From: Parvularcula bermudensis HTCC2503
Lineage (GTDB): Bacteria; Pseudomonadota; Alphaproteobacteria; Caulobacterales; Parvularculaceae
Direction of reading: 5' to 3'
Length of the DNA stretch: 64,000 bases
Assembly (NCBI RefSeq): GCF_000152825.2
Contig: NC_014414.1
Location: 2,706,501 to 2,770,500 of the forward strand
Below, one piece after another: positions 1 to 64,000 of the stretch. How positions within the stretch are numbered: position 1 is the stretch's first letter; every line of letters begins with the position of its first letter. The notes beneath the pieces are model-generated. The model searched no databases. It had not been told where the DNA came from and was given only the letters and a program-made list of their open reading frames with translations. The position numbers were made by a program, and so were the translations under genes.

Positions 1-102
1 GCATATCCATTTTACTATCCATGGGACTCTAACGGATGACGCGGCAGCCCGTTGCATCTTTTCGCCCTAGACCCCACAGCCGGAGAGCCCAGATAAACAG
101 CT

Positions 103-1509
103 ATGGCTGACATTTCCCCTTCGACCGTTGCGGATCTGAAACACCTCGCCGGGGAGAAGGCGGTGGTCGATGGCACCGATGCCGCGCCGCTCCTGACCGA
201 ATGGCGTGGGCGCTGGAAGGGTAAGGCCCCCCTCGTCCTCGCCCCGGGCAGTGCTGATGAGGTCGCCGCGATCATGGCCTTCTGCCATGCCAACCGCGTG
301 CCAGTGGTGCCGCAGGGCGGCAATACGGGGCTGGTCGGCGGACAGGTGCCCCAGGGCGACGTTCTTCTGTCGACAACCCGCCTTTCGGCGATCCGAGATG
401 TCGATCCCGAAGGCTTCACGCTCAGCGCCGAGGCCGGGGTGCCCCTCCAGACGCTTCAAGAGACCGCCGCCGCCCATGGTCGCCTCTTCCCTCTCTCAAT
501 CGGCTCGGAGGGGAGCTGTCGGCTAGGCGGCATTCTCTCCACCAATGCCGGCGGCGTCCACGTCATCCGCTACGGCAATATGCGCGACCTTGTCCTTGGG
601 ATTGAGGTCGTGCTTCCCGACGGGCGGCTGTGGTCCGGCATGAATCGCCTCCGAAAAAACAATACGGGCTATGATCTCAAGCACCTGTTTATCGGTGGCG
701 AAGGGACATTGGGCATTGTCACCGCCGCGGTCCTGCGCCTGTTCCCCCAACCGGTGGACCGCGCCACGGCCTTTCTGGCGCTGCCCTCCCCCGCCGCAGC
801 GGTTGATCTTCTCTCCTTTGCCCAGGAGCGCAGCGGCGGCGCGCTCTCGGCTTTCGAGCTGATGACGGACCGGACCGTCGACCTCATCCTGCACCACTTT
901 CCAGACCTCCCGCGCCCCCTCGACACCACCGCCCCCGCCTATGTGCTGCTCGAATTCGAGGCCGGACGAAAAGGAGAGCTCACGACCCTCGTTCACTCAC
1001 TGCTGAGCGATGCGCTTGAGCGATCATGGATCATCGATGGGACGGTGGCCCAGAATACTCGCCAAGCTGAGGGCCTCTGGAGCCTTAGGCATCGGGCCTC
1101 AGAAGCGATGAAGAAAGACCCATCCTTCTGTGTGAAATGCGATATCTCCGTGCCGATCAGGGCCGTGCCGCCCTTCCTGGAAGCGGCTGATCGCGCGGTC
1201 GACCAGGCCGTCCCCGGCGCACGGGTCATCGCCTTTGGGCATATGGGCGATGGGAATATTCATTATGACATTCTCGGTCCTGAAGGGGGCGATGATAAAG
1301 TCTGGCGGGCGCGGGCAGGCGAGATCGAGCACCTGGTCCACGATGTCGTCGCCGCCCATGAGGGCTCCATCTCAGCGGAGCACGGTATCGGGCTCCTGAA
1401 GCGGGAGGAACTCCCCACCCGCAAGCCCGACACGGAAATCGACCTGATGCGGACGATCAAGGCCGCGCTCGACCCCCATGGGCTCATGAATCCCGGAAAA
1501 CTTCTCTGA
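103..1509 (+). CDS. FAD-linked oxidase, GlcD / D-2-hydroxyglutarate dehydrogenase-like
   Basis: A 468-residue flavoprotein of the FAD_binding_4 plus FAD-oxidase C-terminal family, which oxidises D-2-hydroxyacids (D-lactate, glycolate or D-2-hydroxyglutarate). The N-terminal FAD-binding half contains PQGGNTGLVGGQ (about residue 70) and the glycine-rich stretch SEGSCRLGGILSTNAGG. The C-terminal half has the metal/substrate-site signature GHMGDGNIHYDI and ends with AEHGIGLLKR, both typical of the GlcD/D2HGDH/LDHD group. The length fits the family. No Fe-S partner (GlcF) or GlcE gene is next to it, which favours a single-subunit D2HGDH or D-lactate dehydrogenase. The ATG follows a weak upstream signal. 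Two bases after its stop the sterol-desaturase-like gene begins, so they are probably co-transcribed. Substrate cannot be read from the sequence. Confidence 0.88.
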   Translation: MADISPSTVADLKHLAGEKAVVDGTDAAPLLTEWRGRWKGKAPLVLAPGSADEVAAIMAFCHANRVPVVPQGGNTGLVGGQVPQGDVLLSTTRLSAIRDVDPEGFTLSAEAGVPLQTLQETAAAHGRLFPLSIGSEGSCRLGGILSTNAGGVHVIRYGNMRDLVLGIEVVLPDGRLWSGMNRLRKNNTGYDLKHLFIGGEGTLGIVTAAVLRLFPQPVDRATAFLALPSPAAAVDLLSFAQERSGGALSAFELMTDRTVDLILHHFPDLPRPLDTTAPAYVLLEFEAGRKGELTTLVHSLLSDALERSWIIDGTVAQNTRQAEGLWSLRHRASEAMKKDPSFCVKCDISVPIRAVPPFLEAADRAVDQAVPGARVIAFGHMGDGNIHYDILGPEGGDDKVWRARAGEIEHLVHDVVAAHEGSISAEHGIGLLKREELPTRKPDTEIDLMRTIKAALDPHGLMNPGKLL

Positions 1510-1511
1510 GA

Positions 1512-2267
1512 ATGGAAACGGTCACGCTCCTCAAATTACTCTCCGCCCTCATCGTTCTTGGCGGGCTCTTTTTTCTTGAGCGGCTCTTCCCGGTGGCCCC
1601 GCGCAGGGGCGGCGTCAAACGCATCGGAAAAAATATCGGGCTTGCCGGGATCAACGGTCTTCTATCGCCGCTGGTGATTGTGCCGATTGCGGCATTGGCC
1701 GCCGCCACCGCCCCGGCGTGGCGCCCGGCGGCGCTGGACGGTGGATGGGGCCTCGCCCTTGATCTTCTGCTCCTCGATTTATGGATCTATGTCTGGCACC
1801 GAGCCAGCCACGAAACCCCCTTCCTCTGGCGCTTTCATGAGGTCCACCATCTCGACGAGTTTCTCGATGTCAGCTCGGCGGTCCGGTTCCATTTCGGAGA
1901 GGTGATCCTCTCCGCTCTCGCCCGCGGGGCCGTGATTTTTCTCCTGGATATTCAGCTGATCTCGGTCTTGATATTTGACGCCTTGGTGCTGATTTTCGCC
2001 GCTTTTCATCATGCGAATGTGGCTCTGCCGGGGGGGCTTGAGCGGGGCTTGAGGGTGTGCGTCGTCACCCCCTCTCACCATTGGGTGCATCACCACCGCC
2101 GACGCGCCGATACCGACAGCAATTACGGCACGGTCCTCACCCTTTGGGATCGTATATTTGCCTCGTTCAGCACGACGGAGCGCACCCCAAGCATGCCGAT
2201 CGGGACGGAGGGGCGCCGGGAGAAGTCGTTCGTCGGATTGATTGCCCGCCCGCTGTCGAAAAGCTAA
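1512..2267 (+). CDS. sterol desaturase / fatty acid hydroxylase family protein
   Basis: A 251-residue integral membrane di-iron hydroxylase. Hydrophobic helices at about 7-27, 45-67 and 80-95 precede the histidine boxes HRASH (96-100) and HEVHH (109-113); a further pair, FHHANV and SHHWVHHH, follows the last membrane pair. These eight or more histidines are the di-iron ligands of the FA_hydroxylase superfamily. Members hydroxylate or desaturate sterols, carotenoids, sphingoid bases or fatty acids at the membrane surface; the actual substrate is unknown here. It starts two bases after the FAD oxidase stop and is followed by the DUF1330 gene 11 bases on, so the three form a likely operon. Confidence 0.88.
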   Translation: METVTLLKLLSALIVLGGLFFLERLFPVAPRRGGVKRIGKNIGLAGINGLLSPLVIVPIAALAAATAPAWRPAALDGGWGLALDLLLLDLWIYVWHRASHETPFLWRFHEVHHLDEFLDVSSAVRFHFGEVILSALARGAVIFLLDIQLISVLIFDALVLIFAAFHHANVALPGGLERGLRVCVVTPSHHWVHHHRRRADTDSNYGTVLTLWDRIFASFSTTERTPSMPIGTEGRREKSFVGLIARPLSKS

Positions 2268-2278
2268 AATCGGGTCCC

Positions 2279-2689
2279 GTGACCTTTATCGACCCCACCC
2301 GCGAGCAGTTCTCGGCCCTTGCGAAAGGCACCTTTCCTGGCCCCGTCCATATGCTCAACCTCATCAAATATCGTCAGAAGGCGGCCTATGAAGACGGGCG
2401 GGAGGCCACGGGGGCCGAAGCCTACGCAGCCTATGGCCGGGCCTCTGCCCCAATTTTCCACAAAGCGGGGGGATCGATCATCTGGCGGGGCGTTCCGCTT
2501 GCCGGCGTGATCGGACCGGCGGACGAAAAGTGGGATCTTGGCTTCATCGCCGCTTATCCGTCGAAGGATCATTTCCTCGCCATGGTTAAGGACGAGGCCT
2601 ATCAAGCGATCGTCTTCCATCGTCAGGCGGCGGTCGAAACCTCCCGCCTCGTCGCGTTCAGCCCGCGAGAGGGCGGGGACCGCTTTTGA
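2279..2689 (+). CDS. DUF1330 domain protein
   Basis: About 136 residues, a dimeric alpha-beta barrel (ferredoxin-like) protein of the DUF1330 family. Diagnostic sequence is FIDPTREQF near the start followed by GPVHMLNLIKYR and the Y-x-x-YG segment. The open frame extends upstream inside the desaturase gene, but homology begins exactly at VTFIDP, so a GTG at 2279, 11 bases after the desaturase stop, is chosen. No biochemical function is established for the family. It ends 15 bases before the 3' end of the convergent tRNA-Val gene. Confidence 0.75.
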   Translation: MTFIDPTREQFSALAKGTFPGPVHMLNLIKYRQKAAYEDGREATGAEAYAAYGRASAPIFHKAGGSIIWRGVPLAGVIGPADEKWDLGFIAAYPSKDHFLAMVKDEAYQAIVFHRQAAVETSRLVAFSPREGGDRF

Positions 2690-2704
2690 TTGAGACATTG
2701 GGGA

Positions 2705-2780
2705 TGGTGGGCGGTGAGAGACTCGAACTCCCGACATCCTCGGTGTAAACGAGGCGCTCTACCAACTGAGCTAACCGCCC
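2705..2780 (-). tRNA. tRNA-Val (anticodon UAC)
   Basis: Read on the minus strand the 76-nt gene starts GGGCGGTTAGCTCAG and ends with CACCGCCC-A-CCA, so the CCA end is encoded. The 7-bp acceptor stem GGGCGGT/ACCGCCC closes with one G-T or adjacent pair, the D-loop contains GCTCAGTTGGTAGAGC, the anticodon loop is TTTACAC (anticodon TAC, valine), and the T-arm carries GTTCGAGTC. It lies downstream of secG on the same strand. Confidence 0.96.
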
Positions 2781-2800
2781 TTATGTCTTCCAGCTCGGTC

Positions 2801-3223
2801 CTATTGCTCGACCGCTCCGCTCGTATCGTCGTCGGTTTCGGGCGCGACGGCGGGATCGGCAGCAGGGTTGGGGGTCGGCGCCGTCGGGGCCTCATCGCCG
2901 AAGTCGAAAATGTCCGAAGCGTCGATTTCGCTCGGGTCAGTGGGGGCCGCCTCCTCTTCACCGATCAATTCCTGGCGCAACTCCACAGCGGAGATGCCCC
3001 GATCCGACGTGATCGCGAGAAGTAGCGAGGTCGCGAAGAACGCCGCACCGAGGGCCGTGGTGCTGCGGGTCAGGACATCAGCGGTGCCGCGACCGGACAG
3101 GAAATTGCCGCCGCCGCCCCCCATGCCCAACGCCCCCCCCTCGGAGCGTTGCAACAGGACCACACCTACAAGCGCGATCACGATGAGCGTGTGAAGGGTC
3201 AGCAAAACGGCGGTCATCGGCAA
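2801..3223 (-). CDS. secG: preprotein translocase subunit SecG
   Basis: A 140-residue inner-membrane protein, the small stimulatory subunit of the SecYEG channel. Two transmembrane helices are visible at about 4-22 (VLLTLHTLIVIALVGVVLL) and 56-73, separated by the family signature LLQRSEGGALGMGGGGG. After the second helix is a long acidic, proline- and alanine-rich tail (about residues 80-140) rich in D/E, as is common in alphaproteobacterial SecG. It follows tpiA and an alpha/beta hydrolase on the same strand; the tpiA-secG linkage is widespread in proteobacteria. Confidence 0.93.
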   Translation of the reverse strand: MPMTAVLLTLHTLIVIALVGVVLLQRSEGGALGMGGGGGNFLSGRGTADVLTRSTTALGAAFFATSLLLAITSDRGISAVELRQELIGEEEAAPTDPSEIDASDIFDFGDEAPTAPTPNPAADPAVAPETDDDTSGAVEQ

Positions 3224-3244
3224 CCTGCAAAATATCGAAAATGA

Positions 3245-4267
3245 CTATCCTTGCGCCGAGCCGGGGAAGACGGACACCAGCCGACGGAAGGCGCCTTGTA
3301 ACGGCGAACGGGCCGCCGCTGCAACCCGTGCATCCAATCGCGTCACCGCGGTGGCCACGGCCTCTGGATATTGGTGGTGCAAGGCATGGCCACCGCCGTC
3401 GATCACCGTCAGTTTAAAGCCCTGCATCGCCTGGCGCATGGCCCTCGCATGGACGGTCGTGACCACCGTCATATCGTGGGTGCCGGCCAGCGCCTCACAG
3501 GGGATCGTGATCTCATCATAACGGCGCGATTGGGCGTAGAGTTGTTCGTAAAGTCGGGTGATATCTTCGTTGTTCGCGTGAAATGTCTTCGGCCGAAAGG
3601 TGAGCGCCACCCGAGTCCGCTGATGATATCGGCTGGTCAGTGCACTGCCGCGCAAGGACCGCTCGACCGCCCGCTTGGCCCCAAAGCGAGCATAAAGGGG
3701 GATAAAGGTACGGCGGAACAACCATCCATAGTAAGGGTTGAGACCGACCCGATTGTACCACGTCACGCCGCCCGGCCACGGATGGGTCACCGGGGCGACG
3801 AGGACCAGTCCCGCCACGTCGTCGGGATAATCGAGGGCGTAGCGCAGGGCGACCGCCCCGCCGAAACTCTGGCCAAGAACGATGGGCCGAGAGATCCCCG
3901 CCTTACTCGCGGCTTCGTGGATCATCGCCGCCTGGACGTCGAGGCGCCAGCCATCCTGGGGGCGCTCGGAGAACCCATGCCCCGGCCGGTCAGGGATGAA
4001 TAAGCGGCGCGTGTCCTGAAACCGACCGCTGAGATCGATGTCCATATCGAGGGCATTGGTCATCGATCCATGGATGAGGATCATCGGAGGCGGTCCCTTA
4101 GGCACCTCCTCTCCCTTCACCAGCGCGTGCAGGGTGCCGAGGGAGGTGTCGAACATTTCCCCCGCCGCGGGCATTTCCCGGGTAGCCTTTCGGCTCAACC
4201 AGACCGACCAGACGATCAGGACACCAATGATTCCAAGGCCGAAGAAGAACAGGTAGTTGAGGGGCAT
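3245..4267 (-). CDS. alpha/beta hydrolase, membrane-anchored
   Basis: A 340-residue alpha/beta-hydrolase-fold enzyme with an N-terminal transmembrane anchor (about 5-24, YLFFFGLGIIGVLIVWSVWL). The oxyanion motif is ILIHGSM, the nucleophile elbow is GQSFGG (serine about 134), the acid lies around LAGTHDMTV and the histidine in DGGGHALHHQYP. The core matches generic esterase/epoxide-hydrolase-like members; the substrate is not predictable. Its ATG shares one base with the tpiA stop (TGATG), implying translational coupling with tpiA. SecG follows 21 bases downstream. Confidence 0.85.
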   Translation of the reverse strand: MPLNYLFFFGLGIIGVLIVWSVWLSRKATREMPAAGEMFDTSLGTLHALVKGEEVPKGPPPMILIHGSMTNALDMDIDLSGRFQDTRRLFIPDRPGHGFSERPQDGWRLDVQAAMIHEAASKAGISRPIVLGQSFGGAVALRYALDYPDDVAGLVLVAPVTHPWPGGVTWYNRVGLNPYYGWLFRRTFIPLYARFGAKRAVERSLRGSALTSRYHQRTRVALTFRPKTFHANNEDITRLYEQLYAQSRRYDEITIPCEALAGTHDMTVVTTVHARAMRQAMQGFKLTVIDGGGHALHHQYPEAVATAVTRLDARVAAAARSPLQGAFRRLVSVFPGSAQG

Positions 4268-5004
4268 CAGGCCCTCACAATAGGCTCGAAATCATCAGCC
4301 TTGAGGCTGGCCCCGCCCACCAGCGCGCCGTTGACATTGGACACCGCCAGAATCTCCGCGGCGTTACCGGGCTTGACCGACCCCCCATAGAGCAACCGCG
4401 TGTCCGGGCTGGTCGCCTGACGCAGGGCTGCATGCATCTCTTCGATCTCCGCCGGGCCGGCGGTTTTCCCCGTCCCGATCGCCCAGATCGGCTCATAGGC
4501 CACGACAACGCCCTTGCCCGCCCCCGGAAACGCCGCCTTGAGCTGGGCGACAACGGTGTCGACGGCCTTGCCAGCTTCCCGGGTTTCAAGATTCTCCCCA
4601 ACACAGAGAATGGGGATCAAATCGGCCTTGAGGGCGGCCGCCAGTTTTGCCTTGACCACCTCATCTGTCTCACCGTGATAGTCCCGCCGCTCCGAGTGGC
4701 CGACGATACAATAACAGGCCCCGGCATCGCGCAACATGGCCGCCGACAAATCGCCGGTATAGGCGCCGCTTTCCTCGGTATGGCAGTCCTGCGCGCCGAG
4801 CCCGATCGTGTCGAATTGGAGGGCATGCATCGGGGCGATCAGGGTCGCGGGGGGGCAGATCACCACATCGACATTGTCCGGCCTTGGGGTCTCGAGGCGT
4901 TGGGCCAAGGTCGTGACCTCAGCGAGATCGTCTTCGAGACCGTTCATCTTCCAATTTCCAGCGATCAGTCTGCGCACGTCACCATCTCCCATATTTTGGA
5001 TCAT
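4267..5004 (-). CDS. tpiA: triosephosphate isomerase
   Basis: Interconverts dihydroxyacetone phosphate and glyceraldehyde-3-phosphate in glycolysis/gluconeogenesis. The 245-residue product has AGNWKMNG (substrate lysine), CIVGHSERR (catalytic histidine), VVAYEPIWAIGTGKTA (catalytic glutamate and flexible loop) and LLYGGSVKPGN (phosphate binding). The frame is open for another 46 codons upstream, but the ATG at 5004 has an AGGA-type ribosome site about 9 bases ahead and gives the normal family length. Convergent evidence for coupling: its stop overlaps the start of the hydrolase. It diverges from ppiD with 113 bp between the starts. Confidence 0.96.
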   Translation of the reverse strand: MIQNMGDGDVRRLIAGNWKMNGLEDDLAEVTTLAQRLETPRPDNVDVVICPPATLIAPMHALQFDTIGLGAQDCHTEESGAYTGDLSAAMLRDAGACYCIVGHSERRDYHGETDEVVKAKLAAALKADLIPILCVGENLETREAGKAVDTVVAQLKAAFPGAGKGVVVAYEPIWAIGTGKTAGPAEIEEMHAALRQATSPDTRLLYGGSVKPGNAAEILAVSNVNGALVGGASLKADDFEPIVRA

Positions 5005-5031
5005 CGATTGTGTTCCTGCCGGTGTCCCCGC

Positions 5032-5061
5032 CCCTTGCCAAGCCCGAGCCCTTGCCAAGCC
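5032..5061. repeat. short tandem direct repeat in the tpiA-ppiD promoter region
   Basis: The 13-mer CCCTTGCCAAGCC occurs at 5032-5044 and again at 5049-5061 (17-bp period), between the divergent tpiA and ppiD starts. It may be a replication-slippage product or part of a regulatory region; nothing further supports a role. Confidence 0.5.
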
Positions 5062-5117
5062 GAGCGCCGCTCGCCAAACCGCCCTTCGCTCCTCCGCAGC
5101 GGTGAAAGAGGGTCTGG

Positions 5118-6968
5118 ATGCTGACAACGTTCCGAAAAGCAACCAAAGGCGTCGGCGCGTGGGTCGTGTTGGGCCTCGCTATTCTAGCCTTTGCCTTTGT
5201 CGGTGTGCCCACCCTTTCAGGCTCCGGCGGCCAGGAGGCCATCCGGGTCGGCGGCACGGTATTCGAGGTTGCGGCGGTCGAGGAGGAATTCAGCCGCCGC
5301 TTCCAGCGCCAGCAACGGGGCGAGAATGCCCCCGCCAGCCGGGAGGAAGCCGTGGCGGCGGGATTGCTGGACCAGGTGGTGCGCGATTACGGCCTGAGGG
5401 CCTTGATCCTTGAGGAGGCCGACACGCTCGGCCTGGCCGTCAGCCCTGAGATGCTGACCACTTATTTGCGGGCGCAGCCGGCTTTTCTCGATGAGGACGG
5501 TGAGTTCGACTCTAACCGGTTCAACCGCGTGCTCGCCGCCAATCAACTCTCCCTCACTGAGCTGCGCGACCGTCTGTCCCTCGAACTCATCGAAGGCCAG
5601 CTCAACCGCGCCGTCGCAACCGGTGTCGGGGCGCCTGCCATCCTCGCCCAGTCCCTTGCTCTGCGACAGGGAGAAGAACGCGATGTCAGCCTTGTGACCT
5701 TTAGCGCCCCGGAGATTGCCGCCCCTTCCGAAGAAAATCTTCGTCAGTATTACGAAGAAAGGCAGGGCCGCTACCGCACCGGCGAAGCGAGGGGCTTTAC
5801 CTATCTCTTGCTGACAGATGACACGATCGGCGCTGAGATCGCCATCAGTGACGAAGACGTTCGCCAACTCTACGATGCCCGGGTGGGAAGCCTAGGGACC
5901 CCCGAAATTCGCTCCCTCACCCAAGCCCAATTCCGAGACGCAAGCGCGGCACGCGACGCCTTAGCGGCGATCGAGGCCGGCGCCGCGTTCAACGACGCCG
6001 TCGAAGCCGCAGGCGGGACCCTCGCCACCCTCGACGGGGTCACCGAGAGCGCGATCGCCGACCAGGCGGTCGCCGAGGCCGCCTTCGCCGCGGCGTCGCC
6101 AGCCATTCTTGGTCCCATCGACGGGATTTTTGGAACCGTGCTGGTGAACCTGACCCAGATCGTCCCCGCGACAACCCCAAGTTTCGAGGAGGTCCGGGAG
6201 GATCTGGAGGCCGCCCTGCGACAGGAGGATCTTGGCCAGCGGATCGACGATATTTATACGGAAATTCAGTTTGCCGGCGACGATGGGACGCCGCTCGCGG
6301 AAGCCGCGCAGGGATTAGACCTGAGCGCCGTCACTATCTCCCCCAAGCCTTTGGCGGCGCTACAGGACGATGATCGCCTTCCCCCCGCTCTCCTCGCGGC
6401 CGTCTTCACCACGGCCCCCGGCGCCTATTTTGAAGAGGTTCGATTGCCTGAGGGGGGCGTCGCCTTTTTCGAACTCGGCGAGATCGTGCCGTCATCGGTA
6501 CAGCCCTTCGAAGCCGTGGAGGAGGAGGTCGCCACAGACTGGCGCACGGACCAGCGTATTGAGGCCCTTCGGGGGGTGCGTGAGGCGGTGATGAGCGCAA
6601 TCGCCGACGGGCAATCCTTTGCCGACGCCGTCGCGGCCGAGGGCGAGACAGTCAGCACCCGAACTTTGTCGGCGAATGTGCTGAACGACGACCTCCCGCC
6701 GGCCCTCGTCGAAGCGATCTTTTCCCGACCGATCGGCGAAGTTCTCGATGCCTTAGGCTCAGATCGGACCGATCTCACATTGGCAAAGGTCGAAGATGTC
6801 CGCTTCATTGCCCCGTCGACGGCGCCATCCCTCGCCCAGTTACGGCAAACACTGTCCCGCGACATCGCCACGGATCTCTTCGAAGCCTATCTCCTCAGCG
6901 CCGAACAGGATTATGGTATTCGCGTGAATGACGGTCTTTTGGCGGAACGCTTTGGCACGGCCCCATGA
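5118..6968 (+). CDS. ppiD: PpiD/SurA-type periplasmic folding chaperone
   Basis: A 616-residue inner-membrane-anchored periplasmic foldase. A short cytoplasmic segment is followed by one membrane helix (about 14-34, WVVLGLAILAFAFVGVPTL), a SurA-N-like chaperone domain (about 40-190), a parvulin-like middle section (about 270-360) and a helical C-terminal region. It is expected to bind emerging exported proteins at the Sec translocon. The parvulin core is divergent, so isomerase activity is uncertain; E. coli PpiD also has little. The start is supported by AGAGGG about 6 bases ahead. The stop overlaps the trpE ATG by 4 bp (ATGA), the usual alphaproteobacterial ppiD-trpE arrangement. Confidence 0.88.
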   Translation: MLTTFRKATKGVGAWVVLGLAILAFAFVGVPTLSGSGGQEAIRVGGTVFEVAAVEEEFSRRFQRQQRGENAPASREEAVAAGLLDQVVRDYGLRALILEEADTLGLAVSPEMLTTYLRAQPAFLDEDGEFDSNRFNRVLAANQLSLTELRDRLSLELIEGQLNRAVATGVGAPAILAQSLALRQGEERDVSLVTFSAPEIAAPSEENLRQYYEERQGRYRTGEARGFTYLLLTDDTIGAEIAISDEDVRQLYDARVGSLGTPEIRSLTQAQFRDASAARDALAAIEAGAAFNDAVEAAGGTLATLDGVTESAIADQAVAEAAFAAASPAILGPIDGIFGTVLVNLTQIVPATTPSFEEVREDLEAALRQEDLGQRIDDIYTEIQFAGDDGTPLAEAAQGLDLSAVTISPKPLAALQDDDRLPPALLAAVFTTAPGAYFEEVRLPEGGVAFFELGEIVPSSVQPFEAVEEEVATDWRTDQRIEALRGVREAVMSAIADGQSFADAVAAEGETVSTRTLSANVLNDDLPPALVEAIFSRPIGEVLDALGSDRTDLTLAKVEDVRFIAPSTAPSLAQLRQTLSRDIATDLFEAYLLSAEQDYGIRVNDGLLAERFGTAP

Positions 6969-8491
6969 CGACGGACGGCTACCTCACCCCCGCGCCCGCC
7001 TTTGAGGCGTTCGCCCGCATCTATGAGCGGGGGGAGGCGCAACTGGTCTGGCGCCGCGTGGTGGGCGATCTCGATACGCCGGTGTCCGCCTATCTCAAAC
7101 TTGCCGGTCATCGAAAAAACGCCTTTCTGCTCGAATCCGTCGAGGGGGGCGATACGCTCGGCCGCTATTCGACCATCGGCCTGAAGCCCGATCTCATCTG
7201 GCGCGCCCATGGCGACAAGCCCGAGATCAATCGCACCCCTCATATCGATCCCAACGCGTTCCATCCCGATGAAGGCGGGACCATCGCCTCCCTCACGCGG
7301 GTTCTCGACGACTCCCGGATCGCGATCGATCCCGACATCCAAGCCCAATTGCCCCCCATGGCCGCGGGCATGTTCGGCTATTTCGGCTATGATTTCGTCC
7401 GCCTGGCCGAACATCTTCCGCATCGACCGCCCTCCCCCTACACCGTGCCGGACGGGTTGTTCGTGAGACCGACGATCCTGGCGATTTTCGACAATGTCAC
7501 CCGCGACGTCACGGTGATCACGCAAGTCCGTGCCGACCCCCAAATCTCGGCGAAAGCTGCCTATGGGCGCGCGGCCGAACGCCTGGCCGATGCCATCGCC
7601 GATCTCAATCGGCCAGTCCCCGCCGAGGTGCCCGGCCCCACCGCCCCGGTCGAGTTCGAGGCGCACATCCCGCCCGAGGCGTATCGGGAGATGGTCCTCA
7701 AGGCGAAGGACTATATCGCGGCCGGTGACGTCTTTCAGGTGGTGCTCGCCCAGCGGTTCTCGACCCCTTACGATGGAGACCCTTTCTCCGTTTACAGAAC
7801 CCTGCGGCGTATCAACCCCTCCCCCTTCCTCTTTTATCTGAACTTTGAGGGGCTGACGCTGCTCGGCGCCAGCCCGGAAATTCTCGTCAGGGTACGGCAA
7901 GGACAGGTCACCATTCGCCCGATTGCCGGCACCCGCCCCAGAGGGGCAACCCCGGAAGAGGATCTGGCCCTTGAGGCCGAACTCCTCGCCGATCCCAAGG
8001 AACGGGCAGAGCACTTGATGCTGCTCGATTTGGGGCGGAACGATGTCGGCCGGTCGAGTGAATTCGGCACCGTGACCCCCACCGAGACGTTCTTCATCGA
8101 ACGCTACAGCCATGTGATGCATATCGTTTCGAACGTCACCGGCACATTGCGCCCCGATCTTCGTCCCCTCGATGCCCTGGCCCATGGCTTTCCCGCCGGG
8201 ACATTGACCGGCGCCCCCAAGGTGCGCGCGATGGAGATTATCGACGAGCTCGAGCCGGAGGGACGGGGCCCCTATGGCGGTTGCATCGGCTATTTCGGGG
8301 CCGATGGCGGCTTTGACACCTGCATCGGCCTCCGCATGGCCATTCATACGGGGGGGCGGTTGCATGTGACCGCCGGCGCCGGAATCGTCGCCGACAGTCG
8401 CCCCGAGAGCGAGCAAGCAGAGTGTGAGGTCAAAGCCCGGGCCATTCTCACCGCGACGAAGATGGCCGCGGACCGCAAGGGCCGGAACTAG
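6965..8491 (+). CDS. trpE: anthranilate synthase component I
   Basis: Converts chorismate to anthranilate, first committed step of tryptophan synthesis, using ammonia delivered by TrpG. The 508-residue product has the N-terminal regulatory domain and the chorismate-binding domain with RPIAGTRPRG, DPKERAEHLMLLDLGRNDVGR, HVMHIVSNVTG, FPAGTLTGAPKVRAMEII and GGCIGYFGADGG. It is translationally coupled to ppiD (ATGA). No attenuator leader can precede it because of that overlap. trpG lies 3.4 kb downstream, separated by Tad-like genes. The stop TAG is the CTAG end of the dispersed repeat that begins at 8492. Confidence 0.97.
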   Translation: MTTDGYLTPAPAFEAFARIYERGEAQLVWRRVVGDLDTPVSAYLKLAGHRKNAFLLESVEGGDTLGRYSTIGLKPDLIWRAHGDKPEINRTPHIDPNAFHPDEGGTIASLTRVLDDSRIAIDPDIQAQLPPMAAGMFGYFGYDFVRLAEHLPHRPPSPYTVPDGLFVRPTILAIFDNVTRDVTVITQVRADPQISAKAAYGRAAERLADAIADLNRPVPAEVPGPTAPVEFEAHIPPEAYREMVLKAKDYIAAGDVFQVVLAQRFSTPYDGDPFSVYRTLRRINPSPFLFYLNFEGLTLLGASPEILVRVRQGQVTIRPIAGTRPRGATPEEDLALEAELLADPKERAEHLMLLDLGRNDVGRSSEFGTVTPTETFFIERYSHVMHIVSNVTGTLRPDLRPLDALAHGFPAGTLTGAPKVRAMEIIDELEPEGRGPYGGCIGYFGADGGFDTCIGLRMAIHTGGRLHVTAGAGIVADSRPESEQAECEVKARAILTATKMAADRKGRN

Positions 8492-8593
8492 CACCGTTTC
8501 AGGTCAATCGGAGGCGTGAACCGTCTTTAGACCTTTGGCTTGTCGCCTTGTCTTCACGCGAACCGGTGCCCCCTTCGCTTGGAAAGGCTCTAA
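8492..8593 (-). repeat. dispersed intergenic repeat, copy A
   Basis: About 102 bp. Read on the minus strand it contains TTCCAAGCGAAGGGGGCACC, GGTTCGCGTGAAGACAAGGC and, near its end, CCGATTGACCTGAAACGGTG. The same blocks occur at 24109, 36195, 40766 and 54546. The plus-strand left edge abuts the TAG stop of trpE. It resembles the mosaic intergenic repeats known from other alphaproteobacteria (RIME/ABC-like elements); family identity is not proven. Confidence 0.75.
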
Positions 8594-8694
8594 CCTCCAC
8601 GGCGAGGGCGACAAAAGATGTGTCCCCAAAGGGCGCACGAAGAACCGTTCGATTTTTCGATAAAAGCAATCTCGGTCTTTGCCTATGCCTTCAA

Positions 8695-8727
8695 GGATTA
8701 GTGCCAATGAGGAGAGGTGACTAATCC
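8695..8727. promoter_or_regulatory. perfect 8-bp inverted repeat upstream of the TadG-like gene
   Basis: GGATTAGT (8695-8702) and ACTAATCC (8720-8727) form a perfect dyad with a 17-base spacer, 22 bases before the ATG of the TadG-like gene. It could be an operator or an mRNA hairpin controlling the Tad-like trio. The rest of the interval (8594-8749) shows nothing recognisable. Confidence 0.45.
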
Positions 8728-8749
8728 AACAAATGCGCCCTGACCCCAG

Positions 8750-10054
8750 ATGACTAGGAATACCCAAAGACATAGAACATCTCTCCTGCACCGCCTTCGC
8801 GGCTCGGAAACGGGGACGATTTCGGTCTTAATGGGTCTGACGGCCCCGATCATCGTCGGATTTTGCGGCATTGGCGCCGAAATTGGCTATTGGCAGATGC
8901 GGTCCAACGCGCTCCAGGGCGCGAGCGACTCAGCTGCCTTTTCGGCGGCCGCGGTGCTGACCCAAGGGATGACCCTCGATGATGCCCAGGCGGCGGCGTT
9001 ACGAGCCGCCCTTGCCAAAGGATTGAGCGAGGAGCGACTTGAGACGCCGATCGTGCACCATCCCCCCGTGGCCGGCGCCTATGCCGGGGACCCTAATGCC
9101 GTCGAAGTGGTCTTGTTCGAGCGGGTCAAGCGACATTTCTCGGCCCTCTATGCCGACAGTGACACCATCCGCCTCAGTGCCCGCGCGGTGGCGCGGACCG
9201 CCGGCTCCCGCCCTGCCTGCATTCTCGCCCTTCATGCGACCGAACCCGCCGCCATCCGCTTCTCGGGCTCATCGAGTATCGAGCTGGACGGATGCGATAT
9301 CACCTCGAATTCCATCGCCTCGAACGCCATCGATTTCTCCGGCAGTACCGGCGTGACGGCGGAATGTGTCTCCGCGGTCGGCGGGGTGGAGGGGCATGAA
9401 AGCGCCCTGACCCTGACTGATTGCTTCTCGCCCTATGAATATACCCGTCGTTTTGCCGACCCCTATGCCAGCCTCGCCGTCCCGGCTGCGGGGCCATGCT
9501 CGACCAGTTTGAAGGGAGCCCTGAACAGCTCGCCCTCAGACGTGGTGACGGTGAATCCGGGGACGGTCTGTGCCGCAGGCGCAGGCGGCTCGACCCTCCA
9601 AATCAAGGGCGATGTGACGTTCAACGCGGGCCTTTATATTTTCAGTGGCGTCGAGATCCGCGTGAACTCGACGGCCGATCTCTCCGGAACGGGCGTTACC
9701 TTTGTCCTGAGGGATGGAGCGAGAATGCGGATGAATGGGGGCGCCGTCACGTCACTCACCGCGCCCGCCGATCCCGCCAATGATTATCACGGTGTACTGA
9801 TGTTCGCCGATCCGTCGGATACGGCCGTCAACCACATCCTCAATGGCAACAGTGCGACATCCTTCACAGGGGTCCTTTATTTTCCGAATGCGGATGTGAC
9901 CTATTCGGGCAGCAATTTTTCAGGGGGAACGGTCTGCACGATCCTCGTCGGCTCCACGATCTCCTTCGAAGGCAACAGCTATTTCGGTAGCGATTGTAGC
10001 GGCTTGGGCATTTCGGATTACGAAACTGCCCAGGTCATTTTGATCAAGGAATAG
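8750..10054 (+). CDS. TadG-like secreted/pilus-associated protein
   Basis: A 434-residue protein with a TadE/TadG-type N-terminus: a short basic head, GTISVLMGLTAP and a hydrophobic helix (about 23-43), then RSNALQGASDSAAFSAAAV, which is characteristic of the Flp pilus-assembly TadG-related family. After residue 150 the chain becomes Ser/Thr/Gly/Asn-rich with short beta repeats (SSIELDGCDITSNSI, GDVTFNAGLYIFSG, ADLSGTGVTF), suggesting a right-handed beta-helix outside the inner membrane, with six or more cysteines for disulphides. No complete tad locus (tadABC, cpaC, rcpA) is nearby. The start is the first ATG; its ribosome site is weak. The next TadE-like gene begins 2 bases after the stop. 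Confidence 0.75.
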   Translation: MTRNTQRHRTSLLHRLRGSETGTISVLMGLTAPIIVGFCGIGAEIGYWQMRSNALQGASDSAAFSAAAVLTQGMTLDDAQAAALRAALAKGLSEERLETPIVHHPPVAGAYAGDPNAVEVVLFERVKRHFSALYADSDTIRLSARAVARTAGSRPACILALHATEPAAIRFSGSSSIELDGCDITSNSIASNAIDFSGSTGVTAECVSAVGGVEGHESALTLTDCFSPYEYTRRFADPYASLAVPAAGPCSTSLKGALNSSPSDVVTVNPGTVCAAGAGGSTLQIKGDVTFNAGLYIFSGVEIRVNSTADLSGTGVTFVLRDGARMRMNGGAVTSLTAPADPANDYHGVLMFADPSDTAVNHILNGNSATSFTGVLYFPNADVTYSGSNFSGGTVCTILVGSTISFEGNSYFGSDCSGLGISDYETAQVILIKE

Positions 10055-10056
10055 GA

Positions 10057-10533
10057 ATGATGAAGACTTTGTTCCTCAAAATTGTCAGCCTCCTGAAACG
10101 AGAGGATGGGACAGCCGCAATCGAGTCCTGTATGTTCTCTCCGCTCCTGGTTCTGTCCGCCCTCGCCATTTCCGATATCGGGGACCGCGCCTCCTCACGG
10201 ATGGATCTCGACCAGGCGCTGCGGGCGGGGTCCCAGGTGGCGATGTTGAACACGACCAACGATGTCGCCATCGAAGGCGCCGCGCTGATGGCGCTTGGCG
10301 AAAGCGTGAAAGGCACCGTCGATCTTGAGGGAAATTGCTCGATCAACAAGACCTGTATCGACGTCACGCATTATTGCGAATGCTCGGACGGTCTTTCAAG
10401 CCCGTGTGACGAGCTTTGCCCTACCCTCTATCCGCCGTCCGCCTTCGTCTCGATCTCGGTCAAGCGCCGGATCGACGGCCTGCTTTTCCCGGATACGCAT
10501 GTTCACGCGAAAACCGAGGTCCGCCTGCGGTGA
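10057..10533 (+). CDS. TadE-like protein, cysteine-rich
   Basis: A 158-residue TadE-family pseudopilin-like protein. The motif EDGTAAIES (about 16-24) followed by a hydrophobic helix (about 26-42) is the TadE prepilin-like signature. The C-terminal third has six closely spaced cysteines between about residues 96 and 124, unusual for TadE and suggestive of a disulphide-stapled module. Two tandem ATGs (10057, 10060) follow an AAGGA-type site; either could start. The stop overlaps the next gene by 4 bp (GTGA). It belongs to the three-gene set inserted between trpE and trpG. Confidence 0.72.
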   Translation: MMKTLFLKIVSLLKREDGTAAIESCMFSPLLVLSALAISDIGDRASSRMDLDQALRAGSQVAMLNTTNDVAIEGAALMALGESVKGTVDLEGNCSINKTCIDVTHYCECSDGLSSPCDELCPTLYPPSAFVSISVKRRIDGLLFPDTHVHAKTEVRLR

Positions 10534-10919
10534 AACGTCTTATTACGGATGAAAAAGGAAGCGCCGTGGTCGAATTCGCGATCATGGCGCCTTTGGCCAT
10601 CACGGCGCTGTTCTGGTTCATGGATGTGGCCTATGCCTTTCAGGCCCGGAACGCCTTTGTCCATAGTGTGAACGATGTGGCCCGGCAGGTTTATCTCGAC
10701 CCGGACATTACCGATGAGGAAATGCTCACCATCCTCGAAGAAAACCTCGAAGGGTTCATCCAGAACATCACCATCGAGCTTGATACCACGTTGAGCGAGG
10801 GGCTCGACTATCGATTGATCGAGGCGAGCGGGATCTATGAGTTCAAAGCGCCCCCCTTCTCGGGACGACAGATCACCCTGATCGCGCAGAGCCGTGCCCC
10901 GGTCTTGCGCTACAATTGA
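10530..10919 (+). CDS. TadE-like protein
   Basis: About 129 residues starting at a GTG that overlaps the previous stop (GTGA), matching the point where TadE homology begins. It has a short charged head, KGSAVVEFAIMAP (the G-x-x-x-x-E pseudopilin signature) and one membrane helix (about 17-36), then a soluble periplasmic domain. TadE proteins are minor pseudopilins of Flp/Tad machinery. No prepilin peptidase or ATPase is present in the window. It ends 3 bases before the convergent YibQ-type gene. Confidence 0.7.
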   Translation: MKRLITDEKGSAVVEFAIMAPLAITALFWFMDVAYAFQARNAFVHSVNDVARQVYLDPDITDEEMLTILEENLEGFIQNITIELDTTLSEGLDYRLIEASGIYEFKAPPFSGRQITLIAQSRAPVLRYN

Positions 10920-10922
10920 CCT

Positions 10923-11894
10923 CTATCTGAGGTCGGCCAACGTCCGGTGTCGGGGGCGGGGGGCCAAGTCCTTGACGAGGACGAGGGAAAAGCCGCGCGC
11001 CTCAACATCTTCGGCCCATCTCTCGACCACATCGAGGGTGATCGCATAGGGGTGACCGATCCCGATGGCCTGCCCCTCCGACTGGGCGATCCGCTCAAGC
11101 TTCGCCAATTGAGTCCGGACCTGTTGAGAGGTCAGGGTGTCGTAATCCGAGTCGAGAAAGACGTTCCGTTCGAGGACCGAGAAGCCCTCCGCTTCGGCAA
11201 TAAGATGGGCCACGGGGCGGGGGGTCGTGATGGAATCGAGAAAGAATAACCCCCGGCGGTTGAGCTCGCCCAACACGACGGCCATCCTCGCCCGATCGGC
11301 GGTAAATCGGCTGCCGGTGTGGTTATTGACCCCCGAATAGCCGCGTAATTGAGAGAGCGCCGCGAGCAGCCCCCATTTGATGGCGTCAGCGTCCATATCC
11401 GTTGACAGCATGCCGGGCCCCGCAAGATGCGTCTCTGCGATGGGCTCCATCGGGAGATGCACGATGGCGTCGTGTCGGGGCCAAAGCGCGTCGATCATCT
11501 CCTGGGCATCCGCGGAGAAGGGCAGAAACGCCATGGTGAGCGGCACCGGCAGATCGTTGAGGCGGTCATAGGCGGCCCAGGAATAGCCCATATCGTCGAT
11601 CACGAGGGCGATTCGCGGCCGCGCGTGGAAATCGACGCGGCGCCAGGGGGGGGACGGCGAGCGAAGATGAACCTCCCCAAGATCGATCGACCCCGCGTCA
11701 TCTTTCGGGGCGTGGGGCGAGGCGGCTTGCCCCGCCGCACGCGCCTCGACGACAAGATTTCGTAAGGGCTCTGGGCTAGGGCGGGCCGGACTTGTGGAAA
11801 GGACCACCATAGTGCCAAGAGCCGAGCCGGCGGCAAACAGCCCGAGGAACAGTCCAGCGACGCCTTTCACAGCCCCCTCCTCATTCTTGCCCAT
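10923..11894 (-). CDS. divergent polysaccharide deacetylase family protein (YibQ/DUF610)
   Basis: A 323-residue envelope protein. An N-terminal membrane anchor (about 10-31, VAGLFLGLFAAGSALGTMVV) is followed by a proline-rich linker and a NodB-like barrel from about residue 95 beginning RIALVIDDMGYSW. Other family segments are PLTMAFLPFSADA, DAIVHLPMEP, GVNNHTGSRFTAD, LFFLDSIT and IGIGHPYAITLDVVERW. In many proteobacteria it sits with envelope division genes (EnvC/CtpA), which are absent here. It lies on the minus strand within the trp region and diverges from trpG by only 32 bp, so their promoters must be adjacent or overlapping. Confidence 0.85.
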   Translation of the reverse strand: MGKNEEGAVKGVAGLFLGLFAAGSALGTMVVLSTSPARPSPEPLRNLVVEARAAGQAASPHAPKDDAGSIDLGEVHLRSPSPPWRRVDFHARPRIALVIDDMGYSWAAYDRLNDLPVPLTMAFLPFSADAQEMIDALWPRHDAIVHLPMEPIAETHLAGPGMLSTDMDADAIKWGLLAALSQLRGYSGVNNHTGSRFTADRARMAVVLGELNRRGLFFLDSITTPRPVAHLIAEAEGFSVLERNVFLDSDYDTLTSQQVRTQLAKLERIAQSEGQAIGIGHPYAITLDVVERWAEDVEARGFSLVLVKDLAPRPRHRTLADLR

Positions 11895-11926
11895 GCCGCC
11901 GGGCGTGATAGAAGCAATGGGATACC

Positions 11927-12523
11927 ATGATCCTCGTTCTCGACAACTACGATAGTTTTACCTGGAACCTCGTGCATCTCATCGGCACGGCGGAGACGGA
12001 CATTCGCGTTGTACGGAATGATTCGCTCAGTGTCGAAGAGGCGATGGGACTGGGCCCCGAGGCCATCGTCATTTCTCCCGGTCCCTGCTCTCCCAGCGAA
12101 GCGGGAATTTCCGTCGATCTGGTCACCGCGGCCCACCAAACCGGGGTGCCGCTGTTGGGGGTTTGCCTCGGTCACCAGTCCATTGCCCAGGCCTTTGGCG
12201 GCAGCGTCGTTCGTGCCAAGACCTTGATGCATGGACGAACGAGTATCGTCGATCGGCAGGGTGACGACCCCCTGTTCGACGGCATGCCGAAGCAATTCAC
12301 CGCAACAAGATATCATTCCCTCGTCGCCGCCCCCACCGATTTCCCAAGCCCCCTCGCCATTCTTGCCAAGGCGACCGATGACGGCGAGATCATGGCGTTG
12401 CGCGTGCGGGACGCACCGATTTGGGGGGTCCAGTTCCACCCTGAAAGCATCGCTTCGGAGCATGGGGCGCGCCTGATCGCGAATTTCCTGGCGGCCCGCC
12501 CGGCGGTGACGGCAGCGGCATGA
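11927..12523 (+). CDS. trpG: anthranilate synthase component II (glutamine amidotransferase)
   Basis: A 198-residue class I amidotransferase that releases ammonia from glutamine for TrpE. It has ILVLDNYDSFTWNL at the start, the oxyanion segment SPGPCSP, the nucleophile LGVCLGHQSI (Cys80) and WGVQFHPES supplying catalytic His and Glu. Starting ATG at 11927. The stop overlaps the trpD ATG by 4 bp. The protein could alternatively serve PabA function, but the trpGDC operon makes tryptophan synthesis the likely role. Confidence 0.96.
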   Translation: MILVLDNYDSFTWNLVHLIGTAETDIRVVRNDSLSVEEAMGLGPEAIVISPGPCSPSEAGISVDLVTAAHQTGVPLLGVCLGHQSIAQAFGGSVVRAKTLMHGRTSIVDRQGDDPLFDGMPKQFTATRYHSLVAAPTDFPSPLAILAKATDDGEIMALRVRDAPIWGVQFHPESIASEHGARLIANFLAARPAVTAAA

Positions 12524-13548
12524 CCGACGGCTTTGCCCCCTTCCTGGCCCGCGTGGCCGAGGGTATTCCCCTGACGGCGGAGGAAATGGCCCGCGCCATG
12601 GGGCATCTTTTGCAGGGCCAAGTGGAGCCCGCAGCGGCGGGGGCGTTTTTGGTCGCTCTCAAAGTCCGCGGCGAAACGCCGGAAGAAATCATCGGCGCCG
12701 CCCGCGCCATGCGTGCCGCAGCCACCAGTTTTCAGGGGCCGGAGGATGCCGTCGACACCTGCGGGACCGGCGGGGACGGGGCGAACACGTTCAATATCTC
12801 GACGGCTACGGCGATCGTCCTTTCCGCCTGCGGGGTACCAGTGGCCAAACACGGGAACCGAGCCGTCAGTTCACAGAGTGGATCCTCGGATGTGCTGACA
12901 GCGCTCGGCGTGGATGTGACCATCCCCCCGGCCCAGGCCAAGGCGGCCCTGCGCGATCTTGGGCTCGCCTTTCTCTTTGCCCCCAATCATCACCCGGCGA
13001 TGCGCCATGTGGCACCGGTCCGAAAGGCGCTCGGTGTCAGGACATTGTTCAATATGCTGGGGCCGCTGACGAATCCTGCGGGCGCGAAACGGCAGCTCCT
13101 CGGGGTCTATGATACGAGCCTCCTGACCCCGATTGCCGAGGCCTTGCGGGATCTTGGCTCCACAAAGGCCTGGGTCGTGCACGGCAGCGATGGCCTTGAT
13201 GAGCTGACCGTGACCGGCATCAGCCACGTGGCCGCCCTCGAGGATGGGGAGATTACCCACCTCACCGTCGAACCCGAACAAGCCGGCCTTGACCGCCATC
13301 CGCCGGAGGCCCTGACCGGCGGCGACGCCACGGACAATGCCCGGGCCCTCACCCGATTGCTCGAGGGGGAGCCGGGGGCCTATCGCGATGCGGTGATCCT
13401 GAACACAGCGGCCGGCTTGGTCATTGCGGGACGGACGGCGAGCCTCAACGAGGGGGCGCGCCTCGCCGAAGTCGAGATCGACAGCGGGAAGGCCAAGGCG
13501 CTGCTCGACCGGTTCGTGACCTTTACCCAAGAAGGACGCACGGAATAG
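12520..13548 (+). CDS. trpD: anthranilate phosphoribosyltransferase
   Basis: Transfers phosphoribose from PRPP to anthranilate, step two of tryptophan synthesis. The 342-residue product shows the PRPP site [38 protein letters not shown], the anthranilate-site [23 protein letters not shown] and [11 protein letters not shown]. It is coupled to trpG by a 4-bp overlap and to trpC by a 1-bp TAGTG overlap. Confidence 0.97.
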
Positions 13549-14330
13549 TGACGATCCTCGACGATATTATCGCCTATAAGAAGGATGAGGTTCGCGCCGC
13601 CAAGGCCGAGCGCGCGCCCGCCGCGGTGGACCGCGATGCCCAGGATCGGCGGGATGTTCGGCCCTTCGCCCACGCCCTCGATGAGACAGCCAAGGCCGGT
13701 TTTGGCCTGATCGCCGAAATCAAAAAGGCCAGTCCCTCCAAGGGACTGATCCGCGCCGATTTCGATCCCGCTCGATTGGCGGAGGCCTATCAAAGCGGCG
13801 GGGCGGCCTGTCTCTCCGTCCTCACCGACCAGCCGGCCTTTCAAGGACATCCGACCTTTCTGGAGGCGGCGCGGGGCGCCACCGATCTCCCCGCCCTCAG
13901 AAAAGACTTCATGATCGACCCCTATCAAGTCGGCGAGGCGCGCCTTTGGGGGGCTGATGCCATCTTGCTGATCATGGCCGTGCTGTCGGACTCGCAAGCG
14001 GCGGAATTGGCGGCGGCGGCGACAAGCTACGGCATGGATATCCTCATCGAGGTGCATGACGAGGCGGAACTCGACCGGGCCCTGTCCCTGCCGCGGGGCC
14101 TTCTGGGGGTGAATAACCGCAACCTCCATACGTTTGAGACCGATCTCGGCGTCAGTGAGCGATTGGCGCCCCTGGCGGGGGACCGCGCCTTGGTGGCCGA
14201 AAGCGGGATCGCCGGCCACGCCGATCTCCTGCGCCTCGAACGCAGCGGCATAAGGCGCGCCCTGGTTGGGGAAAGCCTGATGCGACAGGCTGATGTGACG
14301 GCCGCGACGCGCACCCTGCTGGGGCTTTAG
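13548..14330 (+). CDS. trpC: indole-3-glycerol phosphate synthase
   Basis: Ring-closes CdRP to indole-3-glycerol phosphate. The 260-residue TIM barrel has IIAYKKDEV near the start, the catalytic lysine segment [54 protein letters not shown] and VAESGI. The GTG start shares its first base with the trpD stop. No trpF domain is fused. trpF, trpB and trpA are not in the window. Confidence 0.97.
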
Positions 14331-14369
14331 CCCCGGCAGCGCCGCGCGGCGGAAAGCCGTGACGAGGCG

Positions 14370-14398
14370 TTGACATCCCTTGAGAACAACCCCAGAAC
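14370..14398 (+). promoter_or_regulatory. lexA promoter with SOS box (LexA operator)
   Basis: GAAC at 14384-14387 and GAAC at 14395-14398 are separated by seven bases, matching the alphaproteobacterial LexA direct-repeat operator GAAC-N7-GAAC/GTTC-N7-GTTC. TTGACA at 14370-14375 would be the -35 element, placing the operator between -35 and -10, so bound LexA would block RNA polymerase. It lies 73 bp before the lexA ATG and indicates autorepression. Confidence 0.85.
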
Positions 14399-14470
14399 GA
14401 TCATGCTTTGTTCCGGAGCCGTAATTGCCTTGGCGGCGGTGTTCGGCACGACCGAAAAAAGGATTGGTGA

Positions 14471-15160
14471 ATGCTGACCGAAAAACAGCGCGCCCTGCTG
14501 ATGTTCATCCACGACCGTACGACCGAGACCGGCGTCTCCCCCTCCTTCGAGGAAATGAAAGAGGCGTTGGATCTGAAATCGAAATCCGGGATCCACCGGC
14601 TGATCACTGCCCTTGAGGAGCGCGGGTTTATCCGTCGGCTCGCCCACAAAGCCCGGGCGCTCGAAGTGGTGCGCCTGCCGGAGAATGTCGGCGCGGCCCC
14701 CCGTCCGCAGCCGAGCGCCCCCTTCGCCCCGCGCGTGATCGATGGCTCCCGGCCAACGCCGCCGCCCCCGGCTTCCGATCTGACCGAGATCTCGGTCCTT
14801 GGGAAAATCGCCGCGGGGACGCCCATCACCGCCATCCAGCACGAACAGGCCCGGGTGCAGGTGCCCCCCAGCATGCTTCGCTCGGGCGAGCATTTCGCCC
14901 TCGAAGTGGCGGGGGATTCGATGATAGAGGCGGGTATTTTCGACGGCGATACCGTGATTATTCAGCGCTGCGACGATGCCACGAATGGCGATATCGTGGT
15001 GGCACTGGTCGAAGACGAAGAGGCGACCCTCAAATATCTCCGCAAACGCGGCAATTCGATTGCCCTCGAACCGGCCAATGCCGCCTATGAGACGCGCATT
15101 TTCGGCGCCGATCAGGTGAAGGTTCAAGGTCGGCTGACCGGCCTGTTGCGCGATTATTGA
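14471..15160 (+). CDS. lexA: LexA repressor
   Basis: SOS repressor with RecA-stimulated self-cleavage. In 229 residues it has a winged-helix DNA-binding domain (about 1-70, [20 protein letters not shown] and [19 protein letters not shown]), a proline-rich linker (about 78-102) and the S24 peptidase domain. The scissile Ala115-Gly116 lies in KIAAGTPI, the nucleophile Ser150 in [10 protein letters not shown] and the general base Lys188 in [11 protein letters not shown]. The long linker is typical of alphaproteobacteria. It follows trpC by 140 bp and has its own operator-containing promoter. Confidence 0.97.
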
Positions 15161-15248
15161 GCCGTCGGACCGCGAGAGCCTGATAAGCGGGAAGGTATCG
15201 CCCCCCATTCCGCGGGCGCTCTAGGCGCGAGAGCCCGTCTCAACCGCT

Positions 15249-15608
15249 TTACCGCTCATCATTGGTCGCGGCCTCACGGTGATGGGCCACCAAATGCCAC
15301 TCCCCCGCCACGGTCGCATAGACCGAGCTGGCCGATGCCGTGACGGGACGGCCCGCACATTCTCCCGCCACATCATAGGAAAGACTGACAATGCCCGGTA
15401 CAGGGCTTGTGCTCTGTTGGCTGGAGAAATCGATTGCCGTCCATCCGGGGACGGCGGAAAGCGCCTTCCCAGCCGTCGAACGGATAACGGCGCCAACCGG
15501 CGAGGGAAAGCGCAACACAGCCTCAGAATGGCAGAGTTCATTCAAAAAGCGATCAGGATCGGCCCATAATTGCGTCTCAAGATCCCAAAATTGCTGTTCA
15601 ACCGTCAT
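15249..15608 (-). CDS. NTF2-like/DUF4440 family small protein
   Basis: A 119-residue protein with the alpha-plus-beta cone of the SnoaL/NTF2 superfamily: an N-terminal helix (EQQFWDLETQLWADPDRFLNELCHSEAVLRFP), a mid helix and C-terminal strands ending GEWHLVAHHRE, the usual DUF4440-type finish. Members bind small hydrophobic ligands or act as isomerases; no catalytic assignment is possible. It starts 2 bases after the photolyase stop and so is in its operon, which may link it to the blue-light/DNA-repair protein. Confidence 0.65.
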   Translation of the reverse strand: MTVEQQFWDLETQLWADPDRFLNELCHSEAVLRFPSPVGAVIRSTAGKALSAVPGWTAIDFSSQQSTSPVPGIVSLSYDVAGECAGRPVTASASSVYATVAGEWHLVAHHREAATNDER

Positions 15609-15610
15609 GG

Positions 15611-17140
15611 TCAGGTCTCCAAACTATCGAGAAATTCGGTCGCTTGCTCGGTGATCGCCTGCCGATCATCGGCGGATTTTTTATCGAGATTGCCGTACAC
15701 CAACGACATGCGCTGATTGGACCTCAGCCGGTCTTCATGGCGGATCAAAAAATCCCAGTAGAGATAATTGAACGGACAGGCGCCCTCCCCTATTTTCTTG
15801 GAGACGCTATAGGTACAGGACTTACAATAATCCGACATCCGATTGATATAGCTTCCTGACGCGGCATAGGGCTTTGAGGCAAAGACCCCTCCATCTGCGA
15901 AGATCGCCATGCCACGAACATTCGGCAGCTCCACCCATTCATAGGCGTCGGCATAAACGATCAGATACCATTCCTCGATCTCGGCCGGCACGACCCCGGC
16001 CAAGAGGGCAAAATTACCGGTGACCATCAACCGCTGAATATGGTGCGCATAGGCATGATCGCGGGTATTTCGGATGGCCTCAGCCAGACAGTGCATGTCG
16101 GTTTCGCCGGTCCAGTAAAAGGCGGGAAGGGACCGTTTCGCGTCCAGCGCGTTATCGTCCTTATAACCGGGCATTTCACGCCAATAGACGCCGCGAATGA
16201 ACTCCCGCCACCCAAGGATCTGCCTGATGAAGCCCTCTACTGCGTTTAGCGGCGCTTGACCGTCCCTATACGCCTCTTCAGCGGCCTCGCAGACTTCCCG
16301 CGGCAAGAGGAGACCGGCATTGATATAGGCGGAAAGCAATGAATGGTTGAGGAAATCTTCTCCCGTTCCCATCGCATCCTGGTAATCGCCAAAGTTCGGC
16401 AGCGATGTCTCAATGAAGTCATCTAATTGCCGGCGCGCCTGATTTCGGGTCACTCCATACCGGAAATCTTCGAGGCTACCGAAATGATCGGCGAATGCCG
16501 CGTCGACCAAGTCGATCACGTCTTTCGTGGTCTCGTCATGGCGGATCGTTTTGCGCTCCGGTGCCTTATATTCTTTCGGCAAGCGTTTGCGGTTCTCCTG
16601 ATCGTAATTCCATTCCCCTCCCGCCGGCGCATCGCCCTCCATCAAGAGGCCGGTGCGACGCCGCATATCACGATAGAAATATTCCATACGGAGGGTTTTG
16701 CCGTCCCCCGCCCATTCATCGAACTCTTTAAGGGAACAGAAGAAGCGGTCGTCCTCGCGGATCTCCACCGACCGACCAAAGCGGCGCGACCAGGACGCCA
16801 TTTCTTCGGCCAATCGATATTCGCCGCATTCCGTGACGATGAGGCCCTCGAGATCCTCTCGTTCGTCAAGGGCGCGTTTGACCTCTCCCCCGAGACTGTG
16901 GGTGTTCCCGTCGTCATCATACCGGATATATCGAACCTCATATCCATCCTTGGACAGATCGTCGGCGAAATGCCGCATCGCCGAGAACAAAAACACGATT
17001 TTCTGCTTGTGATGCCGCACATAGGTCGCTTCCTCCCGGACCTCGGCCAGCAGGATCACGTCTTTCTCCTTATCGGCATCGCGCAAGCAGGATAAGGAGC
17101 GGGAGAGTTGGTCCCCCAGGATCAATCGCAGAACAGCCAT
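15611..17140 (-). CDS. FeS-BCP type (6-4) photolyase / bacterial cryptochrome (PhrB/CryB family)
   Basis: A 509-residue cryptochrome/photolyase of the iron-sulphur bacterial class, which repairs pyrimidine (6-4) photoproducts or signals light. The N-terminal antenna domain starts with LRLILGDQLS and includes YVRHHKQKIVFLFSAMRHFA. The C-terminal FAD domain has ILGWREFIRGVYW and HAYAHHIQRLMVTGNFALL. Four cysteines fit the [4Fe-4S] ligand set: one in TDMHCLAEA, a C-x2-C pair in DYCKSCTYS and one in EGACPFNYLYWDFL. The arrangement separates it from classical CPD photolyases. It heads a two-gene operon with an NTF2-like gene. Confidence 0.92.
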   Translation of the reverse strand: MAVLRLILGDQLSRSLSCLRDADKEKDVILLAEVREEATYVRHHKQKIVFLFSAMRHFADDLSKDGYEVRYIRYDDDGNTHSLGGEVKRALDEREDLEGLIVTECGEYRLAEEMASWSRRFGRSVEIREDDRFFCSLKEFDEWAGDGKTLRMEYFYRDMRRRTGLLMEGDAPAGGEWNYDQENRKRLPKEYKAPERKTIRHDETTKDVIDLVDAAFADHFGSLEDFRYGVTRNQARRQLDDFIETSLPNFGDYQDAMGTGEDFLNHSLLSAYINAGLLLPREVCEAAEEAYRDGQAPLNAVEGFIRQILGWREFIRGVYWREMPGYKDDNALDAKRSLPAFYWTGETDMHCLAEAIRNTRDHAYAHHIQRLMVTGNFALLAGVVPAEIEEWYLIVYADAYEWVELPNVRGMAIFADGGVFASKPYAASGSYINRMSDYCKSCTYSVSKKIGEGACPFNYLYWDFLIRHEDRLRSNQRMSLVYGNLDKKSADDRQAITEQATEFLDSLET

Positions 17141-17249
17141 AGGGTCCTCCTCAACCTCGCGAGGGGGATCTAGGCGGCGTTATCGTGGGCGCCAGAGGCC
17201 GGGCAGCGAACGTTTGAGCCGGGGCCCCGCCGAAAAGGAGTGTGTCCCT

Positions 17250-17576
17250 GTGGACGGAATGAGTTGGACCCTGATCCTGGCGGCGATGGCCGCTCTCTTT
17301 ATCGCCGCCCAGGTGATGAAAGCCGCCCTGGGACTGATCGTCCGTTTTGCCCTTTATGGGTTCATGGCGGTGGTCATCCATATGCGTCAGACCGGGGAAC
17401 AGATGCGCGATATCGACATCGATCAGGCCACCTTGTTGCTCACCGCTGCGGGCGTCGCCTTCGTCGCAACGGGGGCCATTGTGCTGCTCTTGTTTCGGAA
17501 TACGCGCTGGCGATATCTGCTGTCGCCGCTGCTTGGCTTCGGTCTCACCTTCGCCGCGGTGGCGGCGGTCGGCTAG
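17250..17576 (+). CDS. small inner-membrane protein, function unknown
   Basis: About 108 residues with four predicted transmembrane segments (about 4-24, 29-46, 62-84 and 92-108) joined by short polar loops (RQTGEQMRDIDIDQ, FRNTRWR). A GTG at 17250 is preceded by AAGGAG at a 9-base spacing and is preferred to the upstream starts. No family is recognised. It diverges from the photolyase operon and is followed 67 bp later by a lipoprotein-like gene. Confidence 0.6.
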   Translation: MDGMSWTLILAAMAALFIAAQVMKAALGLIVRFALYGFMAVVIHMRQTGEQMRDIDIDQATLLLTAAGVAFVATGAIVLLLFRNTRWRYLLSPLLGFGLTFAAVAAVG

Positions 17577-17643
17577 GGCGGAGCGCCCCATTTGGCTGAC
17601 GCGGAACACGCCCTATCTATCATTCAGTCAAAGAGGATGATGT

Positions 17644-18150
17644 ATGATTCGCCAATCGCTCACCGCTATCGCCCTTGTTGCCCTCTTCGTCCCCGCCTGC
17701 GCGTCGAATGATTTCGGCGACCGGATCGAGAACGCCTCTGACGAATGGCGCGACGGCGAGAAAAAGGTCGATCGCGGCGAAGATTTGGTCTCCGACGCCG
17801 AGAAGGACCTAAAGCGGGCCAAGCGCCGGCTTGATGAGGGCATTCGCGAGGAGGCAAAGGCTGAACGCCGCCTGGAGGAGGCCCGGGGGGCCTTCGACCA
17901 AGCGCGCGCCCTGGCGGGGCAGGCCTCCAATGCCGATGAGGCCGCTCGCGAAGCATCACGCATTCAGTCCATTGAGCGGGACATCCGGCGGGCCGAAGAC
18001 GATCTGAAAGACGCCAGAGCGAAGCAAAGGGACGCAAAAAGCGATGCCGAAGGGGCCGAAAAACGCCTCAAACGCGGCAAGGAATTGATTGAAGAGGGCC
18101 AGCGCCAGATGGAAGAGGTCGAGACCACCTATCGCGAGATCACCGGCTGA
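17644..18150 (+). CDS. predicted coiled-coil lipoprotein
   Basis: A 168-residue exported protein with a short signal peptide and an apparent lipobox, LFVPAC, with Cys at about residue 20. From about 35 to 165 it is an almost continuous charged heptad-like helix (DRIENASDEWRDGEKKVDRG onward) with frequent K/R-E/D pairs, predicted as a long coiled coil. This could be a periplasmic spacer, a murein- or outer-membrane-associated filament. No known family is recognised and the function is open. Start ATG at 17644 with AAAGAGGA ahead. Confidence 0.65.
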   Translation: MIRQSLTAIALVALFVPACASNDFGDRIENASDEWRDGEKKVDRGEDLVSDAEKDLKRAKRRLDEGIREEAKAERRLEEARGAFDQARALAGQASNADEAAREASRIQSIERDIRRAEDDLKDARAKQRDAKSDAEGAEKRLKRGKELIEEGQRQMEEVETTYREITG

Positions 18151-18237
18151 AGCGCCTGCAGCCCTCTTCGCCAAGCCCCTTCCCCCCCACGGCCACAGCG
18201 GATAGCCTAAGGACGGTGGTTGACTTGGGGGGACGCG

Positions 18238-20109
18238 ATGGGATGGCGGAGCTTTGCGGCGAGCGGCGGGGCCGTGCTCCTCGGCATGGTCTGTCACGCC
18301 GAGACGACACCGCCCCCTTCAGACCCTCGCTTCCCCTCCCTCGCCGACGTCATGCAAGGATATACGCCCCTCAACCGCGTTGAGGAGAGGACGGCGGGGG
18401 TGGCCCCCCGCCCCTATGAAGATTTGCTGCCACTGATCCCCCCGGCCCGTAATACCGGATCGGCCTGGCGCCTCTACAAGACGCAGTGGGACGCCGATGA
18501 CGAGCGCGGCTACGAAGCCTTTATCCAGGCAATCGGCCGATCTGGCTGCATCTCGATCGATGATTGCTTGCGCTCCCCCGCAAACCCCTATCGCGACGCC
18601 AATGACGACACGCTTTGGCTCGGCGATTGTACCGACATGGTCTATGTTTTGCGCGGATATTACGCCTGGAAGAATGGCCTCCCCTTCGCCTTTCAGGATG
18701 GATATGCCATCAGGCGCGGTGACGGGGCCGGTCATGATCCGCGCTACTCCGCCTATGGCAATCAGGTGACGAGCCGTCGCGTCGTCACCCAGCGGGCGGG
18801 CAGCGGGCCGGTGAACGGCCAGCGCCTCCTCACCTCACTCTACGGCATCGTTTCCACCGCCATGTTCCGTGTCCATCCAGAGGATGACGGGCCGGTGGCG
18901 GCGGACTTTTATCCATTGGAAATCACGCGCACGGCCATCCGACCCGGCACCATCGCCTACGATATTTATGGGCATGTCTCGATTGTCTATGAGGTCGATC
19001 CGACCGGTCAGATCCTGCTGATCTCCTCCCATCCCGACTATACCGTGACGCGGGAGCCCTTCGGACCGCATGTCGTACGGTCCCACCCCAATCTCGGCGC
19101 GGGGCTGAAGGCATGGCGGCCGATCAAGCTCGTCGGGGCGACGCGTACATCGTCGGGTACCTATCTCGGTGGGCAGCTCGAAAGCGCCCGAAATGACGAG
19201 CTGGGCGATTTCTCGATGGAGCAATATTACGGCACCCACCCGGACGAAACCGGCAATTGGCGGGAGGCCCGCTATGCCGTCGGCGAGCGTTTCCTGCCCT
19301 ATTATGAGTTCGTGCGAGAGCGTCTGCGGGACCCGGACGTCCCCTATGACCCGGTCGCCCATCTGCGCAGCGCCACCCGTGCCCTTTGCGATGCGTTCAA
19401 GGCACGGCGGGTGGCGGTCAATCTGGCGGTCTATGCCGGCATGCCGCACCAGCCACATCCTGATCGCCTGCCGCCGAATATTTATGGCACCTACGGCGAT
19501 TGGGAACGCTATGCGACCCCCTCCCGCGATGCTCGGCTGAAGACCCAGGCCGTGGAGCTGCGAGGCCTTGTCACCGGTCTCATGGAAAAAGCCGCAGCGG
19601 ACCCCCCCCTCGCCACAGCCCTCTTCGATGCCTATCGCAGTGAGGCCGATCGCTGCCCCCTTGGCTATAAGCGCAGCGATCGCCAGCGTGTGCGGTTCGA
19701 TCTCGATGAGGCGGTGGCGCGCCTGTTCGACATGTCCTTCGACCCGTTTCATTGTCCCGAACGACGCTGGGGAGCGAAGGGGGACGAGCTGGCCGCCTGC
19801 ACCGACGGTCCCGATAAGGATCGTTGGTACGCGGCGCAGAGATGGCTCCGCAATGATCCTGACCGACGCTACGACCTCAATATGGCCTTTACCGCAGATG
19901 CCCTTGCCTCCCCCGCCGAGGCCGCGCCATCGGGGGGAGGGCTTGGTCGCGCAACGCCGCCCCAGGTGGCGGTCAGACCCCTTTTGGAGGCGGCGGTCAC
20001 AGACCATCTCAAGGTAAATGTTCCCCCCTCGACTGCCGAGACCGCCAATGACGAGGCCCTCCGCCCTCCCTTTCCCCTCGATGGGCGACCGACGGTCCAC
20101 GCCCCCTAA
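18238..20109 (+). CDS. large exported protein of unknown function, papain/NlpC-like core suspected
   Basis: About 623 residues starting at the ATG 6 bases after a GGGGG run, with a signal-like N-terminus (WRSFAASGGAVLLGMVCHAE). Around residues 120-150 is LGDCTDMVYVLRGYYAWKNG, a Cys at the head of a helix, and about 110 residues later RPGTIAYDIYGHVSIVYEV, a strand-turn with His, followed by ILLISSHPD. Cys-helix then His-strand is the order seen in NlpC/P60- and CHAP-like hydrolases, hence the suspicion; sequence identity to those families is not obvious. Cysteines in the C-terminal half (HCPERRWGAKGDELAACTDG) may form disulphides. Neighbours are a lipoprotein and a penicillin-binding-like hydrolase, consistent with a cell-envelope job. 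Confidence 0.55.
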   Translation: MGWRSFAASGGAVLLGMVCHAETTPPPSDPRFPSLADVMQGYTPLNRVEERTAGVAPRPYEDLLPLIPPARNTGSAWRLYKTQWDADDERGYEAFIQAIGRSGCISIDDCLRSPANPYRDANDDTLWLGDCTDMVYVLRGYYAWKNGLPFAFQDGYAIRRGDGAGHDPRYSAYGNQVTSRRVVTQRAGSGPVNGQRLLTSLYGIVSTAMFRVHPEDDGPVAADFYPLEITRTAIRPGTIAYDIYGHVSIVYEVDPTGQILLISSHPDYTVTREPFGPHVVRSHPNLGAGLKAWRPIKLVGATRTSSGTYLGGQLESARNDELGDFSMEQYYGTHPDETGNWREARYAVGERFLPYYEFVRERLRDPDVPYDPVAHLRSATRALCDAFKARRVAVNLAVYAGMPHQPHPDRLPPNIYGTYGDWERYATPSRDARLKTQAVELRGLVTGLMEKAAADPPLATALFDAYRSEADRCPLGYKRSDRQRVRFDLDEAVARLFDMSFDPFHCPERRWGAKGDELAACTDGPDKDRWYAAQRWLRNDPDRRYDLNMAFTADALASPAEAAPSGGGLGRATPPQVAVRPLLEAAVTDHLKVNVPPSTAETANDEALRPPFPLDGRPTVHAP

Positions 20110-20180
20110 GGACGCCGCTGCGGGAACTTGTCGGGGGCCCCGCCTTCGTTTCGCCGCGGACCTCCCCTAGGCTCGGCCCC

Positions 20181-21296
20181 ATGCACATTGTCGGCTTCTG
20201 TCTCCTGCTCTTGGCCCTCACAGCGGTCTCGCCTTTTAGCGGCGCAGGGGCGGCGCCGGCAGCGCCGGGGGCGGAGGCGCGCGCCGAACAGGCGATGATC
20301 GAGCTGATCGAGGCGGCGCCCATGCGCGATGTCGCGGTGATCATCGGGTCGCCGGAGGGGCGCCTCTTCAGTTACGAAAAGGGCAAAGCGCGTCTTTCCG
20401 CTCCCTATCGGTCAGCCTCGGCGGCGAAGCTGCTTTCCGCTCTGACCCTCTATCGTCTTGTCGAGGACGGCACGCTGTCCCTGTCCGATTCCCCCCAGCG
20501 TTATCTTCCCTATTGGACGGACGCCCCCAGCGACCCCCGGAGCCAGGTCACCCTCGAACAGCTCCTTTCCTTCACCTCCGGCTTCAACGCGCGGCCCGGC
20601 GCCCGCGGGTGTATCCGGCGCAAGGAGACGACCCTGGCAGCCTGTGCCCGCCGTTTTTACGAGGAGGGACTCTCCACCTCCCCCGGGGAGGCCTTCAGCT
20701 ATGGCCCGGCCCATTTGCAAATCGCCGCCGCCATGGCGGAAGCCGCCACCGGCAAACCCTTTCGGCAATTGTTTCTGGACACCCTGATCCGCCCCCAGGG
20801 GTTGAGCGCCGCAACGGATTTTGTCTCCCCCAGCGGCAGGAACCCGCGCGCCAGTGGCGGCGCGGTCGTGACCGGCGAGGATTATGAGCGCTTGTTGCGC
20901 GCCCTCCTCGCCGGCGATCTCATCGAGGATATCGACCGGTTCATCGCCCCGCGAACCCTCGGGGCCGTTACCGCCTATAGTCCGGCCGCCGGCGCAGCGC
21001 CCGGCTGGGCCTACGCGCTCGGCGCTTGGACGGAATGCGATGCCCCCGCCTTCACCCGCAACTGCGCCGAAGCGGTGACCCTGTCGAGCCCGGGGGCGTT
21101 CGGCTTTGTCCCGTGGATCGATTTCGGCCACGGATATTATGGGCTGATCCTGATGGAGAAACTTATCGTCGGCTTTCGCCCCGCCGCCCTTGCCGCAGTT
21201 GAGCTGGAGCAATCCCTTCAGCCCCTTGCCGAAGATCTTGTTGAATTCCACAAGGACCGGGCTATGCGCCCCGAACGGCATGACGCGCGCGAATGA
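20181..21296 (+). CDS. serine hydrolase, class C beta-lactamase-related
   Basis: A 371-residue exported serine hydrolase. A signal peptide (about 1-26, LLLLALTAVSPFSGAGAA) precedes the beta-lactamase/transpeptidase fold. The SxxK nucleophile motif is SAAKLLSALTLYRLVEDG, followed by YLPYWTD and LEQLLSFTSGF; the second motif is FSYGPAHLQIAAAM (Y-x-P in place of Y-x-N), with ASGGAVVTGEDYERLLRALL typical of esterase EstB/DD-peptidase-like members. The third motif is unclear. Function could be an esterase or a peptidoglycan or D-peptide hydrolase; true beta-lactamase activity is not implied. Confidence 0.8.
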   Translation: MHIVGFCLLLLALTAVSPFSGAGAAPAAPGAEARAEQAMIELIEAAPMRDVAVIIGSPEGRLFSYEKGKARLSAPYRSASAAKLLSALTLYRLVEDGTLSLSDSPQRYLPYWTDAPSDPRSQVTLEQLLSFTSGFNARPGARGCIRRKETTLAACARRFYEEGLSTSPGEAFSYGPAHLQIAAAMAEAATGKPFRQLFLDTLIRPQGLSAATDFVSPSGRNPRASGGAVVTGEDYERLLRALLAGDLIEDIDRFIAPRTLGAVTAYSPAAGAAPGWAYALGAWTECDAPAFTRNCAEAVTLSSPGAFGFVPWIDFGHGYYGLILMEKLIVGFRPAALAAVELEQSLQPLAEDLVEFHKDRAMRPERHDARE

Positions 21297-21354
21297 CGCG
21301 GGGTCCTTTCCCTCCTGGCTGCCGCCGCTATCTATTTCTCAAGAGGATTTATCG

Positions 21355-21561
21355 ATGACCAATGTACTTCTCTACTTTCTCATCCCCCTGGCGGTGCTGG
21401 CGACAACCATCGCCTTGGGCTTTGGGATCTACTCCCTTGCCAAGGGCGGGCACTTCGCCAAGGAACATTCAAACAAGCTCATGCGTTTGCGGGTGATGTT
21501 TCAGGGCATTGCGCTGCTCCTGATGGCGCTTCTCGTTGTGTTGTTGGGCAATCAAGGATAA
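21355..21561 (+). CDS. HIG1-domain twin-transmembrane protein
   Basis: A 68-residue membrane protein with two helices (about 4-28 and 47-64) and the loop NKLMRLRVMFQG, the signature of the HIG_1_N (hypoxia-induced protein) family. In mitochondria relatives associate with cytochrome oxidase; in alphaproteobacteria this gene is regularly found just ahead of the PduO-type adenosyltransferase and etfBA, exactly as here. AGAGGA lies 8 bases before the ATG. The next gene starts 9 bases after the stop. Confidence 0.85.
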   Translation: MTNVLLYFLIPLAVLATTIALGFGIYSLAKGGHFAKEHSNKLMRLRVMFQGIALLLMALLVVLLGNQG

Positions 21562-21570
21562 CCGGCGCCC

Positions 21571-22149
21571 GTGGTGAGATTGACGCGTATCTATACCGGG
21601 ACCGGCGATGACGGCACGACGGGGCTCGTCACAGGCGACCGTGTCGACAAAACTTCACCGCGCATCTGTGCCATGGGCGATGTCGATGAATTGAATGCGG
21701 CCATCGGGGTCGCGCTATCCGTGGTCACCGCCGACGATATTCGCGGCACCCTTCTCGCCATTCAGAACGACCTTTTCGACCTTGGGGCCGATCTTGCCAC
21801 CCCCAAGGACGTGCGGGGCGCCCTGCGCCTGTCCGACACGGGGCCCCAGCGTCTTGAACGGGCCATCGACGCCCTTAACGAGGCGCTCCCGCCCTTGCAA
21901 AGCTTCGTCCTGCCCTCCGGCCCCGGCGGCGCCGGTCACCTGCACCTGGCACGGGCCATTGCCCGCCGGGCGGAACGCCGGGTCATCGCCCTGGCGCGAT
22001 CGGCCGATCTGCCAGAACCGCTCAATCCGATCCTAGCCGTCTACCTCAACCGGCTTTCGGACTATCTGTTTGTGGCGGCGCGAAGCGTCGCGCGAGCCGC
22101 CGGTGGCGAGGTCACATGGGTCCCCGGCCTGAGTGCTGATGAGACGTAA
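21571..22149 (+). CDS. ATP:cob(I)alamin adenosyltransferase, PduO type
   Basis: Transfers adenosyl from ATP to cob(I)alamin, giving coenzyme B12 for enzymes such as methylmalonyl-CoA mutase. The 192-residue product has the N-terminal ATP-binding motif YTGTGDDGTTGL, GDVDELNAAIG, LFDLGADLATP, FVLPSG, HLARAIARRAERRV and LNRLSDYLFVAAR, all diagnostic of PduO/MMAB. The start is one of two tandem GTGs at 21571/21574. A 12-bp stem begins right at its stop codon. Confidence 0.94.
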   Translation: MVRLTRIYTGTGDDGTTGLVTGDRVDKTSPRICAMGDVDELNAAIGVALSVVTADDIRGTLLAIQNDLFDLGADLATPKDVRGALRLSDTGPQRLERAIDALNEALPPLQSFVLPSGPGGAGHLHLARAIARRAERRVIALARSADLPEPLNPILAVYLNRLSDYLFVAARSVARAAGGEVTWVPGLSADET

Positions 22150-22183
22150 GGGCGCGCGTCCTGTAAGAGCGGGACGGCGCCCT
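22149..22183 (+). terminator. strong hairpin after the adenosyltransferase gene
   Basis: AGGGCGC (22149-22155) pairs with GCGCCCT (22177-22183), and with a single-base bulge the stem continues CGTCC/GGACG, giving a 12-bp GC-rich stem. No T-run follows, so it may be a Rho-dependent or processing stem-loop rather than a canonical intrinsic terminator. It separates the adenosyltransferase from etfBA. Confidence 0.55.
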
Positions 22184-22218
22184 GTTGACCGGTACGGGCT
22201 TGCCCTCGTACATGCCGG

Positions 22219-22235
22219 TCTAGACATTGACTAGA
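22219..22235. promoter_or_regulatory. TCTAG-N7-CTAGA dyad in the etfBA promoter region
   Basis: TCTAG at 22219-22223 and CTAGA at 22231-22235 make a perfect inverted repeat with a 7-base spacer, 41 bp before the etfB ATG. It overlaps a possible promoter (TTGACT at 22228-22233). It may be an operator. A second dyad, GTAC-GGGC/GCCC-TC-GTAC, lies just upstream at about 22191-22210. Confidence 0.4.
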
Positions 22236-22275
22236 TTGGGCGCCCCCGCGCCCGCGCAACAAGGAGAGACGCCCG

Positions 22276-23025
22276 ATGAAAATTCTCGTCCCAGTGAAGC
22301 GTGTCGTCGACTACAATGTGAAGGTTCGGGTGAAACCCGATCAATCAGGTGTCGATCTCGCCAATGTGAAGATGTCGATGAACCCCTTCGACGAAATCGC
22401 CGTCGAAGAGGCCGTTCGCCTGAAGGAAGCCGGTACCGCAGAGGAAATCGTCGTGATCTCCATCGGTCCTGAGAAAGCCCAGGACCAAATTCGCCAGGCG
22501 CTCGCCATGGGGGCTGATCGCGGCATCCTGGTCACCACCGACAGCGATCTCGAAAGCCTTGCCGTCGCGAAAATCCTCCAAAAGGTTTGCGACGAAGAGA
22601 AGCCTGAAATTGTCATGATGGGCAAACAGGCAATCGATGACGACCGCAGTCAGACCGGCCAAATGCTGGCGGCTCTGATGGGGTGGTCCCAGGGGACCTT
22701 CGCGTCGGAAGTGAAAAAGGACGGCGACAAGCTGCATGTGACGCGCGAGATCGATGGCGGTCTTCAGACCATCGCCCTCTCCCTCCCGGCGATCGTGACG
22801 GCGGATTTGCGCCTGAACGAGCCGCGTTATGCGTCGCTTCCCAATATCATGAAGGCCAAAAAGAAACCGCTCGACAAGAAATCCGTCGAGGATTTTGGCG
22901 TCGATACCGCGCCCCGCCTCGAAGTTCTGAAAGTGACGGAGCCACCGAAGCGCGAGGCCGGCATCATTGTTGAGAGCGTCGATCAATTGGTCGACAAGCT
23001 GAAAAACGAAGCGGGCGTCATTTAA
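22276..23025 (+). CDS. etfB: electron transfer flavoprotein beta subunit
   Basis: A 249-residue subunit of the FAD/AMP-containing ETF heterodimer that carries electrons from acyl-CoA and other dehydrogenases to ETF:ubiquinone oxidoreductase. Family sequence includes [62 protein letters not shown] and [23 protein letters not shown], the recognition-loop region. It is followed 41 bp later by etfA and has an AAGGAGAG ribosome site. The 3-hydroxybutyryl-CoA dehydrogenase gene that often follows etfA in this class is missing. Confidence 0.97.
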
Positions 23026-23066
23026 CCGGCTGCCGACAACAGCAAACGAGAGGAAGGATAAAGATT

Positions 23067-23996
23067 ATGGCTATTCTTGTCGTCGCCGACCATTCCAATG
23101 ACAGTTTGAGCGACTCCACCAGCAAGACTGTTACCGCCGCAACCAAGATGGGCGGGGATATCGACATCCTCGTTGCGGGGGAAAATGCCGGACCCGCCGC
23201 CGAAGCCGCCGCGAAGATTTCCGGTGTGCGCAAAGTGCTCCATGCCGACAATGCGGCCTACGCCAAACAATTGGCCGAGCCGATGGCTGAACTGATCGCC
23301 AAGGCCGCCGAGGGCTATGACGCGATCCTGGCGCCCGCAGGCACCAGTGGGCGGAATTTCATGCCTCGGGTCGCCGCGAAGCTCGACGTCATGCAGATCT
23401 CCGCCATTACGGGTGTGGAGAGCGCCGACACCTTCCTCCGTCCGATCTATGCCGGTAACGCCATATCGACCGTCAAATCGAGCGATAAAGTGAAGGTCAT
23501 CACTGTTCAAGCCACAGCGTTTGAAGCGCCGGCCATGGACGGGTCAGCCAGTGTCGAGACCATCGACGCGGCGGATCTACCTTCTCTGTCCGAATTCGTC
23601 GGTGAGGAATTGTCGCAATCCGACCGTCCCGACCTCCAAGGCGCCAAAATCGTGGTTTCCGGCGGTCGTGCGCTCGCGTCCTCCGAAAACTTCGAGAAAT
23701 ATATCTATCCGCTTGCGGACAAGCTGAACGCGGCGGTCGGTGCGTCGCGCGCCGCGGTCGACGCGGGATATATGTCGAACGATTATCAGGTCGGTCAGAC
23801 GGGTAAGGTCGTCGCTCCCGAGCTGTATATCGCTATCGGCATTTCCGGTGCGATCCAGCACCTCGCGGGGATGAAGGATTCCAAGATCATCGTCGCGATC
23901 AACAAGGACGAAGAGGCGCCGATTTTCCAGGTTGCCGATTATGGCCTGGTCGCGGATCTGTTCGAGGCCGTACCCGCGCTGCAAGAGAAAGTCTGA
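23067..23996 (+). CDS. etfA: electron transfer flavoprotein alpha subunit
   Basis: A 309-residue FAD-binding subunit of ETF. The C-terminal FAD domain shows [32 protein letters not shown]-like sequence ([34 protein letters not shown]), [31 protein letters not shown] and [16 protein letters not shown], all conserved. The gene is followed by an intrinsic terminator at 24018. Confidence 0.97.
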
Positions 23997-24017
23997 TCAT
24001 TCTTGATCGGCATGAAG

Positions 24018-24051
24018 AGGAGCTGGTCTGACGGGCCTGCTCCTTTTTTTT
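24018..24051 (+). terminator. intrinsic terminator of etfBA
   Basis: AGGAGC at 24018-24023 pairs with GCTCCT at 24039-24044, and two further G-C pairs after one mismatch extend the stem; it is followed by a run of eight T. It lies 22 bp after the etfA stop. Confidence 0.9.
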
Positions 24052-24108
24052 CGCCATGATGCGACAGGAGGGCGGCGCGTGGTCCTGCCTGTGCCCGTGC
24101 GCTGTGCC

Positions 24109-24206
24109 ATTCCAAGTGAAATAGGCGCCGGGTCGGATCAAGAATATGCGATTAAAACAAAGGCCTAGAGACGCTTTGCGCCCTCAAGTGACCTGACCGC
24201 TCTAGG
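24109..24206 (+). repeat. dispersed intergenic repeat, copy E
   Basis: About 98 bp, diverged. It keeps ATTCCAAGTGAAATAGGCGC, a GCGATTAAAACAAAGGCCTA segment and a terminal GACCTGACCGCTCTAGG. The terminal CTAG at 24202-24205 contains the stop codon of the convergent CinA-like gene. The four other copies are at 8492, 36195, 40766 and 54546. Confidence 0.65.
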
Positions 24207-24999
24207 AAGCCGCCTGGCGAGCGACATATCCTTCGACCGTGTGGGCCTCAACCCCATTGGCTCTGAACAACCCTTCAACAGCCTCGGCCGCCCTGCGGGC
24301 GACACCGGCATTGAGCGAGCGGCAAACGATCTGCAATTCGCCTCCCTTCCCGGTCGGCCCTGGATAGCTCCCAATACGGAGGCCCTTCATCGCCCTTTCA
24401 AGGGCCACCAACCCTTCGGCCAGGCGGCTCTCAGGTCCGGCGCCGATGACGGAGAAAACCGTCATCCTCGGCCCCCTTTTGAGCTCGACATCGATCGCTT
24501 CCAACATGGCATTGAAGATGGCCGGCACACCGGCAAGGACATAAACCGTCCCCACACGGACGCCCGGCGCCCCCGATACGCTATTAGGGATAAGCGCTGC
24601 GCCCTCCGGCACGCGCGCCATGCGCCGACGCGCATCGGTCACCGCCTCACCCTTCTCCGCGTAAAAGTCAGAGAGGATCTGGAGGGCCTCCTCGCTTTCG
24701 CTCACCGGCAGGTCGAAGGCCGCGCCTATGGCATCGATGGTGATGTCATCGTGGGTCGGACCGATCCCGCCGCTGGTAAAGACGAGATCCGCCTTCTCCC
24801 GCAGGTCATTCACGGACTGAACGATCTGATCGTGATCATCACGAACGATCCGTACCTCAACAAGATCGATACCTCGCTGATCGAGCCAGCCCGCAAGATG
24901 ATGGGCGTTCGCATCGCGGGTTCGCCCATTGAGAAGCTCTTCGCCGATGGCGAGCATCGCCGCGGTCGGCCTGAGGGAGGGCGCCTCGTCCATGCTCAC
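24202..24999 (-). CDS. CinA N-terminal / molybdopterin-binding (MoCF) domain protein
   Basis: A 265-residue protein of the competence/damage-inducible protein A family, consisting only of the MoCF-like domain: AMLAIGEELLNGRTRDANAH, VFTSGGIGPTHDDIT (the pyrophosphatase-like nucleotide loop), PNSVSGAPG and VYVLAGVPAIFNAML. The C-terminal nicotinamide-nucleotide amidase domain of full-length CinA is absent. Full-length CinA members hydrolyse ADP-ribose or deamidate NMN. It begins 9 bases after the nuoD stop, so it is the last gene of the nuo transcript. The TAG stop is contributed by a dispersed repeat. Confidence 0.85.
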   Translation of the reverse strand: MSMDEAPSLRPTAAMLAIGEELLNGRTRDANAHHLAGWLDQRGIDLVEVRIVRDDHDQIVQSVNDLREKADLVFTSGGIGPTHDDITIDAIGAAFDLPVSESEEALQILSDFYAEKGEAVTDARRRMARVPEGAALIPNSVSGAPGVRVGTVYVLAGVPAIFNAMLEAIDVELKRGPRMTVFSVIGAGPESRLAEGLVALERAMKGLRIGSYPGPTGKGGELQIVCRSLNAGVARRAAEAVEGLFRANGVEAHTVEGYVARQAAS

Positions 25000-25008
25000 T
25001 TCTCCCGC

Positions 25009-26229
25009 TTAACGGTCGACTTCGCCGAAGACGATATCAAGGGTGCCGATAATAGCCGATACGTCGGCGAGCATATGGCCGCGATTCATCCAATCCATGG
25101 CCTGAAGATGAGCATATCCAGGCGCTCTGATCTTGCAGCGATAAGGTTTGTTCGTTCCCTGAGAAACCAAATAAACCCCAAACTCCCCCTTCGGCGCCTC
25201 GACAGCGGCATAGGCCTCGCCGGCAGGAACTTTTGGCCCCTCAGTATAGAGTTTAAAATGATTGATGAGCGCTTCCATCGACGTTTTCATCTCGCCGCGC
25301 CGAGGGGGGCCAATTCGCGGATCCTCGGTCATGATCGGGCCAGGCTCTATCAGGGCAAGGCACTGTTTCATGATCTTGAGGGATTGCTTCATCTCCTCGA
25401 TCCGCACGAGGTAGCGATCGTAGCAATCCCCGTTCTTCCCAATGGCAATATCGAAATCGAGTTCATCATAGATTTCGTAGGGCTGGGATTTGCGCAGATC
25501 CCACGGCACCCCCGACCCGCGCAACATGACGCCGGAAAAGCCCCAAGCGAAGGCTTCCTCTCGACTGACGACGCCGATATCCACGTTCCGCTGCTTGAAG
25601 ATTCGATTGTCCGTAATCAGACCTTCAATGTCGTCGAGCACTTGGGGGAAGGTCTCACACCATTCACCGATATCGTCGAGAAGGTCTTGGGGCAGATCCT
25701 GATGTACGCCGCCAACACGGAAATAGGCCGCATGCAAACGAGCACCGCAAGCCCGTTCGTAGAAGACCATCAGCTTTTCCCGCTCCTCAAAGCCCCAGAG
25801 GGGTGGGGTCAGCGCCCCGACATCCATGGCTTGGGTCGTAATATTAAGGAGGTGGGAAAGCTGTCGACCGATTTCGCAGTAGAGCGTTCGAATAATTTTC
25901 GCTCGACGAGGGACATCGAGTTCGAGCAATTTCTCCGCCGCCAGAACGAAGGCGTGTTCCTGATTCATCGGCGCGACATAGTCGAGACGATCGAAATAAG
26001 GGATCGCCTGGAGATAGGTCTTGTATTCGATTAACTTCTCCGTACCGCGATGGAGCAAGCCGATATGCGGATCGACGCGCTCAACGATCTCGCCATCGAG
26101 CTCAAGGACGAGACGAAGCACACCGTGCGCGGCCGGGTGCTGCGGCCCGAAATTAATCGTAAACGGACGGTCGGAAGATGCATCCGAGGCGGAATCCTCA
26201 ACCACGACGGTGCGGGTACCATCAGCCAT
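25009..26229 (-). CDS. nuoD: NADH-quinone oxidoreductase subunit D
   Basis: A 406-residue peripheral-arm subunit of complex I that shapes the quinone-binding site with NuoB. Conserved stretches are [79 protein letters not shown] and the end [35 protein letters not shown]. The N-terminus carries a short non-conserved leader. It is preceded by a GFA-family gene 3 bases upstream and followed by a CinA-like gene rather than nuoE. Confidence 0.97.
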
Positions 26230-26232
26230 TTA

Positions 26233-26652
26233 TCAACTCTTTCCTTCCGAGAATGCCTTCATGACATCCGCTTCAGTCATCATCTTGTGCTTGCCGGCAA
26301 AGGCGTAATAGGTGGGCTTGCTGTCGACGAAGATTTCCGTCGTGAACGTCATATCGGAAACATCATCGAAGGCCCCGGCGTGAACGGATGTCATGGACTT
26401 GTCCCGAAGTCGCCAGAAAAGCGAGCTGCCACATGTCTTGCAAAAGCCGCGCTCGCCCCAGTCGGAGGATTGATACCAACCGACAGCCGCCTCCTCCTCG
26501 ATCTGAAGGGAGCCGCCGCACATCACGGCCATGACCGGCCCGCCGGCCGTCTTGCGGCACATGCCGCAATGGCACGCATCGATCTCGTTCTTTTCCGGCT
26601 CAGCCGTGAACCTGACAGCGCCGCAGAGGCAACTTCCGGTCTTCTTTGCCAT
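26233..26652 (-). CDS. GFA family zinc protein (glutathione-dependent formaldehyde-activating-like)
   Basis: A 139-residue protein of the GFA/CENP-V fold. Zinc ligands are evident in GSCLCGAVRF, DACHCGMCRKTAGG and FCKTCGSSLFW. Family members bind glutathione adducts or act as carbon-sulphur lyases; most have no known substrate. It is located between nuoC and nuoD with gaps of 3 bases on both sides, so it must be co-translated with complex I genes. A role in complex I is an inference from position alone. Confidence 0.88.
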   Translation of the reverse strand: MAKKTGSCLCGAVRFTAEPEKNEIDACHCGMCRKTAGGPVMAVMCGGSLQIEEEAAVGWYQSSDWGERGFCKTCGSSLFWRLRDKSMTSVHAGAFDDVSDMTFTTEIFVDSKPTYYAFAGKHKMMTEADVMKAFSEGKS

Positions 26653-26655
26653 AGG

Positions 26656-27282
26656 TCAGTCCGCCTTTTCATCGCCTGGGAGCACATAGTCGCTTCCGCG
26701 CCAGGGGCTGAGCGTATCGAAATTCCTGAACTCTTGCGCGAGTTCCACAGGCTCATACACGACGCGAGACTGTTCGTCGTCCCACCTAACCTCCGTGAAC
26801 CCCGTCAGCGGAAAGTCCTTTCGCAAGGGATATCCTTCGAAGCCATAATCAGTCAGGATACGGCGCAAATCGGGGTGTCCGTCGAACACGATGCCATACA
26901 TATCGAAGGCTTCGCGCTCATACCAATCCGCATTAGGAAAGATTGACCGAACACTCGGACAGCTATCGCTTTGACCAACCGGCACCTTAATCCTGATGCG
27001 GGTGTTATTGTGCAGTGACAAAAGGTGATAGACGACCTCGAACCGCTTGCGTCTTTCCGGGTAATCGACGCCGCACAAATCGATCAACTGGACAAACCGG
27101 CAAATCGGATCGTCGCGAAGAAATTTCAACGTATCGACGATTTTGCCGGCGGCGACGGTCACGGAGAGCTCGCCAAAGGCCACCTCCTGCGCGATGATCG
27201 CCTCTCCGCCCCAGGCGGCAATGTGGTCTTTCAGTTCAATCAGGTCGTCCATGCTCATGTCCTGCATCCCCTGGTCCTGCAT
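26656..27282 (-). CDS. nuoC: NADH-quinone oxidoreductase subunit C
   Basis: A 208-residue 30-kDa subunit of the complex I peripheral arm. Diagnostic sequence: [90 protein letters not shown], then [17 protein letters not shown]. The N-terminus has several nearby ATGs ([13 protein letters not shown]), so the start could be 3-10 codons later. Separate from NuoD, not fused. Confidence 0.96.
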
Positions 27283-27328
27283 CCCCTGAAGCGTCGCCGT
27301 CCGGTGCGGCGTCGGCGCGAAGGGAGCG

Positions 27329-28009
27329 TCACCGCCGAATGGTGCCTTCCCGCCGCATCTTCTTTTGCAATTGCAGGAGCCCGTAGATCAGCGCCTCGGC
27401 GGTCGGTGGGCAGCCCGGAACATAGATGTCCACTGGAACGATACGGTCACAGCCGCGCACCACCGAATAGCTGTAATGATAGTACCCGCCGCCATTCGCG
27501 CAGGACCCCATTGAGACAACGTACCGGGGCGCCGGCATCTGGTCGTAAACCTTGCGGAGAGCGGGCGCCATCTTGTTGGTCAGCGTCCCAGCGACAATCA
27601 TCAGATCGGACTGGCGGGGGCTGGCGCGGGGGGCCATGCCGAACCGCTCCATATCGTAGCGGGGCATCGAGGCTTGCATCATTTCGACCGCGCAGCAGGC
27701 GAGGCCGAAGGTCATCCACATGAGCGACCCTGTGCGCGCCCAGTTGATGACCGCATCCGCTGGAGCCGTGATAAACCCCTGATCGGCCAGTTCACGATTG
27801 AGACTGGTGAAGAAAGGATCCTCGTCATCGGGGTGATAGCCCTCGACCCGTGACCTGGCCGCCGTACCATAGGGCAGATTGGCGGGGGAAATGACGCTCG
27901 GCATCTGACCGGCCGGCGCGACATCCGCGATCGGTGCCCCCGTAACAGTGGTCTCCTCGGGCGCGACGATCGGCGCCCCTTCCTTCGTGTCGGAGTCCTT
28001 TAGCGCCAT
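27329..28009 (-). CDS. nuoB: NADH-quinone oxidoreductase subunit B
   Basis: A 226-residue subunit that carries the terminal [4Fe-4S] cluster N2. Cluster ligands are the CC pair in [11 protein letters not shown], the Cys of [20 protein letters not shown] and the Cys of [14 protein letters not shown]. The enzyme core begins about residue 60; the first ~55 residues (acidic, proline- and alanine-rich) exceed the usual family N-terminus. A start further downstream cannot be excluded, but the ATG used overlaps the nuoA stop by 10 bases, as expected for coupling. Confidence 0.96.
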
Positions 28010-28395
28010 TCAAGCGCTCCTTTCTTCCACTCATAGAGAAAGCCGATGAAAAACACCGCCAGAAAGACGGCCATCGACCAGAAGGCATAGATTTGGAACC
28101 CGCGATCCATCCCGAGTTCAGGATTGAAGAGCGTGACCGCCCAAGGGAACAAAAAGGCCACGTCCAGATCCACAATGATGAAGAGGATCGCCACGATATA
28201 GAACTGAACATCGAATTTCAGTCGCGCATCCTCAAACGCCTCAAAGCCGCATTCATAGGTTGAGAGCTTTTCTGGGTCCGGCTCATTCGGCGCAAGGACA
28301 ACGGGAAGGACGAGAAACAAGATCCCCAAAACCGACGCCAACCCGGCGAAGATAATGATCGGGAGATAGTCCTGAAGGAATGCGGCATCCGCCAT
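28000..28395 (-). CDS. nuoA: NADH-quinone oxidoreductase subunit A
   Basis: A 131-residue membrane subunit of complex I with three helices (about 8-30, 64-86 and 97-118). Conserved motifs are [48 protein letters not shown]. It heads the nuo operon, with a 359-bp divergent intergenic region to the hybrid kinase gene. Confidence 0.97.
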
Positions 28396-28754
28396 GGGTC
28401 AAATCCTTTTCGTCCAATCGTCCGGTTCGCCGGCTCGATCCCGTGATCGGGAGTTTAGTGCGCCGACCGATCGGTGTCCTCTGACACGAGGTCGCCCCCG
28501 TGATGTGACATCCGTTTAGCGTCTTTTGCGCTGCCGTGAAGGGCCGATCACCGCCTCACTGGCCCTTTGGCTCTTAGCACAAGCTTACGCCTTGCTCTTT
28601 AGGGGGCATTGCGCCCCTGTCCCGCGAATAGGTCGGAAGTGACGGAAAATACACCTTGTTGACCTAGAGCGAGGGGTGATGCGGCCTCCCGCACGGGTCG
28701 CAGCGCGCAAAAAAAGGCCCCGGCCGCGATCGCCGGCAGAAAGAGGTAGCGTAC
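28396..28754. other. divergent intergenic region, nuoA / hybrid kinase
   Basis: A 359-bp stretch without a credible gene. It must hold the nuoA promoter (minus strand) and the promoter of the histidine-kinase operon (plus). Small dyads are visible: TCCCG-TGAT-CGGGA around 28440-28455, and AGGGGGC-ATT-GCGCCCCT around 28600-28617. AAAGAGG precedes the kinase ATG by about 10 bases. No RNA gene or known operator was recognised. Confidence 0.5.
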
Positions 28755-31103
28755 ATGGCCTTCGGGACAAGTCTTCGTCGGCGAGTGGAGCAGCTATCGT
28801 TCCGCAACAAAATGGGCCTCGCCACGATTTTTGCCTGCGCGCTCTGCGTGGCGACAGCCTGTGTTGCCTTCACCCTGCACGAATTAACGACCTATCGCGA
28901 TGGCTTTGAGCAGGAACAGCACGGCCTGGCGGAGGTTCTCGCCTCTAATGTGACCGCCGCCGTCCTGTTCGGCGACGAAACCATGGCATCGGATCTTCTA
29001 GGCGCCATTCGGCTGGTCCCGCAAATCGACGCCGCCTACATTCTCGCCGATGGCCGGCTCTTTGCGTATTATGAAAGTGCCGCCGCCCTCCCGAAAGACC
29101 CGCAGCTGCTCAAATCGTTCACCGAGGGCTATCCGGGGCCGACCCTGAAGGTCCCGGTGATCAGTGACGGGGAGCATATTGGCGAGCTGTTCCTCCTCAC
29201 CAACAATGACGAGTTAAAGGGGACGATTTCGTCATATTTGACGATCGCCACCCTCGTGTTTCTCGGCGCCTGTCTGATGGCCATGACCCTCGCCCATTGG
29301 GAGGCGCGGGCCATCTACTCCCCGATCTTGCGTCTTCGAACCATTATCCAGTCGATTCGGGAGACCCGGGACTATTCCGCCCGGGTCGAAACCGTGCCGG
29401 ACAAGGATTTCGGTCGCCTGATCGATAGCTTTAACGCCATGCTGGCGGAAATCGAAAATCGTGACGAACGGCTAGAACGGGTTGTCGGCGACCTGGTCAT
29501 GGCGCGCGACGCCGCCGATACCGCCAACAAATCAAAATCCCAATTCTTGGCGAATATGAGCCACGAGCTCCGGACCCCCCTGAACGCGATCATCAATTAC
29601 GCCGAAATCATCATTGAGGACCTCGAAGACGTAAAGGGTGATGAAGCCTCAACCGAAAGCCTCGAAACCGCCTCATCCGATTTGGCGAAGATCAAAAGTG
29701 CCGGGATTCACCTCCTGACCCTCATCAATGGCATCCTCGACCTCTCCAAAATCGAGGCGGGGCGGATGGAAATCGATGCCTATGCCTTTGATCTGAAGAT
29801 GACCCTGCGGGAAGTGGCCGACACTGTACGCCCCGCCGCCGAGCAGAACGGCAACCAATTGGTGATGCGCGTCGATGACCACGTCGGCACCATTGTCACC
29901 GACGGTATGAAACTGAAGCAATGCATCCTCAACCTGTTGAGCAATGCCTGCAAGTTTACCAAAGATGGAACCGTCAGCACAGAAATCAGATCGATTTCGG
30001 TCAAGGACGTACCATCCGTGGAAATCGTCGTGGCCGATACGGGCATTGGTATGGATGCCCACCAAATCGAGAGCCTGTTCGAAGCCTTTGTCCAGGCCGA
30101 TGCTTCGACGACCCGACAATATGGCGGCACCGGCCTCGGCCTGGCCATCACCAAGCGTATGGTCGAATTGCTAGGCGGGACAATCCGGGTGGAGAGCGAA
30201 CTGGGGACAGGCAGTCGCTTTATTATCATCGTCCCTTGCCAGCATCCTGCCGCCGAAAATATCGAAGTCGAAGATGTGTCAGCCGATATTGAGCACACCT
30301 TCCCCGGGACTCTCCCCGAAGCGCAAGGGACAGAGCGTCAGATTGCCCTTATCGTCGACGACGACGCGGCGGCGCGGGATCTGATGGCGCGTATCGTTCT
30401 TCGGCTTAATTACGAGGTTCGCTTTGCGAAAGACGGTGAACAGGCCCTGGCGATGATTGCCGAGGAAGACCCCGCTGTCATCGTTCTCGACCTCCACATG
30501 CCACGGATGAATGGTTGGACGCTTCTCCAACACCTCAAACGGCACGAGGAATACGCCGACATTCCGGTCATTGTCGTCAGTGTGGACGAGGATAGGGCGG
30601 CATGCCTAAAATTAGGGGCCGAAGACTATTTCACCAAGCCGCTCAATCGTCTGGAACTTGAACGGGCACTGATGTCCTATGCCGGAACGATTGATGGACG
30701 TGTACTGATCGTCGAAGACAATGAAAACGCAGTTGACCTCCTTAGTCGAGCTGCCAGTCAATTGGGGTTTGGTGTCGAGGTCGCCCGGTCGGCTGAGGCG
30801 GGACTGACCCTACTTTCCAAAGAGCCCTATCAGGGGATCATCCTCGATCTCGGCCTGCCGGGAATGAATGGCTTTGAATTTTTGTCGGTCTTACGAGAGA
30901 CCCCGGATCTTCGCGAGATCCCTGTGATCGTCTTTTCCGCGCAAGAGCTCGACGACGACCAATTATCGACCTTGTCGACGAACGCGCAGGGCTACTTCCA
31001 AAAGGGCAATGTTTCACCGCGCGCAGTGCTCCGCAATCTGGTCAAGAAATCCAATTCGAGACATGGCCCGGAGGATCAGGAAGAGGTGAATTCCGCATGC
31101 TGA
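28755..31103 (+). CDS. hybrid sensor histidine kinase with CHASE8-like periplasmic domain and two receivers
   Basis: 782 residues. Membrane helices at about 20-42 and 162-181 bracket a periplasmic domain whose core (LASNVTAAVLFGDETMASDLL, IDAAYILADGRLFAYYE, GEHIGELFL) matches the CHASE8 domain found in the diguanylate cyclase YfiN/TpbB. HAMP follows (about 183-240), then HisKA with His270 in SHELRTPLNAI, HATPase_c (N box about 393, G boxes DTGIGM and GGTGLGLAI) and two receivers with phospho-acceptors Asp579 (LDLHMPRMNG) and Asp698 (LDLGLPGMNG). The periplasmic CHASE8 fold is what YfiR binds in other bacteria, and a YfiR-family gene lies 3.8 kb downstream. The stop overlaps the next gene by 7 bp. 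Confidence 0.9.
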   Translation: MAFGTSLRRRVEQLSFRNKMGLATIFACALCVATACVAFTLHELTTYRDGFEQEQHGLAEVLASNVTAAVLFGDETMASDLLGAIRLVPQIDAAYILADGRLFAYYESAAALPKDPQLLKSFTEGYPGPTLKVPVISDGEHIGELFLLTNNDELKGTISSYLTIATLVFLGACLMAMTLAHWEARAIYSPILRLRTIIQSIRETRDYSARVETVPDKDFGRLIDSFNAMLAEIENRDERLERVVGDLVMARDAADTANKSKSQFLANMSHELRTPLNAIINYAEIIIEDLEDVKGDEASTESLETASSDLAKIKSAGIHLLTLINGILDLSKIEAGRMEIDAYAFDLKMTLREVADTVRPAAEQNGNQLVMRVDDHVGTIVTDGMKLKQCILNLLSNACKFTKDGTVSTEIRSISVKDVPSVEIVVADTGIGMDAHQIESLFEAFVQADASTTRQYGGTGLGLAITKRMVELLGGTIRVESELGTGSRFIIIVPCQHPAAENIEVEDVSADIEHTFPGTLPEAQGTERQIALIVDDDAAARDLMARIVLRLNYEVRFAKDGEQALAMIAEEDPAVIVLDLHMPRMNGWTLLQHLKRHEEYADIPVIVVSVDEDRAACLKLGAEDYFTKPLNRLELERALMSYAGTIDGRVLIVEDNENAVDLLSRAASQLGFGVEVARSAEAGLTLLSKEPYQGIILDLGLPGMNGFEFLSVLRETPDLREIPVIVFSAQELDDDQLSTLSTNAQGYFQKGNVSPRAVLRNLVKKSNSRHGPEDQEEVNSAC

Positions 31104-31495
31104 TACTGATCGCTGAAGACAACGAAGATAACCTCGAAATCCTGACCCGGCGCTTGAAACGAAAGGGGCACGACTTGATCTGTGCCCGCGACGGCCAGGA
31201 AGCGTTAGACATGGCGTGCGACGCCCTCCCCGACATTATCCTGATGGACATCAGCATGCCGATATTGTCGGGCATTGAAGCAACACAGCAGATTCGCAAA
31301 CATCCCCCCTTGCAGGAAACGCCGATTATCGCCCTCACCGCACACGCCATGGCCTCTGATCGGGAAAAATGCCTCTCAGCCGGGTGCACGGAATTCGCAA
31401 CAAAACCCATCGATTTCAAAGCCCTGCTAGGAATAATCGAAAGGCTTACGAAAGAGCCGTCCACCGATCATACGGCATCTCGGCAGACCCTATGA
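31097..31495 (+). CDS. single-domain response regulator (CheY-like)
   Basis: A 132-residue receiver without an output domain. Acid pair AEDNED at residues 6-11, phospho-acceptor Asp51 in LMDISMPILSG, conserved Thr in IIALTAHAM and Lys in EFATKPIDF. It is a probable phosphotransfer relay or output between the two kinases flanking it. It overlaps both neighbours (7 bp upstream, ATGA downstream), showing one transcript and coupled translation. Confidence 0.93.
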   Translation: MLILIAEDNEDNLEILTRRLKRKGHDLICARDGQEALDMACDALPDIILMDISMPILSGIEATQQIRKHPPLQETPIIALTAHAMASDREKCLSAGCTEFATKPIDFKALLGIIERLTKEPSTDHTASRQTL

Positions 31496-32766
31496 AACGC
31501 ACAATTTTCATCGTCGATGACGAATCCTACAACCGTGATATCGGGGCACGTGTCGTCAAACGCATGGGGCACGACGCGGAAACCTTTGCCGATGGTGCAT
31601 CGGTGATCGCACGGATCGAGGAGACCACACCGGACGCCATTTTGCTCGACATCCACATGCCGCGTCAGAACGGTCTTGAGGTGTTAAAACAGCTGCGCCA
31701 GCAATTTGCCAAATCGGCCCTCCCCATCTTGATGGTCACCGCGGATACGGGCACCGAGAAAATCGTCGAAGCCTTTCATTCTGGGGCAAACGATTATGTG
31801 ACGAAACCAATCGACAGTCAGACGCTGCGCGCTCGTCTCTCGACTCACCTTGAGCTCAAAGGCGCCGTCGAGCAGATCGAAGAATTCGCCAAAGGCGCCG
31901 AACGGCTGGTCGCAGAACGCACCCTTGACCTGCAAAAGCGCAACGAAGATCTCCAGCGAGAAATCCGCCTCAGGTTCGAAGCAGAACGGGTACTGGAGAA
32001 GAAAAAAGATGCCGCCGAGCGGGAGAGCGAAGAAAAGAGCGAGTTCCTTGCCATTCTCACGCACGAACTCAAGACCCCTCTTAATATCACGTCGGGTTTT
32101 GCTGAGCTGATCGCAAAAGACCACGAACACAGTCTCAGCCCCGGGCAATGTCGGGAATATGCTGGATACATTCACGACAGCTCCATCGGCCTGACCCGGA
32201 TCATCGAAGACATTCTCATTCTCTCCGACGACAAGGAAACGAGGGAGGAAGATGAGAGTGAAATTTCGGTCGTCGACCTTGTCGCATCGGCCGAGCACGC
32301 CCTCAAACCTCCGGCAGCCGAACGACGCATCACCGTCGAGGCGGAGATCGATCGCGCCTTAATCCTTCGGGGGAATAAAGGTCGCCTGGCCGTCGCCCTT
32401 CGTCATATCCTCTCAAATGCCGTGAAATTCTCCCGCCCCGGCCAGACCTGTTCGGTCACAGCCCATATCCGAGAAGACTTCGGGATGGATATTTCGGTGA
32501 TTGATAAGGGCATCGGTATGGACGACGCGCTTTTGGGGGAAGTGCTTCGCCCATTCCGCCAAGTGTCCAGCGGGCTTGATCGTCAATTCGAGGGGCTTGG
32601 CCTTGGACTGCCGGTGACCCGCCTGATCGTTGAGCAACATGGCGGTACCCTCACCCTTTCTAGCCGCCCCGGAGAAGGCACGACGGTGACGGTCAGCTTC
32701 CCCGCCGAGCGCACAATGATGAACTACCAGACACCTAAGACCAACTGGCAAACGCAAGCCTCATAG
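31492..32766 (+). CDS. receiver-histidine kinase fusion, cytoplasmic
   Basis: 424 residues starting at an ATG overlapping the upstream stop (ATGA). An N-terminal receiver has acid residues IVDDE, Asp53 (LLDIHMPRQNG) and the Lys of VTKPID. A long coiled coil (about 120-180) follows, then a HisKA domain with His191 in THELKTPLNIT, and HATPase_c with N-box SNAVKF, DKGIGM and GLGLGLPV. No membrane segment: the receiver likely gates the kinase, so it would be a second step in a phosphorelay fed by the upstream membrane kinase or receiver. Its own output regulator is not evident in the window. Confidence 0.92.
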   Translation: MKRTIFIVDDESYNRDIGARVVKRMGHDAETFADGASVIARIEETTPDAILLDIHMPRQNGLEVLKQLRQQFAKSALPILMVTADTGTEKIVEAFHSGANDYVTKPIDSQTLRARLSTHLELKGAVEQIEEFAKGAERLVAERTLDLQKRNEDLQREIRLRFEAERVLEKKKDAAERESEEKSEFLAILTHELKTPLNITSGFAELIAKDHEHSLSPGQCREYAGYIHDSSIGLTRIIEDILILSDDKETREEDESEISVVDLVASAEHALKPPAAERRITVEAEIDRALILRGNKGRLAVALRHILSNAVKFSRPGQTCSVTAHIREDFGMDISVIDKGIGMDDALLGEVLRPFRQVSSGLDRQFEGLGLGLPVTRLIVEQHGGTLTLSSRPGEGTTVTVSFPAERTMMNYQTPKTNWQTQAS

Positions 32767-32827
32767 CTTTTTGAAAATCTTTAGGTCTTTTTGATAGTAA
32801 ATGCGGGTATTCAGACGAGAATTTTGT

Positions 32828-34864
32828 ATGAAGAAGACAAAACCCACTCTTGGGAAGCTTCTCCTCCTTGGATCTTTGTCTTCCATGGCGCTGTGCGTTG
32901 GCGGGGCGTCCGCCCAAAACGCCCATGATTTCACCGGCATGTCGCTTGAAGAGTTAATGAGTGTCGAAGTGACGACCGTGTCGAAGCGGCGCGAAGTCGC
33001 CTCGGACGCCGCCGCTGCCGTCTTTGTTTTGACCCGTGCAGATATCGAACGGTCGGGCGCGACGACGATCCCAGATGCGCTTCGCTTGGTTCCCGGCCTG
33101 ACCGTCTCGCAGATCAATGCCAATACCTGGGGGGTGACCGTTCGCGGGTTCAACTCGCGCTTCGCCAACAAGCTCTTGGTGATGATCGATGGGCGTAGCG
33201 TCTTTACCCCCCTCTTTTCAGGGGTGAACTGGGACAAGCAAAATATCCTCCTCGAAGAGATCGAACGGATCGAAATTGTCCGGGGACCGGGGGGGACGCT
33301 CTGGGGCGCAAACTCCGTCAATGGGGTGATCAATATCATCACCCGCTCGGCCAAGGACTCCCAGGGCGCTCTCTTCAAGGCGGGGGTCGGTAACGAGCTG
33401 GAACGGCAATTGATAGCGCGGGTTGGCGGGACCTTGGGGGACAAGGGCGCTTATCGCGTTTATACCAAACACGAGGCCTATGACGGCTCGACGACGGCAG
33501 AGGGGATCGACGCCAATGATGATTGGAATATCCTCACTGGCGGGATCAGGGCTGACCTTGATCTGAGCTCCACAGACGCCCTAATGGTGAACGCTGAGTT
33601 CACCACCATCGAGGCGGGGGAAACCCTCGACCTGCCGCTCCTCACCGCCCCTTACAGCGTCCGGAGCCCTGCCGATATTGAGCGCGATAACGCCCATATC
33701 CTGACCCGCTGGACACGGACGATGGAAAATGATCGTGAATTGTCCATACAAGCGTATATAGACCATAGCGACATCACGATCCCCCAAGGCCAGGAAGAGC
33801 GCACAACTTTCGATATCGCGCTTCAGCATTCGACAAACATCGCACAAGACCATCATCTATTGTTCGGCCTCGGCTATCGTTCTATTGCAGATGAGATTAA
33901 GAACAGTAGCTTCGTCAGCATCACGAACAATGAAACTATAGTCGAGATCGTCAGCGGATTTGTTCAAGACATCTATGACGTCAGCGACGATTTCAAGCTG
34001 ACCTTCGGTTCCAAATTTTCGTACAATGATTATACGGGCTTTGAATTGCAGCCTTCTGCGCGCTTCATTTGGCAGCCGTCGGAAAGCCAGACCTATTGGG
34101 GCGCGATTTCTCGCGCCGTCCGCATTCCCTCCCGCGTCGAGGATCAGGTTCAGCTGATCGGCACGGTCGTGCCGCCGCTCACCCCGACGACCAATCCCCG
34201 CCCCCTTCCCGCCGCTTTTGTCTTTACCGGGTCGGACAAAGTTGAGTCCGAAACCCTGGTGTCCTTGGAACTGGGTGCGCGCTTCCGTCCAGCACCCGGT
34301 ATTTCCGTCGACCTTGCAACCTTCTACAACGATTACGACAATCTTCGCGCTTCGTCGCTCCAGGCGCCGCAGCCGGGAATACTGAACGGCGAGATGGCCA
34401 CGATCGTTCCCCTGACGGTCGCCGATGTTGTTTCCGCCCAGAGCTTCGGTACGGAAATGGTCGCAAACTGGCAGGTCAAGCCGAACTGGCGCCTACAGGG
34501 CACTCTCACCCTGATCGACTTCAACACAGATGACCTCGACGACCCAACCCTCATAGCAACGCCTGCGGGGTCGCGGGATCCAGCCTCCCAGGCGACCTTC
34601 CGCTCCCTGCATGATGTAAACGACCGTATCAATTTCGACTTCGTCGTCAGATATGTCGACAATCTCGAAGACTTCGATATCGATGACTACACGCAACTCG
34701 ATATTCACGGTAGCTACGATCTCTCCGATCGCGTCAGCCTTTCGGTGGCAGGCAGGAATCTCCTCGACGATGAGCATTACGAATTCGGGGTTGATCCCAG
34801 TTATGCCACCTTACCAACGGCTGTAGAGAGAAGCTTCTTCATTAGTCTGACGGCGCAGTATTGA
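32828..34864 (+). CDS. TonB-dependent outer-membrane receptor
   Basis: About 678 residues. A signal peptide (KLLLLGSLSSMALCVGGASA) ends around residue 30. The plug domain (about 45-165) shows EVTTVSKRREVASDAAAAVF, IERSGATTIPDALRLVPGL, VRGFNSRFANKLLVMIDGRS, and IERIEIVRGPGGTLWGANSVNGVINIITR. The barrel follows and finishes with ...SFFISLTAQY, an aromatic terminal residue. ATG 32828 is chosen because it starts the signal peptide; an in-frame ATG 27 bases upstream is possible. The gene begins 61 bp after the kinase operon and is followed 19 bp later by yfiR-like, so it could import or sense a ligand for this island. Substrate unknown. Confidence 0.9.
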   Translation: MKKTKPTLGKLLLLGSLSSMALCVGGASAQNAHDFTGMSLEELMSVEVTTVSKRREVASDAAAAVFVLTRADIERSGATTIPDALRLVPGLTVSQINANTWGVTVRGFNSRFANKLLVMIDGRSVFTPLFSGVNWDKQNILLEEIERIEIVRGPGGTLWGANSVNGVINIITRSAKDSQGALFKAGVGNELERQLIARVGGTLGDKGAYRVYTKHEAYDGSTTAEGIDANDDWNILTGGIRADLDLSSTDALMVNAEFTTIEAGETLDLPLLTAPYSVRSPADIERDNAHILTRWTRTMENDRELSIQAYIDHSDITIPQGQEERTTFDIALQHSTNIAQDHHLLFGLGYRSIADEIKNSSFVSITNNETIVEIVSGFVQDIYDVSDDFKLTFGSKFSYNDYTGFELQPSARFIWQPSESQTYWGAISRAVRIPSRVEDQVQLIGTVVPPLTPTTNPRPLPAAFVFTGSDKVESETLVSLELGARFRPAPGISVDLATFYNDYDNLRASSLQAPQPGILNGEMATIVPLTVADVVSAQSFGTEMVANWQVKPNWRLQGTLTLIDFNTDDLDDPTLIATPAGSRDPASQATFRSLHDVNDRINFDFVVRYVDNLEDFDIDDYTQLDIHGSYDLSDRVSLSVAGRNLLDDEHYEFGVDPSYATLPTAVERSFFISLTAQY

Positions 34865-34883
34865 GGGGTCATCAGACAGTCCG

Positions 34884-35462
34884 ATGGCGATGATCCCTCG
34901 ATATATCCACGCCGCACTTCGAAAGAGAGTGCTCGCCATTCTCGCGATGGTCGCGACAGTGCTCGCGATGACCTCTCCTGCCGCCGCCTCTCAGGACGCC
35001 GCGGCGGAAGAAGCACTAAAGGCGGCGTTCATCTATAACTTCGCCAAGTTCACCCAATGGCCTGATCTCGATCAGGACGACCCGGTTCATTTCTGTATTC
35101 AGACAGACACGATCGACACCAGGATTTTTGCCGGGTGGGAACAAAAATCCCTCAAAGGTCACCCCATCAAGGTATCCTTCGTCAGCGGAGATACCAACAC
35201 CTTACCGAAAGATTGCTCTCTTCTTTTCATTCGCTACACTGAGGCAGAAACACTCCTCTCCCTGCTGAAAAAAGCGAATGACGCCAACATCCTGACCGTC
35301 TCCGACCGCGTCAACTTTGCGTCAAATGGCGGTCATATCGAACTGTTTCAAGAAGACAAAAAACTGAGGTTCCGCGTCAATTTAAGCGCCCTCAATAACG
35401 CTCGGCTCTCACTTGGATCCGGCATGTTGCGTTTGGCCGAACTTGTGAAGAGCAAGCGATGA
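34884..35462 (+). CDS. YfiR/DUF4154 family periplasmic protein
   Basis: A 192-residue exported protein: signal peptide to about residue 36 (VLAILAMVATVLAMTSPAAAS), then the family hallmark EALKAAFIYNFAKFTQWP and the later NILTVSDRVNFASNGGHIELFQEDKKLRFRVNLSAL. In Pseudomonas, YfiR is a redox-sensitive periplasmic repressor that binds the CHASE8 domain of YfiN; here no GGDEF cyclase is near, but a CHASE8-type kinase is. Two cysteines (HFCIQ, KDCSLL) could form a disulphide. It lies 19 bp after the TonB receptor and its stop overlaps the acyltransferase ATG (ATGA). Confidence 0.88.
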   Translation: MAMIPRYIHAALRKRVLAILAMVATVLAMTSPAAASQDAAAEEALKAAFIYNFAKFTQWPDLDQDDPVHFCIQTDTIDTRIFAGWEQKSLKGHPIKVSFVSGDTNTLPKDCSLLFIRYTEAETLLSLLKKANDANILTVSDRVNFASNGGHIELFQEDKKLRFRVNLSALNNARLSLGSGMLRLAELVKSKR

Positions 35463-36199
35463 CCGGCCAAGCAAACTCACCCCTCAAAACCGGCCACTCT
35501 ACTGGTTTCATGATGCGCAGTCATGGCAGCGTAGACAAGCATTTCGATCTTGAGCTGAAATACTCCAGCGATCGGGACCACGTGCTGCAGTGCCAGCGTC
35601 TAAGATACAAAGTCTATTGCGTCGAACGCGGGTGGTATGATGAAGTCACCTTCGAAGATGGGCGGGAGCACGATGAATTCGACGACAGATCCGTTCACGC
35701 CCTGATTACCCGCCTTCGCACTGGCGAAGGGGTCGGGGTTGTTCGGATGATTTTGCCGGAGAATAACGGAAACGGTCCGAACCTCCCTATCCAGGAAATC
35801 GACCCTTCCCCTCTGTCGCTGATTAGCAATCATGTGGACTTTGATCGTATGGCCGAAATTTCGCGGTTTGCGATCACCCGAGACTATCTCAAGGCCCAAG
35901 TCGGACAATCCATCGGTCAAAAGCGTCAAGGCTTTTCCCATCTGTCCTTGGGTCTCCTGCGCGCAGTGGTCCTGATGTCACGGGACAACAATATACGTTA
36001 TTTGTGTGCGACCATGGAATATACCCTACTGACCCTGTTCGCGCGGGTGGGTATTCGGTTCATCCCCTTGGGCGAACCGCGCTCCTATCATGGCATCCGT
36101 CAGCCCTGCTATTGCGATCTCAACCAAGTGAAGGATGAGATGCGCATGCTCGCACCGGAATTCTTCTCCCAGGTGTTTGACAGCAACGACCCCTTCTAG
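35459..36199 (+). CDS. LuxI/FeeM-like acyltransferase (exosortase-associated acyltransferase type)
   Basis: A 246-residue GNAT-fold protein resembling the PEP-CTERM/exosortase-associated acyltransferase and N-acyl amino acid synthase FeeM, relatives of LuxI autoinducer synthases. The LuxI-style residues are aligned: Arg in RLRYKVYC, Trp in ERGWYDE, acidic pair in REHDEFDD, Arg in VGVVRMIL, and a later EISRFAITRDY. Members acylate an amine (homoserine lactone or amino acid) from acyl-ACP. No exosortase, EPS or LuxR gene is near. Translationally coupled to the YfiR-like gene. Its stop TAG lies in the terminal CTAGAG of repeat copy B. Confidence 0.82.
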   Translation: MTGQANSPLKTGHSTGFMMRSHGSVDKHFDLELKYSSDRDHVLQCQRLRYKVYCVERGWYDEVTFEDGREHDEFDDRSVHALITRLRTGEGVGVVRMILPENNGNGPNLPIQEIDPSPLSLISNHVDFDRMAEISRFAITRDYLKAQVGQSIGQKRQGFSHLSLGLLRAVVLMSRDNNIRYLCATMEYTLLTLFARVGIRFIPLGEPRSYHGIRQPCYCDLNQVKDEMRMLAPEFFSQVFDSNDPF

Positions 36200-36302
36200 A
36201 GCATTCTCAAGAGAATCGGCAGTCGGTTCGTGCAAAGAGAATACGATAGAAGTGAAACGGCTCTAGATCGGCAACGATCAATCGGAGTCGTGAATTATCT
36301 CT
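36195..36302 (+). repeat. dispersed intergenic repeat, copy B (composite)
   Basis: The first 72 bp (TCTAGAGCATTCTCAAGAGA at one end, ACGGCTCTAG at the other) match the outer parts of the other copies. Adjacent bases 36273-36295 (GATCAATCGGAGTCGTGAAT) repeat the opposite-orientation end of copy A. The TAG of CTAGAG is the acyltransferase stop codon. Confidence 0.6.
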
Positions 36303-36319
36303 CTTTCGTCTGTATAAGG

Positions 36320-36341
36320 CCTCTGCAGTAGGCTGCAGAGG
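36320..36341. terminator. perfect 9-bp stem-loop between convergent genes
   Basis: CCTCTGCAG (36320-36328) and CTGCAGAGG (36333-36341) form a perfect stem with a TAGG loop. It lies between the acyltransferase (plus) and the soluble hybrid kinase (minus) and could terminate both; no T-tract is present on either strand. Confidence 0.55.
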
Positions 36342-36348
36342 AGAACGG

Positions 36349-38121
36349 TCAACCGACGGCCTCAACGCCAATATCGGCTGCCATGCCGTGGGCATCCAGA
36401 ACTTGCCGTATTCGGCGCAAGAGATCGTCGGGCTCAAAGGGCTTTGAGACAAAGTCACTGGCCCCGGCCTCCATGCAGGCCGTGATCTCTCCGGGAGAGG
36501 CATTTGCGGACAGGGCAACGATAGGCATGTCCTGATGCGGACCCTCTTCGGCTCGGACATGTCTCATCAGCGCAAGCCCGTCGACGACAGGCATCCGAAT
36601 ATCCGTGACCAGAAGAGAATATCGCTTCATTTCAAGCTTTGACAACGCGTCTTGACCGTTTTTGGCAACATCGACGTCAGGGGATAATCTCGACAATACA
36701 GTTCGTGCAAGGAGGGCATTGATTGGATTATCCTCCGCCAGGAGAATGCGCATCCTGTCTTGCTGTGTATCGGAGGCAACGTATTCGTCTTCCGAAAGAT
36801 CTTTGCCCGTAACTTGTGCGATCAAGCTTTTTGTCCGGACAGGCTTTAACAGATAGGCGTCGAATCCCATCCGCCGGAATGAATCGTACCGCCCACGGGC
36901 CGCATCCGTCAGCAGCACCACAGAGCGCTGAGCCACCCCTGTCAATTCAGCGCCATAGGTTGTCGCCAGGACCATATCCATCAATAGACACGCATTAGGG
37001 GTCCTGGCCAGCCATGCCTTGACCATTGGAACGCTATCGGAGACCAAGTATCGATTGATACCAAGGCCGGACAATTGAAGCTCCATTGCACGTCGCTGGA
37101 TCTTAGATCGTATACAGACAGCTACGGGAAACTCAGGTTCGATACGGTGTTTCAGGTCTTCGGCTGGCTGATCGACTTTTGAAACGAAGTTGAACGTAAA
37201 AGCACTGCCCTCCCCCGGCACGCTCTCAACAACGATGTCGCCCCCCATGGCCCTCGCCAGATTGCGCGCAATAGCCAAGCCAAGCCCTGTCCCTTCGGAC
37301 CGGTCACCAGCTGCGCGCGCGCCACGATCAAATTGCTCGAAGATCGACGACTGGCGCTCGGGATCGATCCCCACGCCGGTATCTTCGATCCGTACAGAAA
37401 TATTCGTCGTTCCGGCCTGATCGTCTGGATCGGCGGTCATAAAGACCGCAATGCCGCCTCGATCGGTAAATTTCACGGCGTTGCCAAGGATATTGAAAAT
37501 GACCTGTTTGATACGCCCCTCATCGGCGAAAACCGTCTGGGGTACCGCCGGATCGACGAAACTCGCGATATCGAGATCCTTTTGGGCACAGCGCGGCGCC
37601 AAGAGTTCGGTCACGGCTTCGACGATAATCCGCAGATTGGTCGGCTCTTCCTCAAGCTCGATCCTCCCCGCTTCCAAGCGTGAGAAATCGAGGAGATCAT
37701 TGATCAGCGTCAGGAGGTCTTCTCCACTCTGACGAATCGCTTTGACGTAGCAGTCCTGGCTCGCCGAAAGATTGCCGTCGAGAAGGAGGCCCGCCATCCC
37801 CAATATACCGTTCAGCGGCGTCCGCAACTCATGACTGATGGTTGCGACATGGTGGGACGTTGCCCCTCTAGGAAGGTGTGATGTGGTCTTAGAGAGAGCG
37901 ACCATGGCACGGCCCCCTCCAAGGGCGTAGGTCGTCGTTTCGAACTCATCCCCGGCCACCAGGCCCGCTTGAAAAGCCGGAAGTTCCTCCCCGAGTCTGA
38001 CGGTGTATCCCGCCTCGGTCAAAATATCTCCAAAGGACCGAGACATCTGCAGCACTTTTCCCTCTGGATCCAAGAAACAGAGAGGGTCGGCTCCCATGGA
38101 GAGAATGTCTTCCGGATGCAC
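36349..38121 (-). CDS. cytoplasmic hybrid histidine kinase with degenerate and active receivers
   Basis: 590 residues without a membrane helix. A short PAS-like N-terminus (about 10-75) precedes HisKA with His97 in ISHELRTPLNGILG and HATPase_c (NAVKF, EDTGVGID, GTGLGLAIARNLAR). A middle pseudo-receiver (about 325-440) retains the Lys of YLLKPVRTK but lacks the usual acid pair and acceptor. A C-terminal receiver is intact, with LLAEDNPIN, VTDIRMPVVDG and FVSKPFEPDD. It is convergent with the acyltransferase and separated from it by a repeat and hairpin. It may share substrates with the other two kinases of the island or be unrelated. Confidence 0.88.
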   Translation of the reverse strand: MHPEDILSMGADPLCFLDPEGKVLQMSRSFGDILTEAGYTVRLGEELPAFQAGLVAGDEFETTTYALGGGRAMVALSKTTSHLPRGATSHHVATISHELRTPLNGILGMAGLLLDGNLSASQDCYVKAIRQSGEDLLTLINDLLDFSRLEAGRIELEEEPTNLRIIVEAVTELLAPRCAQKDLDIASFVDPAVPQTVFADEGRIKQVIFNILGNAVKFTDRGGIAVFMTADPDDQAGTTNISVRIEDTGVGIDPERQSSIFEQFDRGARAAGDRSEGTGLGLAIARNLARAMGGDIVVESVPGEGSAFTFNFVSKVDQPAEDLKHRIEPEFPVAVCIRSKIQRRAMELQLSGLGINRYLVSDSVPMVKAWLARTPNACLLMDMVLATTYGAELTGVAQRSVVLLTDAARGRYDSFRRMGFDAYLLKPVRTKSLIAQVTGKDLSEDEYVASDTQQDRMRILLAEDNPINALLARTVLSRLSPDVDVAKNGQDALSKLEMKRYSLLVTDIRMPVVDGLALMRHVRAEEGPHQDMPIVALSANASPGEITACMEAGASDFVSKPFEPDDLLRRIRQVLDAHGMAADIGVEAVG

Positions 38122-38288
38122 GCGCTGCCACCACCCCTTCGAGTCGAAGAAGTGATAGGGCCATCAGGTGAAGGAAGCTCAAAAAACTCCCGACAAATTG
38201 AGTTGGTTTGTCAGGGCAAGAAGAAAGGAACCGGGACTGGCGCCTTTCCTCGTTTCGTTGTTTTACTGACATTTCCATCGTTAAACGA

Positions 38289-38996
38289 TTAGAAACGGAA
38301 ACTGAGCCCCGCGCTATAAACGGTCGGATCGAGCTTAACCCGCGCATCCCCCTTAACCAGCAGCGCCAGAGATTCAGGGTCGATCAGCTTGAATTGGTTG
38401 TCCGCCTCAAGCTCAATCTTTTTGACGTCGGCAAAGACACCGATATTCTCGGTCAATTTCACGTTCACCCCGGCAGTCACCCCCCAGCCGGCGTGATTAT
38501 CGACTTGCAAGCGTTCAAGGGTGTCTTCTTCCTCGTCGAACACAATCACATAAGTCGCTGCGACGCCGATATAGGGGCTGATCCTGCCGTCCACATTGAA
38601 ATGATAACGGGCCTGGATCACCGGCGGGCCGTACCAAACGTCACCAAAATCCCCCAAAGCTCGCAAAGACCCCCGGGCCTTAATGGTGGAGGTCGGCGGC
38701 ACCCCCAATGTCGCCGCGATCGAGACATTCCGCGTGAGAAAATAACCGATCTCAAAACTCGGCGTGATGACGTCCTCAACGGATACCGTGGAATTGGGAA
38801 TCGACAGATCTTCGATTAAAGTTCTGTCACCGAAAACGACGTCGGTCGTGACGATGCCATTACTATCGAAATCAATCTGGGTTGCGCCAACGTTGAGATA
38901 GAAATTGTCGATCCAATTCGGCATAGCCTGCGCATTTGCGCCAAAGATCATCGTACTCGCCGCTAAAACGCCACTTGCGGTCGCTCGAACGCCCAT
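38289..38996 (-). CDS. OmpW family outer-membrane protein
   Basis: A 235-residue eight-stranded beta-barrel porin. A signal peptide (about 1-23, ending ANAQA) is followed by NFYLNVGATQIDFDSNG, EIGYFLTRNVSIAATLGVPP, LPPT-like WYGPPVIQARYHFNVDGRISPYIGVAATYV, GWGVTAGVNVKLTENIGVFADVKKIEL and the terminal YSAGLSFRF (last residue aromatic). OmpW carries small hydrophobic molecules. A second OmpW gene is at 50637. The 180-bp region before it is AT-rich and likely holds its promoter. Confidence 0.92.
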   Translation of the reverse strand: MGVRATASGVLAASTMIFGANAQAMPNWIDNFYLNVGATQIDFDSNGIVTTDVVFGDRTLIEDLSIPNSTVSVEDVITPSFEIGYFLTRNVSIAATLGVPPTSTIKARGSLRALGDFGDVWYGPPVIQARYHFNVDGRISPYIGVAATYVIVFDEEEDTLERLQVDNHAGWGVTAGVNVKLTENIGVFADVKKIELEADNQFKLIDPESLALLVKGDARVKLDPTVYSAGLSFRF

Positions 38997-39176
38997 TGGA
39001 TTATCCTCACCTGTTTCACATTTTATTAATGATTGCTCCTATGAGAACAAGAGGCCGACGTCAAACACTTTAGTGGATAAGGTAAATTTGATTACTTGTA
39101 TGCTGCAAAGCAATAAGAAGTAATACTGGGCCTAATTACCGATCTCGCCTGAAACACTGTGAGGACAGCGTCAACA

Positions 39177-40757
39177 TTATCGGAATACGACAATAACGAG
39201 GAGGGTAAGAATTGCGACGACGGCGCCCAGTATCCTTACATCGGCAAACCAAAGCCGGGCGGTAACTGTCAGATCCGTCCTGCGGACCACGCCCTCCAGC
39301 GATTCCCCAGCCTGCGTGGGCATCACCTCTGATAGCACCAATCCAACGGCCATCCATACCGCCGTGGCAATACCGGCAACGATCGTAAAATGAGGCAATC
39401 CGTCGGGGATTTCCATAGCGGCGTAACTGGCCCTGTAAATAAACACCCCCGCCCCGATCGCATGCCCCATAATCAGCGTCGCCAACATCGCTCTCCCTCG
39501 GGCACGACGCCAGAACAGGCCCAGGAGAGAAACAGCGACGACCGGCGGCACGGCATAGCTGAAGACCTGCTGAATATAGGAAAAGACCCCGGGAAATTCG
39601 CGGATCACCAAGGGCCACAAGGTGGCAATGACCATCAGCCCCCCGGTGGTCCAACGACCGACGGCAAGGATCCGCTCGGACGACCAGGAGCGACGGTCCA
39701 CCTCAAGAAAATCGTGCAGAACAAGAGTCGTCGCCGCGTTAAGCGTTGAGTCCACGGTGGACATTATCGCCGCGATCAACCCTGCGATGACGAGACCGGC
39801 AAGACCCACCGGCAGAAATTCCGCCACCAGGGCCGAGAAAACCTGATCGCTATTTTCAAGCCCAGGAAGAAGACTAAGGGCCATGGCCCCCGGAAGCGCC
39901 ATAATGAACAGAGGGGCAAGTTTCAGGAGACCCGCAAAGATTGCCGCCCGTTGCGCCGTTTCGATGTTCCGGGCCGCCAAGACCCGTTGAATGACATATT
40001 GGTTCATTGACCAATAAAACCAGCCAAGCACCGGCACACCGATGACCAGACCGAGCCAGGGCAAAGCGGGATCGTCGAGGGGGCGGACCAGTGATAAATG
40101 GCCCGAGGGCAGGGATTGAATGACGTTCGACCACTGATAATCGAACTCGCCGAAAAGGATAAAGGTAAGAACCGTTGCCCCCAAAAGCAGGATAATGGCC
40201 TGCGCGATGTCGGTGTAGACCACGGCCCTTAACCCCCCTGCCGCAGTGTAGATCCCGGCGATCACCGCAAGACCGACAGAGAGGGGAAAGAAGGGAATTG
40301 CCGGTAGAAATGTGCGCAACACCACGACCCCCGCATAGACGCTGGCGGCCATATCCACAAACACCGTCAAGAAAATCGTCAGGACAGAGACATATTTGCG
40401 CAAGCCTCCACCGAAACGACGCTCGAAATATTCGGGGACGGTCGTCATTTTGAGGCGCAGAAAAACAGGAATCGTCGAGAAGGCCATGGCAACCAATAAA
40501 AAGCCGGCCATCAATTCATAATTCGCGACGGATAACCCTGTACTGTAGGCTTGGCCGGTCAGACCAATAAGTGTCGTGCTCGAAATATTCGAAGCAAAGA
40601 GAGAAAACCCAACCGCCGCGACCCCGAGAGATCGACCCGCGAGGAACAGATCATCCCCGGTGGAAATGGACCGACTGACCGCCCACCCCACGCTCAGGAC
40701 AAAAACGAAATAGATGAGGATGACGGCGAGATCAATCCAAGAAAGCGCCCCCTCCAT
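39177..40757 (-). CDS. sodium:solute symporter (SSS/SLC5 family)
   Basis: A 526-residue transporter with 13-14 membrane helices. The family sodium site is recognisable in ASNISSTTLIGLTGQAYSTG and GGLRAVVYTDIAQAIILLLGA, and WYWSMNQYVIQRVLAARN-like GWFYWSMNQYVIQRVLAARNIETAQRA is the sugar-symporter (SGLT-like) signature. Solute could be a sugar, myo-inositol or compatible solute. It is separated from the glucosylglycerol operon upstream by copy C of the dispersed repeat, so a role in solute uptake there is only a suggestion. OmpW follows on the same strand. Confidence 0.9.
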   Translation of the reverse strand: MEGALSWIDLAVILIYFVFVLSVGWAVSRSISTGDDLFLAGRSLGVAAVGFSLFASNISSTTLIGLTGQAYSTGLSVANYELMAGFLLVAMAFSTIPVFLRLKMTTVPEYFERRFGGGLRKYVSVLTIFLTVFVDMAASVYAGVVVLRTFLPAIPFFPLSVGLAVIAGIYTAAGGLRAVVYTDIAQAIILLLGATVLTFILFGEFDYQWSNVIQSLPSGHLSLVRPLDDPALPWLGLVIGVPVLGWFYWSMNQYVIQRVLAARNIETAQRAAIFAGLLKLAPLFIMALPGAMALSLLPGLENSDQVFSALVAEFLPVGLAGLVIAGLIAAIMSTVDSTLNAATTLVLHDFLEVDRRSWSSERILAVGRWTTGGLMVIATLWPLVIREFPGVFSYIQQVFSYAVPPVVAVSLLGLFWRRARGRAMLATLIMGHAIGAGVFIYRASYAAMEIPDGLPHFTIVAGIATAVWMAVGLVLSEVMPTQAGESLEGVVRRTDLTVTARLWFADVRILGAVVAILTLLVIVVFR

Positions 40758-40765
40758 ATTGCCTC

Positions 40766-40872
40766 TCTAGAGCCGTTTCAGGTCCATCGACGTCGGAAAA
40801 ACGTCGCAAGCCCTTGTTTTATCGCTTTTTCGACGCGAACTACTGCCCACTTTGCTTGGAAATGCTTTCGAT
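40766..40872 (-). repeat. dispersed intergenic repeat, copy C
   Basis: About 107 bp. Minus-strand reading gives GCATTTCCAAGCAAAGTGGG, GTTCGCGTCGAAAAAGCGAT, AAAACAAGGGCTTGCGACG and the end GGACCTGAAACGGCTCTAGA. The best preserved copy, with a symmetrical TCTAGAG end. It lies between the symporter start and ggpS and does not overlap a stop codon. Confidence 0.75.
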
Positions 40873-40963
40873 CAAGCGGGGGGCCGGTCGCCGCGTCGTG
40901 GTTCTCTTGCTGTTGGCGGGAGCGCCATCTGAGGGGGCCAGCGCTCCTGCCCCTCTGGACTGA

Positions 40964-42499
40964 TTAGGCCGCGTCTTCGGCCGCCCCCGTCGTCGCCTTT
41001 GTCGACTTTTTGCCGCGCAATTCATCGAACAAACCAGTCACATGCTGTGCCCAAAACCGGATGTCCCAAGTCGTCACCGTCTCGTAGAGCGCCTTCATTC
41101 GTTCCTTCCGCTCCTCCACCGACATATCGATAGCGCAATCGATGGCAGCGTCCATATCGTTGGCGGAATAGGGGTTGGTCAAAATGGCCTGCGGCAGTTC
41201 GACGGCGACGCCCGCAAATTCGGAGAGGACGAGCGCCCCGGAACTTCCCTCCTTGGCGGCGATATATTCCTTGGCCACAAGATTGAGCCCGTCACGAACC
41301 GGCGTGATCCAGCAGGTATCGGCAACCCGGAAATAACTCACCAATTCTTCGAAGGGAATAGGCCGCATGGTGAGCATAATCGGCGTCCAGCCAAGGGTGC
41401 CGTATTTGCCGTTGATAGAGCCCACGAGACGTTCGATCTCCCGCTGCGCGGTCCGATAGATCGTCATCCCCTGCGCCGCGGCGGCACAGACCATCATCAG
41501 CTTCACCTTCCCGGTCAGCTCCGGTCGGCGAGAGAGAAGTCTATCGAAAGCCTCAAGTGTCTCTTTAGCCCCCTTAGTATAGTCCACGCGGCCAACCGAT
41601 ATGATGAGATGCAGATCGCCGATCTCACTACGAATCTCCGCGACACGTTCCCCGGCATCAAAGCGTGACAGATAATCCTGGATCAGCGGCGGGTTGGTCC
41701 CAATAGGACGGGAATCAATCACGATCCGGCGCCCCTTATGTTCGATATAGGGGGTCACCGTTGGTTCTGAGAGCGCCATTCCCGACGATACCAAAGGCGG
41801 GAAAACATCGAGCCGGTCCGCAAGGTCCACACCGCGCAGCGCCCGCGCCACTCCACAGAAATTCTCCGCATATCGCGGAATGTGGAATCCCAACAAATCC
41901 GTACAGAGAAGACTGTCGACGATCTCCTCGCGCCAGGGAAGCACATTGAAAATATCAGCAGAAGGAAAGGGTGTGTGATGAAAGAAAGCGATCTTCGTAT
42001 CGGGCTTGATCTTGCGGATGTAATAAGGGGCCAGCCACAAATTATAATCGTGGATCCAGATCAACCCATCGTCCGACACCTCTTCGCACGCCGCCTCGGC
42101 GAACAGCCGATTGACCTCCCTGAAAGTATCCCAATTGGAGTTTTCCGAACTGAACAGCCAGGGAAAGGAGTGCAGAACCGGCCAAAACGCCTCCTTCGAC
42201 GTCACATGATAGAATGACTTCACCTGATCGGCACTGAGGGGCAGCCTGACGACATCATAGTCGCCATAATCGTCCTCGATCGTCACCCGCCGCTGAAACT
42301 TTGACTGTTGTTTCGGGGCCACCTGCTTCCAGGCGACCCACGTTCCCTTATCCGCCGAGGCGCAAAACCCTTTAAGAGTAGGGACGATCCCATTAGGGCT
42401 TTTATTCTCTTTGAAGGTGGTTTGTCCGTTTTCCACCACCTCCTCATAGGGTTGGCGATGATAAAGGATGACGAGATCAGATTTTGACTTGGTCGACAT
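40964..42499 (-). CDS. ggpS: glucosylglycerol-phosphate synthase (GT20)
   Basis: A 511-residue GT20 glycosyltransferase. It resembles GgpS of cyanobacteria rather than OtsA: it opens with DLVILYHRQPYEEV and SPNGIVPTLKGF, keeps SKEAFWPVLHSFPWLF, FHHTPFPSADIFNVLPWRE, SVGRVDYTKGAKETLEAF, and RDGLNLVAKEYIAAKEG plus LSEFAGVAVELPQAILTNPY. GgpS joins ADP-glucose and glycerol-3-phosphate to give glucosylglycerol phosphate. Trehalose-6-phosphate synthase cannot be fully excluded, but the upstream gpsA and HAD phosphatase supply exactly the GgpS substrate and the dephosphorylation step. ATG with HAD gene 17 bases upstream. Confidence 0.85.
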   Translation of the reverse strand: MSTKSKSDLVILYHRQPYEEVVENGQTTFKENKSPNGIVPTLKGFCASADKGTWVAWKQVAPKQQSKFQRRVTIEDDYGDYDVVRLPLSADQVKSFYHVTSKEAFWPVLHSFPWLFSSENSNWDTFREVNRLFAEAACEEVSDDGLIWIHDYNLWLAPYYIRKIKPDTKIAFFHHTPFPSADIFNVLPWREEIVDSLLCTDLLGFHIPRYAENFCGVARALRGVDLADRLDVFPPLVSSGMALSEPTVTPYIEHKGRRIVIDSRPIGTNPPLIQDYLSRFDAGERVAEIRSEIGDLHLIISVGRVDYTKGAKETLEAFDRLLSRRPELTGKVKLMMVCAAAAQGMTIYRTAQREIERLVGSINGKYGTLGWTPIMLTMRPIPFEELVSYFRVADTCWITPVRDGLNLVAKEYIAAKEGSSGALVLSEFAGVAVELPQAILTNPYSANDMDAAIDCAIDMSVEERKERMKALYETVTTWDIRFWAQHVTGLFDELRGKKSTKATTGAAEDAA

Positions 42500-42516
42500 T
42501 GTCTCCTTACGCGCCT

Positions 42517-43245
42517 TTACGCGTTGATCTTCCGATGGAGGGCATCATGAACACCGCCCGCGCCGTGATGGGGCGAATGGTAAACGTTCTGAAGGCCCTG
42601 AACAGCCTCTTTTAATTTGGCTTCGGCATTGCCGACGACGACCCCATCAAGCCCCGTGTGAAACAAAGACAGGTCGTTCAAGGTATCACCAGCCACGAGA
42701 ACCGCGTCTCGCGGCAGATCATAATGGGCGAGGGTGCGCTCCAGGGTCGGTCCTTTCTGGATCCCCTTGGGAAGGACATCGAAATAGATTCCGTCGGAAA
42801 TGATGACGTCGAACCCTTTGCCCCGAATGGCCTCGGCCAGCTCCTCGGCGCGATCGCCATCGTCATAAAAGTAGGAAAGCCGACGGCCGCCAAAGACATC
42901 CTGCAACCTCAGGAACGGCTGCGCCTTGGCAAGAGCGGCGATTTCGTCGGCCCCTGTCCATTTCTCGTCGATCCAATCCTCGACGGCGGTGACCGGCGCG
43001 TGCCCGTCGCCCTGGACGACCGTGGTGCCGACATCCCCGATGATGAGATCGGGGGTCGGGACATCGGCGGCCGTGATCTCTTTGATGAATTCAAGGTCCC
43101 GCCCCGTCACGAAAACAAGGCCCAGCCAATCGCGATTGGCCTCGACAAAATCATAGAGGGTCCGCCGCTGTTCGTCGTCGCCGCCGAGGAACGTCCCGTC
43201 GAGGTCTGTGGCGAGGATGGTGGATTTACCTGCAAGATCGGTCAT
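42517..43245 (-). CDS. HAD-IIB sucrose-phosphate phosphatase-like hydrolase; probable glucosylglycerol-phosphate phosphatase
   Basis: A 242-residue HAD hydrolase. Motif I is ILATDLDGTF, motif II LVFVTGRDLE, motif III lysine in GIQKGPTLERTL, motif IV in LVAGDTLNDLSLF. The SPP-like cap includes PDLIIGDVGTTV and RRLSYFYDD. This family removes phosphate from sucrose-, mannosylfructose- and glucosylglycerol-like sugar phosphates. Between gpsA and ggpS with gaps of 8 and 17 bases, it probably dephosphorylates glucosylglycerol-3-phosphate. Cyanobacteria use an unrelated phosphatase for that step; some bacteria have a HAD fused to GgpS. Confidence 0.85.
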   Translation of the reverse strand: MTDLAGKSTILATDLDGTFLGGDDEQRRTLYDFVEANRDWLGLVFVTGRDLEFIKEITAADVPTPDLIIGDVGTTVVQGDGHAPVTAVEDWIDEKWTGADEIAALAKAQPFLRLQDVFGGRRLSYFYDDGDRAEELAEAIRGKGFDVIISDGIYFDVLPKGIQKGPTLERTLAHYDLPRDAVLVAGDTLNDLSLFHTGLDGVVVGNAEAKLKEAVQGLQNVYHSPHHGAGGVHDALHRKINA

Positions 43246-43253
43246 GGCAGCCC

Positions 43254-44309
43254 CTATTGAGTTGCTTCAGGTGTCCTTGCCGCCGTAACGGACCTGAACA
43301 AAGAGGCGACCATCGCCTCCGGCGTCAGATCGCGCTTCAGCATGGCATCGACCGCGCAGGCAATCGGCGCGCTCACCCCTTGGGCCGTCATCACGGCGCA
43401 GACCTTCGCCACACTGTCAGCCCCCTCGAAAGTCGTCGCCGTCAGGGGCGCCGCAGGATCGGCAAGCGCTCGACCATAAGAATAATTCCGAGATTGGGGA
43501 TCGGTACAGGCCAAGGCGAGATCCCCCGCCCCGGCGACGCCCAACAGCGTATGGGCCGAGCCGCCCAGGGCATCAGCAAGGGACGCCGCCTCTTCAAGGC
43601 CACGGGCCAAGATCGAGGCGCGGGTGTTGGATCCATGCCCAAGCCCGTCTGCGACACCGCAAGCGATCGCAATGACGTTCTTCATGATACCGCCAATTTG
43701 CGCCCCGATAAGATCCTCGACCGGTTCGACATGGAAGCTGTCCGAAGTGAGGCTTGCGGCCATTTCCGCCGCCAACTCCCCCTCCCCGGCGATGACAACG
43801 CTGGTCGGCTCCCCCCGCGCCACTTCGGCGGCGAAGCTCGGCCCTGAGAGGAACATCGCCCGCGCTTGCGGAATTGCGCTCTGTATACGGTCGGTCAACA
43901 ATTCCTCGGTCTCTGGATCAAGCCCCTTGGCACAGGAAATGACGGGTGCAAGCGGCTTTACGTCTGAGGCAATTTTGTCGGCGATGGCTCCGACCCCTTT
44001 TGAGGGTAGGGCAATGAAGACGGCGTCGACGCCATCAACCGCCGCCGAAAGGTCACTGATCGGAATAACCGTATCGGGAAGAAGGACACCTGGGATATAG
44101 GCCATATTACGCCGTAACCGCGCCATATCGCCCATCATCTCCGCATTACGCCCCCAAAGACGAACGGTACGGCCCGCCCGGGCAAAGGCGATGGCCAGAG
44201 CGGTACCCCAGGCCCCGGCCCCAAGGACCGTCACCGTGTCGAATTGCGGATGGGCAGAAGCGGTTGCCCCCAAGGATGCGGTTCTGACGACGTTCAGTTG
44301 CTGCTTCAT
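43254..44309 (-). CDS. gpsA: NAD(P)-dependent glycerol-3-phosphate dehydrogenase
   Basis: Reduces dihydroxyacetone phosphate to sn-glycerol-3-phosphate. In 351 residues it has a Rossmann motif VLGAGAWGTALAIAFARAG (about 29-47), the substrate loop ISCAKGLDPETEE, LSGPSFAAEVARGEPTSVV, QIGGIMKNVIAIACGVADGLGHGSNTRASILARGLEEA and the catalytic lysine of KNVIAIACG. N-terminal 20 residues precede the family start, and a later start is possible. It begins the operon for glucosylglycerol synthesis and also feeds membrane-lipid synthesis. Confidence 0.95.
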   Translation of the reverse strand: MKQQLNVVRTASLGATASAHPQFDTVTVLGAGAWGTALAIAFARAGRTVRLWGRNAEMMGDMARLRRNMAYIPGVLLPDTVIPISDLSAAVDGVDAVFIALPSKGVGAIADKIASDVKPLAPVISCAKGLDPETEELLTDRIQSAIPQARAMFLSGPSFAAEVARGEPTSVVIAGEGELAAEMAASLTSDSFHVEPVEDLIGAQIGGIMKNVIAIACGVADGLGHGSNTRASILARGLEEAASLADALGGSAHTLLGVAGAGDLALACTDPQSRNYSYGRALADPAAPLTATTFEGADSVAKVCAVMTAQGVSAPIACAVDAMLKRDLTPEAMVASLFRSVTAARTPEATQ

Positions 44310-44860
44310 TGGGGGGAAATCTCCTTATGCACCGATAGGATCAACGCACCGGCAAGCAAATGGCTCCCTCCCCCTTGAAAAAATCGCCAAGCCGATTTCG
44401 TTCCGCATAGGTTCGATCGACAAGCGGGCAAGTCTAGGGGAGGATTATCGTCCCTGTTCGGAGAACAAGAGGTGCCCACCCACAGAGAGGGCGAGTGAGC
44501 GCGATAAGCTTTGCCGGGGGCGACCCCGTCATTGGCTGTCGCAAGAAGGCGAGCACAAAATCGATACCCTGTTCCCGTCGCCCCGATGATGTGGGACCGT
44601 GCCCCCCAAAGGACGAAAGAGAAACGAGATAGCGATCCGATGGTCTGCGCCTCCTCATCGTGACACAATCTCAGCCGATCAGGGCGTAGCCCCAATCAGC
44701 GACTGCTCTACTCCACAAAGTGCCAGATATTAGCACGATTGTCCACCCCTCTTCGCATCTGCGAAGGGAGGGGCATCTCAAGGCGAAACAGAGACGCGTC
44801 CAACTGTGCCGCATCGCCCCCCCCGCGCGTTGGCGATGAGGGGCCGCGCCCAAGACGCAA
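44310..44860. other. intergenic region without a gene
   Basis: A 551-bp stretch between gpsA and the DUF2474 peptide. Its open frames read as arginine/proline-rich noise in several phases and match nothing. It must contain the gpsA promoter (AAGGAG before the ATG) and a possible 3' end for the CioAB operon. A remnant of tsaD, often next to gpsA in this class, was looked for and not seen. Confidence 0.5.
44746..44773 (-). terminator. hairpin downstream of the CioAB-DUF2474 operon
   Basis: CCCCTC-TTCGC pairs with GCGAA-(GG)-GAGGGG around an ATCT loop, an 11-bp stem with a two-base bulge. It lies 88 bp after the DUF2474 stop on the minus strand; no T-run follows, so it is a weak terminator candidate. 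Confidence 0.4.
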
Positions 44861-44965
44861 TTAGAGAATAAGAAGGCGGATGGAGTACCCCACAATGGTG
44901 ACGACAGCGACCCCGCCGGCCCAAAGGGCAACGAACCAAAGCGCCTTTGAAAGTGGTCTTGGCAT
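44861..44965 (-). CDS. DUF2474 small membrane peptide (bd oxidase accessory)
   Basis: A 34-residue peptide, MPRPLSKALWFVALWAGG followed by a hydrophobic helix and a basic end (VGYSIRLLIL). Single-helix DUF2474 proteins occur after the CioB/AppB subunit of cyanide-insensitive bd oxidases and are thought to play the CydX-like role. Here it starts 12 bases after the CioB stop and has a strong AAGGAGG site 7 bases before ATG. It is too short for most gene callers. Confidence 0.85.
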   Translation of the reverse strand: MPRPLSKALWFVALWAGGVAVVTIVGYSIRLLIL

Positions 44966-44977
44966 CTCGTCGCCTCC

Positions 44978-45991
44978 TTAGTGATAACCGGCGTCGGGAT
45001 CGATCTTTCCACGGAACACCCAATAGGCATATCCCGTATAGGCAAGAATAATCGGTATCAGGATCACGGCGCCGACAAACATGAAAATCTGCGATTTAAA
45101 GGGGGTCGCCGCATCGAGGATCGTCACTTCCGTGGGGACGATATAGGGATAAACCGAGACCCCAAGCCCCACAAAGCACAAGGCGAATAGCGCAAGGCTC
45201 AAAACGAAGGGGGAGTAATGATAGGGTCGCCTATTGATCGACTGGAATAAGAGGAACGTCAGGACCGCCACGGCGAGGGGAACGGGCGCGGCCAAAATCA
45301 AGCCTGGCATTTCGAACCAGCGATCCGAATAGCTGCTCTCCACAAAGGGGGTAAAGAAACTCACCACCGCGATAAAGGCGATCGTGGCCACCGCAAAGCG
45401 CCAAGCGAGATAGCGCGCGCGGTCGTGAACCGGCCCCTCGGTTTTCATCAGGAGCCAGGTCGCGCCCAGTAATCCATATCCCATGACCACCGCCGCACCG
45501 GTGAGGAGAGAGAACGGGCTCAACCAATCGAACCACCCGCCCCCATAGGCGCGGCCATCGACCTCAATGCCCTGAAGCCAGGCCCCAAGCGTCACCCCTT
45601 GGGCGAAGGCGGCGGTGATCGATCCCCCGATGAAGGCACGGTCCCAATAGCGATTCCAGCGCAAGGTCCGCCACCGATATTCAAAGGCGACCCCTCGAAA
45701 AACCAGCGCCAGCAACATGGCAATGATCGGCGCATAAAGGGCGGGCATGATGATGCCGTAAGCCATGGGGAAGGCCGCGAATAAGCCCCCGCCCCCCAGC
45801 ACCAGCCAGGTCTCGTTCCCGTCCCAAACCGGCGCGACCGTGTTCATCATCAGGTCGCGATCCTTCTTCTCAGGAAAGAACGGATAGAGGATCCCCACCC
45901 CAAGATCGAAGCCGTCGAGCACGACATAGATAAAAACGGCGGTGGCGAGGAGAAAGGCCCAGGAATGGGCGAGCCAAATGCTGACTTCCAT
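44978..45991 (-). CDS. cioB: cytochrome bd-type quinol oxidase subunit II (CioB type)
   Basis: 337 residues, eight or nine membrane helices, subunit II of bd-type oxidase. Family sequence: VFIYVVLDGFDLGVGILYPFF, WDGNETWLVLGGGGLFAAFP, and EYRWRTLRWNRYWDRAFIGGS; the C-terminus retains FMFVGAVILIPIILAYTGYAYWVFRGK. The shorter length compared with the other subunit II at 47749 fits the cyanide-insensitive (short Q-loop) class. Six bases after the subunit I stop; DUF2474 follows. Confidence 0.92.
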   Translation of the reverse strand: MEVSIWLAHSWAFLLATAVFIYVVLDGFDLGVGILYPFFPEKKDRDLMMNTVAPVWDGNETWLVLGGGGLFAAFPMAYGIIMPALYAPIIAMLLALVFRGVAFEYRWRTLRWNRYWDRAFIGGSITAAFAQGVTLGAWLQGIEVDGRAYGGGWFDWLSPFSLLTGAAVVMGYGLLGATWLLMKTEGPVHDRARYLAWRFAVATIAFIAVVSFFTPFVESSYSDRWFEMPGLILAAPVPLAVAVLTFLLFQSINRRPYHYSPFVLSLALFALCFVGLGVSVYPYIVPTEVTILDAATPFKSQIFMFVGAVILIPIILAYTGYAYWVFRGKIDPDAGYH

Positions 45992-45997
45992 GACGAT

Positions 45998-47416
45998 TTA
46001 CTCCGCCGAGGCGCTAGGGGGATAGGGATCGAAAAGGGGAGCGGGGACGATACCGCCCGTGCGGATCGGCGCCGCCTCGGCCCCAGGCTCACTCGGGAGA
46101 GGCGCGGCGGCCATCAGGCGCAGAATGTAGAAGACCCCTGCCCCAAAAACGAGGAAGTAGATCACGATGAAGGCGAGGAGCGACGTGCCCACGGCCGGCG
46201 CATCCAACGGACTCACCGACTCGCTTGTCCTGAGCACCCCATAGACCGTGTAAGGTTGACGTCCCACCTCGGTGGTAATCCACCCGGCGATCACGGCGAC
46301 GAGCCCCGAAGGACTCGAATAGAGGGCCGCTCGGTGAAGCCATTTATTGGTGTAAAGGGTGCCACGAAACCGAGCCCACAGGCCAAAAAGGCCCACCCCG
46401 AGCATGAGAAAGCCAAGGGCCACCATAATTCTGAACGACCAGAAGACAATCGCCACCGGCGGCTGCTCATCGTCCGGGATCGTATCAAGGCCCGCCAGCG
46501 GCGCATCCCACTCATGTTTGAGGATCAGCGAGCTCAGCTTAGGGATCCCGACGGCATATTTCAGCTCTTGCTCCTCATCGTCGGGGATGCCGAACAGATA
46601 GAGCGGCGCACCGTCGGGGTGGCTTTCATAATGCCCCTCCATGGCCATGACTTTTTGCGGCTGATGGTCGAGCGTATTGAGACCATGGAGGTCGCCGAGG
46701 AAGATTTGCAGGGGCGCGACAACCGCCGCCATCCCCATGGCCATGGAGAACATGGTCTTCACCCCCGCATTGCCGCCCCGCCCCTTGAGGAGATGCCAGG
46801 CCGCGACCCCGCCGACGATGAAGGCGGTGGTGAGATAAGCCGCCGTCAAGGTGTGGGCCAAACGGTAAGGGAAGCTTGGGTTGAAGATGATCTCCAGCCA
46901 ATTGACCGGGATGAATTGCCCGGCATCGTTGATCGTATAGCCGGTGGGGGTGTGCATCCAGCTATTCACGGAGAGAATCCAGGTGGCGGAAATCGCCGTT
47001 CCGATGGCCACCATCAGACAGGCGATCATATGCAGGGTTGCCCCCACCCGCTCCCGACCGAAGAGCATTATGCCAAGAAAACCTGCTTCGAGGAAAAAGG
47101 CGGTCAGCACCTCATAGGCCATGAGGGGGCCAATCACCGGACCGGCCTTGTCGCTGAAGACCGACCAATTCGTCCCGAATTGATAACTCATCGTGATGCC
47201 GGAGACGACGCCCATGGCGAAGGCGATCGCGAATATCTTAATCCAAAACTTGAAGAGTCTCAGATAAGCATCCTTTTTCGTGCGTAGATAGAGGGCGTTC
47301 AGAACAGCGAGATAGCTCGCAAGGCCAATGGAGAAGGCCGGGAAGATAAAGTGGAAGGCAACGGTGAAGGCGAACTGGATCCGCGCCAGGATCAGGGGAT
47401 CAAATTGAGCGAACAT
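45998..47416 (-). CDS. cioA: cytochrome bd-type quinol oxidase subunit I (CioA type)
   Basis: 472 residues, subunit I with hemes b558, b595 and d. It starts MFAQFDPLILARIQFAFTVAFHFIFPAF with the axial His (heme b595/d) in the FHFIFPAFSIG stretch, then FWIKIFAIAFAMGVVSGITM, and the quinol-site signature GRQPYTVYGVLRT. The periplasmic Q-loop is short, as in CioA. An ATG 25 codons upstream is open but adds a non-conserved leader; the internal ATG with AGGG 8 bases upstream gives the normal N-terminus. Confidence 0.92.
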   Translation of the reverse strand: MFAQFDPLILARIQFAFTVAFHFIFPAFSIGLASYLAVLNALYLRTKKDAYLRLFKFWIKIFAIAFAMGVVSGITMSYQFGTNWSVFSDKAGPVIGPLMAYEVLTAFFLEAGFLGIMLFGRERVGATLHMIACLMVAIGTAISATWILSVNSWMHTPTGYTINDAGQFIPVNWLEIIFNPSFPYRLAHTLTAAYLTTAFIVGGVAAWHLLKGRGGNAGVKTMFSMAMGMAAVVAPLQIFLGDLHGLNTLDHQPQKVMAMEGHYESHPDGAPLYLFGIPDDEEQELKYAVGIPKLSSLILKHEWDAPLAGLDTIPDDEQPPVAIVFWSFRIMVALGFLMLGVGLFGLWARFRGTLYTNKWLHRAALYSSPSGLVAVIAGWITTEVGRQPYTVYGVLRTSESVSPLDAPAVGTSLLAFIVIYFLVFGAGVFYILRLMAAAPLPSEPGAEAAPIRTGGIVPAPLFDPYPPSASAE

Positions 47417-47518
47417 AGCAACACCCTCGGATTGGTCCTCGAATACTGAATGGGCATATAGAAACGGTATAGCCCAAAGGATACGCGTCATACTGACCGC
47501 GAGGATTGTCCCCTACGC

Positions 47519-47545
47519 AAAACGGCCCTCCGCAGGGAAGGGCCG
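47519..47545 (-). terminator. intrinsic terminator of cydABX
   Basis: On the minus strand CGGCCCT (47545-47539) and AGGGCCG (47529-47523) form a 7-bp stem with a 9-base loop followed by TTTT (47522-47519). It lies 46 bp after the cydX stop and separates the CydABX operon from CioAB, which would need its own promoter in 47417-47518. Confidence 0.75.
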
Positions 47546-47590
47546 CTGTGCCGGTGTCCGAAAGAGTTAGCGAGGCGAAGGGCGCGAGGC

Positions 47591-47728
47591 TTAGTGCTCT
47601 TGGCCGAGAATGGGAGCCGACTCGGTGCCATCGGCCTGGCGCGTCCGTTTCAATTCGAACCACATGGCGTTGAGGATCCCGACCAACGCCGCGAAACCGA
47701 GCCCGAGGGCCCAAGCGAAATACCACAT
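47591..47728 (-). CDS. cydX: CydX-like bd oxidase small subunit
   Basis: A 45-residue peptide, MWYFAWALGLGFAALVGIL and then NAMWFELKRTRQ, almost the textbook CydX/CbdX opening MWYFAW-xLG. One membrane helix sits at the N-terminus; the C-terminus is polar. CydX stabilises subunit I and the heme environment in the long Q-loop oxidase. Located 20 bases after cydB with an AAGGAGAG site 6 bases before ATG. Confidence 0.92.
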   Translation of the reverse strand: MWYFAWALGLGFAALVGILNAMWFELKRTRQADGTESAPILGQEH

Positions 47729-47748
47729 TTGTTCTCTCCTTATCGCGA

Positions 47749-48897
47749 TCAGTATGCGTGGTCCGCAGTCTTCAGGCTCTCGGTGGTGACCCGTCCCGAC
47801 ATGACCCGATAGGCCCAGGCCGTGTAGGCCAGGATCAGCGGGAGAAAGATCACCGTGGCAATCAGCATGTTCCGCAGGGTCGCCTGGCTGGAGCTTGAGT
47901 CGAAAACCATCAAGCTATGGGACGGATTTACCGTGCTGGGCAGGATGAAGGGAAACATCGAAACGCCCACAGTTGCGATGACTGAGGCCACCCCAAGCCC
48001 GGTTGCCACAAGCGTCAGACGTTGATGTTTGACCGCAAATCCAAAGGAAGCGGCGGCGAAGCCAAGAACACCGAGGGCGGGCACGATCCAAAGGATCGGC
48101 GCGGCATTGTAATTGGCAAGCCAGGCGCCCGCCTCGGTCACTGCCTCTTTGGCAAGAGGGAAGCTGCCCGCCTGCCAATCAGCGCCACCGACCACGGCAT
48201 AGCCACCAAGACCGCCCATCGCGACCAGGACACCGCCCAGGACGAACAGAATTGCCGAGCCGATCGCCCCCCACTGGCCAATGACGCGGGCCCGCTCGGC
48301 GACCACTTCGTCCGCTTTGAGATGCAGCCAGGCGGCCCCATGAGCGGCGATCATGACAAGCGATAGAACGCCGCAGAACAACGCCGCCGGGTTGAGGAGC
48401 CCAAAGAGCCCCCCCTGATAGTCGGGGCGCAAATCACCGTCATACACAAAGGGAACCCCGATCAGTGCATTACCGACGGCCACGCCGAAAATCAGCGGCG
48501 GCACCAATCCCGATAGGGTAAGCGCCCAATCCCAGCGTGAGCGCCAGACCTGCCCTGCCCGCTTCGAGCGATATTTGAAGGCCACGGGGCGCAGAATAAG
48601 AAAGAACAGCACCAGGAACATGGCCAGGTAGAAGCCCGAAAAGCTGAGGGCATAGAGGGCCGGCCAAGCAGCGAAGATCGCCCCGCCGCCGAGAATGAAC
48701 CATACCTGGTTGCCTTCCCAGACTGGGCCGACCGTGTTGATGACGACCCGCCGCTCGCTGTCGGACCGGGCGACGAGCGGCAACAGGCCCGCCGCCCCCA
48801 TATCGAACCCATCGGTGACGGCGAAGCCAATGAGGAGGATCCCCAGAAGCGCCCACCAGATCACCCTGAGCGTGGCATAATCGAACAAGAATTCCAT
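47749..48897 (-). CDS. cydB: cytochrome bd quinol oxidase subunit II (CydB)
   Basis: 382 residues, subunit II of bd-I-type oxidase. Sequence includes IGFAVTDGFDMGAAGLLPLV, VVINTVGPVWEGNQVWFILGGGAIFAAWP, RPVAFKYRSKR and the final IATVIFLPLILAYTAWAYRVMSGRV, typical of CydB. Longer than the CioB copy. Order cydA-cydB-cydX on the minus strand with 27- and 20-base gaps. Confidence 0.96.
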   Translation of the reverse strand: MEFLFDYATLRVIWWALLGILLIGFAVTDGFDMGAAGLLPLVARSDSERRVVINTVGPVWEGNQVWFILGGGAIFAAWPALYALSFSGFYLAMFLVLFFLILRPVAFKYRSKRAGQVWRSRWDWALTLSGLVPPLIFGVAVGNALIGVPFVYDGDLRPDYQGGLFGLLNPAALFCGVLSLVMIAAHGAAWLHLKADEVVAERARVIGQWGAIGSAILFVLGGVLVAMGGLGGYAVVGGADWQAGSFPLAKEAVTEAGAWLANYNAAPILWIVPALGVLGFAAASFGFAVKHQRLTLVATGLGVASVIATVGVSMFPFILPSTVNPSHSLMVFDSSSSQATLRNMLIATVIFLPLILAYTAWAYRVMSGRVTTESLKTADHAY

Positions 48898-48924
48898 AAC
48901 TTGGTCCTTTAATAATAGCTCGGA

Positions 48925-50514
48925 TTATTCCGCAGGCGCCGTTTGGGGGCCGGAGGTTTTGGTCTCTCCCAGGCCGGGCACCAGGTCATCGATTTCGTCG
49001 ATTAGGCCCGGCCCTTTCTGAACGGCGGCAATCATCAATTTGACTTCGATGAAGGCGAGAATGCCATAGACCAGCGTGAACCCGGCAATTGTAATGACGA
49101 TATCCGTCAGTGTGAGGGTCGAGGCCGCAAGGAAGGTGGGCAACACCCCCTCAATGACCCAGGGCTGACGGCCGAATTCGGCAAGAAACCAGCCCATTTC
49201 CGCAGCGATCCATGGGACCGGAAGGGAGAACAGCGCGGCGGTCAACACCCATTTGGGGGGCACCGCCTCCTTAGTGGTATAGTAAGCGGAAATCCCGAAC
49301 ACCAAGAGAAGCACAAAGCCCGCCAGAACCATGATCCGGAAGCTGAAGAAGGCGGCGGGGACAGAGGGGACGGTCGACCAGGCGGCCTGGCGGATCGTCT
49401 CATCATCGGCGGTCACAGGATCTACAACGTACCGCCGCAGCAATTGCGCGTAGCCGAGATCGTCACGGGTTTCCATGAACTGGGCGAGGGCCACTTCGTC
49501 GCTGCGGTCCGCCTTGTACGCCTCAAGCGCTTCATAAGCGATCAGCCCATTCCGTATGCGCGCCTCAGCCGTATCCACAAGCTCGAAAATACCGGGAATT
49601 TCCGTATCAAGACTACGGGTGCCGATGATCCCCATCACCCAAGGAACATGCACACCGAACCGGGTTTCACGCAGCTCCTGATCAGGAAGACCGATCAGGG
49701 TGAAGGACGCCGGCGCCTCCTCCGTGTGCCACATGGCTTCCATCGCGGCGAGTTTCATCTTTTGGTGGTCGGTCACGGCGTAGCCGCTCTCGTCACCAAG
49801 GACGATCACCGAGAGGCTGCTCGCCACCCCGAAGGCCGCCGCAATGGCGAAACTACGCTGGGCCAAGGCTATGTGGCGCCCTTTCAGCATATACCAGGCG
49901 GAAATGGCCAAGACAAAGACCGCCCCAGTGACATAGCCAGCGGATACCGTGTGCACGAACTTTGCCTGAGCCACGGGGTTGAAGAGAACCGCCATGAAGT
50001 CCGTCACCTCCATGCGCATGGTCTCCGGGTTGAAGGCAGACCCGACCGGGTTCTGCATCCAGCCATTGGCGATCAGGATCCACAGGGCCGAAAAGTTCGT
50101 GCCCAGCGCCATCAGCCAGGTCACGCCCAAATGCTGCTTAGCGCCCATACGGTCCCATCCAAAGAAGAAGAGCCCAATAAAGGTCGCCTCGAGGAAGAAG
50201 GCCATCAAGCCTTCGATCGCCAGGGGGGCGCCGAAGACGTCGCCGACATAGTGACTGTAGAACGCCCAGTTCATGCCGAACTGAAATTCCATCGTGATCC
50301 CGGTTGCGACCCCAAGGGCGAAGTTGATACCGAACAGGATCCCCCAGAATTTGGTCATCTCCCGCCAGATCTGGCGACCGGTCATGACATAGACGGTCTC
50401 CATCATCGCGACGAGAATCGACAGCCCAAGGGTTAGGGGCACGAAAAGGAAGTGGTACATCGCCGTAAGGGCAAATTGCAGGCGCGATAGATCGACGATC
50501 AACGGATCGGGCAT
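48925..50514 (-). CDS. cydA: cytochrome bd quinol oxidase subunit I (CydA)
   Basis: 529 residues (E. coli CydA 522). Start MPDPLIVDLSRLQFALTAMYHFLFVPLTLG, with the heme-ligand His in AMYHFLF, is supported by GGAGG 5 bases before ATG; a further upstream ATG adds five odd residues. The Q-loop is long (about 260-380, from DQELRETRFGVHVPWVMG to DDETIRQAAWSTVPSVPAAFF), so this is the long-Q-loop type. GRQPWVIEGVLPT is the conserved quinol-site motif. It diverges from ompW/cydDC with a 122-bp interval containing the TTGCG dyad. Confidence 0.96.
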   Translation of the reverse strand: MPDPLIVDLSRLQFALTAMYHFLFVPLTLGLSILVAMMETVYVMTGRQIWREMTKFWGILFGINFALGVATGITMEFQFGMNWAFYSHYVGDVFGAPLAIEGLMAFFLEATFIGLFFFGWDRMGAKQHLGVTWLMALGTNFSALWILIANGWMQNPVGSAFNPETMRMEVTDFMAVLFNPVAQAKFVHTVSAGYVTGAVFVLAISAWYMLKGRHIALAQRSFAIAAAFGVASSLSVIVLGDESGYAVTDHQKMKLAAMEAMWHTEEAPASFTLIGLPDQELRETRFGVHVPWVMGIIGTRSLDTEIPGIFELVDTAEARIRNGLIAYEALEAYKADRSDEVALAQFMETRDDLGYAQLLRRYVVDPVTADDETIRQAAWSTVPSVPAAFFSFRIMVLAGFVLLLVFGISAYYTTKEAVPPKWVLTAALFSLPVPWIAAEMGWFLAEFGRQPWVIEGVLPTFLAASTLTLTDIVITIAGFTLVYGILAFIEVKLMIAAVQKGPGLIDEIDDLVPGLGETKTSGPQTAPAE

Positions 50515-50564
50515 AGAATCCTCCAACACTCATGCGCTTGTGGAATTTTTCGCCGCTGCGATCT

Positions 50565-50578
50565 TTGCGCGAACGCAA
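50565..50578. promoter_or_regulatory. Crp/Fnr-type dyad TTGCG-N4-CGCAA in the cydABX/ompW-cydDC promoter
   Basis: TTGCG (50565-50569), spacer CGAA, CGCAA (50574-50578), a perfect 14-bp palindrome half-sites of Crp/Fnr family geometry. It lies 51 bp upstream of the cydA ATG and 59 bp upstream of the ompW ATG, a position able to affect both. The same half-sites recur at 55724. Confidence 0.6.
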
Positions 50579-50636
50579 GGACACCCAAGGGACAACGGCG
50601 CAGATGCTCTCACACCTTCTGTGATGGAGCGCTAAG

Positions 50637-51293
50637 ATGCGTACAACAACCTTGCTCGCCGCCCTCGCCGTGAGTTCCTCTTTCACCACGATCGCCGCCG
50701 CTGCGGAGCCGGGGGACCTTCTGGTCCGTGGGCGACTGATCGGCGTCTTGCCGACGGAAGAAACGTCGGGTGTCGAACCGGCATTCCCCGACGGGTCGGT
50801 TGAGGTCGAGAATGCCTATGTTCCCGAACTCGACTTCACCTACTTCTTCACCGATCGTATCGCGGCTGAGTTGATCCTGGCCACCAGCCCCCACGATCTT
50901 GAAGGCACCGGTGACCTCGAAGGGCTCGGGAAAGTGGCCGATGTGTGGGCGCTGCCCCCGACCGTGACAGTGCAATATCATTTCCCCCTCGCGAACGGGA
51001 TCAAGCCCTATGTCGGTGCGGGATTGAACTATACACTGTTCTACAACGAAGATGCGTCGGATTCCCTTACCGATGCGGTTGGCGATACCAAGATCGAGCT
51101 TGACGACAGTTTCGGTCTTGCTCTGCAGGTTGGGGTCGACATGCCCATCAACGATACGTGGATGGTCAATGCCGATGTCAAATACATCCAGATCGACACC
51201 ACAGCGACCCTGACGACCGGGGCGCTGGTCAACACCGTCGATGTCGATCTCGACCCCTTTGTGGTCGGTCTTGGCGTCGGCCGCACCTTTTGA
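50637..51293 (+). CDS. OmpW family outer-membrane protein
   Basis: 218 residues, an OmpW-type barrel: signal peptide to about residue 22 (VSSSFTTIAAAAEPG), GDLLVRGRLIGVLPTEE, TYFFTDRIAAELILATSPHDLEG, LPPTVTVQYHFPLANGIKPYVGAGLNYTLFYNED and GRTF at the end. In other bacteria ompW responds to oxygen and Fnr; here it shares a divergent promoter with cydA and leads into cydDC. This is the second OmpW gene in the window. Confidence 0.92.
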   Translation: MRTTTLLAALAVSSSFTTIAAAAEPGDLLVRGRLIGVLPTEETSGVEPAFPDGSVEVENAYVPELDFTYFFTDRIAAELILATSPHDLEGTGDLEGLGKVADVWALPPTVTVQYHFPLANGIKPYVGAGLNYTLFYNEDASDSLTDAVGDTKIELDDSFGLALQVGVDMPINDTWMVNADVKYIQIDTTATLTTGALVNTVDVDLDPFVVGLGVGRTF

Positions 51294-51301
51294 TCTTTGG
51301 T

Positions 51302-51322
51302 CGGATCGCTTCCCGCGATCCG
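51302..51322 (+). other. perfect 8-bp hairpin between ompW and cydD
   Basis: CGGATCGC (51302-51309) and GCGATCCG (51315-51322) form a perfect stem around TTCCC, eight bases after the ompW stop. It may reduce read-through into cydD or protect the ompW mRNA 3' end; no T-run follows. Confidence 0.55.
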
Positions 51323-51344
51323 GCCGTTCTTCACCTCATAGTTC

Positions 51345-52925
51345 ATGCCCCGTTCCTCCCCCCTCGGCCCGGCCGAAGCCGCTCTCACCACAGCGACCGC
51401 AAACGGTCGACGCGCCGCTTTTGGCCTTGGTCTGACCGCTCAAGCTGGGCGTCTTGGCACGGCGCTCAGTCTTGCCTTCCTCGCCGCGGGGATGGTGATG
51501 GACCAAGAAATGCCCATGGCGGCGCTGATTGCTTTCCCGCTGTGTCTCCTCACGGCTTTTATTGCCGGTGCCCTTTCGGACGTCGTCACAACCCGCACAG
51601 AGCAGCACGCCGCCGATCTCGTGCTCGACTGGTTTGAGCGCTTCACCGGCAGTGCCGCGGTCACCGAGGTAACCAAGATTGCCCCCGGCGATTTGGTCGG
51701 GCGCCTCACCCGTCAACCCTCCAGCGCCGCCGCTGCTATCGTCAGCATCAAGAACGCCAAGGCTATGAGCGCGGCGGGGATGCTGATGGCGCTTGGCGGC
51801 ATGGCCGTGTTTTCCTGGCAGGCGGCGTTACTCCTGCTAGTTGCAATGCCGGTGATGGTCATTTTCTTCATCCTCGTCGGGAAACTGACCAAAGAGAAGG
51901 CCACTGAGCAAGAAACCGCTCTTCAACGGCTTTCCGGTGCCTTTGCGGATCGCATCCGGTGCCTTCCCACGCTCATTGCGAGTGATGCCGTCGATCGGGA
52001 AGCGGCGCATCTTGCAGAATATCTTGACGATCATATGCGGCGCACCCGCTCGCTCCTCCGCGTGGCTTTCTTGAATTCCGGGATCTTGGATTTTTTCAGC
52101 TCCCTGAGTATTGCAATTCTTGCCGTATTCCTGGGCCTTGGACATCTTGGACTGGCGGACCTGCCGGGATTTACCGGCCATGGCCTCGCAACCAGCCTGT
52201 CCCTCTTGGTCCTGGCGCCTGAAGTCTTCGCGCCGTTGCGGCGGTTTTCCGAAGTCTATCACAGCGCCGCCGAAGGGGCGGCGAGCCTTGCCGCCCTTGA
52301 CCCCCTCTTTGAAGCAAAGAGCTTCGCCGATCCCCGCCTCCCCGCAGGACATGAGAGCACCAGGGGCCTTCGCCTGTCCCATATTGGCCGGGTACAGGAT
52401 ATAACCTTACCGGAAACAGGGCTGGTCGCGATCGTCGGCCCCTCGGGGGCGGGGAAGACGCAAATTTTGCGGGCGCTCGCCGGGGTCGATGCGAGCCGGG
52501 CGGGGCAAGTCTTTTCCTCCCGGCGCCCGCAGGCATGGATATCGGCTGAGGCGTGGCTTCCGGGCGGTCGGATTGGCGCCTTTCTCGGCGAAGACGGGGC
52601 GCTGTTCTCCTCTCTTGGATTTGAGGAGGATCCCCGCTTTGCCCAGGGCCTCGATACGATCATCGCTTCAGGCGGCGCCGATCTGTCGGGGGGGCAGCGG
52701 ATGCGACTGGCCCTTGGACGGGCGGCCACGACCGAAGACGGCATTTTGTTCGCCGACGAACCCACAGCCAAACTCGACCGGATCTCGGCTCAAACCATTC
52801 GCGAGCTGCTTTCGCAATTAAGTCGCCGGCGCCTTGTGATTGTCGCCACCCATGACCCGGTGCTGGCACATCGGGCAGTCACCCAGGTGACGCTGTCATC
52901 GCGGACCGAAATGATTGGATCATGA
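51345..52925 (+). CDS. cydD: ABC exporter subunit CydD
   Basis: 526 residues. Half of the heterodimeric CydDC transporter that exports cysteine/glutathione to the periplasm and is required for bd oxidase assembly. It has a membrane domain with five or six helices (residues 20-290) and a nucleotide-binding domain with Walker A VAIVGPSGAGKTQ, signature GGADLSGGQRMRLALGRA and Walker B GILFADEPTAKLD. The first part is shorter than in E. coli CydD. The start ATG has only a weak ribosome site, 51 bp after ompW. The stop overlaps the cydC ATG (ATGA). Confidence 0.92.
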   Translation: MPRSSPLGPAEAALTTATANGRRAAFGLGLTAQAGRLGTALSLAFLAAGMVMDQEMPMAALIAFPLCLLTAFIAGALSDVVTTRTEQHAADLVLDWFERFTGSAAVTEVTKIAPGDLVGRLTRQPSSAAAAIVSIKNAKAMSAAGMLMALGGMAVFSWQAALLLLVAMPVMVIFFILVGKLTKEKATEQETALQRLSGAFADRIRCLPTLIASDAVDREAAHLAEYLDDHMRRTRSLLRVAFLNSGILDFFSSLSIAILAVFLGLGHLGLADLPGFTGHGLATSLSLLVLAPEVFAPLRRFSEVYHSAAEGAASLAALDPLFEAKSFADPRLPAGHESTRGLRLSHIGRVQDITLPETGLVAIVGPSGAGKTQILRALAGVDASRAGQVFSSRRPQAWISAEAWLPGGRIGAFLGEDGALFSSLGFEEDPRFAQGLDTIIASGGADLSGGQRMRLALGRAATTEDGILFADEPTAKLDRISAQTIRELLSQLSRRRLVIVATHDPVLAHRAVTQVTLSSRTEMIGS

Positions 52926-54472
52926 CCTTATCCCTGCCCCCACAATGGCGTTTGGCCGCGCTGTTTGCCGCCGTTACGGCCTTGTCCAGTGTCGCCCTGG
53001 TGGGGGTCTCGGCCTGGTTCCTCGCCGCCGTGGCCCTCGCCGGGCTTGGCCCCGCGGCCTTTGCGTATAACTTCCACTTTCCCGCCGCCCTCGTTCGTCT
53101 TTTGGCCCTGCTGCGCACCGGCGGAAAATATGGCGAGCGCCTGACCGGTCACGTCGCCGCCCTCAGCGATCAGAACGCCCATCGACAACGGCTTTTTGCG
53201 CAGATGGCTGAGGCCAAGGCCCCTCGCCAGGAGGGATGGCAATTGGCCAGAACCGATCGCCTGGAAACCTTTCTCACCGATGTCGAATCCGTCGATTTCG
53301 TCCGTCTACGCAGCTTGTTGCCGGCCCTCGCCGGTGTGATCGGGGCCCTCTTCGTCATTGGCCTTACCCTTCTCACCGTGCCGCTCGCCCTTCCCGCCCT
53401 GGCGGTGGTCAGCGGCGGCCTTTGCCTTGCCTCTCTCGTCCTCAGCGCAAAGGCCGCGACATTGATGGACCGGGGTGCTCAGCGACGCCGCGCCTTCGGC
53501 CACGATGTAGGACAAAAGCTTGCCAGTGCGGTCCCCCTCGAAGGGGGGCGGGAACGCCGCGCCCGGCTGGGCGAGAGCTTGGCGATTGCTCGACAGGCAG
53601 AACGGGATCTGACGGCGGCCCGGATGCTGAACGGTCTTGCCGAGCGCATATTGTCTGTCTTTGGCCCTCTTGCTTGCCTCACCATATTGAGCCTTGCGGC
53701 CCTGACCGGCGAGTTGGGTGAGCAGGCCGTCCCCGCTGTGCTCGCCGCCTTTGCCGCGCTCAGTTTCGGGGAGGTGATGTTCCCCCTTGCGCGGGCCGAC
53801 GCGGCGCGGCGCGAGGCGCGGCAGGCCCGGGGCAGGCTTTCCTACTGGACCACCGAGGCCATGCCGGCGGTGCAAAAAGGCACGCCGCCGACCCAGCTGG
53901 AGGTGACCAACTTGCCCCTGATCGATCCGGCGGGTCGCGCCCTCGGCGGGACCGTTTCCTTCAGGGCCACCCCTGGACATCCGGTCGCGTTGGTCGGCCC
54001 CTCCGGCTGCGGAAAGACCACGCTGCTCAAGCGCCTTGCTGGATGGCTACCGTCTTCTGATGATCTGGGTCTGCCGCAAGCCCTTGGCCCTCATTGTCAC
54101 CTGAGCCTCCACGATGCCGCGGTTCTCACAGGCACCCTGCGCGATGCCCTGCTCAGTGATCAACCGGACGAGGCCCTTTGGTCCGCCGTGAAGGCCGTCG
54201 AGCTTGACCAGCGGTTTGAAGATCGAGGCCTTGAGACTCACCTGGGGCAGGAGACAATCTCATTAGGCGAGGCCCGCCGGATTGCCCTCGCCCGCGCTTA
54301 TCTAAGCCCCAAGCCGGTGCTCCTTCTCGATGAGCCGGGAGAACATCTGGATCAGGCACAGGCGCGACGTATTCTCGGTCGGCTCCTCGACCATCAGGCG
54401 GATAAGGTCATCGTCATGGTCACCCACGCAGAGGAATTGGTGAGGGGGAAAGCCAACCCGGTGGCCTGCTGA
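52922..54472 (+). CDS. cydC: ABC exporter subunit CydC
   Basis: 516 residues, partner of CydD in thiol export. Membrane domain with APAAVALAGLG-like helices (about 10-290), FLTDVESVDFVRLRSLLPALAG being a CydC-type coupling loop, and NBD with Walker A VALVGPSGCGKTTLLKRLAG; the signature is replaced by QETISLGEARRIALARAYL and Walker B is VLLLDEPGEHLD. Translationally coupled to cydD by 4 bp. Confidence 0.93.
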   Translation: MTLSLPPQWRLAALFAAVTALSSVALVGVSAWFLAAVALAGLGPAAFAYNFHFPAALVRLLALLRTGGKYGERLTGHVAALSDQNAHRQRLFAQMAEAKAPRQEGWQLARTDRLETFLTDVESVDFVRLRSLLPALAGVIGALFVIGLTLLTVPLALPALAVVSGGLCLASLVLSAKAATLMDRGAQRRRAFGHDVGQKLASAVPLEGGRERRARLGESLAIARQAERDLTAARMLNGLAERILSVFGPLACLTILSLAALTGELGEQAVPAVLAAFAALSFGEVMFPLARADAARREARQARGRLSYWTTEAMPAVQKGTPPTQLEVTNLPLIDPAGRALGGTVSFRATPGHPVALVGPSGCGKTTLLKRLAGWLPSSDDLGLPQALGPHCHLSLHDAAVLTGTLRDALLSDQPDEALWSAVKAVELDQRFEDRGLETHLGQETISLGEARRIALARAYLSPKPVLLLDEPGEHLDQAQARRILGRLLDHQADKVIVMVTHAEELVRGKANPVAC

Positions 54473-54545
54473 ACCGTTGTCACCGGGCGGTGCCCGAAGG
54501 CACCGGCCGCGCGATGAGGGATGAGGTAATGTCGACCGTGAAAGC

Positions 54546-54652
54546 CTAGAGCTCTTCCAAGCGAAATGGAAACCGGCTCGCGTAAAGAGAAAGGCGATAA
54601 GACAAAGACCTGGAGATGTTTTCCTCTCCGATTGAACCAAAACGGTCCTAGG
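54546..54652 (+). repeat. dispersed intergenic repeat, copy D
   Basis: About 107 bp: TTCCAAGCGAAATGGAAACC, CGGCTCGCGTAAAGAGAAAGG, CGATAAGACAAAGACCTGGA and TCCGATTGAACCAAAACGGT, ending CCTAGG. The other four copies match block by block. The last CTAG supplies the TAG stop of the Crp/Fnr gene at 54648. Confidence 0.75.
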
Positions 54653-55211
54653 CGGCGAGCGCCGCCCCCATGAGGTAGGTCTGCCCCTCAATTTTAGTCA
54701 AAACCGCATCGCGTTCCCACTGGGCAAACGTACGGCTGACCGTCTCGAGGGTGAGCCCGGTAAAGTCGGCAATCTGCTGCCGCGTCAGCGGTAAATCGAC
54801 CCGCGCGCCATCATGGCCCAGACAATCCGCAGCGAGCTTTACGAAAGCTTCGAGCCGATCCATGGCGGATTTGTAGGAAAGAAGCGTCAGGTGACGCCGC
54901 TCGATCGCCAGTCGATCGCGCATCTGCTCGACCATGAAAGCCGCGCCATCGGTATCCTGCAATAATGCCGGTCCCGGAATATAGGCGACCTCACTGGGCA
55001 TCAGTGCTTCGGCATAATGGTCGACGGCGCCCTCAAGATCGAAATGGAGGAAATCCCCAGGACCGGCCAAATCGAGCACCTGACGACGACCGTCTTCGAA
55101 CAGCGTGTAAAGAATCACCGCACCCGAAATGAGTTTGGGGAGGTCTCCATCAGCCTCTCCCGGCGCGAAAATGGTTTCCCGCTTGGCAAAGCGGCGGCTA
55201 TCCCCAGTCAT
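54648..55211 (-). CDS. Crp/Fnr family transcriptional regulator, FixK-like, no Fe-S cysteines
   Basis: 187 residues: cNMP-like beta-roll (about 10-115), a long dimer helix, and a helix-turn-helix ending with LTRQQIADFTGLTLETVSRTF. The recognition helix E-T-V-S-R matches Fnr/FixK. The sequence has only one cysteine (in ADCLGH), so a [4Fe-4S] sensor like Fnr is impossible. The protein is therefore FixK/DNR-like, possibly responding through abundance or a different ligand. AAGGAG lies 6 bases before the ATG. A degenerate TTGCG half-site is 62 bp upstream. It is co-directional with the receiver gene upstream. Confidence 0.88.
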   Translation of the reverse strand: MTGDSRRFAKRETIFAPGEADGDLPKLISGAVILYTLFEDGRRQVLDLAGPGDFLHFDLEGAVDHYAEALMPSEVAYIPGPALLQDTDGAAFMVEQMRDRLAIERRHLTLLSYKSAMDRLEAFVKLAADCLGHDGARVDLPLTRQQIADFTGLTLETVSRTFAQWERDAVLTKIEGQTYLMGAALAA

Positions 55212-55290
55212 GTCATGCTCCTTCTGCCAGAAGGGTCATGCCGATTTTCACCACCCGCCACTATCGGGGCAGTTGCGTAAGGGAAATTGC

Positions 55291-55689
55291 TTATGGATGC
55301 GGAGAGCGACTCCCGATCATCATTGCCAATGCGGCTGAAAGGCTCTCCCCACCGACGGGTTTACGCAGCGCAAGATCCGGTTTGATCGAGTCAACGCATG
55401 TCAGATAGGCACGCCCCCTAAGACCGGAAAGGACGGCAATTCTGATCGCCCCATGACGTTGCCGAAGGGTCCGGGCGACAGAGACCCCGTCGATCCCCGG
55501 CAAGCCAAGGTCCAGAAGGACGATATCCGTTGAGGCTGCCGTCTCCCCGGCAAGAAAACTCTCCCCATCGGCCCAGGCCCGGACATTGTACCCCTCGGCC
55601 GAGAGGACGAGGCCAAGCGCGTGACGGACCGCACAATCGTCTTCGACGATATGAACGGTGATCGGCGCAGAAGGATCGAGAGTAGACAC
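55291..55689 (-). CDS. stand-alone response regulator receiver
   Basis: 132 residues, receiver only. Acid residues in HIVEDDCA (E16-D18), phospho-acceptor Asp60 in VLLDLGLPGIDG, Ser88 in AVLSGL and Lys110 in LALRKPVGG. FixJ-like receiver but with no DNA-binding domain. It lies 88 bp downstream of TolC and 79 bp upstream of the FixK-like gene, and could be part of a relay controlling it. A TTGCG-N4-CGCAA dyad is 35 bp ahead of its ATG. Confidence 0.88.
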   Translation of the reverse strand: MSTLDPSAPITVHIVEDDCAVRHALGLVLSAEGYNVRAWADGESFLAGETAASTDIVLLDLGLPGIDGVSVARTLRQRHGAIRIAVLSGLRGRAYLTCVDSIKPDLALRKPVGGESLSAALAMMIGSRSPHP

Positions 55690-55723
55690 CTTCTTCTTCT
55701 ACCCCTCCTCGACCCCGCGATCC

Positions 55724-55737
55724 TTGCGTTGGCGCAA
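55724..55737. promoter_or_regulatory. Crp/Fnr-type dyad TTGCG-N4-CGCAA upstream of the receiver gene
   Basis: TTGCG (55724-55728), spacer TTGG, CGCAA (55733-55737): perfect half-sites identical to those at 50565. It lies in the 88-bp gap between the TolC stop and the receiver start, suggesting that the receiver-crp pair and the cyd block share a regulator. Confidence 0.6.
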
Positions 55738-55777
55738 AGCCGATCGCCGTCCTCAGCCGGGGGGATATGGGATACAT

Positions 55778-57181
55778 TTATGATCGGGGGTCGAGCCCGA
55801 AGGCGGTGAGATTGACCCTGGCCGCATCATAAGCCGCTTGCGCCAAGACGAAAGCGAGGCGCGCTTCGACTAAGCGGATTTGGGCCGACGCCGCCGCATC
55901 GTCCCGCAAATTGAGACGGAAAAAGTCACTCGCCCCGGCCTCGAACCGCCGCTGTTCAGCCTCCCGCATGCGCGTGGCGGTCTGCACTTCGGCCTCGGCG
56001 AAACCGACGGCCGCCTCGGCCCCCTCCAACCGCGCGCGGAGGGACAGGAGTTCGGCATTGAGCTGATCTCGGGTTAACCGCGTTAACTGGCGAAGCCGCT
56101 CTGCTTTGGCGATTTGACGTTCAAGATCGGCCCGCGCCGTCCGCTGACCGAGGGGAACGGAGAAGGTCATCCCCACAATCGCCTCCGGCTCGTCGCGAGA
56201 GATGCCGCCCTCCCCCAACGGACCAAGATCGCTACCCAGCTCTACTTTCACATCAAGCCGGGGGCGGAGCGCATTGTCCTTGACCAGCACAAGCCCAAGC
56301 GCTCTGGCGAGTTGCGCCTCCAAGAGCGCCACCTCAGGGAGGGGGCCCTCATTTGGTTGAGCGGGTGCTAGGGATTGGATCGGCCAGCGCGCGGGAAGAC
56401 GATCCGCCGCAACGGTCACGGGGCTGCCCCTTTCATCACGATAAAATACGGACAATCTTGCCGCAGCCTCGGTGAAGCGTGCCCTCGCCTCAGCGACCAA
56501 CCCCCGGCGACGGGCCAAAACTTGATCATTCTCTGTCAGGATGATCGATGGCACCGCGCCGCCGGCCACCTGCCGTTCCAGCGCGTCCGTGCGCCTTTCG
56601 GCGATCGCCAATTGATCTCGGTAGACCGACAAAACCTCCCCCGCCGCCAGCCACTCCCAATAGCGCGAAAGGGCCCGTTGCTGGACCGACACCGTGGCCA
56701 GCAGGGCCGCCAAATCCGCCTCACGTTCGGCGAGTCGCGCATCATTAAGCGCCCAGCGCCGTTCATCAATTGCACGGTCCTTCAATAGAGAGATCAGAAG
56801 GCCCGCCTTGATTTCGCCCGCTTCATTCGTAAACGCCTCATCTTCGTAAATAGGAAAATCCCCACCGGACACGCGGTACCGCCCGTAAACCTCCGCCCCA
56901 AAAGGACCCAGCGGTTGCGTAACCTGCGTTTCGATGACGCGGCCGTCGTAAGTGCCCGAGGCCCGATATCGTCCTTCTGCTGACAGGACAGGATCAAACG
57001 CCCCTCTGGCGCTCATCCGCAAGGTCGCCGCGGCCCGCCGGTCCGCCTCAGCCGCCTGGATGGCGGGGGAATGTGCCGCCGAGGCCGCGAGCACTTCATC
57101 GGGCATCAGGGCAGGCGGGGCTTGAGCAGCCGCGACCCCGAGAAAGACCAGCCCCGAAAGAGACGCTATGAGTACCTTCAT
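55778..57181 (-). CDS. TolC family outer-membrane efflux protein
   Basis: 467 residues with a signal peptide (KVLIASLSGLVFLGVAAAQA) and two OEP repeats rich in long helices (LLEAQLARALG, LRQLTRLTRDQLNAELLSLRARL, EAEVQTATRMREAEQRRFEAGASDFFRLNLRDDAAASAQ). It forms the trimeric outer-membrane channel for the upstream HlyD/ABC pair. The ATG overlaps the HlyD stop (ATGA), which fixes the start. Confidence 0.9.
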   Translation of the reverse strand: MKVLIASLSGLVFLGVAAAQAPPALMPDEVLAASAAHSPAIQAAEADRRAAATLRMSARGAFDPVLSAEGRYRASGTYDGRVIETQVTQPLGPFGAEVYGRYRVSGGDFPIYEDEAFTNEAGEIKAGLLISLLKDRAIDERRWALNDARLAEREADLAALLATVSVQQRALSRYWEWLAAGEVLSVYRDQLAIAERRTDALERQVAGGAVPSIILTENDQVLARRRGLVAEARARFTEAAARLSVFYRDERGSPVTVAADRLPARWPIQSLAPAQPNEGPLPEVALLEAQLARALGLVLVKDNALRPRLDVKVELGSDLGPLGEGGISRDEPEAIVGMTFSVPLGQRTARADLERQIAKAERLRQLTRLTRDQLNAELLSLRARLEGAEAAVGFAEAEVQTATRMREAEQRRFEAGASDFFRLNLRDDAAASAQIRLVEARLAFVLAQAAYDAARVNLTAFGLDPRS

Positions 57182-58203
57182 CGCGCGGTTCCTCCGGCAG
57201 TCGTATAGCGTGGCGGGAAATCGTTCAATTGTCGCCAAACTTCGTACCCCACACTGACTGTTTCCAAAAGGATCCAGCCGCGCGCAGTCGATCCAAGACG
57301 GACGAACCGGTCGTCAGGCCACGCCCGTTCGGGATCGTCAGGCTCGGCCACCAGAACCCGAAATCGCCCGTCGGGTTGGGCTGCGGGATCGACACTGACG
57401 ACGACCCCTTCGAAGGTCCCCGTAGGCAGACCTGGCCATCCGGTGAATTGGAGAGCGGGAAATCCCTCGAACTCAAGACGGACATCCGCGCCCGGCTGAA
57501 CGAGCGGAACGTCTCGTCCATTGATCAGAAGGGCGACGGCTCGGGCCGTCGGATCGGGCTGGAATAGCGCCAATCGTTGACCAGCGGTAACGTAGGTCGC
57601 CCGGTCGCCCCCGGTCAATTCCAGCACAGTGCCATCCCGCGGGGCCGTCACTTCTCCGGCGGATTGGCGGGAAATGTCGACGTCCAGGCGCGCCAAACGG
57701 GCACGGGCCGACGCCATTTGGGCGCGAAGTTCCTGGAGGCGGATGATCCCCGAATCAACATCCCGCGGCGCTGCTAACCCCTCCCCTTCCAGACTTTCTG
57801 TACGGGCAAGGTCTCGTTCGGCGGACCGAAGGGCCGCCTCAGCCGCCCGCACCTCGGCAATGGCCTCATCCTTCTCCTGTGCCCGACGTTCCAGCAAGCG
57901 CGGATCATTATCGACGATGGACACAATGGGGTCACCCGCCGCAACCCGATCTCCTTCGCGGACATACCATTGATCGATACGGCCCGCGACAAGGGCGCTC
58001 AATTCCTGCGAGCGTTCCTCCGGGTCAAGTGTGGTCACGATGCCGGGACCGGCGGTTGTTTGCACCCAAGGGACCAAAATCGCGAAGGCCGTCGCTGCCG
58101 CGACCCCCACCACTAACAGTAATGCGACGACACTCATCACCTTGGGGGGACGGAGGGACTGGAGAGTTGTGAAATAGGACTGATGCGAATGATCAAGGAC
58201 CAT
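57178..58203 (-). CDS. HlyD family membrane fusion protein
   Basis: 341 residues: one membrane helix (about 24-46), a lipoyl-like segment ALVAGRIDQWYVREGDRVAAGDPIVSI, a long coiled-coil hairpin (about 95-185), and the second lipoyl half EVTAPRDGTVLEL. Bridges an inner-membrane ABC component to TolC. It begins 3 bases after the ABC-like gene and overlaps tolC, so all three are coupled. Confidence 0.9.
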   Translation of the reverse strand: MVLDHSHQSYFTTLQSLRPPKVMSVVALLLVVGVAAATAFAILVPWVQTTAGPGIVTTLDPEERSQELSALVAGRIDQWYVREGDRVAAGDPIVSIVDNDPRLLERRAQEKDEAIAEVRAAEAALRSAERDLARTESLEGEGLAAPRDVDSGIIRLQELRAQMASARARLARLDVDISRQSAGEVTAPRDGTVLELTGGDRATYVTAGQRLALFQPDPTARAVALLINGRDVPLVQPGADVRLEFEGFPALQFTGWPGLPTGTFEGVVVSVDPAAQPDGRFRVLVAEPDDPERAWPDDRFVRLGSTARGWILLETVSVGYEVWRQLNDFPPRYTTAGGTAR

Positions 58204-58206
58204 GAC

Positions 58207-59961
58207 TTATAGCGCCCCCCCGGATAGAGCGGTTTTCTGCGTTTCAGCGACACTGAGGGCAGACAAGGAGCGTGGGGATTCGCGAATATAGTCTTCCCAC
58301 TGGGCAAGGACCGATTGATGATATCTCCCAAGCACAAGATAACGATCCGCCCCGAGAGAATGACCCCGGTTCGTGAAGTAAACGACGGTCCCGCCGGTGG
58401 TTTCCTTGTAATGAGCGATCGCCGTCAGCAAGGTTTCGAGCGGCATCATGTCGAAGAGTTGGCTGAGGCATAGGACCAATGGTTGCCCTAACAAGGTCGC
58501 GGCCAGTTTGAGCTGCATCATTTCCGCCGTCGACAGAGGCCATCCGGTCGTGGCAAGCTCCGTATCTAAACCATCTGGCAGGTCGGCCACCACATCGTCC
58601 AGCCCCACGATACGCAGAACCTCAAGGATCTTGCGCGAATCTGGTGCCTGAAGGCTTAAGGTCAAATAATTCCGTATCGTCGTTTCAATGACGTTCGGCC
58701 GGTCAAGTACCACGACCGCCCGACGGAGGTCGTGAACATCAATCGACGTCACATCTTGCCCTCCCAGGGTCATCGCCCCCCCTTTGGGATCGATAAAGCG
58801 TTTCAATAATCCTGTGAAAAACCGCTGGGTGCCGTAATCCTCCGCCCGTCCTTGGACGAAGATATTACCCGGGAGTTCCAGATTGAACGTCACGGTATGT
58901 GTCCGCACTTGCCCGACGACATTGCGAAAGCTGAGGCTACTATCTTCCGACTGGATCGTATTTTGGCCGACGGGCCGTTCCTGCTCCACTCCATCGAAGA
59001 GAGAGAGTTCTTCGACCGACGCGCAAAGGTCGTAGAAATAACCGAGATAGGTGCCGAGCTGGGAGACCCCGAAGAAGGCGGCGCTGAGCACGAGTTCTGC
59101 CGCCACCAATTGACCGAGGGTCAATTGTCCGTCGATTACGAGCCACCCCCCAAGACCGAGCAGAATCGCGCTCGCCGCCGCATAAAGAAGAAAAAAGGCC
59201 AGGGTCTGCGAAAAATGACGACGGAAATGGCGCTTGTGAGTCTCGACATATGTCGCCGTCACCTGATCGGTCCCTTTTAACGCCTGAGCGATATGCCGTT
59301 CAGATTTGTAGAACCCATTCGAGGATGCCAGCCCCTCCAACCATGCAGCAGAGCGATGCTTGGCCTGGGATTGGGCGACCGCCGTCTGGATCGCTCCCCG
59401 CCCCCAGATTAGCCAAATCAGCCAGATCAATCCGATAATGACCAATGAGAAAATCATGAAAAGGTGATGATAGAAGGAGACCAACAAAAACCCGACCATC
59501 ACCTGCAATAACACTGTGAACCCCCCGATAAAGAGGATCGGAATATTCTTCTGTACCGTGATGATATCAAAATAGCGATTGAAGAGCGGCCCCCGGCCAC
59601 TATCCGCGAAGAATGGGTCCCGGGCGTAGACGGCTTTCAAGGAAATTTCGGCAACCAATCGAGCATAAAGACGCCGCCCGAATACTTCCATCAAATGAAT
59701 ACGAAGGGCACTGAGTAGACCTGATGCTAATAGTAGTCCAAACAAAGTGACGCTTAAGACGATCAGCGGTGTCGTCAAGCCGGTATGCGCGACAGTGTTG
59801 ATGAGAATCTGTACGGCAACAGGCGTGGCAAGTGACAATAGGCTGATGCCAATTCCGTAAACAATCGCCAAACCGAGAAATTGCCGCTCCGGCGCGAGGG
59901 TCTCCACGAGAAGCCTCAACACCTGAGCTGCACTGGGGAGAGGAGAAGAGGCCATCGACAT
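58207..59961 (-). CDS. ABC-exporter-like protein with degenerate nucleotide-binding domain
   Basis: 584 residues: a six-helix exporter membrane domain (about 25-320) and a C-terminal domain that aligns with ABC ATPases but lacks their catalytic motifs. At the Walker A place (369-379) is VQGRAEDYGTQR without Lys/Thr; the signature (476-480) is LSTAE instead of LSGGQ; Walker B (about 495-504) reads LVLCLSQLFD without the Asp-Glu pair. The frame, structure blocks (VVVLDRPNVIETTIRNYL, LPDGLDTELATTGWPLS) are otherwise intact, so it is not a frameshifted pseudogene. It may pair with another ATPase or act as an ATP-independent conduit. HlyD and TolC follow directly; a small secreted-protein gene precedes. 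Confidence 0.82.
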   Translation of the reverse strand: MSMASSPLPSAAQVLRLLVETLAPERQFLGLAIVYGIGISLLSLATPVAVQILINTVAHTGLTTPLIVLSVTLFGLLLASGLLSALRIHLMEVFGRRLYARLVAEISLKAVYARDPFFADSGRGPLFNRYFDIITVQKNIPILFIGGFTVLLQVMVGFLLVSFYHHLFMIFSLVIIGLIWLIWLIWGRGAIQTAVAQSQAKHRSAAWLEGLASSNGFYKSERHIAQALKGTDQVTATYVETHKRHFRRHFSQTLAFFLLYAAASAILLGLGGWLVIDGQLTLGQLVAAELVLSAAFFGVSQLGTYLGYFYDLCASVEELSLFDGVEQERPVGQNTIQSEDSSLSFRNVVGQVRTHTVTFNLELPGNIFVQGRAEDYGTQRFFTGLLKRFIDPKGGAMTLGGQDVTSIDVHDLRRAVVVLDRPNVIETTIRNYLTLSLQAPDSRKILEVLRIVGLDDVVADLPDGLDTELATTGWPLSTAEMMQLKLAATLLGQPLVLCLSQLFDMMPLETLLTAIAHYKETTGGTVVYFTNRGHSLGADRYLVLGRYHQSVLAQWEDYIRESPRSLSALSVAETQKTALSGGAL

Positions 59962-60040
59962 AATGGAACGTCACTCCTCATCCGACCCACCGGGCCGGAT
60001 GATAACAAGTACTGAGGCGGACGAAAAATGAGGCTGAATA

Positions 60041-60367
60041 TTACCTAGGTTTGAAATAGTCGAGCAAATTGGCTCCCCCCCCCGATACCGCCATTCTCTT
60101 CGCGGTATGATGAAATGGGCCCCTTGCCATCCCCATGCCTTCACGATGTTCGCCGCCGTCGCTTACCACGCGGTCGGAGGAAACGGATCGGCGCATCGTG
60201 TGATGGAAAGGGCCGACAACTGAGCGGGGTTCGGTGACAGCCACCTCGACATTGCTGCTCGACTCCGCCGCAACCGCCGGACCAACGGTGGAGAACGCGG
60301 CGACGATCAGGGCGCAGAGGCGTGGTCTGTAGAATGACCGATCAGAGACTGGCGACTGGTGAGGCAT
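60041..60367 (-). CDS. small secreted protein with duplicated GPFHHT motif
   Basis: 108 residues. A signal peptide ends around residue 34 (LCALIVAAFSTVGPAVAA). The mature part has two copies of GPFHHT (52-57 and 83-88), each followed by a basic patch (MRRSVSS; AKRMAVS), and a C-terminal GGGANLLDYFKPR. His-His pairs could bind metal. No known family was recognised. AAGGAG precedes the ATG by 7 bases, supporting translation. It lies 79 bp upstream of the ABC-like gene on the same strand and may be its substrate or a regulator of it. Confidence 0.6.
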   Translation of the reverse strand: MPHQSPVSDRSFYRPRLCALIVAAFSTVGPAVAAESSSNVEVAVTEPRSVVGPFHHTMRRSVSSDRVVSDGGEHREGMGMARGPFHHTAKRMAVSGGGANLLDYFKPR

Positions 60368-60399
60368 GACTATCTCCTTTGCTGCATTGCAATGTGCAT

Positions 60400-60446
60400 A
60401 TAGTCAGACCTATAGCGAAGGCTAGATACGATAGGATTTTCCTATC
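60400..60446 (-). promoter_or_regulatory. OxyR-like operator (ATAG-N7-CTAT) upstream of the secreted-protein gene
   Basis: GATAGGA-TTT-TCCTATC at 60430-60446 is a perfect inverted repeat whose core reads ATAG-N7-CTAT (60431-60445), the half-site spacing of OxyR. A second, near match ATAG-N6-CTAT lies at 60400-60413. Both lie between the 3' end of the OxyR-like gene and the start of the secreted-protein gene, at the place of its promoter. Confidence 0.65.
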
Positions 60447-60493
60447 AACTTGTGGGGCCCTCTCCCCCCATCTTTTTGCCATCATACTGAGGG

Positions 60494-61414
60494 TTATCGC
60501 TCGATAATCAGGTCGGGAGCTTCCTTGACGGCCAGCATTATGCCTTCTGCGATGGCGTTAACGGCTGCGTCGAGCCCTGCCCCTTTCCGCCAAGCCAGCG
60601 CGATGGAACGGAACATCGGTCGCCGCGCCGGCTTGAGGATCCGCACATCCGCATCCCTTCGAATCTCCGACTGGACATAGAGGGCGGGAAGGAAGGTTGC
60701 GCCCAACCCCATCCCCGCCATTTGACGAAGCGCATCAAGGCTTGTGCCTTCATAGTCACGGCGCAGACGGGCCCCGCTTTCCTCGCAAAGGCGCATCACT
60801 TGGTCGTGCAAATGGTGGCGTGGACTGAGGGTCAACACATCCACGCCTTGCAAATCCGGTGGACCGAAAGTTTTTTTCCGCGCCAAGGGGTGATCTGCCG
60901 CGACAGCCAGAAAGACCGGTTCGCGGAATAGCCGCATGGTGGAAAGGTCCGGTGAACTGACCGGAAGTTGGAGCAAGGCAAGATCGTGTCCGCCTTCGAT
61001 CAATTCACGTTCTAAGTTCAAGGGCAGGGCCTCCTGAACCACCAAGCCCAAATCCGGATAACTTTTATGCAGATGGCGGATGACCTGCGGCAACAGATAC
61101 GGCCCAAGGGTTGGCTTGACCCCAAGTCGCAGAACGCCGGTCAGGGGCCCCCGATCCGCCAGTGCCTCAAGCGCGCGAACCCGGTCGAGGAGCTCCACCG
61201 CTGCCGCCGCCACCTCTCGGCCAAGGGGGGTTAAGATGACCGCACTACTCGATCGTTCCACCAGCGACTGGCCTAACCGTTCCTCCAAATTTTTGATTTG
61301 TTGACTGAGAGAAGGTTGGCTCACACCGCACTCGGCCGCCGCCTTGCGAAAATTACGGCATCGCGAAAGCGCCGTAAAATAGCGCAATTGCCGAAGGCTG
61401 ATCTGGTCGGTCAT
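60494..61414 (-). CDS. LysR-type regulator, OxyR-like without the peroxidatic cysteine
   Basis: 306 residues, HTH (about 6-65, YFTALSRCRNFRKAAAECGVSQPSLSQQI) plus a periplasmic-binding-like effector domain. The effector domain follows OxyR: SPRHHLHDQVMRLCEESG and TSLDALRQMAGMGLGATFLPALY. The OxyR Cys199 position is His201, while Cys208 is retained as Cys210. Thus an OxyR disulphide cannot form; it may sense by a different means. It lies 6 bases after the NhaR-like gene and ends 126 bp from the secreted-protein gene. Confidence 0.88.
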   Translation of the reverse strand: MTDQISLRQLRYFTALSRCRNFRKAAAECGVSQPSLSQQIKNLEERLGQSLVERSSSAVILTPLGREVAAAAVELLDRVRALEALADRGPLTGVLRLGVKPTLGPYLLPQVIRHLHKSYPDLGLVVQEALPLNLERELIEGGHDLALLQLPVSSPDLSTMRLFREPVFLAVAADHPLARKKTFGPPDLQGVDVLTLSPRHHLHDQVMRLCEESGARLRRDYEGTSLDALRQMAGMGLGATFLPALYVQSEIRRDADVRILKPARRPMFRSIALAWRKGAGLDAAVNAIAEGIMLAVKEAPDLIIER

Positions 61415-61420
61415 CTTCTC

Positions 61421-62323
61421 CTACCCACTCTTACTCTCCCCCCCCGGTATAGTCGGCGCGCCTTCAAGCAGCTTGACCAGTGTCGGATGGGGAAAGCGCC
61501 GGGGCATTGTCAGTGCATAGAAGGTTTCGCGAAATCGCGGCAATGCGGCAACTTCCGTGAGGCGCCCATTCGCCAATTCATCTTTGACGACGATTGGGGG
61601 AACGATGGTCAATCCCGTATGCTCTCGCGCGAAGACCCGGAGAAGCGCCATGTCATCGACCTCTGCCAGGATTTTAGGAGAGAGGCCCCGTTCGGCAATC
61701 AAGGCATCAAAGCCATGGCGCACCGTACTATCCTTGGATGGGAGGATCAGGGGCTCCTCCGACAACAATGTATCCAAATCGGTCGACCGTCGACGGGCAG
61801 GAGGGCCGACAAGACTGACTGGCTGGTCCGTAATCGGATGCAAAAGCCAGGGGCTGTCGACGGTGCGTAACGGAGCCTGATTGCTGAGGACGACATCCAG
61901 ACTTAACCCGACAAGAGCCTCCATTAGATCGTCCAAACGTCCGGATCTGACCGTTACGCCGCCTGCGTCTCCAGTGATCAGCGGCCGAAGAAACTCGATC
62001 TGAACATTCCGCGACAATGTCGATAGCGCCCCTACCCGCAGCGGCTTGATCGGCTGGCCGACCCGTTGGGCAAGCGTGTCGACCAGTTCCGCCCCCACAG
62101 CGAAAATGGCATCGGCGTGGGACAAGGCAATCATCCCCGCTTCGGTCAAAATCAACTGTTTCCCCCGCCTCTGAAAGAGGGACATCCCAAGACGATCTTC
62201 CAGCTTTTTGATCTGTATCGAGAGCGATGACTGCGAAACATTCAGGCGTTCGGCCGTCCGCGTCAGGTTCCCCTCATGCGCGACGGCCCAAAAATATCGA
62301 AGATGGTTATAGTTCAGCGCCAT
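61421..62323 (-). CDS. LysR-type regulator, NhaR-like
   Basis: 300 residues. HTH begins NYNHLRYFWAVAHEGNLTRTAERLNVSQSSLSIQIKKLE, characteristic of NhaR. The effector domain includes PLRVGALSTLSRNVQIEFLRPL and SKDSTVRHGFDALI. It diverges from the DabB gene with 98 bp between starts, and is transcribed with the OxyR-like gene. Dab (DIC pump) operons are accompanied by LysR regulators in other bacteria; the neighbour suggests it controls dabBA. Confidence 0.9.
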   Translation of the reverse strand: MALNYNHLRYFWAVAHEGNLTRTAERLNVSQSSLSIQIKKLEDRLGMSLFQRRGKQLILTEAGMIALSHADAIFAVGAELVDTLAQRVGQPIKPLRVGALSTLSRNVQIEFLRPLITGDAGGVTVRSGRLDDLMEALVGLSLDVVLSNQAPLRTVDSPWLLHPITDQPVSLVGPPARRRSTDLDTLLSEEPLILPSKDSTVRHGFDALIAERGLSPKILAEVDDMALLRVFAREHTGLTIVPPIVVKDELANGRLTEVAALPRFRETFYALTMPRRFPHPTLVKLLEGAPTIPGGESKSG

Positions 62324-62360
62324 ATCATCGTTCTCTTTTTTCGAACGAAATCTACTATTC

Positions 62361-62375
62361 TATATATTTTATATA
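62361..62375. promoter_or_regulatory. AT-rich dyad in the LysR/dabB divergent promoter
   Basis: TATATA-TTT-TATATA at 62361-62375 is a perfect inverted repeat 37-61 bp from the two divergent starts, typical of a LysR T-N11-A operator. The region is far more AT-rich than its surroundings. Confidence 0.5.
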
Positions 62376-62421
62376 AAAGAAAGGCGTCGGTAAAGAGGCG
62401 GTGAAAAGGGGAGAAAAGCCG

Positions 62422-63984
62422 ATGCTAGCGCAGGTCTTGTTCGTGTTCGGGCCACTGACCGTGGCGGGATTGTTCGTAACCGCTGGCCTTCTCGCGGCCA
62501 TTGGACCCCGAAAGGTTGCGCCTGTCTGGGCCTTAATTATATCAATGGGCGCCCTCGGCGTTGCGCTGGCCTTGGCGCTTGTTTCCTTAACGTCCAGCAC
62601 CGCTCAGCCAATGGGGGCGATCGCTGCCCCCCTTGCCCAGGCCTTCCTCGTTGATTCATTGAGTGCGACTTTGTTGGTGCTGGTCGGATTTCTCGGTGTG
62701 ACGGTGATTAAGTATTCTGATCGCTATCTCGACGGGCATCCGCGGCAGCCTAGGTTCATCGCCCTTCTCTGCCTAGCCGTGGCCGCAGTGGCGGTGCTGG
62801 TGACCAGTGATGATCTCCTTTTACTGACTTCTGCATGGATAATCAGCAGTTTGATTGTCCACTTCCTTTTGACATTCGATGGCGCCAGGCGTCAGGCGGT
62901 GGCGGCGGCTCGCAAAAAATTTGTGATCGCCCGCCTCAGCGATCTTTCTTTGCTTGTCGCTGTCGTGATCCTGATCACAGGGTTCGAGACCCGGTCGATG
63001 ACCGACATTATGCAGATCGTCCGAACAGATGGCAGCTCTCTTCCCGCCGGAATCGGGCCAGCAGCTCTTTTCATTGCGATCGCTGCGATTCTGAAATCGG
63101 CGCAATTCCCAACTCATATCTGGCTGACGGAGGTGATGGAGGCGCCAACCCCCGTTTCCGCCCTCCTCCATGCGGGGGTGGTTAATGCCGGGGGGTTCTT
63201 GCTCATCCGCTTTGCGGACCTCCTCCTCCTCTCCCCCATAACGATGTTCAGCATTGCGACAGTCGGCGGCCTTACGGCCATCATTGGGGCACTGATGATG
63301 TCCACCCAAACGAGCGTCAAAAGTGCCCTTGCCATGTCGACCGTTGCCCAAATGGGGTTCATGATTTTTCAATGCGGAATTGGCGCGTTCAGTTCGGCAG
63401 CGCTCCACCTGGTCGCCCATTCTCTCTATAAGGCTCACGCATTCCTCGCCGCAGGAACACCCATGGCGAGAAAGATCCCAACGGCCGTGCCGTCGTCCAT
63501 CGCCGCCTTGGCTTTTGTCACCATGGGGGGCCTCTATGTCGGGATTGCGGCTTTGCTGGGCAAGGACCTCTGGGTCTCCCCCGCGATTGCCGGTCTTGGG
63601 ATGATTGTGGTGTTCGGTATAACGAGCTTTGCGGCCCCCCTCTTCCGCCGTCTTCGGACTGTCCCCTTCGCCCTTCTTGGGGGCGTGGGGGTGACCCTCA
63701 TCTATTTCACACTGCAAAGCCTGACGGCACAGCTTCTCCAGGGCATTGTCCCTCCCCCGGGATCGATGGCGCTCAATGGGCTGATCTCTCTTGTGGCAAT
63801 GGTCGCTCTCTGCGGTGCCGCTACATTCGCTCAGGCCACAGGTGCGCTGACACTTCGCCAAAGAGACGGCGCCCTCTATCTGCTTCTCTTCCGAGGGTTT
63901 TACATTAATACGCTCTGGGATCGGATTATTTCCCTTTGGCCAACCCATTCCGTGACCTCGCACCGGAGGACTTCCTATGAATAG
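62422..63984 (+). CDS. dabB: NuoL/MnhA-like proton-channel subunit, probable DabB
   Basis: 520 residues, 13-14 membrane helices, of the NuoL/MrpA family. Motifs SAQFPTHIWLTEVMEAPTPVSALLHAGVVNAGGFLLIRF contain the conserved Glu and Lys of proton-translocating subunits, but the protein is shorter than NuoL and occurs alone with a LysR regulator, as in the DabA/DabB inorganic carbon pumps. The ATG at 62422 is preceded by GGGGAG; the open frame continues upstream to 62401. The last codons overlap the next gene by 8 bp. Confidence 0.8.
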   Translation: MLAQVLFVFGPLTVAGLFVTAGLLAAIGPRKVAPVWALIISMGALGVALALALVSLTSSTAQPMGAIAAPLAQAFLVDSLSATLLVLVGFLGVTVIKYSDRYLDGHPRQPRFIALLCLAVAAVAVLVTSDDLLLLTSAWIISSLIVHFLLTFDGARRQAVAAARKKFVIARLSDLSLLVAVVILITGFETRSMTDIMQIVRTDGSSLPAGIGPAALFIAIAAILKSAQFPTHIWLTEVMEAPTPVSALLHAGVVNAGGFLLIRFADLLLLSPITMFSIATVGGLTAIIGALMMSTQTSVKSALAMSTVAQMGFMIFQCGIGAFSSAALHLVAHSLYKAHAFLAAGTPMARKIPTAVPSSIAALAFVTMGGLYVGIAALLGKDLWVSPAIAGLGMIVVFGITSFAAPLFRRLRTVPFALLGGVGVTLIYFTLQSLTAQLLQGIVPPPGSMALNGLISLVAMVALCGAATFAQATGALTLRQRDGALYLLLFRGFYINTLWDRIISLWPTHSVTSHRRTSYE

Positions 63985-64000
63985 TGAGCTGTCGATAAAA
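63977..64000 (+). CDS. dabA: start of a gene cut off by the window edge, probable dabA (DUF2309)
   Basis: ATG at 63977 with GGAGG 7 bases ahead, overlapping the dabB stop, encodes at least MNSELSIK and runs off the window. DabB genes are almost always followed by dabA, the large zinc-binding carbonic-anhydrase-like subunit, so this is expected to be dabA. The sequence visible is too short to verify. Confidence 0.4.

Follow-up and report, generated by a model that had tools for sequence, protein, structure and literature searches.

Six tightly packed genes at positions 28755-36199 of the window (the whole 64,000-nucleotide stretch of Parvularcula bermudensis HTCC2503 DNA that was analysed) probably encode a YfiR-CHASE8 type of trans-envelope signalling cassette, in which a histidine kinase output would replace the diguanylate cyclase. 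This reading draws on the linkage of YfiR to kinases across genomes, their joint absence within the genus, YfiR-kinase fusions, a conserved CHASE8 motif, the fold of the window YfiR and the modularity proposed by Malone et al. in 2012. The genes encode, in order, a CHASE8 hybrid kinase, a receiver, a receiver-kinase, a TonB receptor, YfiR and a LuxI-fold acyltransferase, and they lie where an earlier note on this DNA had placed them. The features, with the evidence for each, are:

28755..31103, + strand: CHASE8 hybrid histidine kinase, 782 aa (Pfam, hydrophobic segments, motifs, AlphaFold model)
28956..28970, + strand: codons for A68-F72 (AAVLF) of this kinase, counterpart of the YfiN AAVVF patch (motif comparison)
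31097..31495, + strand: stand-alone receiver, D51 (Pfam, motif)
31492..32766, + strand: receiver (D53) - HisKA (H191) - HATPase protein with no detected TM segment (Pfam, hydrophobicity, motifs)
32801..34864, + strand: TonB-dependent receptor, best family NF053590 (TOL_0244) (Pfam, NCBIfam)
34884..35462, + strand: YfiR/HmsC-like protein with an N-terminal hydrophobic segment, Cys71 and Cys111 (Pfam, NCBIfam, fold)
35459..36199, + strand: PEP-CTERM/exosortase system-associated acyltransferase, GNAT/LuxI fold (NCBIfam, fold, motifs)
36349..38121, - strand: soluble hybrid histidine kinase, the seventh gene, convergent with the operon (Pfam, hydrophobicity, motifs)

Successive spacings of -7, -4, +34, +19 and -4 bp, the last being the overlap of the acyltransferase start with the yfiR stop, make the first six genes look like a single operon; the soluble hybrid kinase may or may not be a member of the signalling system. 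Promoter-like sites number 12 against 5.8 in shuffles, with none on the plus strand between 28300 and 28755, and terminator-like sites number 5 against 11.3. In eight relatives compared with the window and its flanks, stretches of about 4-14 kb beyond nuoA gave matches of at least 45% identity only to nuoA, nuoB and frames antisense to both, so these relatives lack the island next to nuoA. Weaker matches, few in number, involve kinase and TonB domains.

The first kinase is ordered TM - CHASE8 - TM - HAMP - HisKA (H270) - HATPase - REC (D579) - REC (D698). The CHASE8-like domain proposed in the earlier note was borne out by a Pfam domain search, which places residues 49-147 in CHASE8 (PF17152; 8.9e-20, 71.3 bits against a cut-off of 27), flanked by hydrophobic segments at 21-39 and 162-180; the HAMP domain falls slightly under its Pfam cut-off (22.3 versus 25). 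The AlphaFold model of residues 1-235 has a pLDDT of 91.1. Together with D698, H270 and D579 of this kinase, the phosphoacceptors D51 of the receiver and D53 and H191 of the receiver-kinase are present, and no Hpt domain was reported by Pfam among the eight proteins scanned. A GGDEF HMM labelled no frame in the window, and the sole near-GGDEF motif in its six frames is an AGDEF inside the soluble hybrid kinase, in agreement with the earlier observation that the island lacks a cyclase gene.

The YfiR-family gene, noted earlier beside the TonB receptor, passes PF13689 (YfiR/HmsC) with 136.3 bits against a cut-off of 24.9 (1.1e-39), and its predicted model has a pLDDT of 91.8. A sequence search of PDB chains gave no match for YfiR and chance matches only for CHASE8, so a fold search was needed. 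With the YfiR model, ranks 1-15 are occupied by YfiR or YfiB-YfiR chains (TM by target 0.68-0.77): 12 come from entries so titled, and three (4zhu, 4zhy), titled just as a bacterial repressor or signalling complex, are YfiR as well. Directly below them, most matches are substrate-binding proteins (ranks 16-19 and 21-23). The first YfiR cysteine pair (Cys71 and Cys111 in the window protein) is missing from all of the fusions and is kept in only 64% and 73% of the YfiR linked to kinases. At the second pair (145/152), the window protein has Ala and Glu instead; both cysteines are present in all 14 OmpA-cyclase YfiR and in ~9% of 22 other cyclase-linked YfiR, and they occur in 5% and 0% of kinase-linked YfiR (n=132).

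YfiR is linked to kinases across the Pseudomonadota. We found 126 YfiR matches in 398 genomes of the phylum and classified 100, covering 91 of 94 genomes, by same-strand partners within 3 kb, using neighbour labels from HMMs built here (seeded with the window and relatives) rather than from Pfam. Kinases adjoin 52 and cyclases 30, six are kinase fusions, four lie beside a CHASE8 with neither output, and eight have no output gene nearby; short contigs depress these linkage counts. The combination of a TonB receptor with a CHASE8 kinase is the biggest single class (38 of 100). A same-strand TonB gene within 3.5 kb is absent at 14 of the 52 kinase-linked loci, for some because contigs end, and OmpA-like neighbours, detected within the same distance and strand by a motif, occur at 14 of 30 cyclase loci versus 0 of 52 kinase loci. 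Among 337 genomes of the class, with neighbours again labelled by HMMs built here, 26 YfiR matches were found, and 21 were ORFs within the stretches analysed: 17 adjoin a CHASE8 kinase, two a kinase without CHASE8 and one a CHASE8 fragment, one is partnerless, and none adjoins a cyclase. The window itself was labelled 'kinase without CHASE8' because three genes separate its kinase from yfiR, beyond the reach of the 3-kb rule. When the scan was anchored on TonB receptors, the best 80 of 517 confirmed places held YfiR at 68 loci, with an adjoining CHASE8 kinase at 53 and a CHASE8 cyclase at five.

Within the genus, YfiR is missing from two of ten genomes, and in neither of these two does the YfiR-associated kinase model find a strong match. 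The earlier note had held that conserved synteny separating yfiR from the kinase would count against the pairing; gene order mostly joins the two, with the exception of one genus member that has yfiR and a CHASE8 kinase on separate contigs (G001). Six YfiR-TM-kinase fusions, from six genera, all contain HATPase; HisKA is above cut-off in two, below in three and unreported in one.

Residues 68-72 of the window kinase, AAVLF, form an AAVVF-type patch in the periplasmic domain and may be a YfiR-binding motif as in YfiN, where the AAVVF patch of the P. aeruginosa protein was proposed as the YfiR-binding site (PMC3375315). A loosened form of the motif, defined after the column counts had been seen, occurs in 155 of 161 YfiR-linked CHASE8 domains versus 0 of 5 from YfiR-less genomes, a small and weak control in which two domains share one genus code and two lie at or below the Pfam CHASE8 cut-off (11 stretches were taken, six had an alignable CHASE8 match, and one of these came from a YfiR-bearing genome). 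Phe occupies the F72 column in all 32 CHASE8 domains linked to cyclases, in 127 of the 128 linked to kinases and in two of the five controls; the strict motif is found in only 72 of the 128 kinase-linked domains. An unlinked, weak CHASE8-like protein of a YfiR-bearing genome (locus L365) lacks the motif. Taken with the linkage and the fusions, the motif makes apparent control of the kinase by YfiR well supported, and the proposal that this YfiR acts on a kinase stands as the best reading of these sequence data.

Which YfiR acts on which kinase is a separate matter. The genome has three YfiR and two CHASE8 kinases at four places and the island alone holds both, so partners may be crossed: the island YfiR could mainly control the other CHASE8 kinase or be shared, and the island kinase could answer to another TonB-YfiR pair. 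Two TonB-YfiR pairs (L037, L038) have no adjoining kinase, and the second CHASE8 kinase (L036, about 387 kb) keeps AAVLF with no YfiR beside it. We nevertheless consider such crossing unlikely, given the co-occurrence of both partners in the island and the clustering of partner type on the YfiR tree (11 changes versus 39.0 in shuffles), which fits pairs travelling together; this is a quick tree, with 74 of 171 inner branches below 80, in which close relatives cluster anyway. Its 174 rows exclude partnerless YfiR, YfiR with a CHASE8 fragment and domains of fewer than 110 residues.

It is distinctly improbable that YfiR is a small substrate-binding protein serving the TonB receptor, with the kinases lying nearby but using CHASE8 to detect a different signal. 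The fold matches that follow the YfiR entries are suggestive in this respect, as is the presence of TonB at six of the eight phylum-sample YfiR loci with no output gene nearby, but neither the YfiR-kinase fusions nor the conserved CHASE8 motif would be explained.

The last gene of the operon was first read as a LuxI-like synthase. This reading is weak, and the exosortase-associated family TIGR03694 describes the protein better (163.4 bits versus a cut-off of 111.95). The protein also passes Autoind_synth (29.0 versus 24) and FeeM (30.4 versus 27) in Pfam, carries a LuxI-type motif and E-x-S-R, and has weak PDB fold matches to AHL synthases; AHL-synthase models are far under cut-off (NF010408, 26.4 of 292 bits; NF052393, 23.6 of 250). 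No LuxR-type receptor domain (PF03472) was found in the genome at E <= 0.001, and the genome carries an exosortase A (TIGR03109, 221.3 versus 208) about 61 kb from the acyltransferase. The combination of acyltransferase and YfiR in one operon was seen only at the window locus: among seven class-sample genomes above the TIGR03694 cut-off, only this one has YfiR, and no homologue was found at the other loci scanned with a single-sequence model of the window protein, which may miss distant members. The acyltransferase is probably a co-regulated part of the cell-surface XrtA/PEP-CTERM programme. A quorum-sensing circuit, in which the LuxI-like enzyme makes an acylated signal sensed by the receptor or the kinase, is hardly credible despite the Pfam, motif and fold resemblances, given the much higher TIGR03694 score, the exosortase, the missing PF03472 and the lack of homologues at the other loci scanned.

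The earlier note regarded the system as undescribed, and here it needs correction. Malone et al. proposed the same modularity of Yfi systems and reported, in silico, divergent systems in which GGDEF output is replaced by sensor histidine kinases, among others, including in Thauera sp. MZ1T (PMC3375315). These share with the window a YfiR paired with a YfiN-like sensor bearing a (hybrid) histidine kinase; the term TonB does not occur in the paper's main text. The YfiR-kinase pairing is common and was already foreseen in print in 2012. P. aeruginosa YfiBNR (PMC3375315, PMC4655355) and the window have in common the YfiR fold, a sensor domain that lies in the periplasm and is flanked by two TM helices, an AAVVF-type patch and the first cysteine pair (71/110 and 71/111, respectively). 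They differ in output (GGDEF cyclase versus HisKA/HATPase hybrid kinase), in the second cysteine pair (145/152), absent from the window YfiR, and in the OmpA-like lipoprotein YfiB, in place of which the window operon has a TonB receptor; Pfam identified no OmpA-like protein in the operon.

NCBIfam already models such a trio: NF053590 (TOL_0244 TonB receptor), NF053591 (TOL_0243 YfiR-like) and NF053592 ('sensor histidine kinase, YfiR-like protein-associated'). For the TonB receptor and the YfiR of the window, the first two are the best NCBIfam matches, while the third matches the N-terminal part of the kinase over its full length, yet all three proteins are under cut-off (615.3 versus 645, 94.1 versus 125 and 146.9 versus 194 bits) and the window operon has three extra genes. 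Candidate patterns for an N-terminal motif of YfiR-linked TonB receptors missed most receptors that visibly carry the segment. The window acyltransferase differs from the TIGR03694 family in sitting in a YfiR operon. The literature searched yielded no bench test of the YfiR-kinase pairing, no TonB receptor in YfiB's place, no YfiR-kinase fusions and no coupling of an acyltransferase to a YfiR system.

In the mechanism we favour, secreted YfiR would dock onto the AAVLF patch of CHASE8 in the periplasm and thereby keep the kinase in a single state; we infer both the contact and the sign of regulation. Judging from gene neighbourhood, the TonB receptor may take the role of YfiB, so that a ligand bound or taken up at the outer membrane would shift the amount of YfiR free for CHASE8. 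The kinase could then pass phosphate to its own receivers and on to the receiver and receiver-kinase of the operon, a plausible relay whose final output would be encoded outside the operon.

The window itself adds a further, fairly divergent example, in which the acyltransferase is an unusual passenger, and its value is moderate. Its wider meaning is tentative. To our knowledge, YfiR is known from one experimental setting, the c-di-GMP switch in Pseudomonas and enterics. FecAR-type systems signal through sigma and anti-sigma factors. It is possible, though we lean slightly against it, that TonB receptor, YfiR and CHASE8 kinase form a general, cross-phylum route, distinct from these systems, from outer-membrane receptors to cytoplasmic phosphorelays. 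The YfiR module would then most often take this form, YfiBNR would be a later branch that has YfiB and a cyclase, and one branch would use YfiR as a covalent sensor domain of a kinase; in the window, the route would also drive an exosortase-associated acyltransferase. If so, the c-di-GMP setting would be the smaller branch (58 of 100 phylum-sample YfiR adjoin or are fused to a kinase), the natural YfiR-kinase fusions would offer a simple test bed, and many TonB receptors would gain a partner for signalling, together with a contact open to testing, that of YfiR with the AAVVF-type patch.

Six plus-strand genes, spaced -7, -4, +34, +19 and -4 bp apart, lie in the stretch that nuoA bounds on one side and a soluble hybrid kinase, convergent with them, on the other:

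28000-28395, minus strand, nuoA (named by eye)
28755-31103, plus strand, CHASE8 hybrid kinase
31097-31495, plus strand, receiver
31492-32766, plus strand, receiver-kinase
32801-34864, plus strand, TonB receptor
34884-35462, plus strand, YfiR
35459-36199, plus strand, acyltransferase
36349-38121, convergent with the operon, soluble hybrid kinase

All the operon labels clear the Pfam cut-offs but HAMP, which falls slightly short; the phosphoacceptor His and Asp residues are kept, and no GGDEF gene was found within the 64-kb window. On these grounds the earlier note described the island correctly, and its observation is confirmed. The one label to change is 'LuxI-like synthase': this protein, ACYLTRANSFERASE, is better described as an acyltransferase of family TIGR03694 (163.4 bits, cut-off 111.95). 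It is single copy in the genome, in which no LuxR-type receptor domain was found. The genome's one exosortase match, ~ 61 kb from the acyltransferase, scores as exosortase A; after it comes a sub-threshold match to an XrtA/PEP-CTERM amidotransferase:

~ 2674-2683 kb of the genome (fetched locus L136:6321-14924), exosortase A and XrtA/PEP-CTERM amidotransferase-like gene

BamA/TamA-like and TamB-like genes (below cut-offs) lie directly ahead of this exosortase A. In the class, TIGR03694 is matched at E 0.001 in 102 of 337 genomes and over its cut-off in seven, among which only this genome has YfiR. With the window acyltransferase as query, no homologue was found in the other loci scanned, so the coupling to YfiR has so far been seen only here.

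Beside the operon (36349-38996), one of the two receiver regions of the soluble hybrid kinase looks degenerate, and an OmpW-family protein adjoins the kinase; both may be parts of the operon's system. Further along, two adjoining gene pairs resemble cytochrome bd oxidase subunits (44978-50529) and another pair a cydDC-type transporter (51345-54472), both by eye.

The fold prediction for the window YfiR (mean pLDDT 91.8, 63-row alignment) recovers relatives in the PDB, where sequence search alone found none. Of the first 15 matches (identity 13-15%, TM by target 0.68-0.77), 12 chains belong to entries with YfiR or YfiB-YfiR in the title; the remaining three, from 4zhu and 4zhy, whose titles speak just of a bacterial repressor or a signalling complex, are presumably YfiR too. 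Subsequent matches are mostly substrate-binding proteins. The model of the kinase's N-terminal part (residues 1-235; 61-row alignment; pLDDT 91.1) has two long helices with a mixed sheet-helix domain between them. It has only four PDB matches at E 0.001 (a WalK model, an LapD-type output domain, a chemoreceptor model and the WalK receptor domain), and CitA matches at E 0.022.

YfiR is linked to kinases more widely. In the genus, 8 of 10 genomes have YfiR, and in the other two (G003, G006) the YfiR-associated kinase model likewise finds no strong match. In five relatives (loci L040-L044) yfiR overlaps the CHASE8 kinase gene by 1-4 bases, a sixth (L045) has the order kinase, TonB, YfiR, and in genome G001 yfiR and the kinase are on separate contigs. 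In two genus relatives the gene directly upstream of yfiR-kinase is feoB, for ferrous iron transport, or closely homologous to it (L040:7020-8822, L042:10431-12365), a hint of an iron-related signal. The genome of the window itself has two further TonB-YfiR pairs that adjoin no kinase (L037:8679-11275, ~ 949 kb; L038:7097-9690, ~ 2052 kb). It also carries, at ~ 387 kb (L036:6724-9114), a CHASE8 kinase with no YfiR beside it, in which AAVLF is conserved; crossed pairing is possible.

Across 337 evenly drawn class genomes, YfiR occurs in 19 and CHASE8 matches in 27 (21 over cut-off). Of 26 YfiR matches, 21 are ORFs inside fetched stretches; the remaining five comprise this genome's three and two weak matches (28.6 and 22.1 bits). 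Partners of the 21 are a CHASE8 kinase (17), a kinase without CHASE8 (2) and a CHASE8 fragment (1), with one YfiR alone and a cyclase beside none. At one of the two weak matches (L155) a receiver and a TonB gene (HMM labels) stand alongside; at the other (L156), with a TonB gene, our own model did not find YfiR.

The 398 Pseudomonadota genomes of the phylum sample yielded 126 YfiR matches in 94 genomes, and partner counts cover 100 of these, from 91 genomes. The kinase side comprises 51 CHASE8 kinases, one kinase without CHASE8 and six YfiR-kinase fusions; the cyclase side, 27 CHASE8 cyclases and three cyclases in which no CHASE8 was found; four have CHASE8 with neither output, and eight have no partner. 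By genus code, kinases occur in 24 genera, cyclases in 21, both in none, and fusions in six. OmpA-like (YfiB-like) neighbours occur at 14/30 cyclase loci vs 0/52 kinase loci (Fisher 6.6e-8) and TonB neighbours at 38/52 kinase vs 11/30 cyclase loci (Fisher 0.002), p-values that overstate the case because related genomes are not independent. At one locus (L171:5622-8961) two YfiR ORFs precede a single CHASE8 kinase, resembling the Thauera two-YfiR system mentioned in the portion of Malone et al. consulted (PMC3375315).

A TonB-anchored scan of genome contigs (TonB alignment A1) matched at least 585 stretches, of which at least 517 were confirmed. The best 80 have titles including Acidobacteria, Desulfobacterales, Nitrospirota, Nitrospinaceae, Verrucomicrobia, Zixibacteriota, Wallbacteria and Gemmatimonadetes. 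YfiR is present at 68 of these, beside a CHASE8 kinase at 53 and a CHASE8 cyclase at five, and was not seen at 12, some on short contigs. Receiver-GGDEF genes lie within 3 kb of the kinase at 14 of the 56 CHASE8-kinase-linked YfiR ORFs in this set and near 1 of 51 CHASE8 kinases in the phylum set, so c-di-GMP can still end the chain; the window has none.

Does YfiR act on the kinase? Among YfiR-insensitive YfiN mutations, one group described in the sections consulted (PMC3375315) falls at Ala66, Ala67, Val68 and Phe70 (AAVVF), a patch proposed as the YfiR site. Its counterpart in the window kinase is AAVLF at 68-72. The Phe is kept in 127/128 kinase-linked and 32/32 cyclase-linked CHASE8 domains, and the strict motif AA[VLIM]xF in 72/128 and 22/32; a loosened pattern, set after column counts were seen, fits 122/128 and 32/32 (155/161 including the window). 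None of five CHASE8-like proteins from genomes without YfiR matches the loosened pattern and two keep the Phe, in a control of which two share a genus code and two do not exceed Pfam's cut-off. In genomes with YfiR elsewhere, two unlinked kinases keep the motif, including the second kinase of this genome; an unlinked weak relative from a genome with YfiR (L365) does not.

The six fusions (L261-L266) carry PF13689 near the N-terminus, then ~ 150 residues reading by eye as coiled coil and one hydrophobic segment, and match no CHASE8. All have HATPase; HisKA exceeds its cut-off in two and falls short of it in three, L266 has no reported HisKA, and L265 has an additional receiver. TonB genes lie near three, on the same strand at L262 and the opposite strand at L263 and L264. 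They come from six genus codes and cluster together on the YfiR tree (SH-aLRT 99). The fusions suggest that a covalently attached YfiR can act as the sensor of a kinase, which makes action in trans more likely, without proving it.

On a quickly built tree of 174 YfiR domains, 11 changes suffice to account for partner type vs 39.0 in shuffles, with only two changes forced by well-supported branches and 74/171 inner branches below 80. The window YfiR belongs to no well-supported set; its top identity in the tree set is 37%, to kinase-linked L070. Of the two YfiR cysteine pairs noted in the part of PMC4655355 consulted, the window YfiR and all cyclase-linked YfiR have the first, which also occurs in 64% and 73% (by column) of kinase-linked YfiR and in none of the six fusions. 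The second occurs in 14/14 OmpA-linked cyclase YfiR, ~ 9% of the 22 other cyclase-linked, 5% and 0% of kinase-linked YfiR (n = 132), and not in the window.

We consider the reading that YfiR acts on the kinase sound. The earlier note knew of no description of such a system, and here novelty does not stand, since it was foreseen in 2012: in the sections consulted, PMC3375315 reports several outputs that replace GGDEF (kinases, GGDEF-EAL pairs, Hpt, MCP) and argues for an older, modular core of YfiR and YfiN. The word 'TonB' is absent from its main text, and, judged by titles and abstract starts, none of the open-access papers found on YfiR with TonB describes this arrangement. NCBIfam has models for the TonB/YfiR-like/kinase trio. 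The window island is a divergent variant of the YfiR-kinase system: its trio proteins score below NCBI's cut-offs, a receiver and a receiver-kinase separate the kinase from the TonB gene, and yfiR is coupled to an exosortase-associated acyltransferase. Of the by-products, the exchange of TonB for YfiB and the natural YfiR-kinase fusions are the most interesting.
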